Positions 1 to 53,992 of a DNA stretch of 53,992 bases are shown in pieces. Under the pieces are notes generated by a model. It ran no database searches, was not told where the DNA came from, and saw only the letters and a program-made list of their open reading frames with translations. The position numbers and the translations under genes were made by a program. Position 1 is the stretch's first letter, and each line of letters starts with the position of its first letter. The DNA is taken from positions 1-53,992 of the forward strand of contig CALMZQ010000137.1 in the NCBI GenBank assembly GCA_937870915.1, in the 5' to 3' direction. This stretch comes from an uncultured Ignavibacteria bacterium (GTDB lineage Bacteria; Bacteroidota; Ignavibacteria; Kapaibacteriales; Kapaibacteriaceae).

Positions 1-912
1 ACCGCATTCGGTGCCTTTGTAAATATTGGTGGTGTTGAGGGTCTCGTTCACGTGTCTCGTCTTTCAAAGACTCGTGTAGAGAACCCTGCAGACGTTGTCA
101 AAAAGGGCGACAAGCTGAAGGTGACCGTAGCGGAGGTAGATCGCGAAAAGCGTAAGCTTTCGTTGTCGCATAAAGAACACGAAGAGGATCCTTGGAAGGG
201 TGTTGCAGACGCCTATCCTACGGGCAAGCGAGTGAAGGGCACTGTGCGCCGCATCACAGACTTCGGCGCCTACGTACAGGTAGCGCCAAAGATTGAAGGC
301 TTGTTGCGCATTAGTGAGTTGAGCTGGACCAGACGCGTGAAACACCCATCAGAAGTTGTGAACGTTGGTCAAGAGATCGAAATTGAGATCCTCTCTGCGA
401 ACGAAGAGAAGCACCAACTTGCACTTGGGTACAAGCAGACACTCGAGAATCCATGGCTCTCACTCACAACAACGATGCCTATTGGCACCGAAACGTCGGG
501 AGTGGTTCAACAGATCAGCACGCAAGGGGCTGTTGTTCGTGTGAATGACGCGTTCGACGGATTCATGCCACGATCGAAGATCATCAACGTAGGTAGGGGC
601 GCTAAGGCTCCATTGAATGTTGGCGACTCAGTCTCATGTGTTATCGTTGACCTTAACGTTGAAAATGCCTCGCTCATCCTTGCCATGAAGGGCGAAGATG
701 GAACGATCGGCGGAACACAACAAGAAGAAGGTCGGTATGGTGGCGGTGACCGCCAAGATCGTGGAGATCGTGGAGATCGTGGAGACCGCCGCGACCGTGG
801 TGACCGCGGAGACCGTGGACATAGAGGAGAATCTGTGGCCATTCCGCAACAACCGGGTGTAACGCTCGGAGACATGTTAAAGGACGCTCAGAAGTCTGCC
901 TTGCAGAAGTGA
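1..912 (+). CDS. rpsA: 30S ribosomal protein S1, 3' part (5' end outside window)
   Basis: The reading frame is open from base 1 and stops at 910-912, so the start lies upstream; the GTG at 52 is internal. Three S1 (OB-fold) repeats are visible in the 303 residues. The first has GAFVNIGGVEGLVHVS near the cut, the second has DFGAYVQVAPKIEGLLRISE at about residues 85-105, and the third has GFMPRSKI near 180. Each of the first two is followed by the usual L-x-L-x-x-K-type ending and a P-W linker. S1 binds mRNA and brings it to the 30S subunit. The C-terminus (about residues 240-280) is a low-complexity Gly-Asp-Arg repeat encoded by near-identical 9-base units at about 756-825. This is a flexible basic/acidic tail of the kind seen on other RNA-binding proteins. 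A strong hairpin terminator follows. Confidence 0.93.
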   Translation, partial: TAFGAFVNIGGVEGLVHVSRLSKTRVENPADVVKKGDKLKVTVAEVDREKRKLSLSHKEHEEDPWKGVADAYPTGKRVKGTVRRITDFGAYVQVAPKIEGLLRISELSWTRRVKHPSEVVNVGQEIEIEILSANEEKHQLALGYKQTLENPWLSLTTTMPIGTETSGVVQQISTQGAVVRVNDAFDGFMPRSKIINVGRGAKAPLNVGDSVSCVIVDLNVENASLILAMKGEDGTIGGTQQEEGRYGGGDRQDRGDRGDRGDRRDRGDRGDRGHRGESVAIPQQPGVTLGDMLKDAQKSALQK

Positions 913-939
913 TCGTTCATTCTACACGCGAATACTCTG

Positions 940-978
940 GAAGCCGTCGTGACCCATCGCGACGGCTTCTGTATTTTT
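940..978 (+). terminator. Rho-independent terminator after rpsA
   Basis: Arms GAAGCCGTCG (940-949) and CGACGGCTTC (960-969) are a perfect 10-bp inverted repeat around a 10-base loop. TGTATTTTT follows directly. It lies between the rpsA stop and the next start, so it should end the rpsA transcript. Confidence 0.88.
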
Positions 979-986
979 CAGACATT

Positions 987-1748
987 ATGACGTTACGCAG
1001 AACCACGATATCGTTCATCCTTATCCTTCTTGGAGCACTCACTACGGCGGTGGCCCAAGACGGTGAAGGAAGCGTTGTCCTCCAGCCGCGTGTTCTCTCC
1101 CCTGCAGAATTCCTTGCCGCCGACTCACTTGGCGACAACGGTCGCATAGCCATTCCGGGCCAGGTACGGACGCGATCTTCTGCGGAACAGGACAGCATGT
1201 ATGCTGCGGCCCTAGCTCTGCGTATTCCTGCATCGATACGTTTCGCAACATCGCTGATGGAAACATCCACGGCACTGCGCTACAACGCCGAGTTACAACG
1301 TCCGCGATCGATCTGGGAGCAGATCAACAACACCATGAACATCCCGGCAAAGATTCTGCAACCGTCACCCCAAGAAAAGGCCCAATACCAGCTCACCATC
1401 GCTAATGCGATGTATGTGCCGGGTGTTCTTCTGTACCCGATGGGTACGGGCAACATGCAGATCAACCTTGGCGACATTGCCAAGGTCTTTGGATTTGGCG
1501 AAGATGTAAGCCCCGTGATCAGATATGTGGTGGATGAAACAATCGAAGTTGAGATCGTGATCTATTCCACACAGGCCATCAACATAAAAACGGTCTTCAA
1601 GGGCATACAGGCTCCGGGAGCCTACACTATCACATGGGATGGACGTGATCAGAAGGGCAGACCATCGTTAGCCGGCGAATACATCGCAGAGGTTCGGCTT
1701 GGTGGCGAACGCCTCATGAGAAAGCGGATATCTTGGGTGGGCCGTTAA
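987..1748 (+). CDS. Secreted protein with FlgD-like C-terminal domain
   Basis: The open frame begins at 909, but the ATG at 987 is chosen. It lies just past the rpsA terminator and starts a clear signal peptide (MTLRRTTISFILILLGALTT, cleavage likely after AVAQ). The 253-residue product has no recognised N-terminal domain. Its last 80 or so residues, with VEIVIYSTQAINIKTVF followed by GAYTITWDGRDQKGRPSLAG and EYIAEVRLGG, match the FlgD Ig-like fold, which ends many secreted Bacteroidota/Chlorobi proteins and often serves as or precedes the sorting region. Likely exported, perhaps through the type IX system. Function unknown. The next gene, a secreted protease on the same strand, starts 36 bases on. 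Confidence 0.8.
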   Translation: MTLRRTTISFILILLGALTTAVAQDGEGSVVLQPRVLSPAEFLAADSLGDNGRIAIPGQVRTRSSAEQDSMYAAALALRIPASIRFATSLMETSTALRYNAELQRPRSIWEQINNTMNIPAKILQPSPQEKAQYQLTIANAMYVPGVLLYPMGTGNMQINLGDIAKVFGFGEDVSPVIRYVVDETIEVEIVIYSTQAINIKTVFKGIQAPGAYTITWDGRDQKGRPSLAGEYIAEVRLGGERLMRKRISWVGR

Positions 1749-1784
1749 GGTAACATCTCGACCGTCTTTGTTGTCTATCCGCCT

Positions 1785-4661
1785 ATGCTCCGCACCCTTA
1801 CTCTTGTTTTGCTGGTCGGCATCACATTCTGCTCGAATGTCTTTGCCGCCGACGTAGAGTCGCGAACCGTGGTTATCACGTGGCGATCCGATTCTCCCTC
1901 CTATCAAGCCTGGCGGTCGGCAGGCAGGCACGGGGCTATTGCCGACCTCACTCCACTCTTGGGTGAGCACACCACAACCCCGTATATACTTGATGCTACT
2001 CTAGCCGCCGTTGAAAGAGCACATGCTCTTCGCAACTCAACGGTGATGCGTCCACAACCAGAACGCACCATCGCCAGGATTATGGTTGTGAAATATCAGG
2101 CGGACATAGACCCAACGTATGTGGCTCGCAAGCTCTCGTCGCTTCCTGATGTGCAGGTTGCAGAGCCCCTTTCCCGACATCATCTACTGGAAATGCCTAA
2201 CGATCCGGATGTGGGACTTCAGTACCATCTCCCTCTTATCAAGGCGATTGACGCGTGGAATGTACTCCCTCCAAACAAAACAATCGTTGTTGGGATTGTA
2301 GACACCGGGATCGACACGGCGCACGTAGACCTTGGCGCCAATGTATGGCACAATAACGGTGAGATGGGGCTAGACGCAAACCAACAAGACAAGAGATTCA
2401 ACAACGTAGATGATGACGCCAACGGATTTCCGGATGATTGGTATGGATGGGACTTTCTTGGAGCTGATGGCACACCTGACAATGAACCATTACCCGGAAA
2501 TCTCCACGGCACACATGTTGGTGGAATCGTTGCCGCGATCATTAACAATGCGATTGGTGTTGCCGGTGTAGGAAAGAACATCCGCGTGATGCCGGTGAAG
2601 ATCGGCTATGACGATCAGTTCTCCAGTACTGTGGGGCGTTCGTCCGACGGAATTCTCTACGCTGCCTCCATGGGTGCATCGATCATTAATTGTTCCTTCG
2701 GGAGTGGTTCTCCGTCCTTTGCCGATATATCCGTTATCGAAGAGGCAACATCACTTGGTTCCTTGATCGTTGCGGCCGCCGGAAATGACGGCGTGAACAT
2801 GGCCTTCTATCCAGCCGCCTACCCGCAAGTACTTTCTGTGACGGCAACAGATGAACAAGACAAACTCACCTATTTCTCCAACAGACACAACACTGTTGAT
2901 GTATGTGCGCCCGGACTCACGATCTATTCAACAGTTCCCGGAGATCAGTACGACTACCTTAATGGCACATCCATGGCATCCCCTGTTGCCGCTGCGGTTG
3001 CCGCAATGGTCAGACTCCGCTTCCCTGAGTATTCGCCGGATGAAACACGCGCAGTGGTGATGTCTACGTGCGACAACATCGACACAGCCAACGGCATATT
3101 TCTTGGGCTCTATGGTGTTGGTCGAGTGAACGCTCTGAATGCCGTTTCAGAGGCCTCACCGCGGTGGGCTACTGTTGTGAGCTCAACCTTTACCGATGCT
3201 GATGCCGATGGTTTTTTTGAACCGAACGAACGACTTCGACTCTCTCTTGAGATCAGGAATGAACTGGCAGAGCTTTCTCATGCCGTTGTTCATGTTTCCC
3301 CTGCGCCGGCAGCATTCTCTCCGGAGATCATCAACGAATCCGTTGTGATTGGCCCAATGGCCCATGGTCAAACAATCACTCTCGCCGAAGACATTCTGAT
3401 AGATCTTCCTTCAGACATTCCGTTCAACGGCGAGCTTCGGTTGATGATCACGATTACCGATAGCTCTCGTTCCGTTAGCCGTCAGATGATAACCGCTGTG
3501 GTCAACCCCACCTACCGTACGATCGATGTAAACTACCTTGCCACAACGGTGAACTCTATTGGCAACATTGGATACAATGATTACCCTTCGAACATTCAAG
3601 GAGTTGGGCTTTCCTACAAGGGTGGGCCGAGTTTGCTCTTTGAAGGGGCTCTCATGGTAGGTGTTCAGCCGCGCGATCTCCCAAATGTTGCACGGGGTGC
3701 TCAGTCAGAGATGAAGGACACTCTGTTTCACCCGATCCGCATTGCAGAGATCCGCACAGACAGTGTTCCGAATGGTTCGCGCGTTGTAACATCATATTCA
3801 GACGTTTACGACCCATGGTCCATCGGACTGTCTATCACACAAAATGTGTATGCAATGACCGTCGACTCGTTGAAGCGGACATTGCTCATCACTCTTGATG
3901 TAACGAATCGTGTAGACACAGTGATCCGCGATCTTTTTGTGTCTCAATTTTACGACTTCGACATCGGCCCGTCAGGATCAAACAACGGCTGTGCCTTCGA
4001 CAGAAGTACTGGCATCGGACTTATCCAAAACGCTTCACGTCCGGACCTTCCATCCGTAGGTGTGTCGATGATCTCGCCCCTTCCTCTGAACTTCTTTGCC
4101 CTCGATAACGATGGTGATTTTTCTTCACCAAGCATCTACGACCACTTTCTTCGGGCAGAGAAATGGTTGACGATGTCAGGGGGCATACGGCGCGCAAACA
4201 GTCGTATCACTGACGTATCAACCATCATCGGCGCCGGACCATTCTCTCTTGCACCTGGCGAGAACAAACAGGTATGTTTTGTGATCGCCGTGGGAGAGGA
4301 CTACACCATGCTCTCAAAAGACATTGCCTCGGCACGTTCAGCGGCACAAACAATGGGACTACATGCCGCACCTTACACAGAGGTACCGATGGAAGACAAG
4401 ATCACCTACATTGAAGGTTCTCCGTTGCTTACTCCGGGCTCGCACACCATCAGTTTCGATGTTGGACAACCGTCGACAGTAACGATTGAAGTGATTGATC
4501 TCTATGGAAGCACCATCACTACCGTGGTGAATAACGAGCCGTTCCAAGTTGGGAACCACAGCCGGACTATGGACCTACCCAACGTTGCACAAGGAACCTA
4601 CTTTGTGCGTTTGACAACATTTACGTCGTCCACCATCGAAGGTTTTGGAGTTATCCGCTAA
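1785..4661 (+). CDS. Secreted subtilisin-like serine protease (S8) with C-terminal sorting tail
   Basis: This is a 958-residue exported serine endopeptidase. A signal peptide (MLRTLTLVLLVGITFCSNVF) is followed by a propeptide-like segment and an S8 catalytic domain. All three catalytic motifs are intact: Asp in VVGIVDTGIDTAH (about residue 172), His in HGTHVGGIVA (about 240) and Ser in NGTSMASPVAAAVAAMV (about 394). A calcium-loop-like DADADGFFEPNERL starts the C-terminal beta-rich region. The last 80 residues (VTIEVIDLYGSTI, then GTYFVRL) look like a type IX sorting domain, so the enzyme is probably released to or anchored at the cell surface. Its stop codon overlaps the stop of the convergent rlmD gene by 4 bp. 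The substrate cannot be inferred. Confidence 0.92.
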   Translation: MLRTLTLVLLVGITFCSNVFAADVESRTVVITWRSDSPSYQAWRSAGRHGAIADLTPLLGEHTTTPYILDATLAAVERAHALRNSTVMRPQPERTIARIMVVKYQADIDPTYVARKLSSLPDVQVAEPLSRHHLLEMPNDPDVGLQYHLPLIKAIDAWNVLPPNKTIVVGIVDTGIDTAHVDLGANVWHNNGEMGLDANQQDKRFNNVDDDANGFPDDWYGWDFLGADGTPDNEPLPGNLHGTHVGGIVAAIINNAIGVAGVGKNIRVMPVKIGYDDQFSSTVGRSSDGILYAASMGASIINCSFGSGSPSFADISVIEEATSLGSLIVAAAGNDGVNMAFYPAAYPQVLSVTATDEQDKLTYFSNRHNTVDVCAPGLTIYSTVPGDQYDYLNGTSMASPVAAAVAAMVRLRFPEYSPDETRAVVMSTCDNIDTANGIFLGLYGVGRVNALNAVSEASPRWATVVSSTFTDADADGFFEPNERLRLSLEIRNELAELSHAVVHVSPAPAAFSPEIINESVVIGPMAHGQTITLAEDILIDLPSDIPFNGELRLMITITDSSRSVSRQMITAVVNPTYRTIDVNYLATTVNSIGNIGYNDYPSNIQGVGLSYKGGPSLLFEGALMVGVQPRDLPNVARGAQSEMKDTLFHPIRIAEIRTDSVPNGSRVVTSYSDVYDPWSIGLSITQNVYAMTVDSLKRTLLITLDVTNRVDTVIRDLFVSQFYDFDIGPSGSNNGCAFDRSTGIGLIQNASRPDLPSVGVSMISPLPLNFFALDNDGDFSSPSIYDHFLRAEKWLTMSGGIRRANSRITDVSTIIGAGPFSLAPGENKQVCFVIAVGEDYTMLSKDIASARSAAQTMGLHAAPYTEVPMEDKITYIEGSPLLTPGSHTISFDVGQPSTVTIEVIDLYGSTITTVVNNEPFQVGNHSRTMDLPNVAQGTYFVRLTTFTSSTIEGFGVIR

Positions 4662-6070
4662 CGTTTCACAAGTGTCCCAACAGCCTCAACGTGGAAGGTC
4701 TGGGGGAACATGTCAACCGGTGTGATGGCCTCAACGTCATACAACTCTGCAAGAATTGCACAATCACGCGCCATTGTTGCGGGATTACAACTCACGTAGA
4801 GGATCCGTGGCGCACCTACGGCCAAGAGATGTCGGACCACTTGTTCATGCATGCCGTTGCGTGGCGGGTCGATGAGGATCACATCCGGTGTTGGGAATCT
4901 CCTCAATACATCGAGCGCTGCCGGAACGTGCAGATCCACCGTATGGAATTCAACATTTGCGATTCCATTACGTTCGGCATTGGCACGTGCATCAGCTATA
5001 GACCCGGCCGAGAGCTCTGCGCCAACGACATATTTTGCACGTTGAGCTGCTGGTAGTGTAAGGGTTCCCGTGCCACAGTAGAGATCCCAAACAACGTCTG
5101 ATGACGCGATGTGCGCCCCCTGCATAGCTTCTTCTACTAGTGCCGGTAGATGTTTCGTATTTGTTTGGAAGAAGGAGAATGGGGACACCCGATAGGTGAT
5201 ACCGTGCGAGACCTCATCAAGATAGCCGGGGCCGAGGCATTGTTTTATCTCTCCCGTTGCAACCGGCGACCACGTATCATTCACTGCATGGATCATTGAC
5301 GAGCCCGACGGCAACGAAGCAAACAATGACATCCACGATTCTATAAATGCAACCTGTGTTTCGTCTGTCGGTGTTGTTGTAATAAGAACGGTCATCACCG
5401 TTCCCTCCGCTGCACTTGTTCGAACAACAAGGTGCCGTGCGAAGCCATCATGAAACCGTTGATTATACGCTTTTACATCGTGCTCATCAGCACACGCATG
5501 TGTGTGTGCAAGGATGGTGTTTGCAACGTCAGATTGCAGTAGACAAAACTCTACATCACGTACCTTATCGAATCTGCCCGGCACATGAAGCCCAAGGGCA
5601 AACTGCGTATCGAACTCCTTGCCGCTCTCGATCTCCTCTCTCGTAAGCCAGCTTGAGGCTCCGAAGGAGAACTCCATTTTGTTGCGATAATGGAAGGGTT
5701 CCGGTGAGGCAAGGGTTGGTTTCACAGACCCAACAGGTACATGGGCCAACCGTTCAAATGCATCGATCACATGTTGCCTCTTCCACGAGGCCTGCTCTGT
5801 ATATACCAGATGTTGCCACTTGCAGCCGCCACAGGTCCCAAAGTGAGGGCAAGGGGCTTCTACACGATTAGGCGACGCCTCCAGCACCTCAATGGTCTCC
5901 GCCTGCACAAACTTCTTCTTCTTTCCTGTCACACGCGCACGCACACGCTCGCCCGGCAATGCTCCCGCAACGAAGTGCACAAGGTTGTCGATCCGCCCGA
6001 TAGAAATGCCTTCGAAACCGATCGCATCAACGGTGATCTCGATCTCTTGCACTGGAAGTTGTTTGCGCAT
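4658..6070 (-). CDS. rlmD: 23S rRNA (uracil-C5)-methyltransferase, RlmD/TrmA family
   Basis: The product transfers a methyl group from S-adenosylmethionine to C5 of a uracil, most likely U1939 of 23S rRNA. An N-terminal TRAM domain (about residues 5-60) is followed by the 4Fe-4S motif with Cys74, Cys80 and Cys83 (CPHFGTCGGCKWQHL), the SAM site VWDLYCGTGTLTLPAA, the motif ILIDPPRNG, and the nucleophile Cys in YVSCNPATMARDC. The ATG at 6070 is chosen over the TTG at 6100 because that TTG lies inside a TAnnTTTG promoter element (6098-6105). The gene diverges from corA. RlmC and TrmA are the alternative family members; the iron-sulphur motif and TRAM domain favour RlmD. Confidence 0.9.
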   Translation of the reverse strand: MRKQLPVQEIEITVDAIGFEGISIGRIDNLVHFVAGALPGERVRARVTGKKKKFVQAETIEVLEASPNRVEAPCPHFGTCGGCKWQHLVYTEQASWKRQHVIDAFERLAHVPVGSVKPTLASPEPFHYRNKMEFSFGASSWLTREEIESGKEFDTQFALGLHVPGRFDKVRDVEFCLLQSDVANTILAHTHACADEHDVKAYNQRFHDGFARHLVVRTSAAEGTVMTVLITTTPTDETQVAFIESWMSLFASLPSGSSMIHAVNDTWSPVATGEIKQCLGPGYLDEVSHGITYRVSPFSFFQTNTKHLPALVEEAMQGAHIASSDVVWDLYCGTGTLTLPAAQRAKYVVGAELSAGSIADARANAERNGIANVEFHTVDLHVPAALDVLRRFPTPDVILIDPPRNGMHEQVVRHLLAVGAPRILYVSCNPATMARDCAILAELYDVEAITPVDMFPQTFHVEAVGTLVKR

Positions 6071-6083
6071 GCCCTGCCGATGG

Positions 6084-6091
6084 TATGTTTG
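6084..6091 (+). promoter_or_regulatory. Bacteroidota-type promoter for corA (-7 element)
   Basis: TATGTTTG matches the Bacteroidota -7 consensus TAnnTTTG. TTTG at 6062-6065, 18 bases upstream, matches the -33 element. The site is 45 bases before the corA ATG. It is the best-formed promoter in the window. Confidence 0.65.
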
Positions 6092-6097
6092 AAGGCG

Positions 6098-6105
6098 CAA
6101 AGTTA
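6098..6105 (-). promoter_or_regulatory. Bacteroidota-type -7 element for rlmD
   Basis: On the minus strand this reads TAACTTTG, an exact TAnnTTTG, 27 bases upstream of the rlmD ATG at 6070. No good -33 element was seen. With the corA element at 6084-6091 it forms a compact divergent promoter. Confidence 0.5.
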
Positions 6106-6136
6106 ACTGACTTCACCTTCCCATGAGCGACAACGA

Positions 6137-7162
6137 ATGATCAATATCAGACTGTTTCGCAATGACGCTACCACGGAGATACCGCTCGATCAGCTTTCAG
6201 CGTGCTCTGTAGCGTCACTTACGGAAGACGAAATGGTTTGGGTAGACCTAGCCGATCCAACGCCGGAGGAGGAGAAACGTGTCCTTATGGAGTGGTTTCC
6301 CGTACACGAACTTGTGATTTCCGATATTCGCCATGCTATTCGAGTCGACGGTGAAGAGGACTTTCATCACCCAAAGGTTGACGATCTGGGATCCTACCTC
6401 TTTGTGATCATGCACGCGCTTATCGCTCCGGACAGCGACGTGACAGAACCGGCCAACTATCTACGACAGACGTCTGAAGCTCAGTTAAACATCATCATTA
6501 GCGAGCGTGTTCTTATCACGCACCATGCCGGCAAAATCGATGGTATAAAAGCGCTTCAAAGCTCCTGCGGACGCAATACGCATATCATGAAGCGCGGTCC
6601 TGACTACCTCCTCCACCTTCTTCTCGACGATATTGTTGACGACTACATGCCCCTTGTTGCAGTCTTTGAAGATCGCGTACAAGAACTTGAACATCTCGTG
6701 TTCAAGTCGCCTGGAAACCTTACCCTAATGCGTATTCTCGAAACCAAGCGACTTCTCCAAAAGGTTCGCAGGGATGTAGTCTATCAACGGGAGATCGTCA
6801 ATCGTCTTGCTCGCGGTGAGTTTTCGCTTATCTCAGCGGAAGAGTCTGTGTACTACCGAAACGTCTATGATCATCTCGTCCGCATAGCCGATCAGGTAGA
6901 TACGAGCAGAGAACTTGCGATGTCCATCATGGAAGCATATTTCTCCGTAAGCTCAGCACGGCTGAATCAAGTGATGAAGGTGCTCACCGTGATAAGCACC
7001 ATCTTCCTGCCGATCACCTTTATCACAAGTCTCTATGGCATGAACTTCGAATTCATGCCCGAGCTTCATACAACATGGGGCTATCCGGCTGTGATATCAC
7101 TCATCATTACCATCGCCACAACGATGTATGTAATCTTCCGTAGGAGAGGTTGGATTGAATAG
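6137..7162 (+). CDS. corA: CorA family magnesium (divalent cation) transporter
   Basis: CorA proteins form pentameric inner-membrane channels for Mg2+, and sometimes Co2+ or Ni2+. The 341-residue length fits the family. A long soluble N-terminal domain (to about residue 275) is followed by two membrane helices (VMKVLTVISTIFLPITFITS and PAVISLIITIATTMYVIF). The signature YGMNF sits at the end of the first helix and a short basic tail (RRRGW) follows the second. The ATG at 6137 is preceded by a good promoter at 6062-6091. The last 8 bases overlap the following amidase gene, whose ribosome-binding site lies inside corA, so the two are probably co-transcribed. Confidence 0.95.
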   Translation: MINIRLFRNDATTEIPLDQLSACSVASLTEDEMVWVDLADPTPEEEKRVLMEWFPVHELVISDIRHAIRVDGEEDFHHPKVDDLGSYLFVIMHALIAPDSDVTEPANYLRQTSEAQLNIIISERVLITHHAGKIDGIKALQSSCGRNTHIMKRGPDYLLHLLLDDIVDDYMPLVAVFEDRVQELEHLVFKSPGNLTLMRILETKRLLQKVRRDVVYQREIVNRLARGEFSLISAEESVYYRNVYDHLVRIADQVDTSRELAMSIMEAYFSVSSARLNQVMKVLTVISTIFLPITFITSLYGMNFEFMPELHTTWGYPAVISLIITIATTMYVIFRRRGWIE

Positions 7163-8303
7163 CCCCTTTGCTCGTTGGCTGTTGGTCTTCGTCATCCTTG
7201 GCACGATTGCCTATCCATCGTCTCATTCTGCGCAGAAGGACCTTGCAACGATCGTTTTGGTTCGAGCTTCCGTAGGGTCAGACAGTTCAACGATCAGGAT
7301 ACGGGCCGCTCGCACGATCACGTCGTTCCAGCGCCCTGAACGTACACCTGATGGTTTTGTGCTGCGACTTCCTTCAACCACTATCGAACAGAGTGCGATG
7401 GACAGTTCAGCAACTGCACATCCACTGCGAGTTACATCAGAACGTATTCGTGATTTTCTAGTCCTACGTTTCCGCTGTGCACCCACGGACACAATGACCA
7501 TACGGCGCGACGGGCAACGAGATCTGGTGTGTACCATACGCCCCCTTTCAGCAACAGACAGGGATATTGAAACGCCAACCAAGAACCATGGTAAATGGTC
7601 GTTGGACGTGATCGTTATAGATGCAGGACATGGCGGCAGGGATGTAGGTGCCGAGGGTGTGAATGGCGTCTATGAAAAGACAGTCACGCTGGCTATAGCT
7701 CGTAAGCTCCGAGACCAATTAAAGGAGACGCTACCCCGCACTAAGGTAGTGATGACGCGCGATGCTGACGTGTTCATCGAACTCTATAAACGGACACAGA
7801 TTGCTAATGAGTCAGGGGGCAAGTTGTTTGTGAGCATTCACTGCAACAGTATGCCCACAAAACCTCATCCGGCGCACGGCTGTGAGACGTACATCCTACG
7901 TCCCGGTAGGAACAAAGACGCGGCTCGTGTTGCCTCCCTAGAGAACTCCTCCATACAATTCGAACGCTCGTCACAACGATATGCCGGGATGACGGAGGAC
8001 CAGATTATCATTTCAACGATGGCACAGAGAAGTTTTGTCCGTCTAAGCGAATCTTTTGCCGCCGCAATTCAGAAAGAAGTGAAACAAGAAACGCCACTTG
8101 CCGACCGTGGCATGAGCCAGGCCGGATTCTTTGTTCTGGTAGGTGCTTCCATGCCTAACGTCCTGGTTGAAACCGGCTTTCTCTCCAACACTTCCGATGC
8201 AGAATATCTGGCCTCCTCCAAAGGCCAAACTGCCCTCGCTCAGTCTCTTGCAAACGCTATTCGGACGTATTCTGCGTCCTATCAGCATTCTTTACAACAC
8301 TAG
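7155..8303 (+). CDS. N-acetylmuramoyl-L-alanine amidase (Amidase_3), exported
   Basis: This zinc enzyme cuts the bond between N-acetylmuramic acid and the peptide stem of peptidoglycan, usually during cell separation. The 382-residue protein has an N-terminal export signal (RWLLVFVILGTIAYPSS), a beta-rich segment of the AMIN type to about residue 140, and then an Amidase_3 domain. The zinc ligands and catalytic residues are visible in VIVIDAGHGGRD, GVYEKTVTLAIA, LFVSIHCNSM and PNVLVETGFLSN. A TTG start at 7155 is chosen because a strong Shine-Dalgarno AGGAGAGG (7142-7149) sits five bases before it and no ATG suits the signal peptide. An 8-bp-period repeat lies directly after the stop. Confidence 0.92.
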   Translation: MNSPFARWLLVFVILGTIAYPSSHSAQKDLATIVLVRASVGSDSSTIRIRAARTITSFQRPERTPDGFVLRLPSTTIEQSAMDSSATAHPLRVTSERIRDFLVLRFRCAPTDTMTIRRDGQRDLVCTIRPLSATDRDIETPTKNHGKWSLDVIVIDAGHGGRDVGAEGVNGVYEKTVTLAIARKLRDQLKETLPRTKVVMTRDADVFIELYKRTQIANESGGKLFVSIHCNSMPTKPHPAHGCETYILRPGRNKDAARVASLENSSIQFERSSQRYAGMTEDQIIISTMAQRSFVRLSESFAAAIQKEVKQETPLADRGMSQAGFFVLVGASMPNVLVETGFLSNTSDAEYLASSKGQTALAQSLANAIRTYSASYQHSLQH

Positions 8304-8350
8304 TAGCTCAGTTACATAGTTACTCAGCAACTCAGTAACTGAGTAACTCC
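8304..8350. repeat. Intergenic 8-bp-period tandem repeat with hairpin (CAGTAACT type)
   Basis: Reading in eights from about 8309, CAGTTACA, TAGTTACT, CAGCAACT, CAGTAACT and GAGTAACT share the consensus cAGtaACT. Within it AGTTACTCAG (8318-8327) and CTGAGTAACT (8339-8348) are a perfect 10-bp inverted repeat with an 11-base loop. It lies between two co-directional genes. No T-run follows, so it is not a standard terminator. Compare 18166-18205 and 30903-30995. Confidence 0.8.
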
Positions 8351-8363
8351 GTAATTTTCAAGC

Positions 8364-10199
8364 ATGCCTGATCCAAGCGACTACACTGCACGTAATCTTG
8401 CCACGAAAATCTTTCCGTTTGTTCGCCCGTTTGGGAAGTTGATCTTTTTTTCAACAGTGGCCAACCTACTCTTCTCTGCAGCCAACGCACTCGTCCTGGC
8501 CATCGTAGAACCTGTGTTCAGTACCTTGTTCGGTGGGCCAACCTCTGTTACGTCACAAGTACCTGAAGTTGCTTCCGGCATGAAGGCTAGGTTCGACGAG
8601 GTGGTTTCTTCGATCCTTGTTGCCCCGGACTATTACGATTCAATCCGCAACATCAGCCTCGTGATCTTCGGTCTTTTTGTAGTGAGGGGGCTAACGAAAT
8701 ACATCGGCAATATCATTTCTACTCGACTGGAAGAAGGCATCATGAAGCGTATCCGCGATTCGCTTTTTGTGCACATCACCTCACAGTCCATGGATTTCTT
8801 CACACGTCGCAAAACGGGCGATGTGATCTCACTCCTCACAAATGATGTGGGAGTGCTCAATCATGCAACCGTAAACTCGGTTACCACTCTCTGGCGAGAA
8901 GCCACAACACTGATCATCTATTTGGTGCTCTTACTCATGATCAGCGCTAAACTCATGCTGATCTCCGTTGGCATTGCACTCGTGGGACTGGTGCTTATTC
9001 GCTCCTTTACCAAGATGCTCCGAACGTACGGTTCGCGTTTGCAGGCTGCACAAGCTGATTACACATCAACCCTCCAAGAAACCGTTCTCGGCATCCGCGT
9101 CGTAAAGGGAATGGGCGTTGAGCCCCACGTTATCAAGCGATTCACAGATCAAACTGCAGGCTACGTTCAACGTGCACTTCGCAATACACGTGTGATGGGG
9201 CTCATCCCCGTAGTGAACGACACGTTTGGGATCCTTGCCTTAGTAAGTGTGTTCTATGTTGGCGGAATGGAACGTGCCACAGGAGCCATCACACCGTCGA
9301 ACCTCGTGACCTTCCTCTTCTTACTTTTTGGTTTGATGCAGCCGATCAGCGTGATCGTTAACACCATCGCCCAAATGCAGCGCGGTATAGCTGCCGGAGC
9401 TAACGTAGCTTCTGTGCTCGACGAAGTCCCGCTCATCACGTCTGGTTCGTTGGATGCCTCGCCCCTTACTCCAGAGATCCGAATACGCAATGTGAACTTC
9501 ACGTACGGGGCTCATCAAGTCCTGAAGGACGTGTCATTCACTATCCACAAGGGAGAGACCGTGGCCTTGGTTGGATCGTCCGGCAGTGGGAAGTCAACAA
9601 TGCTCGACCTCTTGTTGCGGTTCTACGATCCCGGGAGTGGATCGATCGAGCTCGATGGCACAGATATCCGCATGCTTGATGTACGGTCCTACCGACATCT
9701 CTTTGGTGTTGTGTCGCAAGAGACGATCTTATTCAATGATTCAGTGCGCAACAACATCAGCCTTGGCGACGCAAACGCCGATGAATCGCGCGTCCGACAG
9801 TCGGCGTCGATTGCACACGCACACGACTTTATTTCTGCCATGCCGGAAGGCTACGAAACGATCATTGGAGACCGAGGCATGAGGCTCTCCGGTGGACAGC
9901 GCCAACGCGTTGCTATTGCACGCGCACTCTATCGGGAGCCACAGATCCTGCTGTTTGACGAGGCAACGTCTGCGCTCGACACAGAATCTGAACGTCTCGT
10001 TCAAGATGCAATTGATGACGTCCTCAAGAATCGTACGGCTGTAATTGTGGCACACCGTCTTTCTACCATCGTTAACGCAGACCGCATTGTGGTGTTCGAC
10101 GATGGTCGCATTGCGGAAGAAGGCACACACACTGAACTGCTGGCTCGTGGTGGTGTGTATGGTCGTCTGCACGCCCTTCAGTTTGCATCAACAACGTAG
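8364..10199 (+). CDS. ABC exporter, fused permease and ATPase (MsbA-like)
   Basis: This 611-residue half-transporter would work as a homodimer in the inner membrane and export a lipid, drug or similar substrate. The N-terminal half is a type-1 exporter membrane domain with about six hydrophobic helices (residues 20-320). The ATPase domain has Walker A GSSGSGKST (about 404-412), Q-loop VVSQETILFND, signature LSGGQRQRVAIARAL, Walker B ILLFDEATSALD and switch IVAHRLST, all intact. Length and organisation fit MsbA and lipid flippases, and the neighbouring peptidoglycan amidase is consistent with an envelope role, but the substrate cannot be read from the sequence. It ends six bases from the convergent stop at 10206. 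Confidence 0.93.
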   Translation: MPDPSDYTARNLATKIFPFVRPFGKLIFFSTVANLLFSAANALVLAIVEPVFSTLFGGPTSVTSQVPEVASGMKARFDEVVSSILVAPDYYDSIRNISLVIFGLFVVRGLTKYIGNIISTRLEEGIMKRIRDSLFVHITSQSMDFFTRRKTGDVISLLTNDVGVLNHATVNSVTTLWREATTLIIYLVLLLMISAKLMLISVGIALVGLVLIRSFTKMLRTYGSRLQAAQADYTSTLQETVLGIRVVKGMGVEPHVIKRFTDQTAGYVQRALRNTRVMGLIPVVNDTFGILALVSVFYVGGMERATGAITPSNLVTFLFLLFGLMQPISVIVNTIAQMQRGIAAGANVASVLDEVPLITSGSLDASPLTPEIRIRNVNFTYGAHQVLKDVSFTIHKGETVALVGSSGSGKSTMLDLLLRFYDPGSGSIELDGTDIRMLDVRSYRHLFGVVSQETILFNDSVRNNISLGDANADESRVRQSASIAHAHDFISAMPEGYETIIGDRGMRLSGGQRQRVAIARALYREPQILLFDEATSALDTESERLVQDAIDDVLKNRTAVIVAHRLSTIVNADRIVVFDDGRIAEEGTHTELLARGGVYGRLHALQFASTT

Positions 10200-10205
10200 T
10201 ACTGA

Positions 10206-11657
10206 TCAACGGTTGCGGTATAGTGTGTAATGTGGCGTTTCAACATGCGCCGAATATTGATCGATGAGCAACCTGCGAACTAGCTTTTGTTCATCGGCCG
10301 TGACGTTCGGATGGTAATAGACGATCCACGATGCCCCACGAACGGACCGCACCACATATTCATCAACCGTGTTCTGTGGCATAGCCTTGAGCACATATCG
10401 ATAGCCCGGCCTCCAACCCGTCATCCAGCCGTTGGTATACCATGCGAGCTGCCCGTTGAAGGCATCGGCGTCTCTCTGTGCATGATAGAGGTACGTAAAC
10501 GAGTGTACTGCCAACGTGTCTTCGTGTAATGCAGATGCAACTGCTCTCCCACCTGTGATGACGGTTGGGCTGCCCTTCATTACTACGAGAACGGAACCGA
10601 GGGCGGCCAAGCCAATGGCGCCGAAAATCACGGGCCTAAAGAGAACAACGGCCATCGTGGCTCGCCGTTTCTGTGAGCGCATGATCAGAACTCCTGCCAA
10701 ACCAACACCACAACCGGCTGCTGCAACCAAGAACAGTAGCATTTGTGTAGGTGGCAGGTGCAACAGACCTGAAAGCACGAACCATAGCGAGGCCATCGAT
10801 ACAACGCCGTAGAACGCAATGATAAGCCCCATGCGCCGAGACTCTCTGAACTGCTCAGTGGCTCGCAGTGCAAGTATCGTAGCTGGTACAATGATGTATG
10901 CCACCGTTAGCGATGAACGTGTTGGGACAACAGCGAGGATCACCAACCCAGCAAGAAACCACACTGTCAACACAAGCACATCAGGTTGTAACCATGTGGG
11001 AATGTACTCTCGTCTGTACGTCATCACAACACACCACAGTAAGGCACCCGCTAGAAAGGGGCTTGCTTCTACGAGAAGGAGTGGCACCTCAAGAGGTCCA
11101 CGTGAATCAACCGGGGATCCACCATACAACACAGCCGTGATTGGTGATGACAGTGCAGACCCAGCTAGGCCTAGTACGAGCAGCGCTGCAACACCTAACC
11201 GCGTTGATGAGGACAATGTATCACGGAGTTTCACTACAGCCCACACAGCAAGCATATTGCATGCAACGAAAGGAACAACGTCTGTTGCCTGGCGTCCGTA
11301 GGTAATGAACGGAATGCTTGTTCCAACCACAACGATGGCCAGAATAGAATTCTGAAAGTTCAGCGATCTCCTAGCAACGAGATAGGTAATCACCAATGTG
11401 ACAAGAACGCAGATGATGGCGAACCAGCGTGCAGCCAGTGGTGTAGCTCCAAACACTAGGACGCCAACGGCACTTGCCCACGTAGTAAGGGGCGCTGTGG
11501 AGGACACCTTCCATTCATCGAAGAGCACGATGTGCTCGCCCCCTACGGCGATAAGACCTTCAGGTGATGGCTGGATTTCTGCTGAGGTAAGTCTCATCAC
11601 ATAGAGACCTATGATGACGAGGACCGTAGCAATAACGGTGTGCTGGCGCGACGTCAT
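10206..11657 (-). CDS. PMT/ArnT-like integral membrane glycosyltransferase (GT-C), tentative
   Basis: A 483-residue polytopic membrane protein with about ten hydrophobic segments. The N-terminal part resembles the PMT_2/ArnT family: an early acidic loop (VLFDEW), then TAPLTTWASAVGVLVFGATP and ARWFAIICVLVTLVITYLVA, which follow the family pattern of a PL-containing loop, an LFG turn and an R-x-x-A-type helix. Such enzymes transfer a sugar from a polyprenyl-phosphate carrier to a protein or lipid on the outer face of the membrane. The ATG at 11657 overlaps the stop of the M50 protease gene as ATGA, which favours this start over the GTG at 11717. Fold assignment moderate; acceptor unknown. Confidence 0.65.
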   Translation of the reverse strand: MTSRQHTVIATVLVIIGLYVMRLTSAEIQPSPEGLIAVGGEHIVLFDEWKVSSTAPLTTWASAVGVLVFGATPLAARWFAIICVLVTLVITYLVARRSLNFQNSILAIVVVGTSIPFITYGRQATDVVPFVACNMLAVWAVVKLRDTLSSSTRLGVAALLVLGLAGSALSSPITAVLYGGSPVDSRGPLEVPLLLVEASPFLAGALLWCVVMTYRREYIPTWLQPDVLVLTVWFLAGLVILAVVPTRSSLTVAYIIVPATILALRATEQFRESRRMGLIIAFYGVVSMASLWFVLSGLLHLPPTQMLLFLVAAAGCGVGLAGVLIMRSQKRRATMAVVLFRPVIFGAIGLAALGSVLVVMKGSPTVITGGRAVASALHEDTLAVHSFTYLYHAQRDADAFNGQLAWYTNGWMTGWRPGYRYVLKAMPQNTVDEYVVRSVRGASWIVYYHPNVTADEQKLVRRLLIDQYSAHVETPHYTLYRNR

Positions 11658-12715
11658 GGTATGATGTAGATGGCACGAGGCGAAAAACTCAGGATCAGAA
11701 TGCCAATTGCCACCCACCCCACAATGCGACGCCCCTTAGACAAAGGTTCTGTTCCCTGTAGAGGCGGATGATCGATTTTGATCACGAAACGCACGAGTAT
11801 CATCCAAAAGATCCACAACTCTCCCATTTGGAAAAGCCACGGTGCTATAGTAATCGCTTTACCAAGAGATGGGTCGATGAAATCTTGCATCCACATGATC
11901 CATGGCTCTGCGTACGAATCGGCAAGCAGGAGATGAACGATGTTGAGCATCGCCAAGATGGCAAAGGCAAAGAGAATCCACCATAGGGCACGTGCTACCT
12001 TTCGTTGCCGATCACCAAGGAGAGCATATAACACGTGTCCTCCATCGAGCTGACCAAAAGGCAACATGTTCAGAGCCGTAACGAATAATCCGAACCACCC
12101 TACACAGAGAAATGGATAGTGATAGATCTCGTTCATCGGAGGGAAGGTTACGGTACCGTCAAAGGCCTGCCTTAGCATTGCGAATAGAATCGTGTCGCCA
12201 AATGTCATTCCCGATTCCGGGATCTTCTCAATGGTGGCATAATTCGGATGTATCTCATACAAGAATTCTGGTCCGGGCAGCGTGACAATGCCAATGATGA
12301 GTATGGCCAAGCACACTACAAATCCTGCCAAAGGACCGGAAACGCCGATATCGAAAAGAACATTCTTTGACTTGATCGGAGACTTTGTGCGAATAACAGC
12401 GCCGAACGTGCCGAAGAGCATTATTGTTGACGGAACAGGGATGAAATAAGGCAACGTTGCATCAACACCATGTACCCGAGCAGCGAAGTAGTGACCGAAC
12501 TCATGCGATGCAAGGAAGGTCATCACCAAGGTAGCGTAGGTAAGCCCAAACATCCAGTTTTCGATCACGAACGGATCCTTCATCATCCACTGAGCGCCAG
12601 CCATCATGCACGTGACGAATGTGACAACAAAGAGTGCCGTATGGACAATCACTTGACGCAATCGTATTCGCGTGACGGTCTGAGCAGGATCCCCGTCTAA
12701 TCTCGTATAGCCCAA
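11654..12715 (-). CDS. M50 family (site-2-protease-like) membrane metalloprotease
   Basis: An intramembrane zinc protease of 353 residues with several hydrophobic segments. The catalytic HEFGH motif (residues 71-75) lies in a membrane helix, and the second metal site is N-x-x-P plus LDGG in NMLPFGQLDGGH (Asp224). The family cleaves membrane-bound regulators or remnant signal peptides. The lack of an obvious PDZ domain and the presence of a segment with FGTFGAVIRTKSPI resemble the plant EGY/cyanobacterial branch. The start is a TTG at 12715, three bases after the lysS stop, with a weak GGAG upstream. It sits between lysS and a glycosyltransferase-like gene in one transcription unit. Confidence 0.85.
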   Translation of the reverse strand: MGYTRLDGDPAQTVTRIRLRQVIVHTALFVVTFVTCMMAGAQWMMKDPFVIENWMFGLTYATLVMTFLASHEFGHYFAARVHGVDATLPYFIPVPSTIMLFGTFGAVIRTKSPIKSKNVLFDIGVSGPLAGFVVCLAILIIGIVTLPGPEFLYEIHPNYATIEKIPESGMTFGDTILFAMLRQAFDGTVTFPPMNEIYHYPFLCVGWFGLFVTALNMLPFGQLDGGHVLYALLGDRQRKVARALWWILFAFAILAMLNIVHLLLADSYAEPWIMWMQDFIDPSLGKAITIAPWLFQMGELWIFWMILVRFVIKIDHPPLQGTEPLSKGRRIVGWVAIGILILSFSPRAIYIIP

Positions 12716-12718
12716 GGA

Positions 12719-14263
12719 TCAAACTCCATTCTCAGTATCTGTCACGGCTGTCTTCTCAGGACGCATTTGCGGGAAGAAGAGCACATCGCGAATAGAATCA
12801 TTGTCCGTGAGGAGCATCACCAATCGGTCAATTCCAACACCGAGTCCGGCAGTTGGGGGAAGTCCAACCTCGATACAGTGCAAGAAGTCTTCATCAACAA
12901 CCATGGCTTCGTCATCTCCATCAGCACGGATCTGCGCCTGCTCTTCTAGCCGGGCTCGTTGATCAAGGGGATCGTTGAGTTCAGAGAAGGCGTTGGCAAC
13001 TTCCTTACCCATGATGAAGAGTTCAAATCTCTCAACAAGTCCCTTTTCTGTTCTGTGTGCCTTTGCTAAGGGGCTCATCTCAACAGGGTAATCCATGACG
13101 AATGTCGGCTGAATGAGATGAGGCTGAACGAGAACGCTAAAGATCTCATCAAGGATCTTCATAGCACTTGCGGCAGAATCTACATCAACGTTGAGGCTAC
13201 GTGCTGCGGACAGAAGTTCGGCACGGCCCAGTCCTCGCAGATCCATCCCGGTATGCTGATCGAAGAGGTCGAACATCCGTGCTCTGGCAAAAGGAGTTGC
13301 GAATGACAGCTCCGTGCCCTGATAGACAACTGTTTCCGATGCGCATGTTTCCGTGACGATCGTATTGACCATCTGTTCGGTCATCTCCATCATCCACACA
13401 TAGTCCTTGTAGGCCACATAGATCTCCATGGCCGTGTATTCCGGATTATGCGTCTTATCCATGCCTTCGTTGCGGAAGTTCTTGGAGATCTCGTACACAC
13501 CCTCAAAGCCCCCTACAATGAGTCTCTTGAGATAGAGTTCATCAGCAATCCGGAGATAGAGTTCTACATCTAGAGCGTTGTGATGCGTTACGAATGGACG
13601 GGCTGTTGCGCCACCATAGATAGGCTGCAGGATTGGCGTCTCAACTTCCAGCCAACCACGCTCATCAAAGAACCGGCGCATTGTGGAGATGATGCGTGCT
13701 CGCTTAACAAAAGTGTCCTTGATCTGCGGATTTGCGATAAGGTCCAGGTACCGTCTGCGGTAACGTTGTTCCTTGTCGGCGATAGCATCATAACGCGTTA
13801 CCGTTCCGTCTTCAGCAACTTCTTCTTTGCCAACCGGGATCGGTGTGATGCTCTTCGTGAGGAGGGTGAGGGATCGTGCGTGAACACTAATCTCGCCCAT
13901 ACGTGTGCGGAAGACATAGCCCTCCACACCGATGATGTCTCCGATATCGAAGAGTCGGAGCCGATCATACACGTCGCCTAGGTCGTCCTTTTTGAGATAG
14001 ATCTGGATCCGGCCTGTTACATCCTGGATGTGACAGAACGTAGCCTTCCCCATCTTTCGCATAGCCATGATACGCCCTGCAACGGAGACGTCGGACATCT
14101 CATCCGGACGTTCATCAGAAAATGCCGTCAGGATTTGATGAGCATGATGCGAGCGGTGGAACGACGCCGGGAATGGTTCCACACCCATGGCGCGGAGTTC
14201 ATGGAGTTCTTCGATCCTGCGGAGTTCTTGATCGTTACGGTGGACGGTGGACATGACGGACAT
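12719..14263 (-). CDS. lysS: Lysyl-tRNA synthetase, class II
   Basis: The enzyme charges tRNA-Lys with lysine using ATP. At 514 residues it has the normal length. An N-terminal OB-fold anticodon-binding domain ([16 protein letters not shown], about residues 65-85) is followed by the class II catalytic core. Motif 2 is [20 protein letters not shown], and motif 3 is in [20 protein letters not shown] near the C-terminus, ending with [11 protein letters not shown]. Two in-frame ATGs (14263 and 14254) are both possible; an AAGGA tract spaces better with the second. A promoter element lies at 14292-14299. The M50 and glycosyltransferase genes follow without a gap. Confidence 0.96.
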
Positions 14264-14291
14264 TTCCTTGCGTGAGAGCTTTTACGAACGG

Positions 14292-14299
14292 CAAAGATA
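14292..14299 (-). promoter_or_regulatory. Bacteroidota-type -7 element for lysS
   Basis: The minus strand reads TATCTTTG, an exact TAnnTTTG, 28 bases upstream of the lysS ATG. It directly abuts a copy of the recurring AAGGGGCT motif, giving AAGGGGCTATCTTTG. No -33 element is obvious. Confidence 0.55.
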
Positions 14300-14366
14300 G
14301 CCCCTTCATCACGTCACGAGTACATGGTGGTGTGGAGTTCCAACAACTTTTTCCTATTCTGCCGAA

Positions 14367-15605
14367 ATGTCAAAGAACGTTAGAATCGAACGGTCAGACG
14401 AACAGCTCAGAGCATCAGCCATGGACCTAGCTCTGGATATGTTCTTCACAGAGGGTTATTCTCAAACGAAGGCGAGTCAAATCGCCAAGAATCTTGGGAT
14501 CTCAAAAAAGACGCTTTATCGACTCTTCCCAACCAAGGAAGACCTTTTGCGAGCAGCAACCCACCATGTGATGCAGATCATCGAAGAGATCACCGATAAG
14601 CTCTATGCCGATCATGACCGATCGGTAGCAGAACGCGTTGCCTCGTTGGTTACCCAGATATCACCGCACTATGCCCGGATCCGGTCACCTCGGATCCTGA
14701 AGGACCTTCAGCGCAACGCCCCTTCCATCTGGGCAGAGCTCGACGCTTGGCGTCAAATTCGATACACACGATTCAGAGCCATCATTGAAGATGGCATTGC
14801 ACAGGGAACGATCCGATCAGAACTTGGAATCGACGATATTCTGGCCGTGTATTCGGTCTTGGTGAACAAGTGTATGGACCATGCTGCACTTGAGGAGACA
14901 GATGTTACCTCATTGAAACTATACCGGGGATCGATGGATGTTTTTTTCCGTGGAATCTTCGTTGCTAGTGTTCACCAATCCGTGGATTTTGGCTGTCCGG
15001 TGGAGTTCGATCCTCGCATAGGGCTTTTGCAACATGCCGAGCAATTGTTCTTTCACAACGGGTATGCAAAAACAACAACAGACGCAATAGCCAAGGCAAC
15101 TGGTGTGTCAAAAAGGACGCTCTACGAGACCTATCCAAAGAAGTCCGATATCGCCATGGCAATCTTGTTACGTGCAGCCCAAGATGTGAGGGGGCTGAGC
15201 ACCACCTTACAATACAACAACAGAAATGTGTACGAGCAAGAACTATATACCCTTATCATGGGCTGTACATCTGCACTTGGCCGAGTTTCTACACGGTTCT
15301 TACAGGAACTGTCGGATGCAGCTCCCACAGGTTATCGACGCATGGTGCGATGGCGCAGACGATTTCTTGCCATGGAGTTACAACGAGCCCTCGAGGAGGG
15401 TCAAAAACTCGGAGTGATACGGCACGATCTCGATCTCCCAAGTTCGATTCTCATCCTCTCGATCATGATCGAGAATCTCTTATTGCCTGACGCACGCGCT
15501 CATGCCGCAAATGTTGTAGCGCCGCAGATCAACGTTGTCTGTTCGGTGATACTCTTCGGGATCTCGCCTCGAACAACACGATCCCAGCTGCAACCGAAGC
15601 ATTGA
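14367..15605 (+). CDS. Tandem (two-in-one) TetR/AcrR transcriptional regulator
   Basis: A TetR protein is normally about 200 residues and dimerises to bind DNA. This 412-residue protein contains two complete TetR units in a row. The first helix-turn-helix is IAKNLGISKKTLYRLFPTKE (about residues 38-58), followed by an alpha-helical ligand/dimer domain. The second is IAKATGVSKRTLYETYPKKS (about 236-256) with its own helical domain to the end. The two units are clearly diverged, so this is not a recent duplication. It may act as a covalent dimer. The 3' 77 bases overlap the convergent rlmB gene. Ligand and targets are unknown; divergent lysS and the rlmB-kynU unit are the neighbours. Confidence 0.9.
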   Translation: MSKNVRIERSDEQLRASAMDLALDMFFTEGYSQTKASQIAKNLGISKKTLYRLFPTKEDLLRAATHHVMQIIEEITDKLYADHDRSVAERVASLVTQISPHYARIRSPRILKDLQRNAPSIWAELDAWRQIRYTRFRAIIEDGIAQGTIRSELGIDDILAVYSVLVNKCMDHAALEETDVTSLKLYRGSMDVFFRGIFVASVHQSVDFGCPVEFDPRIGLLQHAEQLFFHNGYAKTTTDAIAKATGVSKRTLYETYPKKSDIAMAILLRAAQDVRGLSTTLQYNNRNVYEQELYTLIMGCTSALGRVSTRFLQELSDAAPTGYRRMVRWRRRFLAMELQRALEEGQKLGVIRHDLDLPSSILILSIMIENLLLPDARAHAANVVAPQINVVCSVILFGISPRTTRSQLQPKH

Positions 15606-16317
15606 GCGAGGCTACGTGACCCATCATTGGGATCTCTACTAGTACATCGCAAACTGCTTGAACGCTTGGATGTAGTCCTTCTCCTTCATTGCCGATCACA
15701 ATGATCAGGGGGCCACTGTAGATGTCATCAGTATAAACAGACGTTGCGGGTACGGCTGTGCCAACAATGCGCCACCCCTCGGCCTTGCATTGCTTGAGCA
15801 TTTCGGAGACGCGAGGCACCTTGGCAACGGGAAGATGTTCAAGAGCACCTGCAGAAGCCTTAACAGCAACCGGTGTGACGGGAGCACTGAATTTGATGGG
15901 CAGAATCATACCATAGGCACCAGCGCCCTCGGCACTGCGAGCAATAGCACCAAGGTTGTGGGGATCTGTTATTCCATCAAGGACGATGATGATGGGGTCT
16001 GCACACGACTCCAGAGCCCCTTTCAAGAGCGTTTCGAGCGTGACGGGCTCTTTAACAGGGCGAATTGCGATCACACCCTGGGCATCGTTGGGTGCGAGTC
16101 CCAATTGTTTTTCAAGTGCTTGAAACTTCCTACGGTCCATGATGGCACATTGGATGTTTGCTTTTGATGCCTGCGACCTGATCTGTGCGATTGGACCAGC
16201 ATCATCGTTGCCAAAGGCAAGGAAGATCTTTTCAATGGCCGTGTCGGCCTCGATTGCCTCGATTAGTGCACGCCGACCAACAATGTAGCGTTCCGCGTCG
16301 ATCTCTGATGGATTCAC
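15529..16317 (-). CDS. rlmB: 23S rRNA 2'-O-ribose methyltransferase, TrmH/SpoU family (RlmB-like)
   Basis: A knot-fold (SPOUT) methyltransferase of 262 residues, close to the RlmB length of about 245; RlmB methylates G2251 of 23S rRNA. An N-terminal substrate-binding domain (YIVGRRALIEAIEADTAIEK) precedes the SpoU core with motif 1 DPHNLGAIARSAEG, motif 2 IIVIGNEGEGL and motif 3 IPMMGHVASLNASVAAGIVL. The ATG at 16317 overlaps the kynureninase stop by 4 bp (ATGA), so the two are translationally coupled. The 3' 77 bases, encoding the last part of the knot, lie antisense to the end of the TetR gene. Other TrmH members remain possible. Confidence 0.88.
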   Translation of the reverse strand: MNPSEIDAERYIVGRRALIEAIEADTAIEKIFLAFGNDDAGPIAQIRSQASKANIQCAIMDRRKFQALEKQLGLAPNDAQGVIAIRPVKEPVTLETLLKGALESCADPIIIVLDGITDPHNLGAIARSAEGAGAYGMILPIKFSAPVTPVAVKASAGALEHLPVAKVPRVSEMLKQCKAEGWRIVGTAVPATSVYTDDIYSGPLIIVIGNEGEGLHPSVQAVCDVLVEIPMMGHVASLNASVAAGIVLFEARSRRVSPNRQR

Positions 16318-17606
16318 TGTATACCTTCGAGAATCTGGGCGAATGCCTCGCCAAAGGCTGCTACATCATCAAACGATGTATACAAGGGGGCCGGAGCCAT
16401 GCGAATGACACTCGGTGTGCGCCAATCCACGATGATGCCACGAGTGATGAGGGCATCAAACACGTCTTTTCCATTTCGATCGAAGTGGATACTTAGCTGC
16501 GCTCCTCTATCTGACTGTGTTGCAGGGGTAATGATGCGGATCCAATCCTTGCTACCAATCACTGTTGTTATGATGCTCTCTGCAAAGGCAGTGAGCTCGT
16601 TCCGTTTTGTTGAGATCCGATCAATCCCTGCTTCGAGGAACGTTTCCAGCGACGCACGCAATGTTGCCATCTGAAGGACTTGTGCGTTGGAAAGTTGCCA
16701 TCCATCTGCCCCGTATGTGGGCACAAATTGGTGCTCCATGGTGAACCGGGTGGCTTCGTCATTTCCCCACCATCCCGCGAGACGTGCAAGGTCTGGCTGA
16801 TCGGCAAAACGTTCATGAACAAAGAGTCCGCCCACTGCTCCCGGACCTGCATTGAGATATTTGTAGGAACACCACACGGCAAAGTCTGCATCCCAATCAT
16901 GTAGCGAGAGTTCCACATTGCCTACAGCATGGGCTAGGTCAAACCCAACCTTTGCACCAACGCTATGAGCAGCCGCGGCAATGGCCTGCAGATCAAATCG
17001 TTGTCCGGTAAAGAAATGAACGCCACTGAACAAGACCAGAGCCGTAGATGCCCCATGTTCGTTGATAGCTTCAACGATCTGCCGTGTAGTAAGTGTGTCT
17101 GTACCTGGAAGGGGCTGAATCTCTACCATCGCTTCTTCCGGTGTAAAGCCATGCAGGCGGACTTGGCTTTCCACTGCATATCGATCTGACGGGAATTCAT
17201 GCCCTGCCATCACGATCTTGTTCCGGGTTTGCGTAGGTCTGTAGAAGGAGGTCAGCATCAGGTGGAGGTTTACTGTGAGCGTGTTGGTTGCAACCACCTC
17301 ATGAACCTTAGCACCAACAAGCTGGGCAAGGGGCTCAGCAAACCACCGATGATACGAGAACCATGGTCTGCGCGATTTGAAATGACCTTCAACGCCGAGA
17401 TGGTGCCAATCTTCTAGCTCTTCATTCACGTACTGACGAGCCTTTGCAGGTTGTAGGCCTAGCGAGTTGCCGCAGAAGTAGCGTACGTTGCTCCCTTCAT
17501 GCTGCGGAAAGAGGAATTGGGACCTGAACGAGGCCAATACGTCCAATGCATCACGTCGTTCAGCGTCACTTTTCCATGATTCAAATGTTTCTGCGGTAAC
17601 GTTCAT
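16314..17606 (-). CDS. kynU: Kynureninase
   Basis: This PLP enzyme splits kynurenine or 3-hydroxykynurenine to anthranilate or 3-hydroxyanthranilate plus alanine, in tryptophan breakdown and, in some bacteria, NAD synthesis. The 430-residue protein is full length. It has the N-terminal YFCGNSLGLQP, the substrate region HFKSRRPWFSYHRWF, VATNTLTVNLHLML, the PLP-binding GFDLAHAVGN and the Schiff-base lysine Lys249 in WCSYKYLNAGPGAVGG. It ends with the family's VIRMAPAPLYTSFDDV. No other kynurenine-pathway gene is in the window. It is coupled to rlmB by a 4-bp overlap. Confidence 0.95.
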   Translation of the reverse strand: MNVTAETFESWKSDAERRDALDVLASFRSQFLFPQHEGSNVRYFCGNSLGLQPAKARQYVNEELEDWHHLGVEGHFKSRRPWFSYHRWFAEPLAQLVGAKVHEVVATNTLTVNLHLMLTSFYRPTQTRNKIVMAGHEFPSDRYAVESQVRLHGFTPEEAMVEIQPLPGTDTLTTRQIVEAINEHGASTALVLFSGVHFFTGQRFDLQAIAAAAHSVGAKVGFDLAHAVGNVELSLHDWDADFAVWCSYKYLNAGPGAVGGLFVHERFADQPDLARLAGWWGNDEATRFTMEHQFVPTYGADGWQLSNAQVLQMATLRASLETFLEAGIDRISTKRNELTAFAESIITTVIGSKDWIRIITPATQSDRGAQLSIHFDRNGKDVFDALITRGIIVDWRTPSVIRMAPAPLYTSFDDVAAFGEAFAQILEGIQ

Positions 17607-17700
17607 GCCAATCTCGAGTCGTTGTTGCCGGTAAAGTTGATGAGCCTCTCTTCCGCTCAGAATGCTAATTTGCGCTTTCTTTTTCCATTTGGAGGATTAC

Positions 17701-18165
17701 ATGCATCGAACACACGTCTGGATCATCGCCATTCTGACGGTTGGTTCCCTCGTGTTGTCGAGCTGCAATGCCTTCAACTACATCGACCGTAAGCGTACGA
17801 TGTCGATGGCCTGTAACACTCCTCAGCCATTGTGGGTGAAGAACACCGCAGAGGTGTTTGACCAAAACGGCTACACGGTCATCGAAAAGAATGAAGAAGA
17901 GGGCGTGATTGTGGCCCAAGACTCCATCGACCAAGTTGAATACCGTTATACCATGCTCGTTCGCACCTGGCGGGTTCAGCACATCAAAGACTCGGTCTTT
18001 GTTGATGTGTATTCTGTTTCAACGCGCATGGATGGCAGCGATGTTACCATGACCTGGGACAAACGCTGGTCCGGCGAACAGGTAAAGTCTTGGATGCGCC
18101 CCATCCTGACCAACCTCGAGACGGTGTGCGGACTGGGAAGTCCGGTGTTGCCGGGTGGGCGTTAA
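17701..18165 (+). CDS. Small predicted lipoprotein
   Basis: A 154-residue protein not assigned to a family. The ATG at 17701 is preferred over the longer frame from 17662 because GGAGG at 17691-17695 sits five bases upstream and it begins a lipoprotein signal (IIAILTVGSLVLSSCN) with a lipobox ending LSSC. The mature part is a compact alpha/beta domain with VFDQNGYTVIEKNEEEG and YRYTMLVRTWRVQHIKD. It probably sits on the periplasmic side of a membrane. The gene ends at a convergent intergenic repeat. Confidence 0.75.
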   Translation: MHRTHVWIIAILTVGSLVLSSCNAFNYIDRKRTMSMACNTPQPLWVKNTAEVFDQNGYTVIEKNEEEGVIVAQDSIDQVEYRYTMLVRTWRVQHIKDSVFVDVYSVSTRMDGSDVTMTWDKRWSGEQVKSWMRPILTNLETVCGLGSPVLPGGR

Positions 18166-18205
18166 TGTGCTTGTTAGATTGCTAGAATGTTAGAGTGCTA
18201 GAGTG
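18166..18205. repeat. Intergenic 8-bp-period degenerate repeat (YTAGARTG type)
   Basis: Read in eights, TTAGATTG, CTAGAATG, TTAGAGTG and CTAGAGTG follow one another between two convergent stops. The period matches the repeats at 8304 and 30903 but the unit is different and degenerate. No strong inverted repeat was found in this one. Confidence 0.65.
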
Positions 18206-18541
18206 TTAACGAGAGAGGTTAAGGGTGTCCGGCACTTCGATCTCCATCATGAGCATAGCTGAGGCAACTGTTTTGCCTTGGGCATCGAGCTTAAGGGAGA
18301 CGGTACCGCCGCCTCCGAGAATGTTATTGAGCACAAAATTGACGGCCCAGAGGTTGGGCATTTCGTAGCGCTCAACGGCGCCTAGGCAGACCCCTTTAAA
18401 GTATTCTTGAACGCGTTCCGTGGTCAGAACGTCCCGGATTATAGGATACCATTCTTCTTTGTAGGCAATAACACCGCAGTTTGCAGCGTCACCTTTGTCG
18501 CCGCTGCGGGCGTGTGCGATCTGGGCTAGTGTGATCTTCAT
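18206..18541 (-). CDS. AtuA-like small ferredoxin-fold protein
   Basis: The product matches the small domain found at the C-terminus of AtuA-type proteins or as a separate subunit, recognisable by LAQIAHARSGDKGDAANCGV near the N-terminus, ERYEMPNLWAVNFVLNNILG, and GGGGTVSLKLDAQGKT. Such proteins accompany acyclic terpene and acyl-CoA breakdown genes in other bacteria; the biochemical role is not settled. The ATG at 18541 (111 residues) is chosen over the GTG at 18592 because similarity begins there. It is divergent from panD. No partner AtuA-like large subunit is next to it, so it may work with a protein encoded elsewhere. Confidence 0.78.
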   Translation of the reverse strand: MKITLAQIAHARSGDKGDAANCGVIAYKEEWYPIIRDVLTTERVQEYFKGVCLGAVERYEMPNLWAVNFVLNNILGGGGTVSLKLDAQGKTVASAMLMMEIEVPDTLNLSR

Positions 18542-18555
18542 CCCGCAAAATACGG

Positions 18556-18563
18556 TAACTTTG
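18556..18563 (+). promoter_or_regulatory. Bacteroidota-type -7 element for panD
   Basis: TAACTTTG is an exact TAnnTTTG, 43 bases before the panD ATG. A -33 element is not obvious. Confidence 0.45.
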
Positions 18564-18606
18564 TTGTCCACAAGGACAAACGGCACCGCCACTGCCAGGA
18601 GACAGT

Positions 18607-19002
18607 ATGAATCGCGTCATGTTCAAGTCAAAGATCCACAGAGCCCGTATCACACAGGCCGACCTTTATTATGAAGGCAGCCTAACGATCGACGAAGAGC
18701 TCATGGAGGCTGCAGACCTTATCGCCTACGAAAAAGTGTCGGTGGTGAATATTAATAACGGCGAGCGCTTCGAAACGTACGTTATCCCGGGTACACGGGG
18801 TAGTCGAGACATCTGCCTTAACGGTGCTGCCGCTCGTAAGGGGCATGTGGACGATGAGATCATCATCATCAGCTACACCTCACTGCCGGATGCAGAAGCG
18901 CGTGCGTATCAACCAACGGTTGTGCTGGTGGACAAGAACAACGACCCGGTCTCTACGTCGTCCAGCGTTGAAGCCTACACCCACCTGCCACGGCACAATT
19001 AA
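18607..19002 (+). CDS. panD: Aspartate 1-decarboxylase (precursor)
   Basis: PanD makes beta-alanine from aspartate for pantothenate and coenzyme A. The 131-residue proenzyme cuts itself between Gly24 and Ser25 ([12 protein letters not shown]) to create the pyruvoyl cofactor, and that site is intact. Other family landmarks are the N-terminal [11 protein letters not shown], the region [16 protein letters not shown] and the motif [25 protein letters not shown] lies six bases before the ATG. The glmU-like gene begins three bases after the stop, so the genes to gpmA are likely one operon. PanB and PanC are not in the window. Confidence 0.96.
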
Positions 19003-19005
19003 GGC

Positions 19006-19767
19006 ATGACCGGACATCGCGATCTCTCGGTCGCCATTCTCGCTGCCGGACAAGGCAAACGTATGGGCAATCCGGATCTGGCAAAGGTCCTCGCCCCGTT
19101 GTTCGGCAAGCCCCTTCTTGGATATGTCCTGGAACAAGCATCAGAACTGCACCCAACCAATGTTGTGGTGATTATTGGTCATCAAAAAGATGCCGTCCGC
19201 AGTTTTGTTGCCCAAGCCGCACCCCACGCCATTTGTGTCGTTCAGGATCAACAGCTGGGCACCGGCCACGCAGTACTACAAACAGCACCCGTCCTTGAGA
19301 ATACAGACACTGATGTGATCATCCTGAGTGGCGATGTGCCCCTACTCACGAGTTCAACCCTACAAGAACTGGTTGCCCGTCATAGGAGCATGCATGCTGT
19401 AGCAACAGTGCTAACGGCAATAGTACCGGATCCAACGGGATACGGACGAATCATTCGCGACAACAACGGCTACTTGCAGGCTATTGTAGAGCATAAGGAC
19501 GCCACGCCGGAACAACTCGCTGTAAACGAGATTAACTCCGGCGTTTATGTGGTGCATTCTACCGAGCTCTTCCGCGCATTAACAAGTGTTACGAACTCCA
19601 ACGCCCAAGGTGAGTTCTATCTCACTGATATCATCAGCATCCTTCAACGCGAAAAGCGTGTTGTAGAAGCCTGGTGCGCCCCTTCTTGGGAGGAGATCCA
19701 CGGCATCAATACAGTAACCGATCTTGAGCGAGCCGCCCAGCTCTTTAACGAGAGGAGTATTGCATGA
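19006..19767 (+). CDS. Stand-alone UDP-GlcNAc pyrophosphorylase (GlmU N-terminal domain only)
   Basis: A nucleotidyltransferase of 253 residues that aligns with the uridylyltransferase half of GlmU. The nucleotide-binding signature is VAILAAGQGKRMG (residues 9-21), followed by the KVLAPLFGKPLL lysine region, the UTP/metal site QLGTGHAVLQT and ILSGDVPLL, GYGRIIR, and NEINSGVYV. The C-terminal left-handed beta-helix acetyltransferase half of normal GlmU (about 450 residues) is absent, and the next gene starts inside the stop region (4-bp overlap), so this is not a frameshift remnant. It should make UDP-GlcNAc or a related UDP- or dTDP-sugar; the acetylation step must be done elsewhere. Confidence 0.85.
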   Translation: MTGHRDLSVAILAAGQGKRMGNPDLAKVLAPLFGKPLLGYVLEQASELHPTNVVVIIGHQKDAVRSFVAQAAPHAICVVQDQQLGTGHAVLQTAPVLENTDTDVIILSGDVPLLTSSTLQELVARHRSMHAVATVLTAIVPDPTGYGRIIRDNNGYLQAIVEHKDATPEQLAVNEINSGVYVVHSTELFRALTSVTNSNAQGEFYLTDIISILQREKRVVEAWCAPSWEEIHGINTVTDLERAAQLFNERSIA

Positions 19768-20165
19768 TCAGCGCAGTAGATCATATCGGGATTGCCGTTA
19801 AGGACCTCGAAGCAAGTATGGGGCTCTACAGCACCATTTTTGGGGTGACGGAGTTTCATCGCGAGCAGGTGGTTGACCAAGGAGTGGACATCGCATCATT
19901 CTCACTCGGCGGTGTACGCATCGAACTCACAGCGCCACTCAATGATGATTCACCTATCGCCGGCTTCCTTGCAAAGCGCGGTGAGGGAATCCATCATGTT
20001 GCCTTCCGGACAGATACTATCAATGATGACCTGCAACGGCTTGCTGCCAATGACGTGAAGTTGATCAACACTGTGCCACAACCAGGCGCACATGATATGC
20101 TTATTGCATTTCTACACCCGAAGTCAACAGGCGGTGTACTCATGGAACTTTGTTCGGAGAAATAA
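19764..20165 (+). CDS. mce: Methylmalonyl-CoA epimerase
   Basis: This vicinal-oxygen-chelate metalloenzyme interconverts (S)- and (R)-methylmalonyl-CoA in propionate metabolism. At 133 residues it has the usual length. The metal-ligand regions are visible: VDHIGIAVKDL at the N-terminus, GEGIHHVAFRT in the middle and the C-terminal HPKSTGGVLMELC. The ATG overlaps the previous stop by 4 bp (ATGA), so translation is coupled. Its mutase and carboxylase partners are not in the window. It is placed between a sugar nucleotide enzyme and phosphoglycerate mutase, a housekeeping-type operon rather than a pathway cluster. Confidence 0.93.
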   Translation: MISAVDHIGIAVKDLEASMGLYSTIFGVTEFHREQVVDQGVDIASFSLGGVRIELTAPLNDDSPIAGFLAKRGEGIHHVAFRTDTINDDLQRLAANDVKLINTVPQPGAHDMLIAFLHPKSTGGVLMELCSEK

Positions 20166-20167
20166 CA

Positions 20168-20788
20168 ATGTCGAGACTTACGCTCGTCCGTCACGGCGAG
20201 TCACAATGGAATCTAGAAAACCGCTTTACGGGATGGGTGGATGTTGATCTCTCACCCAAGGGAGAACAAGAAGCCAAGGCAGCGGGAGCGATCATCAAAG
20301 GTGTACCGGTTGATGTTCTCTTTACCTCTGTGCTGACGCGTGCAATTCGAACTGCCGATATCGCTCTTGCTGAAGCAGGCATTTCGAACCTGCCGGTTCA
20401 TCGCGATCAAGCATTGAACGAACGTCACTATGGTGACTTGCAGGGATTGAACAAGGCAGAAACGGCAGAAAAATTTGGTTCGGATAAGGTTCACGAGTGG
20501 CGCCGGTCCTATGATATTCCCCCACCGAATGGTGAATCACTCAAGGATACGCAAGCACGCGTAGCCCCCTACTACGAACAAGAAATCGTACCGCTTCTTA
20601 AGGCCGGCAAGAATGTCTTGGTTGTTGCACACGGCAACTCACTTAGGGCACTGGTCATGTTCGTTGAACATCTTACACCCGAACAGATTCTCAAGACGGA
20701 AATTGCAACAGGCGTTCCCATCACCTATGAACTCGACAAGGACCTCAACGTTGTCAGCAAGAACATTCTCGATCCGAAGTCTGCCTAG
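20168..20788 (+). CDS. gpmA: 2,3-bisphosphoglycerate-dependent phosphoglycerate mutase
   Basis: The enzyme interconverts 3- and 2-phosphoglycerate in glycolysis and gluconeogenesis. The phospho-acceptor His9 is in TLVRHGESQWNLENRFTGW, the acid/base glutamate in ALNERHYGDLQGLNKAE, and the second histidine in VLVVAHGNSLRALV. The 206-residue length is slightly short of the E. coli enzyme (about 250). The ATG at 20168 is used, two bases after the epimerase stop, with GGAG some ten bases upstream. Its 3' end overlaps the start of the TldD-like gene. Confidence 0.93.
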   Translation: MSRLTLVRHGESQWNLENRFTGWVDVDLSPKGEQEAKAAGAIIKGVPVDVLFTSVLTRAIRTADIALAEAGISNLPVHRDQALNERHYGDLQGLNKAETAEKFGSDKVHEWRRSYDIPPPNGESLKDTQARVAPYYEQEIVPLLKAGKNVLVVAHGNSLRALVMFVEHLTPEQILKTEIATGVPITYELDKDLNVVSKNILDPKSA

Positions 20789-22475
20789 GTTCGTCGTTGT
20801 TGCGGTCTTCGCGATCACAGCCACTACGTCCGTCATTGCGCAGCAGCAATCTCCGGTAATGCGGGCTATGAAGGCCGAGCTCGACCGAACAATGTCGCAA
20901 CTGAAGGGCAAGACGAATCCGCCCTATTTCCTTTCATACTCCGTTACTGAAGTCACCTCTACGGTGATCACGGCAAATATGGGTGCGCTCGATATCGATG
21001 TAACGTCGAAAAACCGCATCCTCGACGTAGACCTGCGCGTTGGGTCGTACCAGCTCGACAACACACGGAGTATCCGTGGAGTTGCCTTTGAGATGGGAAG
21101 GGGCACGCGTGGTGTTGAAATGCCCATGGGTGATGATGAACGTGCACTTCGAAGCGTTATCTGGTCTGCAACAGACAAGGCATATCGTTCAGCTGCCGAA
21201 CGCTACGGCAAGGTGCTAACGAATCTCCAAGTGAAGGTTCGAGAAGAAGACACATCAGCGGATCTATCACATGAACGCGCCTACGTATCGCTAAAGACGC
21301 CTGTCCCGTTTGAGTACGACACGGCAATGTGGCGTGACCGTGTCCGAGCGCTGAGTGCCATGTGCGCCGGAAAAGAGCACATCCTCTCCGGTCGAGTTTC
21401 TTTTCAAACAGACCTGCTCGTTAAATACGTTGTAAACTCCGAAGGCACGATGATCCAATCATCGGAACCGATCGTAAAGATGTTTGTGATCGTGAAGGCA
21501 AAGGCTGATGATGGCATGAGCCTTCCAATGTATGAGAGCTACTCTGCATATGCAGTAGACAGACTCCCATCGAAGAAACAGATGGAGAAGGAGGTTCAGC
21601 GTCTCATTGACATTGCACGAGCGCTACGGACAGCCCCTTTACTCGAGACCTATACCGGGCCGGCCATCCTTTCGGGACGTGCATCGGGAGTGTTCTTCCA
21701 CGAGATCTTCGGACACCGTGTTGAAGGTCATCGCCAGAAGGATGTGAATTCGAGTCAGACGTTTAAGCCCTTCCTCAACAAGCAGATCCTCCCATCGTTC
21801 ATCAACGTTGTGTTCGATCCCACAATCAAGTCGCTGCGTGGAAACGACATCGTTGGTGCATTTGAGTACGACGATGATGGCATGCCGGGCAAACGGGTTG
21901 TTGCCGTTGATAGTGGGATCTTCCGCAGCTTCTTGATGTCGCGCGCACCTATCGAAAACTTCCCGAACTCCAACGGTCACGGCAGACGTCAAGCCGGATT
22001 CAAGACCGTCTCTCGTCAATCCAACTTGATCGTAGAAGCTACCACGACAGTCCCCTACGACACACTCCGCACCATGCTGCGCCGCGAGTGTAGTAAGCAG
22101 AACAAAGAGTTCGGACTTCTCTTCGAAGACATTCAAGGGGGCTTCACATTCACCGGACGTACGGTGCCGAACGCATTCAACGTGCAACCACTCGTGGTTT
22201 ACAAGGTGTTTGCAGATGGCAGGCCCGACGAACTGGTGCGTGGTGTGGACCTGATCGGAACGCCCCTTACCACCTTCAACAACATCGTTGCGGCTGCAGA
22301 TGATCTCGGGATCTTCAATGGTGTGTGTGGTGCGGAGTCCGGCGGCGTGCCTGTGAGTGCAAGTTCTCCAAGCCTGCTCGTTTCAACGATAGAAGTTCAG
22401 AAGAAACAGAAGTCACAGGCTAAGCCGCCACTGCTGAGTGATCCGTCATTGAAGTCAAAGGAGGGTCGCCCATGA
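20727..22475 (+). CDS. Exported TldD-like zinc metalloprotease
   Basis: TldD and TldE (PmbA) normally form a cytoplasmic heterodimer that degrades unfolded peptides and matures microcin B17. The metalloprotease signature is complete here: HEIFGHRVEGH (His325, Glu326, His330). Flanking family landmarks are GRASGVFFHE before it and GRRQAGFKTVSRQSN and VYKVFADGRPDELV after it. Unlike typical TldD, the N-terminus is a signal peptide (RFVVVAVFAITATTSVIAQQ), so the enzyme appears periplasmic or secreted. The start is uncertain: ATG 20727 (overlapping gpmA by 62 bp) or TTG 20751, which has AAGGA about ten bases upstream. The following gene is the inactive partner, coupled by a 4-bp overlap. Confidence 0.85.
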   Translation: MNSTRTSTLSARTFSIRSLPRFVVVAVFAITATTSVIAQQQSPVMRAMKAELDRTMSQLKGKTNPPYFLSYSVTEVTSTVITANMGALDIDVTSKNRILDVDLRVGSYQLDNTRSIRGVAFEMGRGTRGVEMPMGDDERALRSVIWSATDKAYRSAAERYGKVLTNLQVKVREEDTSADLSHERAYVSLKTPVPFEYDTAMWRDRVRALSAMCAGKEHILSGRVSFQTDLLVKYVVNSEGTMIQSSEPIVKMFVIVKAKADDGMSLPMYESYSAYAVDRLPSKKQMEKEVQRLIDIARALRTAPLLETYTGPAILSGRASGVFFHEIFGHRVEGHRQKDVNSSQTFKPFLNKQILPSFINVVFDPTIKSLRGNDIVGAFEYDDDGMPGKRVVAVDSGIFRSFLMSRAPIENFPNSNGHGRRQAGFKTVSRQSNLIVEATTTVPYDTLRTMLRRECSKQNKEFGLLFEDIQGGFTFTGRTVPNAFNVQPLVVYKVFADGRPDELVRGVDLIGTPLTTFNNIVAAADDLGIFNGVCGAESGGVPVSASSPSLLVSTIEVQKKQKSQAKPPLLSDPSLKSKEGRP

Positions 22476-24238
22476 AAACGCCACTGTTGCTTACTCTGCT
22501 TGTAGCGTGTACATCGCTAACAAGCGCTCAACGCATGGATGAATCGGCGATATTTTCTGCGATGGATACCGAACTGCAGCGTTCGGTCCGCGAGTTGAAC
22601 CTTGGAGATCTGGCACGTCCGTATCACATTGAATATCTCCTGCAGATCCGACGCTCCGCAAGTGTACATGCCGTGCTCGGTACGGTTGAGGACATTGATT
22701 CCGGGGTCGTCGCATCGCTAACTGTGCGCGTGCGTGTTGGTGGAGCCAAGTTCGACAACACCAATTTCTTCGATGTCTCTCTAGGCTTCTTTGGGTCGAG
22801 CGACGATGAAGAAGGTTTTAAGAATCGCCGCATTCCCTTCGAACTGTCCGAAGAGACTTTGCGCAGAGAGTTGTGGCTTGCAACTGATGCATGCTTCAAG
22901 CAAGCAATTGAGATTTATGCAAAGAAGGAAGCAACACTCAAGAATCGCACACGGACGGACACCACATGGGATTTCAGCCTGATGCCGGGCGAGAGCATCG
23001 TTGCTGCAGATATGAACAGAGTAGTGGCAGATGTGCCGTCGATGATTGGGCTTACACAGAGGCTCAGTGCGATCTTTCGATCATATCCCTCGATACAAAA
23101 CTCGCGCGTTGGCATGGAGGTTGTGCCGAAAGAAACATTCTACATGAACACCGAAGGTAGAAGGCTGCACAAGTATGAATGTTTTACTGGCGTAGAGATC
23201 GTTGCAACAACGCAGGCATCCGATGGAATGCCATTGGCTCAGACATATGCTACCTATGGCATCGTCCCGTCGGACATTCCGTCGGTTGACTCCCTAGAAC
23301 GTGTTGTACGTTTGGCAGCGGCACGATTAGACAAACAAACATCGGCTCCAACCATAGAGGCATACTCTGGTCCAGTGATCTTTGAAGGTCAGGCAGCAGC
23401 CGGAGTGATCGGTCAGTTCTTTGCTCCAAATCTGGTCGCACAACGTCAGCCCCTTTCCGAAGGCGGCTTTTCTACCAATGACCGGAACCAAGCCTTCCAA
23501 AACAAGATCGGCGCACGTGTACTTCCCGAGTTCCTGAGTGTACAGGCAGTGCCGTCTCGTGCACGAGATAATGGTAGGATCGTTGCCGGACACTTTGATG
23601 TAGATGACGAGGGAATACGTGCGCAAGACGTAACACTTGTTGATAAGGGTTACCTGCGCGCCCTCCTGTCATCTCGGGTCCCAACGAAACGCGTGAAGTC
23701 CAGCAATGGTCATCAACGTGGTGGCGGTGCAATGCTCAGCGTTATCGACATTACATGTTCAGATGCGAAACGCAAGCTTTCGCCTTCTGATCTCAAGAAG
23801 AAACTCCTCAAGCTCGTGAAGGACCGTGAGCTTCCGTACGGGATCATCGTTCGATCAACGATGGACCAGAACCTACTCTTCACTGGCGTCTATCGCCAGC
23901 TCGGTTCTGATCTGCCTATTTCACAAGGAGAAGGCAAGATTGGACTCCTCGAGGCATATCGCGTCTATCCGGACGGACGCGAGGAACTCATACGCGGCGT
24001 TGAGGGGGCAGGCATTTCCCCTGCTACCTTCAAGGACATTCTGGCCGTATCTAAAACGAATAGCGTTCACAACTATCTCGCTCCGAGTGTTGTGCCATCC
24101 TTCATCACCGGCGGTTCGGCATATGTGATCGCAACGATCATTGCACCAGATATCCTTTTTGAAGATCTGGAAGTTCGACCGCTCGATGGTGATATGCCAA
24201 AACCACCGGTTATGACGAATCCGATTGCCGGGGAGTAA
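22472..24238 (+). CDS. Exported TldE/PmbA-like partner protein (no zinc motif)
   Basis: A 588-residue paralogue of the preceding TldD-like protease. It keeps the family frame (EAYSGPVIFEGQAAAGVIGQ at the place of the protease motif, RVPTKRVKSSNGHQRGGG and VYPDGREELIRGVEGAG) but the HExxxH zinc site is replaced by FFAPNLVAQRQ, so it cannot bind zinc in the same way. This is the expected arrangement of the non-catalytic TldE subunit. It also has a signal peptide (MKTPLLLTLLVACTSLTSAQ), as does its partner. The ATG overlaps the upstream stop by 4 bp. The pair probably forms an exported heterodimer; its peptide substrates are unknown. Confidence 0.82.
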   Translation: MKTPLLLTLLVACTSLTSAQRMDESAIFSAMDTELQRSVRELNLGDLARPYHIEYLLQIRRSASVHAVLGTVEDIDSGVVASLTVRVRVGGAKFDNTNFFDVSLGFFGSSDDEEGFKNRRIPFELSEETLRRELWLATDACFKQAIEIYAKKEATLKNRTRTDTTWDFSLMPGESIVAADMNRVVADVPSMIGLTQRLSAIFRSYPSIQNSRVGMEVVPKETFYMNTEGRRLHKYECFTGVEIVATTQASDGMPLAQTYATYGIVPSDIPSVDSLERVVRLAAARLDKQTSAPTIEAYSGPVIFEGQAAAGVIGQFFAPNLVAQRQPLSEGGFSTNDRNQAFQNKIGARVLPEFLSVQAVPSRARDNGRIVAGHFDVDDEGIRAQDVTLVDKGYLRALLSSRVPTKRVKSSNGHQRGGGAMLSVIDITCSDAKRKLSPSDLKKKLLKLVKDRELPYGIIVRSTMDQNLLFTGVYRQLGSDLPISQGEGKIGLLEAYRVYPDGREELIRGVEGAGISPATFKDILAVSKTNSVHNYLAPSVVPSFITGGSAYVIATIIAPDILFEDLEVRPLDGDMPKPPVMTNPIAGE

Positions 24239-24244
24239 CGCGAT

Positions 24245-26467
24245 CTATTCGATCGTCAACCGAACACCTGCGTAGAACATCCGAGAATCTAGCGGACCCC
24301 ATGTAAGAGAGGCATCGAATGTCTCTCCATATGGCATATCTGCGCCTAGGATCGGATCGTTCTGAATGAAGTTTGTTGCGTTCTCGATTCCCACGTAGAT
24401 GTCGAATGTTCCGAACCGTTTTGTGATCTGTCCGTTCACGCGCCACCATGATGGAAACGTATTGGAAAGGGTTGCTCCGGGCGGATTCCCGGATGTGGTT
24501 GGGAGGCGACCAGTGCTGTTCCAAGCAACTGTTACGTCTGCCTGCCACTCACCCTCCAACGTTGCATAGGAAAATGTCGTGAGCACACGAGACCGGCTCA
24601 CCATAGGTCGTTGTTGTTGAGTCCCACCATAGGGGGCTTGCACATCAACCCATCGGTATGCAACGAGCACATCAAATCGTGGTAATGGCGAAGCAAGAAC
24701 CTGCGCCATCACATTTGTTGCGTAGCTCGCACCGTTGAGGTTGGTGATCCACACTTCGCGGACAGATCTATCATAATCAACGACGATCTGATTTGAGAAG
24801 GACGTTGTGTAGATCTCCGCATCAAACGTGAGAGGTCGGTCAGCTACTTCGAATGACGTAGTGAAAGATGCGCCCATGTTCCATGAATCTTCGGGCCGGA
24901 ACGATTGATCGAAGTTGACCTGACGTGAGTTGATGTAGGATGAGAGGTTTTCCGTTACAACACTGGCAACACGCCATCCTCTACCAATGGATGCACGGAG
25001 CGACGTCATGTCCGTTATGCCCCATTTAACATGTGCGCGCGGAACAACTCGTGTTCCATAAAGGTTGTGCGCATCTGCGCGGAGTCCGGCAAGAATGGTG
25101 ACGTTTTTTGCCGGTTGCAATGTTGCCTCTGCATAGAGTCCGGGCACACGTTCGATGCGCGAGAATACGTTCGACATTAAGGATTCTTGCACGTCATCAT
25201 AGAGGTAGGAGAAGCCCCCTACCAGCTTGACTTCCTCGGAGAATGGCAGGGCGAGGACACCGCGCACATTAACGGTGCGTTGCAGACCGTGTGCCTGACG
25301 GAGTCCGAAGGTAGACGTTGCATCGTGATAGGCACCGGCTACAACAAGCGAAACGCCGCTACCTTCCATATCATCAAAAGCATTGAGGATGCCGAATTTG
25401 ACGAAGCCATCGGCATGTCCGATATCCGTTACGATGTCATACGGCGAGTCCGCAGTTGAATCATGTGCATGTGGATCGGCTGTATGTCCTACGATGCTTT
25501 GTCCGGACGTGTGTTGATCGAGGAGTCCGCGTACAAAGACCTGCCACTCTATCTCATCGTTGTTATACAACCACCGATGGACCACGTTCACCTGTTTGAA
25601 AGCTGGGATGTCTGCAAAGCCATCGTTGTTGTTATCCATCGTCATGTCCATGATCCTTCCATGGAGCATCGTCATGGTGCTGAGTTCATCTGTAATCTGC
25701 TGAGCACCATACAGATTGAGTTCAAACCGTGCCTGCGTATTTCCGTATGCATTCACGTAGAGGGAGGGGGCTGTGCGTGGGTCGTGCATGCTGATATTGA
25801 TCTGACCGGTCATCGACTCGTAGCCGTTGGTTACGGTAGAAGCCCCTTTGGATATACTGATCGATTCCATGAAGGGTCCGGGTACGTGATCTAGTCCGTA
25901 CGGCATTTCCAGCGATCGAACCAATGGTACTGCCTCTATCAAGAATTGCGTGTAGAGTCCGCGCAATCCAAGCAACTGGATTTGTTTTGCTCCACTAACG
26001 GCATCAGCAAAAGACACCTCTACGGATGGGTTCTTTTCGAAGGATTCAGCCAAGGAACAACAGGCCGCTTTTACGAGATCCTTTTTGGAGATTGTCTCCG
26101 TCTTTTGTGGCGCACGAGTGATAGTGGGCTGGTCTGCTTCAACCGTTACCACGTTCTCTGTTCGCAGTACCATCACCACCTCGATTGAGTCTGCAGGTGC
26201 AGCTACGAACTGCGTCTCATATCCGGCATACCGGATCTCGAGCGTGTCTGTGAGCGATGAGCGCTTGAGCATAAAGTGCCCACTCGCTGATGTAAGTGTA
26301 CCCTCTCGCGTGCCCTTCCACAAAACCGTAGCACTACGCAATGGCTCACGGTCGCCCCGTACTCCATCGGCTGTTACGAATCCATGTACCATGGATTGGG
26401 CTGCCAGACCAATAGGTATACTGGCAAGGACAAGCCCCAAAAAGGCTTTCAGAATTATCGTTGACAT
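24245..26467 (-). CDS. TonB-dependent outer-membrane receptor, probably for a metal
   Basis: An outer-membrane active transporter of 740 residues. A signal peptide (LKAFLGLVLASIPIGLAAQS) is followed by a carboxypeptidase-regulatory-like domain (GTREGTLTSASGHF, about residues 50-110), a plug domain (QIQLLGLRGLYTQFLIEAVP, then SISISKGASTVTNGYESMTG) and a C-terminal beta-barrel ending in RMFYAGVRLTIE, with a terminal hydrophobic strand. The ATG at 26467 is chosen over 26509: it has GAGGT five bases upstream and begins the signal peptide. The plug's Cys-Cys-Ser-Leu (KAACCSLAESFEKNPSVEV) and the cysteine-rich HYC_CC_PP neighbour suggest copper or another soft metal as substrate (inference). Confidence 0.88.
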   Translation of the reverse strand: MSTIILKAFLGLVLASIPIGLAAQSMVHGFVTADGVRGDREPLRSATVLWKGTREGTLTSASGHFMLKRSSLTDTLEIRYAGYETQFVAAPADSIEVVMVLRTENVVTVEADQPTITRAPQKTETISKKDLVKAACCSLAESFEKNPSVEVSFADAVSGAKQIQLLGLRGLYTQFLIEAVPLVRSLEMPYGLDHVPGPFMESISISKGASTVTNGYESMTGQINISMHDPRTAPSLYVNAYGNTQARFELNLYGAQQITDELSTMTMLHGRIMDMTMDNNNDGFADIPAFKQVNVVHRWLYNNDEIEWQVFVRGLLDQHTSGQSIVGHTADPHAHDSTADSPYDIVTDIGHADGFVKFGILNAFDDMEGSGVSLVVAGAYHDATSTFGLRQAHGLQRTVNVRGVLALPFSEEVKLVGGFSYLYDDVQESLMSNVFSRIERVPGLYAEATLQPAKNVTILAGLRADAHNLYGTRVVPRAHVKWGITDMTSLRASIGRGWRVASVVTENLSSYINSRQVNFDQSFRPEDSWNMGASFTTSFEVADRPLTFDAEIYTTSFSNQIVVDYDRSVREVWITNLNGASYATNVMAQVLASPLPRFDVLVAYRWVDVQAPYGGTQQQRPMVSRSRVLTTFSYATLEGEWQADVTVAWNSTGRLPTTSGNPPGATLSNTFPSWWRVNGQITKRFGTFDIYVGIENATNFIQNDPILGADMPYGETFDASLTWGPLDSRMFYAGVRLTIE

Positions 26468-26541
26468 TGGTACCTCATTCCGTTCAACACAAGTACGACC
26501 GCGCGGCACCTTGCCGGGGTCTGCGAGTGGACGGAAGGGTT

Positions 26542-26928
26542 CTAGATCCTAAAGAGGCAGAGCGTTGACTGGTCAGGCGGTTGTGCGGGACACTGTACAA
26601 CATGCCCTACATGTAGCCTTGCACATCCCTTTTGGACCAGATTGTCCAGAAGGGAGGGGGCTTCTCCTTCACTCATAGAAGGCACCGGCGCACCGATGTG
26701 CGAGGTTTGACCCTCATTATCTACCGAGGTAACTGAAACTTCCTCGGTACAGCAGGATTCTTCTTCCTGTGTTTCTGAACCAGCCTCGTCCTGACAACAC
26801 TCGTCAGGCGGGCACGATTCAGCTACTGCCTCGCCCCCACAATAGTGGATCATCACAGGCACGCCCGTGGTGGCTGCAAAAAACAGCACCAGGGAAATGA
26901 CGGCTATTATGGGGCGAAATGGGAACAT
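26542..26928 (-). CDS. Small exported Cys-rich protein of the HYC_CC_PP type
   Basis: A 128-residue protein with an N-terminal membrane or signal segment (IIAVISLVLFFAATTGVPV), then HYCGG (about residues 28-32), two CC pairs (DECCQD and ESCCTEE), and a PP near the C-terminus (PAQPPDQST). This order is the hallmark of the HYC_CC_PP proteins common in Bacteroidota, usually found next to TonB-dependent receptors or metal genes. His and paired Cys residues suggest metal binding. It is the first gene of a two-gene unit with the receptor 74 bases downstream, and has a TAGTTTTG promoter element just upstream. Confidence 0.75.
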   Translation of the reverse strand: MFPFRPIIAVISLVLFFAATTGVPVMIHYCGGEAVAESCPPDECCQDEAGSETQEEESCCTEEVSVTSVDNEGQTSHIGAPVPSMSEGEAPSLLDNLVQKGCARLHVGHVVQCPAQPPDQSTLCLFRI

Positions 26929-26935
26929 TCTTTGG

Positions 26936-26943
26936 CAAAACTA
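26936..26943 (-). promoter_or_regulatory. Bacteroidota-type -7 element for the HYC_CC_PP/TonB receptor unit
   Basis: The minus strand reads TAGTTTTG, an exact TAnnTTTG, seven bases upstream of the ATG at 26928. This spacing implies a very short or absent leader. No clear -33 element. Confidence 0.45.
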
Positions 26944-27034
26944 CGTATCTCGTCCTTGTGGACGATATTCTTTTGGTAGGATTGCTCACATTGAGTACGT
27001 TACACCCTTAAACGTCCAAGTAAAGGAGGGGTCC

Positions 27035-27268
27035 ATGCCTGACGTCATTAAACACTACAGTACCGACGAGGTAACAGTAGTTTGGCAACCTGAGAAGTGC
27101 ATCCATTCGGCGCACTGCTTCAGAAATCTTCCAAGTGTATTTAACCCGCGTGTAAAGCCATGGGTTCAGCCGGAAAATGCCAATTCCTCGGAACTTGTCT
27201 CCGTGGTTAATGGCTGTCCAAGTGGAGCCTTGTCGATTGCCAGCTCTAGCCCAACCTCGGGCGAGTAA
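27035..27268 (+). CDS. Divergent 4Fe-4S mono-cluster protein (YjdI-like)
   Basis: A 77-residue protein of the small YjdI-like iron-sulphur family. The motif CIHSAHCFRNLPSVFNPRVK supplies Cys residues with His, and VVNGCPSGALS supplies the last Cys before Pro, as in single-cluster ferredoxin-like proteins. The N-terminus IKHYSTDEVTVVW is also typical. The long open frame from 26867 overlaps the divergent HYC_CC_PP gene; the ATG at 27035 is chosen because a strong GGAGG (about 27025-27029) precedes it. Likely electron carrier or sensor; partner unknown. Confidence 0.85.
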   Translation: MPDVIKHYSTDEVTVVWQPEKCIHSAHCFRNLPSVFNPRVKPWVQPENANSSELVSVVNGCPSGALSIASSSPTSGE

Positions 27269-27329
27269 CATTCCTGCACGGCAATCGTCTTTTTCTCTTG
27301 TACGGAGGATATTCCTCAGTCTGCCTTTG

Positions 27330-27337
27330 TATCTTTG
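27330..27337 (+). promoter_or_regulatory. Bacteroidota-type -7 element before the fibronectin-like gene
   Basis: TATCTTTG is an exact TAnnTTTG, ending four bases before the ATG at 27342. A transcript starting at the usual distance would be almost leaderless. Confidence 0.5.
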
Positions 27338-27341
27338 CACT

Positions 27342-27767
27342 ATGCGCCGACTAGCACTCATCCTTGGAATTCTTGTTGTGACCACTGTCGCAGGCGTTGC
27401 CGTACAGGTAACGTTGCAGTATTTCCAAGCTAAATCGAACGGTACGTCAGTTTCCCTTGAGTGGAAGTCCAATAACGAACCGGAACTTGTGCAATATGAG
27501 ATCGAACGCGCGGGAGAAGACAATTCCTTCCGATATATCGCAACGGTCCAAGCCAAGGGTAATAATCAAGCCTATTCATATCGCGACGACGAAGCATTTG
27601 GCAAGCGCGATGGTAATGATGGCGCTGTGGCTCGCAATTATTTCACGTATCGCCTGAAGATGATCGGCGCTGACCAAAGCACCAGTTACTCGAATACGGT
27701 TGGCGTTACACACAATGTGAGCGGTATCAAGCGCACGTGGGGCATGATCAAGGAAATGTTCCGCTAA
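27342..27767 (+). CDS. Secreted fibronectin-III-like protein
   Basis: A 141-residue protein with an N-terminal signal or anchor (MRRLALILGILVVTTVAGVA) and one fibronectin-III-like domain. The landmarks are VSLEWKSNNEPELVQYEIER, FRYIATVQAKG and FTYRLKMIG, the pattern commonly found in secreted Bacteroidota proteins. The C-terminal tail is basic (IKRTWGMIKEMFR). The ATG at 27342 is preferred to the upstream open frame from 27177, which overlaps the iron-sulphur gene. The next gene begins just after its stop. Function unknown. Confidence 0.7.
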   Translation: MRRLALILGILVVTTVAGVAVQVTLQYFQAKSNGTSVSLEWKSNNEPELVQYEIERAGEDNSFRYIATVQAKGNNQAYSYRDDEAFGKRDGNDGAVARNYFTYRLKMIGADQSTSYSNTVGVTHNVSGIKRTWGMIKEMFR

Positions 27768-27769
27768 CG

Positions 27770-29404
27770 TTGTTGGCGGCACTCCATCGCACTACAGTTT
27801 CGCGAGCAGGTTTATTCCTGGTCGCGTTTTGTTTTTTGCCCCTTCCCCTCCTTGCTCAAGAATCCTTGAGAACACATTGCGGATTTGCTGTGCGGACTAC
27901 ACCCGAACAGGTTCGTAAGGTTCAGGCAGGGATACAGGCTATCCAGCGGCCTTCACTGCCCTTCTTTGTCGATGCCACTTCCGGGCTATTCCGGGTGCAT
28001 TATGCGACAACTGGACCCGACGCTGTGAGTGTTGTTGATGGTGATGGCAATGCGGTTCCGGACTATATCGACGAATGTATACGCACGCTAGAACACGTCT
28101 ATCGAGCCGAGATTGATACGTTGGGCTACCTTCCACCTCCTTCTGATGGAGGTGAAGGTGGGAACGGAGCCATAGATGTCTACGTCCGGGATCTGAGTCA
28201 AGCCGGTCCGTCGGGGAGCAGCCTCTATGGGATTACCACCCTCGACACGTTGATTGGGTCGCAACCGATCGATCGATATACGACGTGGATGGACATTGAC
28301 AACAATTTTGCCGAATCGGATCGTGATCTCTCCGGCAACCCGGCCTACGCCACGTTTGGCATAGACGCTCTGCGTGTTACCTGCGCACACGAGTTTCACC
28401 ATGTGATCCAGATCGGTCGATACGGTTTGGCTGTGCAACAGCGTATGTTCTACGAGCTATCCTCTACGTGGATGGAGCTCCGTGTATGGCCTGACGTTCG
28501 AGATTGGGCCATCTATGCCAGTGAGCTTTTTGCCGATCCCGAGAGGTGGCCCTTTTCTGACCCCGACGTGGTGAATGGCTATGTATGGGGATGGTATGGC
28601 AATGTAATGGCGGGTGTCTCCACCCATACAATGCGTTTTGCCTGGGAGAGGATAGCACAAGGTTCGATGCCGGCAAAGGCAGTGGTGGACGCTTATGCGC
28701 AATGCGGTGTGAGTTTTCGTGACGTATTCTGCGCCCAGCTTCCAACATTTTACCAAACAGGTTCACGAGGTGAGGCAAACACGGTGATCCCGGGAGCCGA
28801 AAGTGTCCCAGAGATCCGCCTCTACACGGACGAACGCGCCATCGCACCATCGGTTATCTCGTCCGGATTCCTCCGTGCGTTCGAAGTGCGGGCCTTGCGT
28901 TTCTCCGTCCCATCGGCATCCGGCGATGAACCTGTGAGTGTGGCCGTAATCCTCACCTGGCCAAACGAAACGGCATACATTGCCGGCGACGCAACTTCAG
29001 CAACGTCATACACCGTTACCGTCACGGAAAGCCCCCTACCAACTGACGCTATCGTTCCAGGGACGAGTTGGGGAATCCGAGTGGCTCCGGAATCGATCTG
29101 TGTTGTGCTCGATGGTGCCCAGACCCGCAAGCCTGCATCTCCCTACCCCCAGCCGCTCTCCATTTCAGCCACACGTGAGCTTTTTGTCCCCGTTGCCAAT
29201 GGGTCGCCGGGTGAAAAAGTCACACTGACGTTAATGACCGTTTCTACGATCGGTATGGCAGCTACAACCTCGACGGTAATGCTTGACGGCGATCGAATCG
29301 TTGCTCCTTTCGAGCTGCCTAACGATCTTGCGCCCGGGACGTATCTCGTCCGTGTTGAATCAAAAGGCACATCCACGTTGCTTAAGATCTCCGTACGCCG
29401 ATGA
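27770..29404 (+). CDS. Secreted putative metalloprotease (MXAN_6640-like) with sorting tail
   Basis: A 544-residue exported protein with a signal peptide (AGLFLVAFCFLPLPLLAQ). It contains a zinc-protease HExxH motif, CAHEFHHVIQIG (His about residue 207), in a context (GNGAIDVYVRDL before, ELSSTWMELRVW after) typical of the MXAN_6640-like putative metalloproteases. The C-terminus (DLAPGTYLVRVESKG, then TLLKISVRR) looks like a type IX sorting domain. The start is uncertain: no ATG fits, so the TTG at 27770 right after the previous stop is used; a GTG at 27737 is the alternative. Its stop overlaps the ABC ATPase start by 4 bp. Confidence 0.75.
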   Translation: MLAALHRTTVSRAGLFLVAFCFLPLPLLAQESLRTHCGFAVRTTPEQVRKVQAGIQAIQRPSLPFFVDATSGLFRVHYATTGPDAVSVVDGDGNAVPDYIDECIRTLEHVYRAEIDTLGYLPPPSDGGEGGNGAIDVYVRDLSQAGPSGSSLYGITTLDTLIGSQPIDRYTTWMDIDNNFAESDRDLSGNPAYATFGIDALRVTCAHEFHHVIQIGRYGLAVQQRMFYELSSTWMELRVWPDVRDWAIYASELFADPERWPFSDPDVVNGYVWGWYGNVMAGVSTHTMRFAWERIAQGSMPAKAVVDAYAQCGVSFRDVFCAQLPTFYQTGSRGEANTVIPGAESVPEIRLYTDERAIAPSVISSGFLRAFEVRALRFSVPSASGDEPVSVAVILTWPNETAYIAGDATSATSYTVTVTESPLPTDAIVPGTSWGIRVAPESICVVLDGAQTRKPASPYPQPLSISATRELFVPVANGSPGEKVTLTLMTVSTIGMAATTSTVMLDGDRIVAPFELPNDLAPGTYLVRVESKGTSTLLKISVRR

Positions 29405-30042
29405 CAACCATTACCCTCGCTGGTGTTCGCAAAACGTACAACGGCAAGACCATCGTCAGAGACATTGATCTCGCCGGCACATCCGGCGATGTGATTGGCA
29501 TCCTTGGTGCAAACGGCAGCGGTAAATCAACGCTGATGCGGATCATTGCAGGCGTGCTGCGTGCCGATGCAGGCGACATTACGCTCACGGTGAACGGTAC
29601 CGAGATAACCTCTGAGCAGCGACCATTTTCCTGCGGATATGTTGCCCCCTACCTCCAGATCTACGACGAGTTCACTCCCCGTGAACTCTTGCAACAACAT
29701 GCGAAGTTGCACGGGAGGACTGCCTCTAACGAGTTGATAGATCAGATACTCGATCGAGTGGGATTGAGTCGCCGATCTAACGATGTTGTTCGTACATTCT
29801 CAAGCGGGATGCGGCAGCGCGTTTCCATTGCGTTATCAGTTAGCCTGGCACCTCCATTGTTGATGCTCGACGAACCTTCAACTACCCTTGATATTCAAGG
29901 CCGAGAGATCCTTGCCCGCGAGATAGCTTCACACCAGCAACAAGGCGGCATCGTCTTCTTGGCAACGAACGACGAACGAGAAAGAGAACTATGCACCCAG
30001 TCCATAAACGTATCGCCATCGGCTTTGCAGCAACCTGCCTAG
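29401..30042 (+). CDS. Lone ABC transporter ATPase (CcmA-like)
   Basis: A 213-residue ATPase subunit with no membrane domain of its own. Walker A is GANGSGKST, the signature is TFSSGMRQRVSIALSVSLAP, Walker B is LLMLDEPSTTLD, and the switch region is FLATNDERE, with Asn in place of the usual His. Length and style resemble heme-exporter CcmA and short daunorubicin-type ATPases. No permease gene is adjacent: the upstream gene is a secreted protease (4-bp overlap) and the downstream gene is a lytic transglycosylase (52-bp overlap). It must pair with a permease encoded elsewhere. Confidence 0.88.
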   Translation: MTTITLAGVRKTYNGKTIVRDIDLAGTSGDVIGILGANGSGKSTLMRIIAGVLRADAGDITLTVNGTEITSEQRPFSCGYVAPYLQIYDEFTPRELLQQHAKLHGRTASNELIDQILDRVGLSRRSNDVVRTFSSGMRQRVSIALSVSLAPPLLMLDEPSTTLDIQGREILAREIASHQQQGGIVFLATNDERERELCTQSINVSPSALQQPA

Positions 30043-30902
30043 CAGTTGTGTTACCCTCGTGCGGAGACACAGCCCAGGGCCGGGCAGACGAAACGAAGCG
30101 CAGCGCAGACACCCTAGCAATTAGCACGTGGAAGCTACCCAAGGAGCTCAGTTTCTGCGGCGAACGGGTGCCGTTGGATATCCCTGAAGTGCGAGAACGT
30201 GCGGAACGTGAGTTCTACATCAACTTGCAAACACCCGGACAGATCATACTCTACATCAAGAGATCCGGCCGGTATTTTCCTACCTATGAAAAGGTCCTCA
30301 AGGAAGCCGGGGCCCCCGATGACCTCAAATATCTGAGCGTAGCGGAAAGTGCACTGTTCATGGCTCGGTCGCCGAAAGATGCCGTAGGCCTATGGCAGTT
30401 TATCCCAAGTACCGGACGTGCCTACGGACTAACAATCACAGATGAAATCGATGAGAGACGCAATGTGATCAAGAGCACAAGGGCTGCAATTGCCTATCTG
30501 CGTGCGGGCCGCGAAGCCAACGGGTCATGGTCCAATGCTGCCGCCGGATACAACATGGGTCATGAGAATCTGAGTGGGAATGTAAAATTCCAGCAGAAGG
30601 ATGACTACTACGACCTCTTCCTCAACGAAGAAACGTCGCGCTACATCCTACGCATTGCCATGGTCAAGCACCTCATGGAACATGCCCACCAATACGGCAT
30701 CATTGTTCCGGAATCTGAGCGCTACACCGCGCCCCCTACTCGTACCATACGCGAGAATGGCGCCGTTTCCAACCTAGCCCAATGGGCCATGGCCAACGGC
30801 ACAACATACAAGGACGTCAAACTCCTCAACCCATGGATCCTAGGACGCGGCATCCCAGCACCTCCAAACGGAAGGGTGTGGGAAGTGGAGATCCCGCGTT
30901 AG
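29991..30902 (+). CDS. Membrane-bound lytic murein transglycosylase (MltD-like lipoprotein)
   Basis: The enzyme cleaves peptidoglycan glycan strands, leaving 1,6-anhydro ends. The 303-residue product has a lipoprotein signal ending LPSC (Cys24) and an SLT domain with the catalytic Glu119 in YLSVAESALFMARSPKDAVG and the motif GLWQFIPSTGRAYGL, followed by AAAGYNMGHENLS. A C-terminal piece (SNLAQWAMANGTTYKDVKLL) is LysM-like and could bind the wall. The ATG at 29991 overlaps the ABC ATPase by 52 bp. It ends at the large octamer hairpin at 30903-30995. Confidence 0.92.
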   Translation: MHPVHKRIAIGFAATCLAVVLPSCGDTAQGRADETKRSADTLAISTWKLPKELSFCGERVPLDIPEVRERAEREFYINLQTPGQIILYIKRSGRYFPTYEKVLKEAGAPDDLKYLSVAESALFMARSPKDAVGLWQFIPSTGRAYGLTITDEIDERRNVIKSTRAAIAYLRAGREANGSWSNAAAGYNMGHENLSGNVKFQQKDDYYDLFLNEETSRYILRIAMVKHLMEHAHQYGIIVPESERYTAPPTRTIRENGAVSNLAQWAMANGTTYKDVKLLNPWILGRGIPAPPNGRVWEVEIPR

Positions 30903-30995
30903 TGTGCTAATGTGCTAATGTGCTAATGTGCTAATGTGCTAGTGTGCTAGCGTGAAACTAGAATTAGCACATTAGCACATTAGCACATTAGCACA
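30903..30995. repeat. Octamer tandem repeat forming a 32-bp perfect inverted repeat
   Basis: Four perfect TGTGCTAA units (30903-30934) and two TGTGCTAG units (30935-30950) are followed by four perfect TTAGCACA units (30964-30995), the exact reverse complement of the first four. This gives 32-bp arms with a 29-base loop. It fills the gap between two convergent stops. It can form a long hairpin on either strand and may serve as a bidirectional terminator, but there is no T-run. The 8-bp period is shared with 8304-8350 and 18166-18205. Confidence 0.95.
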
Positions 30996-31007
30996 TTAAC
31001 CAGGGGG

Positions 31008-31811
31008 TTACTGCTTCGGAGTTGTGCTATTCTGGAACACCGGGCTCTGTGGTTCCTGAACGAAGCCATAGGCTTTGAGATCAAGGTCTGCGTGATCAGG
31101 ATGGGACGTTTTGCACTTGATACCGCCAGTATAATTACCCTTAACGGCGGGGACGAGTTTGGCGATGATCTCCATCTTTTGTCCGGGCTTGAGTGTTACC
31201 CGAGTAGCTTGGTTGCAGACGATGCCACCTTCTGTTGACCAATCGGAGAAGACCACGTCTTGATCGGAATTGTTAGTCACTTCCATCTTTGATGTTGATT
31301 CTTGTCCAACCTTGAGATCATTGAACGAGAAATAGATAGACGGTGTGAACATAAGAGCACGCTGCACATCTGCCTTGAGCCAGATATATCCCGAGCGGAC
31401 AGTAGTATCTGCACCAACAGGGATAGGTGTGTTATTCGTGCGCATAGCTGCTTGCGCCTTACTGCCTTCGAGATCTGCCCACGACACAGTGATGTTCTTC
31501 TGTATCGGACCCGATTGTGCAGGGCTGATGTTAAGTTTCACCTTCATTGTGCTGATCTCACCGGGAGCGAGTTCAAACTTATCAGGGTCTGTTTTGGTGC
31601 ATCCACAGCCCGGACGGACGTCCGTGATCTTCATGGCACGGTTGCCTACGTTCTTCATCTTGATCTCAGCTTCGAGATGACCTTCTTTAGGGGGCTTAAC
31701 CTTTCCCCAATCATATGTTTCGCCACCGACAACTTCAAGTTTCGGTTGGGCAAGGGCGCTAACGGCTGCAAAACCTGCAACGGCAAGGACAACAAAAAGA
31801 CGCTTGACCAT
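31008..31811 (-). CDS. Secreted DUF1573 domain protein
   Basis: A 267-residue exported protein with a signal peptide (MVKRLFVVLAVAGFAAVSAL). The DUF1573 domain is recognised by YDWGKVKPPKEGHLEAEIK and the diagnostic PGCGCTKTDPDKFELAPGE (about residues 62-80), an Ig-like fold common in Bacteroidota periplasmic and surface proteins. A second beta domain begins near IYFSFNDLKVGQ and has FSDWSTEGGIVC. The ATG at 31811 is chosen over an open frame from 31937: AGGAG lies nine bases upstream and a promoter element at 31867-31874. Molecular function unknown. Confidence 0.88.
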   Translation of the reverse strand: MVKRLFVVLAVAGFAAVSALAQPKLEVVGGETYDWGKVKPPKEGHLEAEIKMKNVGNRAMKITDVRPGCGCTKTDPDKFELAPGEISTMKVKLNISPAQSGPIQKNITVSWADLEGSKAQAAMRTNNTPIPVGADTTVRSGYIWLKADVQRALMFTPSIYFSFNDLKVGQESTSKMEVTNNSDQDVVFSDWSTEGGIVCNQATRVTLKPGQKMEIIAKLVPAVKGNYTGGIKCKTSHPDHADLDLKAYGFVQEPQSPVFQNSTTPKQ

Positions 31812-31866
31812 TTTAGAGTACTCCTGACTGAAATTGCGTAGTTCACGTCCACTGACGATGAAGCCA

Positions 31867-31874
31867 CAAATATA
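31867..31874 (-). promoter_or_regulatory. Bacteroidota-type -7 element for the DUF1573 gene
   Basis: The minus strand reads TATATTTG, an exact TAnnTTTG, 55 bases upstream of the ATG at 31811. A copy of AAGGGGCT lies about 16 bases further upstream, roughly where a -33 element would be. Confidence 0.55.
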
Positions 31875-31885
31875 GTATCGGCTGG

Positions 31886-32653
31886 CTAGAGCCCCTTCAT
31901 CAGACGAATCCGAGCCCCAAAATTGAGCATTCGCCACGTATCCTGAGTTGATACGCTCAAGAGTGGTATTCCAATAGAGACCGACGGACTGAGATAAAAT
32001 CCGTTCGCTACCGAAATGTTGTATCCGACCTGTGCATAGGGCTCAATCTGGATGCGATTTGCATGGTCGAGGAACGTGTTTCCTAGCTCCTGCTCCTTTG
32101 ACCGCGGATTCTGTGTGAACAGATAGTAGTCAGGCGATATCACCCGTTCCAACTGCGAAAGTGATCCGCCTGCGTAGATATGCAATCGTACTCCCCCACC
32201 AGCCGTAAGGTGTGTGCCAAAGAGCCGGGTTCCGATTCCACCATGCAGAGTGAGATACGTCATCGCCCCCTCTAGGACATATTCGGTTCTAAGTAGCTCA
32301 CCACTCGACAATGGCACCGGAACAGACGGCGTTACAAACAAAGCGTTGATGAGTGTGAATCCTAGGCCGGCCTGAACGGACACACTGGGTGATAGCCATT
32401 GTTCTCCGGCAATGTTGATGGAAAGGGGCAGGCCACTACCGGATTCGTAATCGCAGCATACGATGCCAACTTCTTGTTCAATGTATTCAAGGGAGCCACG
32501 ATGTTGGGTGTAGCCAGAGCCTATCTCAATCCCTACATAACGCTTGGGAATCTGATATGGCACACGTGGTGATGTTTGCCAATCAAATCCCTGTGCTCCG
32601 GCACTAAGGACAATGGAACACATCAAGAACGCTATGGCCACCGATCTCTTCAT
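31886..32653 (-). CDS. Predicted outer-membrane beta-barrel protein
   Basis: A 255-residue protein with a signal peptide (MKRSVAIAFLMCSIVLSAGA) and a series of alternating amphipathic strands (YVGIEIGSGYTQHRG, VSVQAGLGFTLINALF, FYLSPSVSIGIPLL) ending in an aromatic-hydrophobic strand, MLNFGARIRLM. This suggests a small outer-membrane beta-barrel. Its ATG overlaps the stop of the preceding sorted Ig-like protein by 4 bp (ATGA), so the two are coupled. The same pairing of sorted protein and barrel recurs at 41260-43412. Not assigned to a named family. Confidence 0.7.
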   Translation of the reverse strand: MKRSVAIAFLMCSIVLSAGAQGFDWQTSPRVPYQIPKRYVGIEIGSGYTQHRGSLEYIEQEVGIVCCDYESGSGLPLSINIAGEQWLSPSVSVQAGLGFTLINALFVTPSVPVPLSSGELLRTEYVLEGAMTYLTLHGGIGTRLFGTHLTAGGGVRLHIYAGGSLSQLERVISPDYYLFTQNPRSKEQELGNTFLDHANRIQIEPYAQVGYNISVANGFYLSPSVSIGIPLLSVSTQDTWRMLNFGARIRLMKGL

Positions 32654-34923
32654 CGGCCTACCACAAATGGTACACTAGAAAAGACCGATCCAGACCTGAC
32701 CACGAGAGTGTATGCAGCTGACGGAAGATGTCCGACAGGCATTGGAATAGTATGGACACCCGGAGTGAATTCCCTTGGCTCCAGTACCTCATACGATCTG
32801 CCAAATGCGTCGAGTAACACCGCAGATACATGTTGTTTGTCTCGCACAACAAATGTCACCGTGGTCACATCAGTAGCAGGATTAGGAAACACTCCGGCCA
32901 AGAGTCGAACCGATGAAACCACCGTTTTATACGACAGGCCACAGAGTGAATCGAGCATAAATTGTCCCGATTCTGATGAAACAGTAAGGACTGAGCTACA
33001 TCCGGCATTGCCAAAGGTGGTAGATCCTGTGGAGAACGAAACATCGGTAGAGGCACTCTCTCCCAAAAACGTATCAAAGAGGATCGTGATCAATTCCGGG
33101 CGTTCCAAAAAATTGGCGGGTGCTTGCAGTGCCAATCGTAACGAGCCTCGGGGCTGTTCCGTAGCGTCTATCACTTGTGCCCCTTCGCTGGCAGTCCCGG
33201 TTTGCAGAACACCTCGATACCGAAGGAGATTCGGATTAAAGTTCATCGTGAGCACACAACGGTCCGTGGTCTTCAGCCGTTCCGGTGTTGCCAACACAGC
33301 AATTCCTGCTATCGAACCCGGCCGCGCATACGTCACCTCCGGCACACCAACATTGATGCTATCCGGCCGGACTACTGTGGCAACGTATTGCACATCATAC
33401 GACCGAATGAGACTATTCGTGAAGATCGTGATCGCGCCTGCAAAGGAGCCATCAGATTCCGGTTCATAGATACATCGCACTACTTGAGATCCACCCGGCG
33501 GAAGTCTGAAGGTGAGAGGCGAAACGGAAATCCTGGCAGTTGCCGGGGAGATCCGAATAGAATCCACACGTAGTTCGGCGTTTCCAATGTTGCGAACGGT
33601 AATGGTCCGCTCTACGATCGATGTGCATGTAGCTAATAAGACAACCGTTCCGAAATCGATCTCTGCCGGTGTTACTTGGATCTGCGGGCGTTGACCAAAA
33701 CCTTTGAAGTGCCATTGTGTTATCTGCGCTCCATCAGGTACGCCATCTATTCCTCGCTGCCGAAGGTCAGTACCAACAACGTATCGTATACGATGGTCAC
33801 CCCCATCCGTGGGAGCAAATGTTACCTCAAGCGTGTCAAACACACCCGTTCGAATGGTTGGCCCCTTATCTGCGAGGTGCCGTGTAACTGCAAAGGCCGC
33901 TGTGTCTCGAAGTGTACCTGACTTGCTTTCTGAGAGAACTCCAATGTTCACATTGCCATCGTTACGGACGATGATCTTGGCAGTCACACCAACACCGTCT
34001 GTTGGGACATCCCCAAAGTCAACTGTATCTCCGCGGACAACAACCGGTAGTTGATCTCCAATGGCACCTATGAGTGTAAGGCGTTGTTCAACTCCAATTC
34101 CGGAGATGATCCCCACAACCGTATCGGGTCTTGCAGTTACATCCGGGCGATAAACAACGAGGAAGTGTGCACTGTCCAGCCCCCTATTATAGGGCTTGTA
34201 CCGAGTGGTCCAAACAACAGAATCTTCTGGCCCGAACTCCACGTTCATAAAAGTATCAACCTCTATCTCCGGCGGACCCACCAAGGTTGTCTGCATTTCG
34301 AGGATCTGTCGGTCAACCGTCACCCGTCGCGAGATTGCATTATCAATGGTGTACGGCGATGTAGGAGCAAGGGGCTGAGGATTTACGTACACCGAATCAA
34401 ACGCGATCCAAGGTGCAGTGGATGCAAGAATGCTGGTGGTTTTGAGCGCTCGCAAGCGAAATGTTTTGTCGAGTGACGTGCCTAGCGGGTCGAGACTATC
34501 CACAATACGAAGCTTCAATAACGCCTCCACCACCCTATCAGGCGGAAAGAGCGGATTACCGGCAAACGCCAAATAAATCACTGAAAATGTTCGTTTCTCG
34601 CCGGCCGGGATATAGTATGCCAAACGTTCGCCACGCTCAAACTCTTCTTTCCGTGGATCTTCGGGAGGAATACCCGGCACGTTGATGATCAGGTAGTACG
34701 GGTCTGCAAGAGGATTGGTCTCGAGGACACCAATCGTTGTGAGACCGTTGTTCTCAATAACATAGGTGCGTGTTGTAGGCGATCCCTCTAGAGTTACCCC
34801 AAAATCCATCACCGTATCTGCACGGTCAAACGGATTACAATACACCTCTGCCGTTGGTTGTGCATGAGCACATACCACACCAAGAGTAAGGAGACAGAGG
34901 AGGAGGAAGAATGAGCGGTTCAT
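32650..34923 (-). CDS. Secreted multi-Ig-like protein with type IX sorting domain
   Basis: A 757-residue surface protein. After the signal peptide (RSFFLLLCLLTLGVVCAHA) come several Ig-like beta-sandwich domains of the ASPM/SPD-2/Hydin (choice-of-anchor D) type, marked by VTAKIIVRNDGNVNIGVL and FGTVVLLATCTSIVERTITV, then VRNIGNAELRVDSI. The C-terminal 85 residues are a standard type A sorting domain: VFPNPATDVTTVTF, VLLDAFGRSYEVL, and LPSAAYTLVVRSG. It therefore should leave the cell by the type IX system and be attached at the surface. It is 16 bases downstream of nuoN and is coupled to the barrel gene. Confidence 0.87.
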   Translation of the reverse strand: MNRSFFLLLCLLTLGVVCAHAQPTAEVYCNPFDRADTVMDFGVTLEGSPTTRTYVIENNGLTTIGVLETNPLADPYYLIINVPGIPPEDPRKEEFERGERLAYYIPAGEKRTFSVIYLAFAGNPLFPPDRVVEALLKLRIVDSLDPLGTSLDKTFRLRALKTTSILASTAPWIAFDSVYVNPQPLAPTSPYTIDNAISRRVTVDRQILEMQTTLVGPPEIEVDTFMNVEFGPEDSVVWTTRYKPYNRGLDSAHFLVVYRPDVTARPDTVVGIISGIGVEQRLTLIGAIGDQLPVVVRGDTVDFGDVPTDGVGVTAKIIVRNDGNVNIGVLSESKSGTLRDTAAFAVTRHLADKGPTIRTGVFDTLEVTFAPTDGGDHRIRYVVGTDLRQRGIDGVPDGAQITQWHFKGFGQRPQIQVTPAEIDFGTVVLLATCTSIVERTITVRNIGNAELRVDSIRISPATARISVSPLTFRLPPGGSQVVRCIYEPESDGSFAGAITIFTNSLIRSYDVQYVATVVRPDSINVGVPEVTYARPGSIAGIAVLATPERLKTTDRCVLTMNFNPNLLRYRGVLQTGTASEGAQVIDATEQPRGSLRLALQAPANFLERPELITILFDTFLGESASTDVSFSTGSTTFGNAGCSSVLTVSSESGQFMLDSLCGLSYKTVVSSVRLLAGVFPNPATDVTTVTFVVRDKQHVSAVLLDAFGRSYEVLEPREFTPGVHTIPMPVGHLPSAAYTLVVRSGSVFSSVPFVVGR

Positions 34924-34939
34924 GGTAAGGACCGTGGCC

Positions 34940-36373
34940 TTACCACCACGTACCGAAGATCGAAAGAAGCTGTGAAGTGAACAGCCCCATAACGATGGTT
35001 GCTGCTGTGGTTACTGCCAAGGTGATACCGGCGAGACCGGATGATGCAGGTGCATGTTCCGTATGCGACTCTGTGAAATACATCTTCACGATCAGGCCAA
35101 GATAGAAGTAGGCACTCACAACAGATGACACAACGGCCACGATCGTAAGCCATGTGTATCCGGATTCGATTGCGGAAACAAAGAGCAGATACTTTCCAAA
35201 GAAGCCTGCGAACGGCGGAATACCAGCAAGGGAAAGCATAAAGACCGCCATGACAAATGCGAGGGCGGGTTCCCGCTTTGCAAGTCCGGCATAGTCACTG
35301 AGTTGAAGATTTTCTTCATTCCCACGCTCAAGGATGCCCACAACCACAAAGGCACCAAGTTGCATGAACACATACGAAGTGATATAGAACGTAATGCCAG
35401 CATACCCCGAACCGCTATTGGACACAATACCCATGAGAAGGTATCCGGCATGAGCGATAGAAGAATATGCCAACATGCGTTTAACGTTGGTTTGCGCAAG
35501 AGCCGTAAAGTTGCCGATCAACATCGTGATAGCTGATACAATAGCTAGCATCTGCTGCAGCTGAGGGGTGAGTGTTGATGTGTTCGGCATCATCACGGCA
35601 AACACAGCAATAAAGGCACTGAAAGCGGCTGCCTTGCCTGCCGTGCTCATAAAGGCCGTTACTACCGTAGGCGAACCCTCATAGACATCCGGCGCCCACT
35701 GGTGGAATGGGAATGCAGCAACCTTGAATGACAGCGCAACGGCAAGGAGAACACCTCCGATAGCAAGCAAGGCCGGAAACGGCGTTGCATTGCTAGCAAC
35801 TACAGAAGCGATCACATCATATTGGAGTGAACCCGTAGCCCCGTATACCAAGGACATTCCATATACAAGGAAACCTGTGGCAAACGCACCGAGGAGGAAA
35901 TACTTCAACGCTGCTTCAACGCTACGGATGTTTGTGCGGAGGAATCCCGCCATCACGTAGAAGGAAATGGACATCAGTTCGATGCCAACAAAAAGGACTA
36001 GAAGGTTGTTGGCGTGGGCCATCAGCATCATGCCCGATACTGCCGAAACAAGCAAGGTGTAATACTCGTCGAGTTCCGAGTTCTCGCGCTGCAGATACGG
36101 TCGGGCGGCAAACATCGCCAAGAGCCCTGCACCGCAGAAGAGAACGTCAAAGTAGTTCGCAAAGCCACCCATGGTGATCATGCCTTCGAACGTTACCCCC
36201 TTATGAGATGACGTTACAAGGGCAAGTGCCGCGGTGAGCACAAGTGTTCCTGCATAGTAGCTGAACACGAGGCGAGTGTTATTGCGAACGAAGGCCTGAA
36301 GAGCGATACCGACGGCACCCAGCGCGAGCCAGATAACGATCAGCGGCATGGAGCCAAAGAGATCAATGTGCAT
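34940..36373 (-). CDS. nuoN: NADH-quinone oxidoreductase subunit N
   Basis: One of the antiporter-like proton-pumping subunits of respiratory complex I. The 477-residue protein has about 14 membrane helices, with family motifs IELMSISFYVMAGF, SFKVAAFPFHQWAPDVYEGSP, RMLAYSSIAHAGYLLMGI and SLAGIPPFAGFFGKY. The Glu of VGIELMS and the Lys of SFKVAAFPFH are conserved proton-path residues. The ATG at 36373 (overlapping nuoM by 11 bp) is used; the longer frame would need a TTG at 36382. Confidence 0.95.
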   Translation of the reverse strand: MHIDLFGSMPLIVIWLALGAVGIALQAFVRNNTRLVFSYYAGTLVLTAALALVTSSHKGVTFEGMITMGGFANYFDVLFCGAGLLAMFAARPYLQRENSELDEYYTLLVSAVSGMMLMAHANNLLVLFVGIELMSISFYVMAGFLRTNIRSVEAALKYFLLGAFATGFLVYGMSLVYGATGSLQYDVIASVVASNATPFPALLAIGGVLLAVALSFKVAAFPFHQWAPDVYEGSPTVVTAFMSTAGKAAAFSAFIAVFAVMMPNTSTLTPQLQQMLAIVSAITMLIGNFTALAQTNVKRMLAYSSIAHAGYLLMGIVSNSGSGYAGITFYITSYVFMQLGAFVVVGILERGNEENLQLSDYAGLAKREPALAFVMAVFMLSLAGIPPFAGFFGKYLLFVSAIESGYTWLTIVAVVSSVVSAYFYLGLIVKMYFTESHTEHAPASSGLAGITLAVTTAATIVMGLFTSQLLSIFGTWW

Positions 36374-37886
36374 GATGTCCAAACTTGAAGAGTTCCACCT
36401 TGCTGACTACTGCGCGGACGCTTTGCTCGGAAAATTTCATTAGTGTGTTTGGGGCCACACCGATCCAGATGATCAGAACGGCAAGGGGCACCAGCTGCCA
36501 ATACTCGCTTTTTGTAAGATCGCGGAGATGTTTGTTCTCCGGATTGTCGTTCGTACCAAACATCACACGCTGATACATCCAAAGCAGGTATACCGCCGCA
36601 AAGATCACGCCTGAAGCACTGATCACTGCGTAGGTCCAGCTACCCAAGAACGGACTGCGGAACGCTCCAAGAAGCGTAAGGTATTCACCAACAAATCCAT
36701 TGAGACCGGGAAGGCCTACCGAAGCAAACATCGCAATTGCAAAAAGCACAGCGAACTTTGGCATAACACTTGTAATGCCTCCGTAGTCCGAGATCTCCCG
36801 TGTATGACGACGCTCATAAAGCACACCCACACAAAGGAACAACATGCCTGTTGAAAGTCCGTGGTTCACCATTTGAATCACAGCACCCTGCACACCTTCA
36901 ATGGTGAGCGAGAAAATGCCAAGGACCACAAATCCAAGGTGGCTTACCGAGGAGTAGGCAACAAGTTTCTTTATATCGGTCTGCACCATTGCAACGAGCG
37001 CACCATAGATAATGCCAATCACGGCGAGTACACTGATTGCACCTGCGTATTCAGCTGACGCCTGTGGGAAGAGCTCGAGATTAAAACGGATGAGGCCGTA
37101 GGTACCCATCTTGAGCAAAACACCGGCAAGTATCACAGAACCGGCCGTTGGAGCCTGAACGTGTGCGTCAGGAAGCCATGTATGCAATGGGAAGAGAGGG
37201 ACTTTGATGAAGAAGGACAGTCCGAAGGCAAAAAACAGCCACGTTTGCACGTCCATCGGAATATTTGGCCCAATCATTCGGAGCTTCATAAGATCGGCAG
37301 TAAATCCAATCCCGGCTGCCTTTGCTGCTAAACCCAGCCATATAATGGCAATGAGCATGAGCAACGAACCAACAAGCGTGTACAAGAAGAACTTGATCGC
37401 GGCGTATATACGGTCCTTACCGCCCCAGATGCCGATGATGAAGTACATCGGGATCAGGATAAGCTCCCAGAACACGTAGAACAGGAAGGTGTCCAACGCC
37501 ATAAAAACACCCGTCATGCCGAACTGCAGGAGCAGCATCAAAACGTAATATTCCTTTACGCTCTTTGTGATGGGCCCGTAGGACGTTAGGAGGGCGATTG
37601 GCATGATCAACGTAGTGAGCAGAACCAAGAGGAGAGATGTGCCGTCCAATCCGATCCGGAAACCGGCATCTAGAGACGTGATCCACGGCTGATTGATCAC
37701 GAACTGCATGGAAGCAGATGAGGAATCAAATGCGGGTAGGAGCAGGAGCGACGCTAGGAACGTCCCCACCGAGACCACAAGTGCTGCCACCTTGATCGCC
37801 TTGGTCTGCTCGCGATCAATGAACAACAGTGCTATCGAACCTGCAAGAGGTGCGAAAAGTGTAGCAAGCAACGCGACATCGCCCAT
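36363..37886 (-). CDS. nuoM: NADH-quinone oxidoreductase subunit M
   Basis: A proton-pumping membrane subunit of complex I, 507 residues with about 14 helices. Family motifs are GLDGTSLLLVLLTTLIMPIA, FYVFWELILIPMYFIIG, FFIKVPLFPLHTWLPDAHV, KLVAYSSVSHLGFVVLG and VGLPGLNGFVGEYL. The Glu in FWELILIP and the Lys in FIKVPLFP are conserved. The ATG at 37886 starts the conserved N-terminus; the longer frame from 37946 is not supported. It is first in the unit: nuoL, normally just upstream, is absent, and the next gene upstream diverges. Confidence 0.95.
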   Translation of the reverse strand: MGDVALLATLFAPLAGSIALLFIDREQTKAIKVAALVVSVGTFLASLLLLPAFDSSSASMQFVINQPWITSLDAGFRIGLDGTSLLLVLLTTLIMPIALLTSYGPITKSVKEYYVLMLLLQFGMTGVFMALDTFLFYVFWELILIPMYFIIGIWGGKDRIYAAIKFFLYTLVGSLLMLIAIIWLGLAAKAAGIGFTADLMKLRMIGPNIPMDVQTWLFFAFGLSFFIKVPLFPLHTWLPDAHVQAPTAGSVILAGVLLKMGTYGLIRFNLELFPQASAEYAGAISVLAVIGIIYGALVAMVQTDIKKLVAYSSVSHLGFVVLGIFSLTIEGVQGAVIQMVNHGLSTGMLFLCVGVLYERRHTREISDYGGITSVMPKFAVLFAIAMFASVGLPGLNGFVGEYLTLLGAFRSPFLGSWTYAVISASGVIFAAVYLLWMYQRVMFGTNDNPENKHLRDLTKSEYWQLVPLAVLIIWIGVAPNTLMKFSEQSVRAVVSKVELFKFGHHAH

Positions 37887-38003
37887 ATGCGAGCAGTTCC
37901 GTTCTTCGTGGTTAACGATGCATTTAGAAGCGGCGCAATATAGCAAAATGACCCTCCACAGCCGGAGTGAAAGCCATCTTCGTATTCCGTACTTTTACCC
38001 GCT

Positions 38004-40046
38004 ATGGCAGAGAACACCGATAATGCGTCGATATCGTTTCTTGAGAAGCTTCGAAAGGGGCTCCTACGAATGCCGTCCGCTCAAGGACCAGACGCCCTGC
38101 TTGCAAAGGCAGATAGTGAGCTTTCCAGGGTAGAAGATCCGGCAGAACGTGTTCGGATCCGGCATGTACTTGCCCAGTTTCATTCATTACATGCCAACTT
38201 TTCCCAGGCGCACGCCATCCTTGACGCAGCTGATGCTGACTGTTCGGTCGAATCCGATTCTGCGTCTCACACGGCATACGTTAGAGCCACAGTCTATCAT
38301 CGCCAGAACAATTTTGAGGCTGCGCGGGAAACATTAGCCCCGTACCTATCTCAAGATCTTGTTACGTCCGACCTCGAATTGGCAGCACGAGTGCACACTC
38401 TCCATGCCGGCATTCTTGATGCATTGGGAAACCCGGAGGCTGCGCATGATGAGTATCGTATTGCTATCGATCTGCGTGAGCGTTTGGGTGATGCTCGTGG
38501 CATGGCCATCGTGTATTACAACTTTGCCGAGAGCTGCGTTCGGAGAGATGAACACGATGTTGCTCTCGAGTTCTTTGTTCGTGCCTATGACATTGAAAAG
38601 GGGCTAGGTGAACTGGCCAGTCAGGCTCAATCGGCATGTCATATTTCCATTCTTATGGCTCGTAGGGGCGAAAGAGATAGCGCTCTAGAATTTGCCGATG
38701 AGTCGATCAGAGTAGCTACGCAGTCTGCTACGCCAATGATTATTGCCCATGTTATGGCTAACAGAGCCACAACGCTTGAGATCCTTGGCGATTCGATCGG
38801 ACGGGAACGCGCTTTGCTTGAAACGCTAGACTACTTACATGAGTACCCGATCAATGCCATTCTAGGGCCGGTCCTTGGTAACCTTGGCACGATGTACCTC
38901 GGTCGTGGTGAATTCGAAAAAGCGGAAGGTTACCTCCAGCAAGCACTTGAAATGGCTGTGCGAGACGGATTTCAATACAATGAAGGGTTTTGGCTCTTTA
39001 GTTTGGGTAAACTACGATTTGAGACCGGGCGCTTCCCGGAAGCGATCGAATTTCTGCATCGTGCCGTTGCGATCCTTCGCTCAGTAAAGGCCCACGTCTA
39101 TACGCTTGAGGCACTCCACATCCTTGCCCAAGCACATGCACGTAACGAATCTTCGCGCGAGGCATTCGACGCTCTAGCCGAGTGGACGAAACACTATGTA
39201 GACGAACACACGGCTGAGATTGAGAAGAGACTCCACGACATTCAGGAATCTCGATTCCGAGAACGGAAAGAAAAAGAAGAGGAGATCTATCGCCTCCGCA
39301 ATGTTGAACTGTCTCAGGCACTAGAGGACCTCCAGCGTGTGAATGCCGAGTTACGCGAACTTGCCGCAGAAAAAGACGAGTTCATGGCCATAGCCGCTCA
39401 TGACCTTCGCAACCCGCTTGGCGATAGTCGAGGAATGTTGCAAACGATCATCAGTCACTACGATGTTCTAGATAAATCTGATGTGCTCTCACTTTGCCAT
39501 GACCTCCTCACTCTTACAATGAGGATGTCGAATACGGTACACGCATTTCTGGAGATATCACGCACTGACAGACGGTCAACGGGGCTCGTTATTAACCCAC
39601 TTGATCTAACGCTTCTTGCAAAACGAGCGTACGACAGACATACAACTCGCGCTGTTGCTAAATCAATTACGTTACGTATCGAGATTGGTAAGCCCAACGT
39701 ATGGGCAACCGGTGATGCGTCAATTGTTGATGCAATCATCGATAATCTCGTCACAAATTCTTTAAAGTACATCCCAGCCGGCTCTACAATTACACTGAGT
39801 GTAAATGAAGAAGATGGAGCCCCTTTCATTTGTGTTTGCGACAATGGTCCCGGTGTGGACCCAGAAAAACAACATCTCCTGTTTACGAAGTATGCTACTC
39901 TCGGCGCAAAAACAACAGGTGGCGAAGAGTCGCTCGGACTTGGACTCTATCTAGCCCAACGTATGGCTTCGCGCATGGGTGCGCGGATCAGCTACAGAGA
40001 AAACCCCGGCAAAGGGGCTTCCTTTGTACTGCATCTACTGCGGTAA
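38004..40046 (+). CDS. Soluble TPR-containing sensor histidine kinase
   Basis: A 680-residue kinase with no membrane segment or signal peptide. Residues 1-400 are helical tetratricopeptide-type repeats (for example LGNLGTMYLGRGEFEKAEGY and LGKLRFETGRFPEAIEFLHR). A charged coiled coil follows (EKRLHDIQESRFRERKEKEE, about 405-455). The kinase core has the H-box MAIAAHDLRNPLGD (His466), the N-box DNLVTNSLKY, and the G-boxes CDNGPGVD and SLGLGLYLAQRM. It would sense a cytoplasmic signal or a protein partner through the repeats. No response regulator is adjacent, so it is an orphan kinase. Its stop is six bases from the convergent gene at 40053. Confidence 0.93.
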   Translation: MAENTDNASISFLEKLRKGLLRMPSAQGPDALLAKADSELSRVEDPAERVRIRHVLAQFHSLHANFSQAHAILDAADADCSVESDSASHTAYVRATVYHRQNNFEAARETLAPYLSQDLVTSDLELAARVHTLHAGILDALGNPEAAHDEYRIAIDLRERLGDARGMAIVYYNFAESCVRRDEHDVALEFFVRAYDIEKGLGELASQAQSACHISILMARRGERDSALEFADESIRVATQSATPMIIAHVMANRATTLEILGDSIGRERALLETLDYLHEYPINAILGPVLGNLGTMYLGRGEFEKAEGYLQQALEMAVRDGFQYNEGFWLFSLGKLRFETGRFPEAIEFLHRAVAILRSVKAHVYTLEALHILAQAHARNESSREAFDALAEWTKHYVDEHTAEIEKRLHDIQESRFRERKEKEEEIYRLRNVELSQALEDLQRVNAELRELAAEKDEFMAIAAHDLRNPLGDSRGMLQTIISHYDVLDKSDVLSLCHDLLTLTMRMSNTVHAFLEISRTDRRSTGLVINPLDLTLLAKRAYDRHTTRAVAKSITLRIEIGKPNVWATGDASIVDAIIDNLVTNSLKYIPAGSTITLSVNEEDGAPFICVCDNGPGVDPEKQHLLFTKYATLGAKTTGGEESLGLGLYLAQRMASRMGARISYRENPGKGASFVLHLLR

Positions 40047-40052
40047 TTGTTG

Positions 40053-41189
40053 TTAGGTTTTGCGTGCAATCAGCTGCCAGTCTGCACCATCCCACACAAA
40101 GAACAATGCATCACCTTGGTCGGCCTTATCCGACGGCGGCGTGATGGTGATGTTAGCTCCTGTGATCGTAATGCGATCTGGGCCTAAATTTTGCACTACC
40201 ACGATCTGTCCAACAATCGTTCCGTTCGGGAAGGTAACGTTCTTATTGCCGCTGTTATTCGTCACCTTGATATAGGACGCGGAGTTCACTGGGATCTCTG
40301 TATCTCCGGCGGCTACCACGTCTGCAAACTTTGTAAAGGCTTGCACGATCACGGGCGACATAGACGTTACCCGCCAACGTTGTTCAGCTGCAGAATATCG
40401 TAGTCTGATCGATGCCTGAGCCGGGATGTCCAAGTCTGCACCTGTTGCAGTGCGGATCCTTGTTGTATCTACTGATCCTGTGGACTCGTTGGCCAGGGTC
40501 ATTACTTGACCTGATACATTCAGAATCTCAAGTTCCTTGCCGTTCCTACCACCTACGAAGCCGGTAAAGGTCCGTCCGGCAGCCAACGCTGTAGCAAGTC
40601 GAACAAAGCCAGCACGATTTGTATTACCGAAATCGAAGTTATGGTTGACGGCAGCTGCAATTGCTGTTGTATAGTTCAACTCTCGAATGGCCATATCCCC
40701 ATCGATATCGAGGGCTACGTTTGGAGTTGTTGTCCCGATACCAACATTGCCTCCTACAAAGGTTGCGACCGGCATCGTCGAAGATGGCGTGCGCAACACG
40801 GACAGCAACGTGCCCGATGTTGTTGTTTGAAGTTGCAGCTGTGTAGCGGTTGTATCCCACACCAAACCTGACGATCCACGGATCGTGGTGCCATCCGCAT
40901 CGAGATAGCCGATCTGCTGTGGTAGGAGATTCAGAGTAGGCAGTGCGTTGAATGACGTGGACTGCGTCAACCGGTTGTAGACCAGAGCAACACTAGCAGG
41001 CCCTATTGATGGCACAGAGGCAGGAAATGTTAACTGGTATGAGGACGTGAGCGAAGAAGGCGACAACGTTATGGCATTTCCCGTTGTTTCATCCTCAAGC
41101 CTGATCGTGCTGAAAGTCTCAGATGATTGGGCAATTGCCAATATTGGCATTATTGCAACAAGCATTATGGCTAGACTCAGATTATTCAT
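40053..41189 (-). CDS. Secreted tail-fibre-like surface protein, paralogue of 47972-49261
   Basis: A 378-residue exported protein (signal peptide SLAIMLVAIMPILAIAQSSE). Three parts match the protein at 47972-49261: the N-terminal IRLEDETTGNAITL, followed by SYQLTFPASVP; the middle GGNVGIGTTTPNVALDIDGD, a motif typical of tail-fibre and adhesin repeat proteins; and the C-terminal module with SYIKVTNNSGNKNVTFPNG, VVVQNLGPDRITITG and LFFVWDGADWQL. No type IX tail is evident. The upstream 70 bases (41190-41259) are AT-rich, so this gene may have its own promoter although no TAnnTTTG was found there. Likely a surface or extracellular structural protein; function unknown. Confidence 0.75.
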   Translation of the reverse strand: MNNLSLAIMLVAIMPILAIAQSSETFSTIRLEDETTGNAITLSPSSLTSSYQLTFPASVPSIGPASVALVYNRLTQSTSFNALPTLNLLPQQIGYLDADGTTIRGSSGLVWDTTATQLQLQTTTSGTLLSVLRTPSSTMPVATFVGGNVGIGTTTPNVALDIDGDMAIRELNYTTAIAAAVNHNFDFGNTNRAGFVRLATALAAGRTFTGFVGGRNGKELEILNVSGQVMTLANESTGSVDTTRIRTATGADLDIPAQASIRLRYSAAEQRWRVTSMSPVIVQAFTKFADVVAAGDTEIPVNSASYIKVTNNSGNKNVTFPNGTIVGQIVVVQNLGPDRITITGANITITPPSDKADQGDALFFVWDGADWQLIARKT

Positions 41190-41259
41190 TGCTCTTCCAT
41201 GAGTTGTTTTTACTTACGTAATTTTACGATATGATTCGGGTAGTTCATAGTGAAATTTT

Positions 41260-42084
41260 TCACAAACCTACCCGCCAGATAACCCCGCCGCGGAACATCA
41301 AACTATTCCAGGCTGTTGGGTCAGAGACAACCGGGGTAGCCCCTTGAATCAAGATAAAGGGCGAAACAAGCTGACTGGTATAACCAAAAAGTCCCGTCAT
41401 GATATCCGTTCCGAAACCTATCTGGAACCCTACCCGTGGACGCATATCAGGAGTAGTGGCAAACTTGATGCTGGTATTCGGAAATCCCGGTTCTTCCCCC
41501 ACTACCTCATCTGGTGGCAATAGTTCGTGTTGCCAGATATAGGAGTTTGAGCTGAGTGGAAGGTCGAGGAAGGGGCCCCCTATCACAAAAAATCCTCGGC
41601 TGCCAAGACTATACTTGGCAAGGAGCGTTACCGTGCCATAGAGAATGGACGAGTTGGATTCAAACGTGGCATTGTAGGCATAGATGCCATTTGAAACGGG
41701 GGTTGTGGATGTGCTCGTGGCATACCGGTAGTCAACACCCAGATTGAGCATTAGTCCTAGGGGGCTGTTGTAGGATCGGTATTCAATGCTTGGCGCAATA
41801 GCCACACCGTATCCAAATCCACCCTGGGTCTGAGCCGACAGCGTAGGTGCATCAGGTGCCGTGCCACCCACATATTGAACCGTTAATGTGCCAAAGCCCA
41901 TTGCATAGTGTGCTGAGACAGAAGCACCTATCCACCACTCTTCTTTTAGTCGCAGAGTATCGAACGGAATATCAACGCCCTCTGTAGATGAACCGGATAT
42001 CAACTGCGCCTTCACATCAACCGAGATGGCAACGATGAAGCACATCACCAGTACGAGGATGTGATATGGTTGTTTGGTGATCAT
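41260..42084 (-). CDS. Predicted outer-membrane beta-barrel protein in the surface operon
   Basis: A 274-residue protein with a signal peptide (ILVLVMCFIVAISVDVKAQ) and alternating amphipathic strands (WWIGASVSAHYAMGFGTLTV, GYGVAIAPSIEYRSY, LMLNLGVDYRYA, VGFQIGFGTDI) ending with LMFRGGVIWRVGL, a barrel-type terminal strand. It starts with ATGA overlapping the stop of the sorted protein upstream. The arrangement mirrors the pair at 31886-34923. It could be an assembly or anchoring partner, but is not recognisable as PorP/SprF from sequence alone. A 14-base palindrome (41250-41263) overlaps its stop. Confidence 0.7.
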   Translation of the reverse strand: MITKQPYHILVLVMCFIVAISVDVKAQLISGSSTEGVDIPFDTLRLKEEWWIGASVSAHYAMGFGTLTVQYVGGTAPDAPTLSAQTQGGFGYGVAIAPSIEYRSYNSPLGLMLNLGVDYRYATSTSTTPVSNGIYAYNATFESNSSILYGTVTLLAKYSLGSRGFFVIGGPFLDLPLSSNSYIWQHELLPPDEVVGEEPGFPNTSIKFATTPDMRPRVGFQIGFGTDIMTGLFGYTSQLVSPFILIQGATPVVSDPTAWNSLMFRGGVIWRVGL

Positions 42085-43412
42085 CGTATGAGTTGCCCCT
42101 TGAGGACAACACGAGACTGCTCTTCAATGGAAGAGTCGTTAACCGGGATGGCAACAAGCACGATGTTATATAAACCCTGCGAAGCGATTGCCGGAGCACG
42201 GAAATACGCTAAGTAGGCAACACCCTTTGGATAGTCTCTGTCGATGATGGGCGTACCACCTTCGTCTACAAGATTGGCTATGAGCCTTCCACCAAGGTCG
42301 AATACGCTCCCAGTCAAACGAACACGGTCATCAATATTGAACCGTACAGTCGTTCCATTCGAGAATGGGTTCTCCAACAGTACAGCATTAGAGATGATGG
42401 CGTTGGGGACACGGATGAAGATTGTGTCAATGGCAACGGTGTCGCCACCATAATACTGTTGGAATTCACCCATCAGACGATAGGCATACTGTTCGCGACG
42501 GAATTGAACAGAATCGAGATAACCGCTACGTGATTGTGGCCGGAGGCACCTGCACGACCTGAGCGAATTATCGACGTTATAATTCAATCTAGGAAGGGGC
42601 TGAAAAACCAAGTTCGTTGGATCGCGAGGATTCAACAGGGCACGTTCTATCCAATAGCCTTTGTAGCAGTGTTCATCGTTTACATCGAATCCCAACTCAA
42701 CCTGTAGATCTCCAAGATAGGTTCCACGAAAATCGAAGATACCGTTGCAAGAGTCTGGTGGTGGCGGCTCGGAGATGTATCGCACATTGGATCCGAATGG
42801 GACGTTGTCGTGCTTTACATACCACACATTGCGAGTTAACCCAACGCCAGTTACACTATCGTGATCGATCTTAAAAGCCATTGCCAGCTGACGATCGTCT
42901 GCGATGAATGTAACGGTATCGCTCAGGAAGGAACCATCCTTCGTTGAGAGTGTAAAGCGACCAAGAAGCAATGAATCACCTACGTTCGACAAACGTGCAC
43001 AGTCGTCAACGGAATCTGGACACAGGAGCATCACACTCATTCGTTGTGCAAAAACCTCGGGCTCGAGGTGATAGACCGAAGAATTGGCTACGAGATATGG
43101 ACCAAGGGGTGCGAGTTGCGATGAGGCGTTCTCATACGAGAACGAGTGCACTGCCGGATCGATACCGCCTGTCAACGCAAGACTTGGCACCTCAATGCGA
43201 AACGTGCCATTTGCAACATAGTCCCACTGCGGATCCACTTTCTTCAGCCAGATCTCAAATGTTGATGTATCTGGTCGAGGGTCGAGTAAGGGGCGAAGGA
43301 TCACGTGACCCATTGGTGTCTGCGCGTACAGTGGAGTGTATGACAGAACAGCGATCATGACAACCATGAACGCTAGAATGATGCGACGATACCGATCAAC
43401 GCGGGACAACAC
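42081..43412 (-). CDS. Secreted protein with type IX-like sorting tail
   Basis: A 443-residue exported protein (signal segment IILAFMVVMIAVLSYTPLYA). The first part is a beta-rich domain with no recognised family but a STFEIWLKKVDPQWDYVAN segment of the kind found before cohesin-like folds in other secreted proteins. The last 90 residues have the sorting-domain pattern: LLENPFSNGTTVRFNI, LTGSVFDLGGRLIANL, and SQGLYNIVLVAIP. Four cysteines, including CRC, lie in the middle. It starts with GTG at 43412 and overlaps the upstream hemagglutinin-like gene by 17 bp; its stop overlaps the barrel gene start. Confidence 0.72.
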   Translation of the reverse strand: MLSRVDRYRRIILAFMVVMIAVLSYTPLYAQTPMGHVILRPLLDPRPDTSTFEIWLKKVDPQWDYVANGTFRIEVPSLALTGGIDPAVHSFSYENASSQLAPLGPYLVANSSVYHLEPEVFAQRMSVMLLCPDSVDDCARLSNVGDSLLLGRFTLSTKDGSFLSDTVTFIADDRQLAMAFKIDHDSVTGVGLTRNVWYVKHDNVPFGSNVRYISEPPPPDSCNGIFDFRGTYLGDLQVELGFDVNDEHCYKGYWIERALLNPRDPTNLVFQPLPRLNYNVDNSLRSCRCLRPQSRSGYLDSVQFRREQYAYRLMGEFQQYYGGDTVAIDTIFIRVPNAIISNAVLLENPFSNGTTVRFNIDDRVRLTGSVFDLGGRLIANLVDEGGTPIIDRDYPKGVAYLAYFRAPAIASQGLYNIVLVAIPVNDSSIEEQSRVVLKGQLIR

Positions 43413-45513
43413 TGTTGTCTCTCAGGCGATTGTTCCAGGAATAGTTCCAGTCGAGAGTGGTTACTACTCCGTCGAGGTTGGTGTCGAAAATGCTGTATTG
43501 ATCGATTAGCTGCCGATTGATCCAAATGCGATCCATGTCACCACGGTCAATTGATTCCGCTACTTGAATGTTAGGATCACCACCATCGGTATTCCCTGCA
43601 GCAAGGCCGAAGAACCGTCTACCTTCATAGGTGGAGATAAGGCGTAGTGATGCCGCGCCCCCTACTAGCCCAGTTCCTTTGGTGAAGTCGACTGTGGTCC
43701 GAACGTTCGACCTGTCTACAAGCACCGGATCTTCTGTTATGATCGAAAGGTGGTTGCGGTGACGTACAGCCAAGTGGTAGAGTCCGGCAGAGATTCCCGA
43801 GATAACGCGTGGGCGCAGTGTAAACGGATCGAGGAGTCTACCGTCCTTTGTAAGCAAGACAGTTTCGATCAACACCGGAGTGCCATTGGAGAAAGCATCG
43901 TTACGGAATTCAACGGTTACCCAGTCAACGATACTGTCGCCGATGGCGATGGCTGTATCACCAATGAGCACGTTATCGAGTGAGTACGGATAGATGCGAG
44001 GAGCAACGGTTGGGACAAGGCCACGTTGTGCAAGGTCGGTTGACATTATAGGCGCTATCGAATCACCTGCAGAACGCATTGCACCTTCCAAAAGTACGCG
44101 CGCATTCAAGACCCAGATCGGTCCGGTTGAAAGACCGATAGCATAATCACCACTTGCACGAATAAACTGCGACGATGAATATTGCCACATGCCGAACGGA
44201 TCGTTACTACGAGTTGTTGGAGTACGCGAGAATCCATACGGTTGATAGCTACCGTCGATGTACCGAAGGAGGACTAGTTGGTCTTCCCTGCCTCTGAGTA
44301 TCGGAATTGTTTCGATAACATTGGGCGATTCGAAAGTTGTATCGTTCCGAGCACGCCAGCCCCATTCCATCGTCATGTCATAGGTGCTGTCAGGCACCGT
44401 ATCACCCACATTGGTCAATGCCGTGAACTGCATAAAGCGATCGACCTTGAACAAGATGTCGTCAAGGGGCAAAGCAGTTGTCTTTGGCTTCATCCGCAAA
44501 CGAATACTACGTACAGCCCCTTGATCGTTAGTACGTGGAATATTCAACGAGGCGAACTCGTGATTCATCCTCATTGGACGGCCGACCACGAGATTCGTGC
44601 GCTCCATGGTGCCATTGATCTCAGGCCAACGAGGACCATAGACCGGGTCCTTCTGCGAGGTGTAGTAGAGCGTGTGACGTGTGGTGTCATCCTCTTCCGT
44701 GAAGAGGTGAGCGTTGATAATGAGTGAGTCGTTCACCCATACATCACGCGTAAGAAACACTCCGGCCCTTGCATCCTGGACAAGATCAGCCGTTGCAGAT
44801 TGCGACCTCATGAACTCCGGTCCCGTGTAGATCACAGAGTCGCCGTAATACCGAACGTTAATGCGCTGATCAATAGAAAGTTCATCGTTGAGGGAGCCCC
44901 CTGCCTGACGCCATACCCAGGCATCACGTTGCATGGCTAGGTTGTCCTGCGAGGTAACGTTGAGTTGTCCGCGTTGCAAATCCACACGTTCTGCGATGCG
45001 GAGGCCAACACCACGCGTTACTACTACTCCACTGTCGTTAATAACTTCAAGGATCGGAATGAGTCCACGTCCGGCAATATCCTGAATGGAATCACCGCGG
45101 AGTTTCATTGTTCCGTCTCTACGTCCGGGGTTGATCAGTCCTTCGTGACGTAATGTGCCATTGGTCTCGATCCAAGTAAGGGGCGAGAGTTCAAACACTA
45201 CCGTCGTATCTGCAGACCAGAAGAGTTTCGTGGAGACAACAGGTCGAGCTGCGTCGATCATCATCTTTCGCGACCGACCGTTAAATCTGACTTCTTCGTA
45301 GGTGGTATGTGCCACGATCTGAGTGTCGGCATTGTCACGCAGATACTCAACAATGCTCCTAATCGTATCCTGTGCGATGCGCGCATCGCCATAGATCTTC
45401 ACCGTGCCCGAGTTATGGATCACGCCATCACTAATGAGCGCACTTGGCAATTGAGCAAAGGCAACGCCGCTCATGAAGACAAAGATTGCGATATGGAGAA
45501 CGATCCGTATCAC
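43396..45513 (-). CDS. Large secreted hemagglutinin-type protein with dockerin-like end
   Basis: A 705-residue exported protein (signal peptide HIAIFVFMSGVAFAQ). The N-terminal third is a repeated-strand region (ISDGVIHNSGTVKIYGDARI). The C-terminal half follows a layout common in Bacteroidota surface proteins: VLLEGAMRSAG, then SIVDWVTVEFRND, LLTKDGRLLDPF, LAVRHRNHLSIIT, and a calcium-binding-like FDTNLDGVVTTLDWNYSWNN, ending NSVVPR. The end resembles a dockerin/EF-hand pair and could bind a partner or calcium. A GTG start at 45513 overlaps the upstream stop (GTGA). No classic sorting tail is seen. Confidence 0.75.
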   Translation of the reverse strand: MIRIVLHIAIFVFMSGVAFAQLPSALISDGVIHNSGTVKIYGDARIAQDTIRSIVEYLRDNADTQIVAHTTYEEVRFNGRSRKMMIDAARPVVSTKLFWSADTTVVFELSPLTWIETNGTLRHEGLINPGRRDGTMKLRGDSIQDIAGRGLIPILEVINDSGVVVTRGVGLRIAERVDLQRGQLNVTSQDNLAMQRDAWVWRQAGGSLNDELSIDQRINVRYYGDSVIYTGPEFMRSQSATADLVQDARAGVFLTRDVWVNDSLIINAHLFTEEDDTTRHTLYYTSQKDPVYGPRWPEINGTMERTNLVVGRPMRMNHEFASLNIPRTNDQGAVRSIRLRMKPKTTALPLDDILFKVDRFMQFTALTNVGDTVPDSTYDMTMEWGWRARNDTTFESPNVIETIPILRGREDQLVLLRYIDGSYQPYGFSRTPTTRSNDPFGMWQYSSSQFIRASGDYAIGLSTGPIWVLNARVLLEGAMRSAGDSIAPIMSTDLAQRGLVPTVAPRIYPYSLDNVLIGDTAIAIGDSIVDWVTVEFRNDAFSNGTPVLIETVLLTKDGRLLDPFTLRPRVISGISAGLYHLAVRHRNHLSIITEDPVLVDRSNVRTTVDFTKGTGLVGGAASLRLISTYEGRRFFGLAAGNTDGGDPNIQVAESIDRGDMDRIWINRQLIDQYSIFDTNLDGVVTTLDWNYSWNNRLRDNSVVPR

Positions 45514-47585
45514 GGTATACCGATTTGTAGAACGCCGCCGTTATGTGCTGTTGCACCAAGTGTGAGTGTAAGGTTCGGTGTTATGAATGTTGAGCCTTGA
45601 TATACAACAAGTCCGGCATCAAGGGGCAAGGCCGTAAGATCTTGCACATCAACCGGTACGAGTGTGGTACCAACCCTGTTGGCGACCAGGGCAACCCTTC
45701 TATCCGGCACAAGCGAGAATGTGTTGAACGTTCCGGTGCTACCAAAGGTGAGAGCCGTATTGGGACTTGTACCAAGGACAACATTAGTTGCCAGACTGTC
45801 CGGATAGGCCTCCGGAACGGCATAGTTATCACTCGCGCGAACATATCCTGTATGTACCGTGAAACCGTCGATGATAACTCGATCGATCGGTTCCGGTTCT
45901 CGCGCTTCGTCCCACGTAAACGGATTGCTCCAACGACCGGTTGCCACGGCCTTTAGAACATCTCGGCTTGCACGGAGCAAGAGGTCGTTGTTGTTATCAA
46001 GACGAAGATTGTCAGCACCGGCATCCTGAATACCAAAGAGTTCTACGTAACCCAGACCTGTACCGCCACCAACAGGCTTGCGGAAGTACGTTGGCGGGAC
46101 GGTGGGCGTAAGCTTAATCGCACGTTCATTCGGAGGGCCATAGGCGTTATACATCTTCATCAAACGCTCAGCTGTTTCGGGCGCCCACGTAGTAGGAATG
46201 TCCGTGGCTTTATACGCTGCGCGGACCGTTGCTTGCCATGCACCTACATAACTAACCGTGATCTTGCGAAAAACGTCAGTCGTTGGGTCGTAAGCATTCG
46301 GTCGGGTGATCGGTCGCACATCCATGGTAAGTTCTTGAGGTACCGTGATGTACTTCATGAACGTGTGTTCGTTGTTAAACCGATACGGAACATTGGTATC
46401 TGCACCGGCAAGCACTCTACGGAACGAACCAACAACCTCGGCGTCGTTAAAGTAGAACGCCTCGCCAAGAGTGAGACTCATCCTGTGTGGAACCATTACC
46501 ACGTCCGTGTCGTGGACGGATAACGTAGACGATACGAACACGTCTCCGTTCGATGTCTTGGTGCTCTGAGCTGTGCGGAGATGACCATACGGATGACTTG
46601 CAGACGTGGCCTGCATTACCTGAGGCTGTTGCGTTCCGTTGTAATTCACTATCGATGATGTATCAAACACTGCATTGATAAGCGTTGGAAGCTGGTTCAC
46701 ATAGAGGCCCAATACATCAAGCCGTGTTGAGTCGCCCATGAACAACTGCGCTGAATCATTAGACCGCAAAAGAAGGTTTGCAGCAGGCATCACCACAACG
46801 GTGTCTGCATCATCCGGAACAACGAACTGGCCATACTCTACTTCTAGGTCAGCATATAACTCGCTGATATCCCAACCGGATGTGAGCGACCCCTTATTTC
46901 TGATGCGAATAGGAGCACGCGAAAAAGATCTCGAGCCCCAGTACATATCTCCGTTGACCAAGAACTCGCTGAATTGGTCGCTATTGAATACGCCCTCCAT
47001 GCGAATCTCATCACTATCGCGTACAACCTTAGGTGAGAAGAGCAGCGTGAGATTGTTGTACCTGTTCACGGTACCACTCAATCCGTTTTCCTGTGTCACA
47101 GTCTGCTGCAAGGAACCATCGTAAAAAAACGTCCCGCGGTAGGTGCGAGGTCCACTAACGGTTATGGTGTAATCCTTCCCCACGAATACAGAGTCCGGCA
47201 CAAACTTGCCGGCAGAATCAGCAACTTCAAGATCCGTATAGAAACGAGCCTGGAGGTTCTGTGTATCGAGTGTTCGTTTATAGCGAACCAAACCCGGAAC
47301 ACGCCATGACCTATCCTGACCAAAAGCCGTTGATAACGATGGATAGCCATCGAGATCTGTGAACATGTTATCCGTACCCGTGAACTCCACAACATTGTTT
47401 GTGAATTCCGTGTATGGGGCAGCGTTCTTAAACTTTCCTGTATCACTCTTAAATCTGATGGTACCAGTGTTACGCACCGTGCCCATACCCCGGTTCTCGA
47501 GGTGTTGCGCTAAGGCAACATTCCCCACCGCCGAGGTGAGGAATATTGCAACAATTACCACGATATGGTGAAGGAAGGGGCTCAT
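45510..47585 (-). CDS. Large secreted beta-rich surface protein
   Basis: A 691-residue exported protein (signal peptide HIVVIVAIFLTSAVGNVALA). It opens with the same style as its two neighbours, LENRGMGTVRNTGTIRFKSD, a short strand-turn pattern also seen in 43396-45513 (VIHNSGTVKIYGDARI) and 47582-47968 (LVNRGAVIHIKEGALVHV). The remainder is beta-rich with no assigned family. The segment ATGRWSNPFTWDEAREPEPI, then DRVIIDGFTV, resembles the G.W-type autotransporter-like beta-helix entry found in Bacteroidota secreted proteins. It overlaps the neighbours by 4 bp on both sides (ATGA and GTGA). Confidence 0.72.
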   Translation of the reverse strand: MSPFLHHIVVIVAIFLTSAVGNVALAQHLENRGMGTVRNTGTIRFKSDTGKFKNAAPYTEFTNNVVEFTGTDNMFTDLDGYPSLSTAFGQDRSWRVPGLVRYKRTLDTQNLQARFYTDLEVADSAGKFVPDSVFVGKDYTITVSGPRTYRGTFFYDGSLQQTVTQENGLSGTVNRYNNLTLLFSPKVVRDSDEIRMEGVFNSDQFSEFLVNGDMYWGSRSFSRAPIRIRNKGSLTSGWDISELYADLEVEYGQFVVPDDADTVVVMPAANLLLRSNDSAQLFMGDSTRLDVLGLYVNQLPTLINAVFDTSSIVNYNGTQQPQVMQATSASHPYGHLRTAQSTKTSNGDVFVSSTLSVHDTDVVMVPHRMSLTLGEAFYFNDAEVVGSFRRVLAGADTNVPYRFNNEHTFMKYITVPQELTMDVRPITRPNAYDPTTDVFRKITVSYVGAWQATVRAAYKATDIPTTWAPETAERLMKMYNAYGPPNERAIKLTPTVPPTYFRKPVGGGTGLGYVELFGIQDAGADNLRLDNNNDLLLRASRDVLKAVATGRWSNPFTWDEAREPEPIDRVIIDGFTVHTGYVRASDNYAVPEAYPDSLATNVVLGTSPNTALTFGSTGTFNTFSLVPDRRVALVANRVGTTLVPVDVQDLTALPLDAGLVVYQGSTFITPNLTLTLGATAHNGGVLQIGIP

Positions 47586-47968
47586 GGTTGACCGATATTG
47601 ATCTCTCCATCGTTGTTGAGATCACCATCGTTATAGATCGTACCATAGACGTTCATCACACCCGGATCGTATCGCCAGCACACACCATCAAGTCCGATAG
47701 TGAGGTTTTGCGTTACTGTAACCTGACTATCCTTGAGCATGTACAGGCCACCAAAGAAGATCCTTACGTCACCGTTGAACTCTACTCTTGCAGAATCATA
47801 CACGCGGATCTCTCCTTCGCGGTTCTCTGAGGTGCCGTTAACGTGTACGAGTGCACCTTCCTTGATGTGGATCACTGCACCACGATTGACAAGTGTCTGC
47901 CCCGATGCCTTAGTCCCCAAAAGGGTGAGCACCACAAGTATGACCGTTATCGTGATGTACCAACGCAT
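47582..47968 (-). CDS. Small secreted protein with dockerin-like end
   Basis: A 128-residue exported protein (signal peptide TVILVVLTLLGTKASG). The mature part is a short-strand repeat region (LVNRGAVIHIKEGALVHVNG, IRVYDSARVEFNGDVRIFFG) and ends with NDGDLNNDGEINIG, a calcium-loop or dockerin-like pattern at the very C-terminus. It looks like a miniature of the two larger proteins that follow in the operon. ATG at 47968, three bases after the upstream stop; ATGA overlap with the downstream gene. Confidence 0.72.
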   Translation of the reverse strand: MRWYITITVILVVLTLLGTKASGQTLVNRGAVIHIKEGALVHVNGTSENREGEIRVYDSARVEFNGDVRIFFGGLYMLKDSQVTVTQNLTIGLDGVCWRYDPGVMNVYGTIYNDGDLNNDGEINIGQP

Positions 47969-47971
47969 TCA

Positions 47972-49261
47972 CTACGACTTTGCAGAAACAGTTTGCCACT
48001 TTGCACTGTCCCAGACCATGAAGATGGCCTGTCCCGGTTGAATTGTTGCGTCAGCGGCAGCAACCTCAACATTAGTACCGGTAATCCGAATGTAATACAA
48101 CGACGTTGTGTTGTTTTGAATGATCAATACCTGACCAGTTGCAACCCCATTCTCCAACGTGATATCCTTATTGGCATCCGTGTTCGTCACCTTGATATAC
48201 GAAGCGGTTGCCGTTGGGAGAACAGTAGCCGTTCCACCTACGTTTGCTTCCGTAAGCGGATAGCCCGTGAAGTTCAGAGGAGACACAGCACCAACATACC
48301 AGCGCGAATCAATCCCTGAATAGTGCACGGTAACTGTGGAATACGACGGGATCGTAATGGCATCACCGCCTGGCGTGATGAATCGATTTGTAGCAGTACT
48401 GCCTGCATTCTGATTTGAGATCGTTAACGGTTGCGACGAAGCATTGAGCAATGTGATGGTCTTACCTGCAACACCACCGGCGAAGCCAGTGAATGTGAAC
48501 GGAGCCGTTTGTGTACCACCGATGCGAACAAGGGCAGCCTTGTTCCCTGTGCCGGTGAAATCCATGTTGTTGTTGGTGGCAGACAGCGTTGTGGTATAGC
48601 TGAATTCGGTATAGGACATATCACCGTTAATCTCTACGGTTGCAACCGGAGTGGTGGTACCTATGCCAACATTGCCGCCACTGAACGTAGCAGCATAGTT
48701 ATTCGTACCACCTGTGGCAACGATATCAAGACCAACGTTTGTACCTACCCATGAACCGGTAGAGCTGATCTGTAGTCCGCGCTTTGTAGCGGATGCTCCT
48801 GCGTTTAAGGCAACGTTGGTAAGTGTTAGTGCTGTTACGTTTACACTGAACGATCCCGCCTTTGAAATCGAAAGAAGGGGCGAAGAACTGGTGCCGTTTG
48901 CGAGCGTCAGGGTCCGCGCAGTTTCATCCCACAAGAAATCGGTCGAGGACGAAACCTCATCATTGGTTTTGAAATATGCCACTCCGGGAGTTGTCCCTGT
49001 AACGAGTGGAATCGTAGCCCATGACAACCCTGATCCACTTCCGGATACCGTTAACGCACGCGATTGCCCAACGGCCAGCGTGGGTACACTGGACGGGAAG
49101 GTTAGCGTATAGGCCGATGTACCGGCCGCGGGTCTGAGCTCGATCGTAGCATTCGTCGTTTCATCCTCGAGCTTGATGCCGTAGAATGTTTCAACGGATT
49201 GTGCCATCATGGCTGCCGAAGCAAAACCAAGGATGACAAGAGTGGTGATGATGCGGACCAT
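47972..49261 (-). CDS. Secreted tail-fibre-like surface protein, paralogue of 40053-41189
   Basis: A 429-residue exported protein (signal peptide RIITTLVILGFASAAMMAQ). It shares the N-terminal IKLEDETTNATIEL motif, the middle GGNVGIGTTTPVATVEINGD, and the C-terminal module (SYIKVTNTDANKDITLENG, IFMVWDSAKWQTV) with the protein at 40053. The DNA between is low-complexity Thr/Ser-rich. The ATG at 49261 has a perfect AAGGAGG five bases upstream, so the TTG at 49276 is rejected. Probably a repeat-built extracellular structural or adhesive protein; no phage genes accompany it. Confidence 0.77.
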   Translation of the reverse strand: MVRIITTLVILGFASAAMMAQSVETFYGIKLEDETTNATIELRPAAGTSAYTLTFPSSVPTLAVGQSRALTVSGSGSGLSWATIPLVTGTTPGVAYFKTNDEVSSSTDFLWDETARTLTLANGTSSSPLLSISKAGSFSVNVTALTLTNVALNAGASATKRGLQISSTGSWVGTNVGLDIVATGGTNNYAATFSGGNVGIGTTTPVATVEINGDMSYTEFSYTTTLSATNNNMDFTGTGNKAALVRIGGTQTAPFTFTGFAGGVAGKTITLLNASSQPLTISNQNAGSTATNRFITPGGDAITIPSYSTVTVHYSGIDSRWYVGAVSPLNFTGYPLTEANVGGTATVLPTATASYIKVTNTDANKDITLENGVATGQVLIIQNNTTSLYYIRITGTNVEVAAADATIQPGQAIFMVWDSAKWQTVSAKS

Positions 49262-49284
49262 GAAGGCCTCCTTCAATAAACCCG

Positions 49285-50769
49285 TTAATTGTTACGACGT
49301 GAAATTTCTAGCCACGTCGTTGTTGTAGCGTCCCACACAAAGGTGATGGTGTCATCGTTCTGAGGGAGGAAATTGCCGGAAAGCTGAAACTCATCTCCAC
49401 CACCGGCTCCATCTGCAATACTCACTCCATTGCCGGCAGCTGCCCCAATGACCCGTACGATAAGTACCGTCCCATTGGAATATCCCACCGGCGCTACAAA
49501 GGTCACAGGAGCTGCACCGGGTGCAACTGTTGAGGTGATCCTCAGGTAGGTAACACCCAGATTGATGTTGATGGCCGTGGCTCCGGCAACTACTGCATTT
49601 TGGACAATTGGAGCCCCCTCATCGTTTTGCCACTGTGTTGTAGCGTCTGTTCCGGCTACCGATGTGATCTTGAGCACCTGCCCTACAGTACCCACAGCAG
49701 TAGGCAACGTGTATACATTGTCGGCTGCCATTACACCAGCCCGGAAAGCGGCAAAGTTTGCCCCTGCTGCAGGATAGGTAGCAGTGGCATTAGGCTCGAG
49801 GAAGATCAATCGAGAAGCCGTGCTATTGGCATTGGTAAGAAGGACGTCCGCATTATGCAAAAAGGCAGAGTTACCGGCAGTTACGCTGAATGCCGTGAGT
49901 GTACCAGACCAAATGAGCGTATTACTGCTATTCACCGTTAGTCCACGACCACCCAAGACCACGCTATTGCTGCTTGGTACGTTGTGATTATTGCCAGAGA
50001 GAATCACGCTGGCATCACCATCGATCTGAAGATCTTCGCCAGTGACGATCACAGAACCATCGCCTGTAACAATGGAGTTATCTCCATTGAGAATTGCTGA
50101 GCGTGTTCCGGAGACTTCATTCTCTTCGCCATTGATTACAGTTGAATAGTTTCCGGAGACCTCATTCTCCTTGCCGTTAAGAACAAGTGAGTAGTTAGCA
50201 CTCGCTAACTGGTCCTCACCATTTCCTATAAATGCGTAGTCCGAAGTCGATCGGTTTGTCTTTCCACCAATCGTCAACGAATAGTCTGCAGATGCCGTAT
50301 TATTCTCACCGGTAAAGATCCCGGAATAGTTACCGGAAGCCGTTTGTGTTGCCACGGATCGTCTACTTTGAGCATCAAATGCCCCATTGCCAGGAACACC
50401 CTGTACACCACTGATGAAGGGTGTTCTGCGTCGAATATTCAGATCTCCCGTTGTTTCTTCTTCAAAGACCAACGGAATATTCAATGCGGGAGCAATGATC
50501 CAGTCAAGTGTAGCCGTTGTACCTGCAATGGCCGTCACCTGCAACACCGCATCCACGGCCGGAGCCGGAGTTGCCGGCAAGAGGATACTGTAACTCTGGA
50601 GTTGTGTTGCGGCACCTTGAGGGGCAATGAGGACAGTGTTCTTTGTACCGCCCGCTACTCCCCCATCGTTAAGGATAAGATTGCGTCCACTCACATCGCC
50701 AAGTTGCTGCCCATACATCGATGCACATGCAGCTATTAGGACGGTCGATATGGTCAAGGAGATCTTCAT
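49285..50769 (-). CDS. Secreted beta-roll repeat protein (YadA-head-like)
   Basis: A 494-residue exported protein (signal SLTISTVLIAACASMYGQQ). A central block, about residues 140-280, repeats a 14- to 15-residue unit of the type YS-x-x-x-x-G-x-x-N-x-x-S-G (for example YSLVLNGKENEVSGNYSTVI), the pattern of trimeric-autotransporter head beta-rolls. Before it is IPLVFEEETTGDLNIRRRTP, related to the EDETTG motif of the paralogues; after it comes a C-terminal module ending FVWDATTTTWLEI, again as in 40053 and 47972. No YadA membrane anchor is present. The start shares one base with the upstream stop (TGATG). Confidence 0.77.
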   Translation of the reverse strand: MKISLTISTVLIAACASMYGQQLGDVSGRNLILNDGGVAGGTKNTVLIAPQGAATQLQSYSILLPATPAPAVDAVLQVTAIAGTTATLDWIIAPALNIPLVFEEETTGDLNIRRRTPFISGVQGVPGNGAFDAQSRRSVATQTASGNYSGIFTGENNTASADYSLTIGGKTNRSTSDYAFIGNGEDQLASANYSLVLNGKENEVSGNYSTVINGEENEVSGTRSAILNGDNSIVTGDGSVIVTGEDLQIDGDASVILSGNNHNVPSSNSVVLGGRGLTVNSSNTLIWSGTLTAFSVTAGNSAFLHNADVLLTNANSTASRLIFLEPNATATYPAAGANFAAFRAGVMAADNVYTLPTAVGTVGQVLKITSVAGTDATTQWQNDEGAPIVQNAVVAGATAININLGVTYLRITSTVAPGAAPVTFVAPVGYSNGTVLIVRVIGAAAGNGVSIADGAGGGDEFQLSGNFLPQNDDTITFVWDATTTTWLEISRRNN

Positions 50770-53024
50770 CAGTTCGTCATCCGTGTTGCCTTGATAAACG
50801 AGCCTTGTAGGATCCGGATCTGATTGCCAGCGGTTGTCGTTGCCGCCTGCATCTGAATGGTACCATCTAGTGCGCCGATAATGAGGAGCCCCTTTACATG
50901 CACAGACATATCCGTACCAAAGGCTGTTGTATTGGTAGGTATGTCTGTGATGGCCGTACCACTTCCCGTAACTGACACCGGAGCTACACTAGCACCTGCG
51001 TTGCCAAATGCACTCCAACGAATGCTGAGTGTGTTGGTTGTTACGAATGCTATCTGGAGATCTGCACCGGCGTTGAGTCCATCATAGGCAATCAGCGCTT
51101 CAAACTCATAGACCCGACCGGCAATGAGTCCGGTGAGCACAAGGTCCGTGACGTTGGCTAATGCATTAACGGCAAATGTTTGGTCGGCCGTTACGTAGGC
51201 AAACTCCGGCGCAGGTGCAGGGGGCTCAGGGGACCATGCCAGCGTTGCTGTTGTACCTGCAACGGAGAGAATGCGAAGGGCTGCACCGGTTGCACCTATA
51301 GCGTCCGGTAGGATATAGTCGTGCGTTGTAACGGTGGCTGGTGCCCTCATCGCCAGAGTACCTGCAACAGAACCTACAAAGATCTGCGAGCCACTAACTC
51401 GAGAGTCATACATGTACGTTGTGTTGAGATTAGAGGCACCCACGAATTCAGATGCGAGTGCGGCGGGCTGATCAAGGAGTGTGGATCCAAGATAGACGTC
51501 GGCATCATTTGCACTTGATACAACAAGTGGGAAGAGCTCGCCGGTATTTCCGCTCGTTGAGAATCTACCTGCAATACCAAGCGATCCAATGGCTGCGGTT
51601 GCATTTACATCTCCAAGAACACCATAGGCTGTTCCGCCTGAACCGCGCGAGTAGAATTCACCACCTATACGTGTGCGGGCTCCGGCAAAAGTTCCAACAC
51701 TAACGCCAACGCCTGTTGCAGTTGAATTTGGTGTGACATTCAATCCGATGCTGCTCATCGTTATATCAATACCCGTACTAGGAGGATTGAATGATGCCAC
51801 CCCGCCGATGCGAATACCGGTTCCAGTACCAGCTGCTGCCGTACCAATGAGCACGCCAGCATCGTTTGAACCCGTTGCGCCAATGTTACGAACCACGAGA
51901 CCGCTCGATGTTGTTGTGGCAGTCATGTCGATATCTATAGCTCTCCCAGATGTTGCCGGAAGATTAGTGATCAACATGCGCGAGTTAGCCAAAGGCGTTA
52001 GTGTACCGGACGTGATTGAACCATCAGCACTAACCGTAAATGGTTGGTTCAGTCCAGAAGCGTTGTACCGAAGGAAATACCTGTTCCCAGCACCAGTTGG
52101 GATGTTGTTTGCATTAAATGCTGCAACATTGTTCAACGTCCCGGCGGGTGTACCCATATGGAAGCCAAAGAGGTCGGTGACTGTTCCAGCGCCAGGAAGT
52201 TCAGCTCTAAACTGATAGAGTGTAGAAACGGTGTTATTCAAGGCACCTGATTGTCGTTCGGACCAATACCCGGTTATTGAGTTCACAGTAGCGGCGTCTG
52301 TTGCGATCCATTGGAAGTAGTCACCAACAAGATCGTTGTAGGAGTTCCCTGCCCCGCGCTGCATGGAAAGCTGAGTCCAGTTGCTATACAACGTTCCTGT
52401 TTGCGCTGCACCGCCGGGACCTCCCGTGCCCCAGTCGATTGCGTTGATGAAGCCCCTTGTATTATCCTGTGCAACGGGATAACCAGTAGAACTCTGGAAA
52501 CTCATACCGAGACGTAATGCAGAGTACGATCCGTCCAGCGTTGTTGGACGTGTTACGTCAAGTGCACCATTGAACTCCTGATTCACACGAAGTCGAATCT
52601 CATTATTCGATCGAAGGATGAGATCCATCGCATCCGTTGTTCCGAGGAAGTTCGTTACGTCGCTGGTTCCAGTATTACCTGTGAGCAGCCAATTGCTGCC
52701 TGCTACCCACGTCGGGACCCCTGCTACAACAGTCAACACTGTGTTATTTGCTCCAGGAGGTAGCCACGACAACGTAGATGCACTGCCTGTGACGCTGCTG
52801 CTTAGCAATGAACCGGTTACTCCAACATCGGGAGGGAGGACCAGATACCATGGCGTAGCAGGAGGAACGGCAGAATTAGGGAAGAGTGATGTTCTTCCAT
52901 TAGTTGCATTGCGCAGGACGAGAGAATCCGTGAGCGTTCCTTGAGCAGAAGCCGTAGCCGCACCTCCATAGAGAAGCACGGATGCGACCAAGAGTAGAAG
53001 GCAATATCGTAGTGACTTCATCAT
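50769..53024 (-). CDS. Large secreted tail-fibre-like surface protein
   Basis: A 751-residue exported protein (signal RYCLLLLVASVLLYGGAATA). It is Gly/Thr/Ser/Asn-rich and contains WLLTGNTGTSDVTNFLGTTD, then AMDLILRSNNEIRLRV, a tail-fibre-type motif common in Bacteroidota adhesin-like proteins. Later segments (YILPDAIGATGAALRIL, SVAGTTATLAWSP) match the N-terminal strand motifs of the protein at 49285 (VLQVTAIAGTTATLDW). A final beta domain ends ILQGSFIKATRMTN. No catalytic or sorting domain is visible. It is joined to both neighbours by overlaps of 1 and 4 bp. Confidence 0.75.
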   Translation of the reverse strand: MMKSLRYCLLLLVASVLLYGGAATASAQGTLTDSLVLRNATNGRTSLFPNSAVPPATPWYLVLPPDVGVTGSLLSSSVTGSASTLSWLPPGANNTVLTVVAGVPTWVAGSNWLLTGNTGTSDVTNFLGTTDAMDLILRSNNEIRLRVNQEFNGALDVTRPTTLDGSYSALRLGMSFQSSTGYPVAQDNTRGFINAIDWGTGGPGGAAQTGTLYSNWTQLSMQRGAGNSYNDLVGDYFQWIATDAATVNSITGYWSERQSGALNNTVSTLYQFRAELPGAGTVTDLFGFHMGTPAGTLNNVAAFNANNIPTGAGNRYFLRYNASGLNQPFTVSADGSITSGTLTPLANSRMLITNLPATSGRAIDIDMTATTTSSGLVVRNIGATGSNDAGVLIGTAAAGTGTGIRIGGVASFNPPSTGIDITMSSIGLNVTPNSTATGVGVSVGTFAGARTRIGGEFYSRGSGGTAYGVLGDVNATAAIGSLGIAGRFSTSGNTGELFPLVVSSANDADVYLGSTLLDQPAALASEFVGASNLNTTYMYDSRVSGSQIFVGSVAGTLAMRAPATVTTHDYILPDAIGATGAALRILSVAGTTATLAWSPEPPAPAPEFAYVTADQTFAVNALANVTDLVLTGLIAGRVYEFEALIAYDGLNAGADLQIAFVTTNTLSIRWSAFGNAGASVAPVSVTGSGTAITDIPTNTTAFGTDMSVHVKGLLIIGALDGTIQMQAATTTAGNQIRILQGSFIKATRMTN

Positions 53025-53992
53025 GGATTAATGATCATCCAATGCAGGCTGAATGTTGCGTCAACTGTTGCCGACGTGACAACCGTGATCTGGTTCGCCC
53101 CGGCATCCACATTTGTAACCATGGCGTGTACAGCTGCACCTGTTGGACCGAAGACAGTAACATTGATCGTTGCACCGGCAATCAAATCAAATGTACCTGT
53201 TGAAATCACATGAGATGCACTGGCACCAGCCGGGGTGAAGATACCTCTTCCAATTCCGAGGATCTGAAGGGCGTCTGCAGTTGAACGTCGACGTACATCA
53301 CCAGAATTGTCGGCCGTAACAATTCCTTCCGCCACGATCGGATCCGCTGAAGCCGCCGACAACGAACCCGCGCGGATGTTCTCAACACCCGGCGTACCAC
53401 TCACGGTAAAGATGCCTGTGCCTGATGGAGTTATGGTAACAGCACTATTTACTCCGCCCGTGAGAAGCAATGTTGTGTTCGCTCCACCATCAGACGTGAA
53501 CGACAGATTCGAAGCGTCGATGTTCACAAAACGATTTGTGAGGAACGGACTATCTGTGTTGGCCGCTCCACCAAGACGATAGGCATTGGTTGTGTACACA
53601 ATACCTTCTTGGGCAGATCCGGCAATCGGCGAACGTCGGACATTATTCGATGCATCGATCGTGAGGAAGTCTGTGGCTGCTACGCCAACGTCTACACCAT
53701 TCAGGACGATGTTCCCTGCAGCCGATGCTGTCAGGATCACGCCGCTGGCTGCTCCACCTGTTACCACGAGGGGTACTTCTGCGCCGCCGTTAGCTGTGAA
53801 TGAAAGATCCGAAGCATCTACATTCACGAAACGATTTGCGAGGAATGGATTGTCTGTGTTGGCTGCTCCGCCGAGTCTATAGGCACCTGTTGTGAAGACA
53901 ATGCCTTCTTGTGCTGTACCGCTCAATGTAGAGCGACGTACTTCATTCGTAGCGGTGATCGTTAGGATCTCTGTTGGGGCAACTTCTGCGTC
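53021..53992 (-). CDS. Repeat-containing surface protein, 3' part (5' end outside window)
   Basis: The frame is open to the window edge, so the protein continues beyond; the TTG at 53926 is internal. The visible 323 residues hold two near-identical units of 100 residues, each with an NxVRRS segment, GTAQEGIV or GSAQEGIV, YRLGGAANTD and NRFVN(V/I)DAS, plus a third diverged copy (DNSGDVRRRSTADALQILG). A beta-rich C-terminal domain follows. No signal peptide is visible because the N-terminus is missing. It is the most upstream visible gene of the surface operon. Likely an extracellular repeat adhesin or fibre; the total repeat number cannot be known from here. Confidence 0.8.
   Translation of the reverse strand, partial: DAEVAPTEILTITATNEVRRSTLSGTAQEGIVFTTGAYRLGGAANTDNPFLANRFVNVDASDLSFTANGGAEVPLVVTGGAASGVILTASAAGNIVLNGVDVGVAATDFLTIDASNNVRRSPIAGSAQEGIVYTTNAYRLGGAANTDSPFLTNRFVNIDASNLSFTSDGGANTTLLLTGGVNSAVTITPSGTGIFTVSGTPGVENIRAGSLSAASADPIVAEGIVTADNSGDVRRRSTADALQILGIGRGIFTPAGASASHVISTGTFDLIAGATINVTVFGPTGAAVHAMVTNVDAGANQITVVTSATVDATFSLHWMIINP
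53324..53992 (-). repeat. In-frame tandem repeat, 300-bp unit
   Basis: Two complete in-frame units, about 53624-53923 and 53324-53623, repeat with a 100-codon period, and a further partial copy reaches the window end. The amino-acid match is strong for the first 50 residues of each unit and falls off after. Such repeats can change number by recombination. Confidence 0.8.

Follow-up and report, generated by a model that had tools for sequence, protein, structure and literature searches.

What kind of structure, if any, do ten closely packed genes for secreted proteins encode in a genome of the order Kapaibacteriales, and do these genes belong together? The window, i.e., the whole stretch of DNA analysed, is one entire contig of 53,992 bases, on which the ten genes A to J all lie on the minus strand from position 53992 down to 40053 (Table 1). 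The spacings from A to I are, in order, -4, -1, 8, 3, -4, -4, -17, and -4 bases; eight of the nine spacings thus lie within -17 to +8, and only the one between I and J, at 70 bases, is longer. These coordinates and spacings bear out the tight same-strand run described in an earlier note made from the sequence alone. Gene A is open at the contig end. Because the window is the entire contig, the first genes of the operon are cut off and the start of A is absent. The block is flanked at 32650-37946 by genes that we read as the NADH dehydrogenase subunit genes nuoL, nuoM, and nuoN. Neither tRNA nor Rfam matches were found in the window, and scans for promoters and terminators returned fewer sites than in shuffled sequence.

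Table 1. Genes of the run (A-J) and the convergent kinase gene K in the window
Gene	Product	Position	Strand	Basis
A	Repeat-bearing fibre-like protein, 5' end lost	53021..53992	-	Relatives in L039, L042
B	Fibre-like secreted protein, 751 aa	50769..53024	-	Partial relatives, hydropathy
C	Fibre-like, YadA/UspA1-type beta-roll head	49285..50769	-	3pr7_A, PF21300
D	Tail-fibre-like, phage depolymerase C-terminal domain	47972..49276	-	PF25692
E	Probable beta-helix cap protein, 128 aa	47582..47968	-	Separate gene in 21/58 loci
F	Beta-helix/beta-sandwich/beta-helix (predicted), block signature	45510..47585	-	Model pLDDT 93.4; 48/60 genomes
G	F-related N-terminal half and dockerin-like EF-hand end	43396..45513	-	Profile match E 1.2e-15
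H	Cohesin fold, FN3-like and T9SS sorting-domain fold (predicted)	42081..43412	-	Model pLDDT 92.2
I	Probable outer-membrane beta-barrel, by family	41260..42084	-	OMP_b-brl_2 in 7/36 members
J	Another fibre of the D type, encoded after I	40053..41189	-	PF25692
K	Convergently encoded TPR histidine kinase, perhaps an accessory regulator	38004..40046	+	Domains; relatives beside cluster

Secretion signals had been claimed for nearly all of the proteins. For the nine complete genes, B to J, the claim holds by a hydropathy check alone: each encodes a hydrophobic N-terminal stretch of the signal-peptide type (best 11-residue Kyte-Doolittle mean, 2.25-3.47; 3.26 for the hydrophobic core of H), the start of A being missing. 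In most of B-J (window positions 40053-53026), a glutamine directly follows the likely signal-peptide cleavage site, as in the Bacteroidetes Q-rule (PMC5837995). No catalytic or transposase family scored above the Pfam cut-off among the ten genes, in agreement with the claimed absence of enzymes and transposases. The search against PHROGs at E up to 0.1 returned only two weak matches, both for J, and a phage remnant was rejected on these grounds.

The proposal had been made to depend on gene order in relatives, and this order is conserved: F-G-H is present in all ten families sampled (in f7, I does not adjoin H), in a survey whose profiles may include fused members (fusion was also evident with queries from the window). 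With the window's own genome counted, F was detected in 48 of 60 genomes from this order, which cover 27 of 28 genera. We assessed synteny in 58 loci, namely the window's own and 57 from a pattern-based scan of genome contigs, all located through F, and the counts are therefore conditional on F. Six of the loci end before G, leaving 52 that are assessable for the F-G pair. F and G are adjacent or fused in 51 of them: 41 adjacent, nine fused, and one (L081) where, in our judgement, an over-long frame start masks the adjacency; G is missing next to F in one locus, L109. G adjoins H in 48 of 50 loci. H adjoins I in 33 of 45, with one intervening gene in four more, and eight have no I near H, six of which carry a fused F-G; H is absent from two loci with fused F-G. 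By contrast with this internal order, neither nuoL/M/N nor the kinase K was found near the block in any of ten loci outside the window's own family f1 (L047-L056).

Among 34 genomes of the order, F matched 27, including a fragment in G024, and G also matched 27. Outside the order, partial matches to G were found in 42 of 361 genomes of a phylum sample, covering at most 247 of 697 positions, 24 of them via the C-terminal domain by our own count, and partial relatives of F in 8 of 163 other members of the class (best E 9.1e-41). An F-like frame of 713 aa within the class but outside the order (G526:C185:1434-2702) possibly belongs to a distant sister system, and the C-terminal domain of G also occurs within a 6,239-aa open frame (G025:C112:11817-12470). 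Since the gene order is conserved in relatives, the run is beyond chance. The block is a genuine unit, retained across most of the order as sampled, and consists of variable fibres and a conserved base: F, G, H, and in most cases I, preceded by E or a giant protein. The idea of one surface system thus gains from the conserved order and from the block-wise absence described below, whereas a set of ten fixed parts is not seen, the base being conserved and the fibres varying.

Where the block is absent, it is absent as a whole. Beside the fibre run in related genomes lies a gene that we take to be pth, encoding peptidyl-tRNA hydrolase. It adjoins the first fibre gene in four of six f1 genomes, lies beyond one further fibre-like frame in L140, and was not found in L141. 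In five cluster-less genomes nuoM and pth are 80-515 bases apart with no matches to A-K between them, the longest gap (L156) containing an unmatched 124-aa frame. The fibre D was found in six of seven cluster-bearing genomes, G017 being the one in which it was not detected, and in none of seven cluster-less genomes, and none of 11 cluster-less genomes has a full-length H. G058, scored as being without F, has H, and its F miss may reflect an assembly gap. A 48-position F-like fragment with a stop (G024:C1:974468-974617), in a genome otherwise without F, is perhaps a remnant of loss.

The tree of F+G+H and the NuoM tree both place the window with G007, G002, and G004, the split of this group from other genera having support of 100 and 70. 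The window's nearest NuoM relatives, G003 and G010, are without F. With the window among its genus mates in either tree, loss looks like the cause of the absences, and separate losses would be the simplest reading. An acquisition of the block by the window's genus through horizontal transfer was rejected, as the F+G+H tree unites the window with G007, G002, and G004. Enforcing this grouping, the only constraint compared, leaves the likelihood unchanged; the window's F shares 58-61% identity with F of other genera (five genomes) versus 55% with that of G007.

The genes ahead of the base encode fibre-like proteins and vary between genomes, with four frames in the fibre run of G007 and nine in that of G012, both of f1 and judged fibre-like by eye. 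Relatives of A occur in L039 (303 aa) and L042 (301 aa), and the clusters of L039, L040, L043, and L045 contain partial relatives of B. The YadA-head-like protein reported earlier is C, whose residues 144-302 match the head of UspA1 (3pr7_A, E 8.3e-10), with PF21300 at 30.8 bits against a cut-off of 30. PF25692, a phage depolymerase C-terminal beta-sandwich, is carried by both D (E 6.9e-17) and J (E 1.5e-11), which share 34% identity over 413 columns. Together with the UspA1 head it provides the sole hints suggesting a trimeric assembly of the fibres. Elsewhere in the window's own genome, there is a weak D-like piece (G000:C189:49159-49653, E 1.2e-4). The Pfam scan found no sorting domain in A-D or J, nor did a second family-model search in B, C, and D. 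C resembles the trimeric autotransporter adhesins UspA1/YadA in its head but has no YadA-type anchor barrel (Pfam, E up to 1), and a classical trimeric autotransporter was rejected for this reason. The Bdellovibrio MAT superfamily, in the part of PMC10769870 cited here, likewise comprises tail-fibre-like, mosaic surface proteins with signal peptides, a conserved domain of about 130 aa behind them, and diverse tips. Unlike these, the window's fibres have no S74 domain in Pfam and are encoded with a conserved base; B, C, and D gave no match to MAT structures by phmmer against the PDB.

Next to the fibres lie the candidates for a stalk. Five loci of other families have a giant protein of 3,474-4,840 aa before F in the place of E, with a response regulator between the giant and F in L144 and L145. 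At their last residues, all five giants align to the end of the E profile, one at only 3 bits, and in four of the five the N-terminus matches that of E; the scores are low throughout, and stretches from the interior of the giants reach up to 9.4 bits. On these matches, E as a caps-only version of the giant would be plausible. GEVED was found in both giants scanned. For the predicted model of F, the best VIA-align match is tapirin (Z 14.0, 183 aligned), with tailspikes and Ag43 lower, and Foldseek returned nothing at E up to 0.001; the modelled similarity is to a common fold and shows no function. The N-terminal half of G matches F over 322 columns in a profile comparison from which fused proteins were excluded.

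Dockerin-like ends had been described for several proteins of the run. The description fits G only; E has a C-terminal D-N-DG motif in the window, but its acids are not kept in relatives. At an E threshold of 0.1, 8 of 40 G members matched Dockerin_1 (lowest E 1.8e-5), and the G of L088 reached 25.3 bits against a cut-off of 22.9. By a pattern of our own, the second EF loop fits in 34 of the 40 members, the first in 20, and both in 17. In the window's G, the second loop fits and the first does not, and Pfam finds no dockerin. The G profile searched against the PDB gave two dockerins among four matches listed, at the non-significant E of 0.2 and 1. Counts of the dockerin family PF00404 (5 of 16 whole genomes) were too insensitive; two of eight matches are G by position, and the cluster-less G024 also matched. 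By its sequence, then, the end of G is dockerin-like and unevenly kept.

A possible counterpart is encoded by the adjacent gene H. With a pLDDT of 92.2 and a pTM of 0.66, the domain folds of the H model are firmer than their arrangement. It is predicted to comprise a cohesin fold at about residues 33-220, an FN3-like domain at 222-337, and a T9SS sorting-domain fold at 337-443. VIA-align ranks cohesins and fibronectin modules top, with cohesin-containing entries accounting for 14 of 50 matches listed, on about residues 30-220 (best Z 10.9, rmsd 3.1-3.4, 132-139 aligned). In a plain Foldseek search, other Ig-like/FN3 proteins stand above cohesins, the first of which is at rank 44, and a cohesin-like fold need not mean dockerin binding. 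The C-terminal part of PorU (6za2_A, residues 1055-1157) fits H 337-443 with Z 10.1, 92 aligned, and an rmsd of 2.3, a match whose weight is limited by how common Ig-like folds are. TIGR04183, the type A sorting domain, matched 20 of 44 H members with E no higher than 0.1 (lowest 5.2e-6), and the window's H gave no HMM match for its sorting domain. The type B sorting domain is absent from the 11 families matched by the 44 members. The part of the H profile beyond position 212, FN3-like and sorting, has at least 4 to 23 matches in each genome, a count that takes in any ortholog present; the cohesin part was not reached by any partial match among the matches listed. SprA_N is present in 59 of the 60 genomes, own included (G000:C221, 2276-aa frame).

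Gene I, judged by its family, probably encodes an outer-membrane barrel: OMP_b-brl_2 matches seven of 36 members (best E 7.1e-8). An OmpA domain is found in 27 of the 36, equal to the count of long members (442-518 aa), and nine f1 members have 253-283 aa. The window's I has no OmpA domain and no Pfam, NCBIfam, or PDB match. PorP/SprF was not matched at E up to 1 by the window's I or at 0.01 by the 36 members. The OmpA part of I in L091 aligns to the PorE model, below cut-off and among many OmpA families. A SprB/SprF system was rejected, as there is neither a PorP/SprF nor a type B match.

Two described systems come close to this arrangement. PMC12618676, in the part cited here, proposes a single anchored complex of an exported adhesin, the shuttle PorP, and the peptidoglycan-binding PorE. 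Such PorP/SprF shuttles (PG1035-PorP-PorE; F. johnsoniae operons) resemble the present block in that a T9SS-exported protein stands beside an outer-membrane partner, and PorE, the proposed anchor, has its likeness in the OmpA domain of I. They differ in that H looks type A, not type B, that a putative barrel and an OmpA domain are here in one chain, that cohesin, dockerin-like, and fibre parts are added, and that I lacks a PorP/SprF match. The cited part of PMC8542988 describes a scaffoldin-like protein of Ca. Stygibacter with tandem cohesins and a C-terminal attachment tail, for which T9SS is cited. It shares with H a cohesin and a surface-attachment domain in one protein, and has dockerin partners; those are mainly enzymes of a cellulosome-like complex, whereas here they would be a beta-helix protein and fibres. 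We recognised no published description of such a system in the openly licensed PMC literature, which is weak evidence of absence.

By analogy with these two systems, H would be an exported, anchored socket and G its plug, and an architecture of the block along these lines is plausible. We tentatively favour, at a confidence just short of even, one surface-fibre system in which H would cross the outer membrane by T9SS via its predicted C-terminal sorting domain and stay at the surface. I may hold H at the outer membrane and, in most relatives, grip peptidoglycan through the OmpA domain. The cohesin-fold domain of H would bind the dockerin-like end of G as a putative pair, and G would form a stalk with the beta-helix F and E, or with the giant in the place of E in some families. 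The interchangeable tail-fibre-like proteins A-D and J could then serve as contact tips for adhesion. Of this scheme, the gene order and its conservation, the block-wise absence, the predicted folds of H and F, and SprA_N in the genomes are observed, whereas we infer the order of assembly, the barrel fold of I and its part as the holder of H, H-G binding, the exit of the fibres, and adhesion as the role. Speaking against the scheme are the poor dockerin fit of the window's G, the low Foldseek rank of cohesins for H, the lack of family-model matches in the window for I and for the sorting domain of H, the loci without I or H, the fibres without a sorting domain, the cluster-bearing G017 without a detected D, and the partial F relatives outside the order.

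Genes for signalling accompany many of the loci. By our own count over the 58 loci, several of which are too short to judge, a NarL-type regulator is present in 10, a single receiver in 11, a CHASE-PAS-type kinase relative in 16, and a TPR kinase in eight, besides further weaker matches. K itself is absent between I and nuoM in L043, and its linkage is not strict. Four loci have, by similarity, a WD40 protein separating H from I, and L124 is a fifth locus with one, placed after H. The loci L103, L116, L123, L124, and L133 have a secreted protein of 631-650 aa after H; both proteins scanned, those of L123 and L133, proved to have WD40 repeats, and that of L133 has a sorting-domain match of 25.8 against a cut-off of 27.

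The same genes could be read differently. They might encode independent adhesins and a beta-helix coat that are merely co-transcribed, regulated together and lost together, with no cohesin-dockerin joint and no complex. The weakness of the dockerin signal and the variable number of fibres would fit such an assortment, as would the matches to parts of G beyond the order, in 42 of 361 genomes, 24 of which match through a C-terminal domain that is accordingly not block-specific. Tight spacings, an F-G-H order held over ten families, the fusion of F and G in nine of 58 loci, and a cohesin fold and a dockerin-like end encoded in adjacent genes all argue against it, and we consider it unlikely, though a serious competitor.

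A filament sheath or S-layer-like coat made of the giants, with E in their place in the window and the fibres as a minor component, appears improbable to us: the giants of 3,474-4,840 aa in five loci and the predicted beta-helix of F point toward it, but E has just 128 aa in the window, and the fibre run amounts to between four (G007) and nine (G012) frames by eye. It is also very improbable that the base relays engagement of the fibres to the linked two-component genes as a contact sensor. Such genes do stand beside many of the 58 loci, yet their types differ between families, the cluster of G007 (L082) has no such match at its side, and they may merely regulate the operon. An extension of the favoured surface-fibre system is a candidate organelle ancestral to Kapaibacteriales, in which the T9SS-exported cohesin would carry the dockerin-bearing stalk and the fibres through T9SS as bound cargo. 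Docking to H would thereby allow the export of proteins without a sorting signal of their own. We regard this extension as doubtful.

The block may thus build surface fibres that can be exchanged on a base in the outer membrane, which would combine known parts in a new way. If true, it would be a characteristic surface machine for the almost uncharacterised order Kapaibacteriales, with variable tips that resemble a fibre-swapping recognition system. It would also raise the testable question of whether a cohesin-dockerin joint can anchor, or even co-export, large fibres that carry no T9SS signal.
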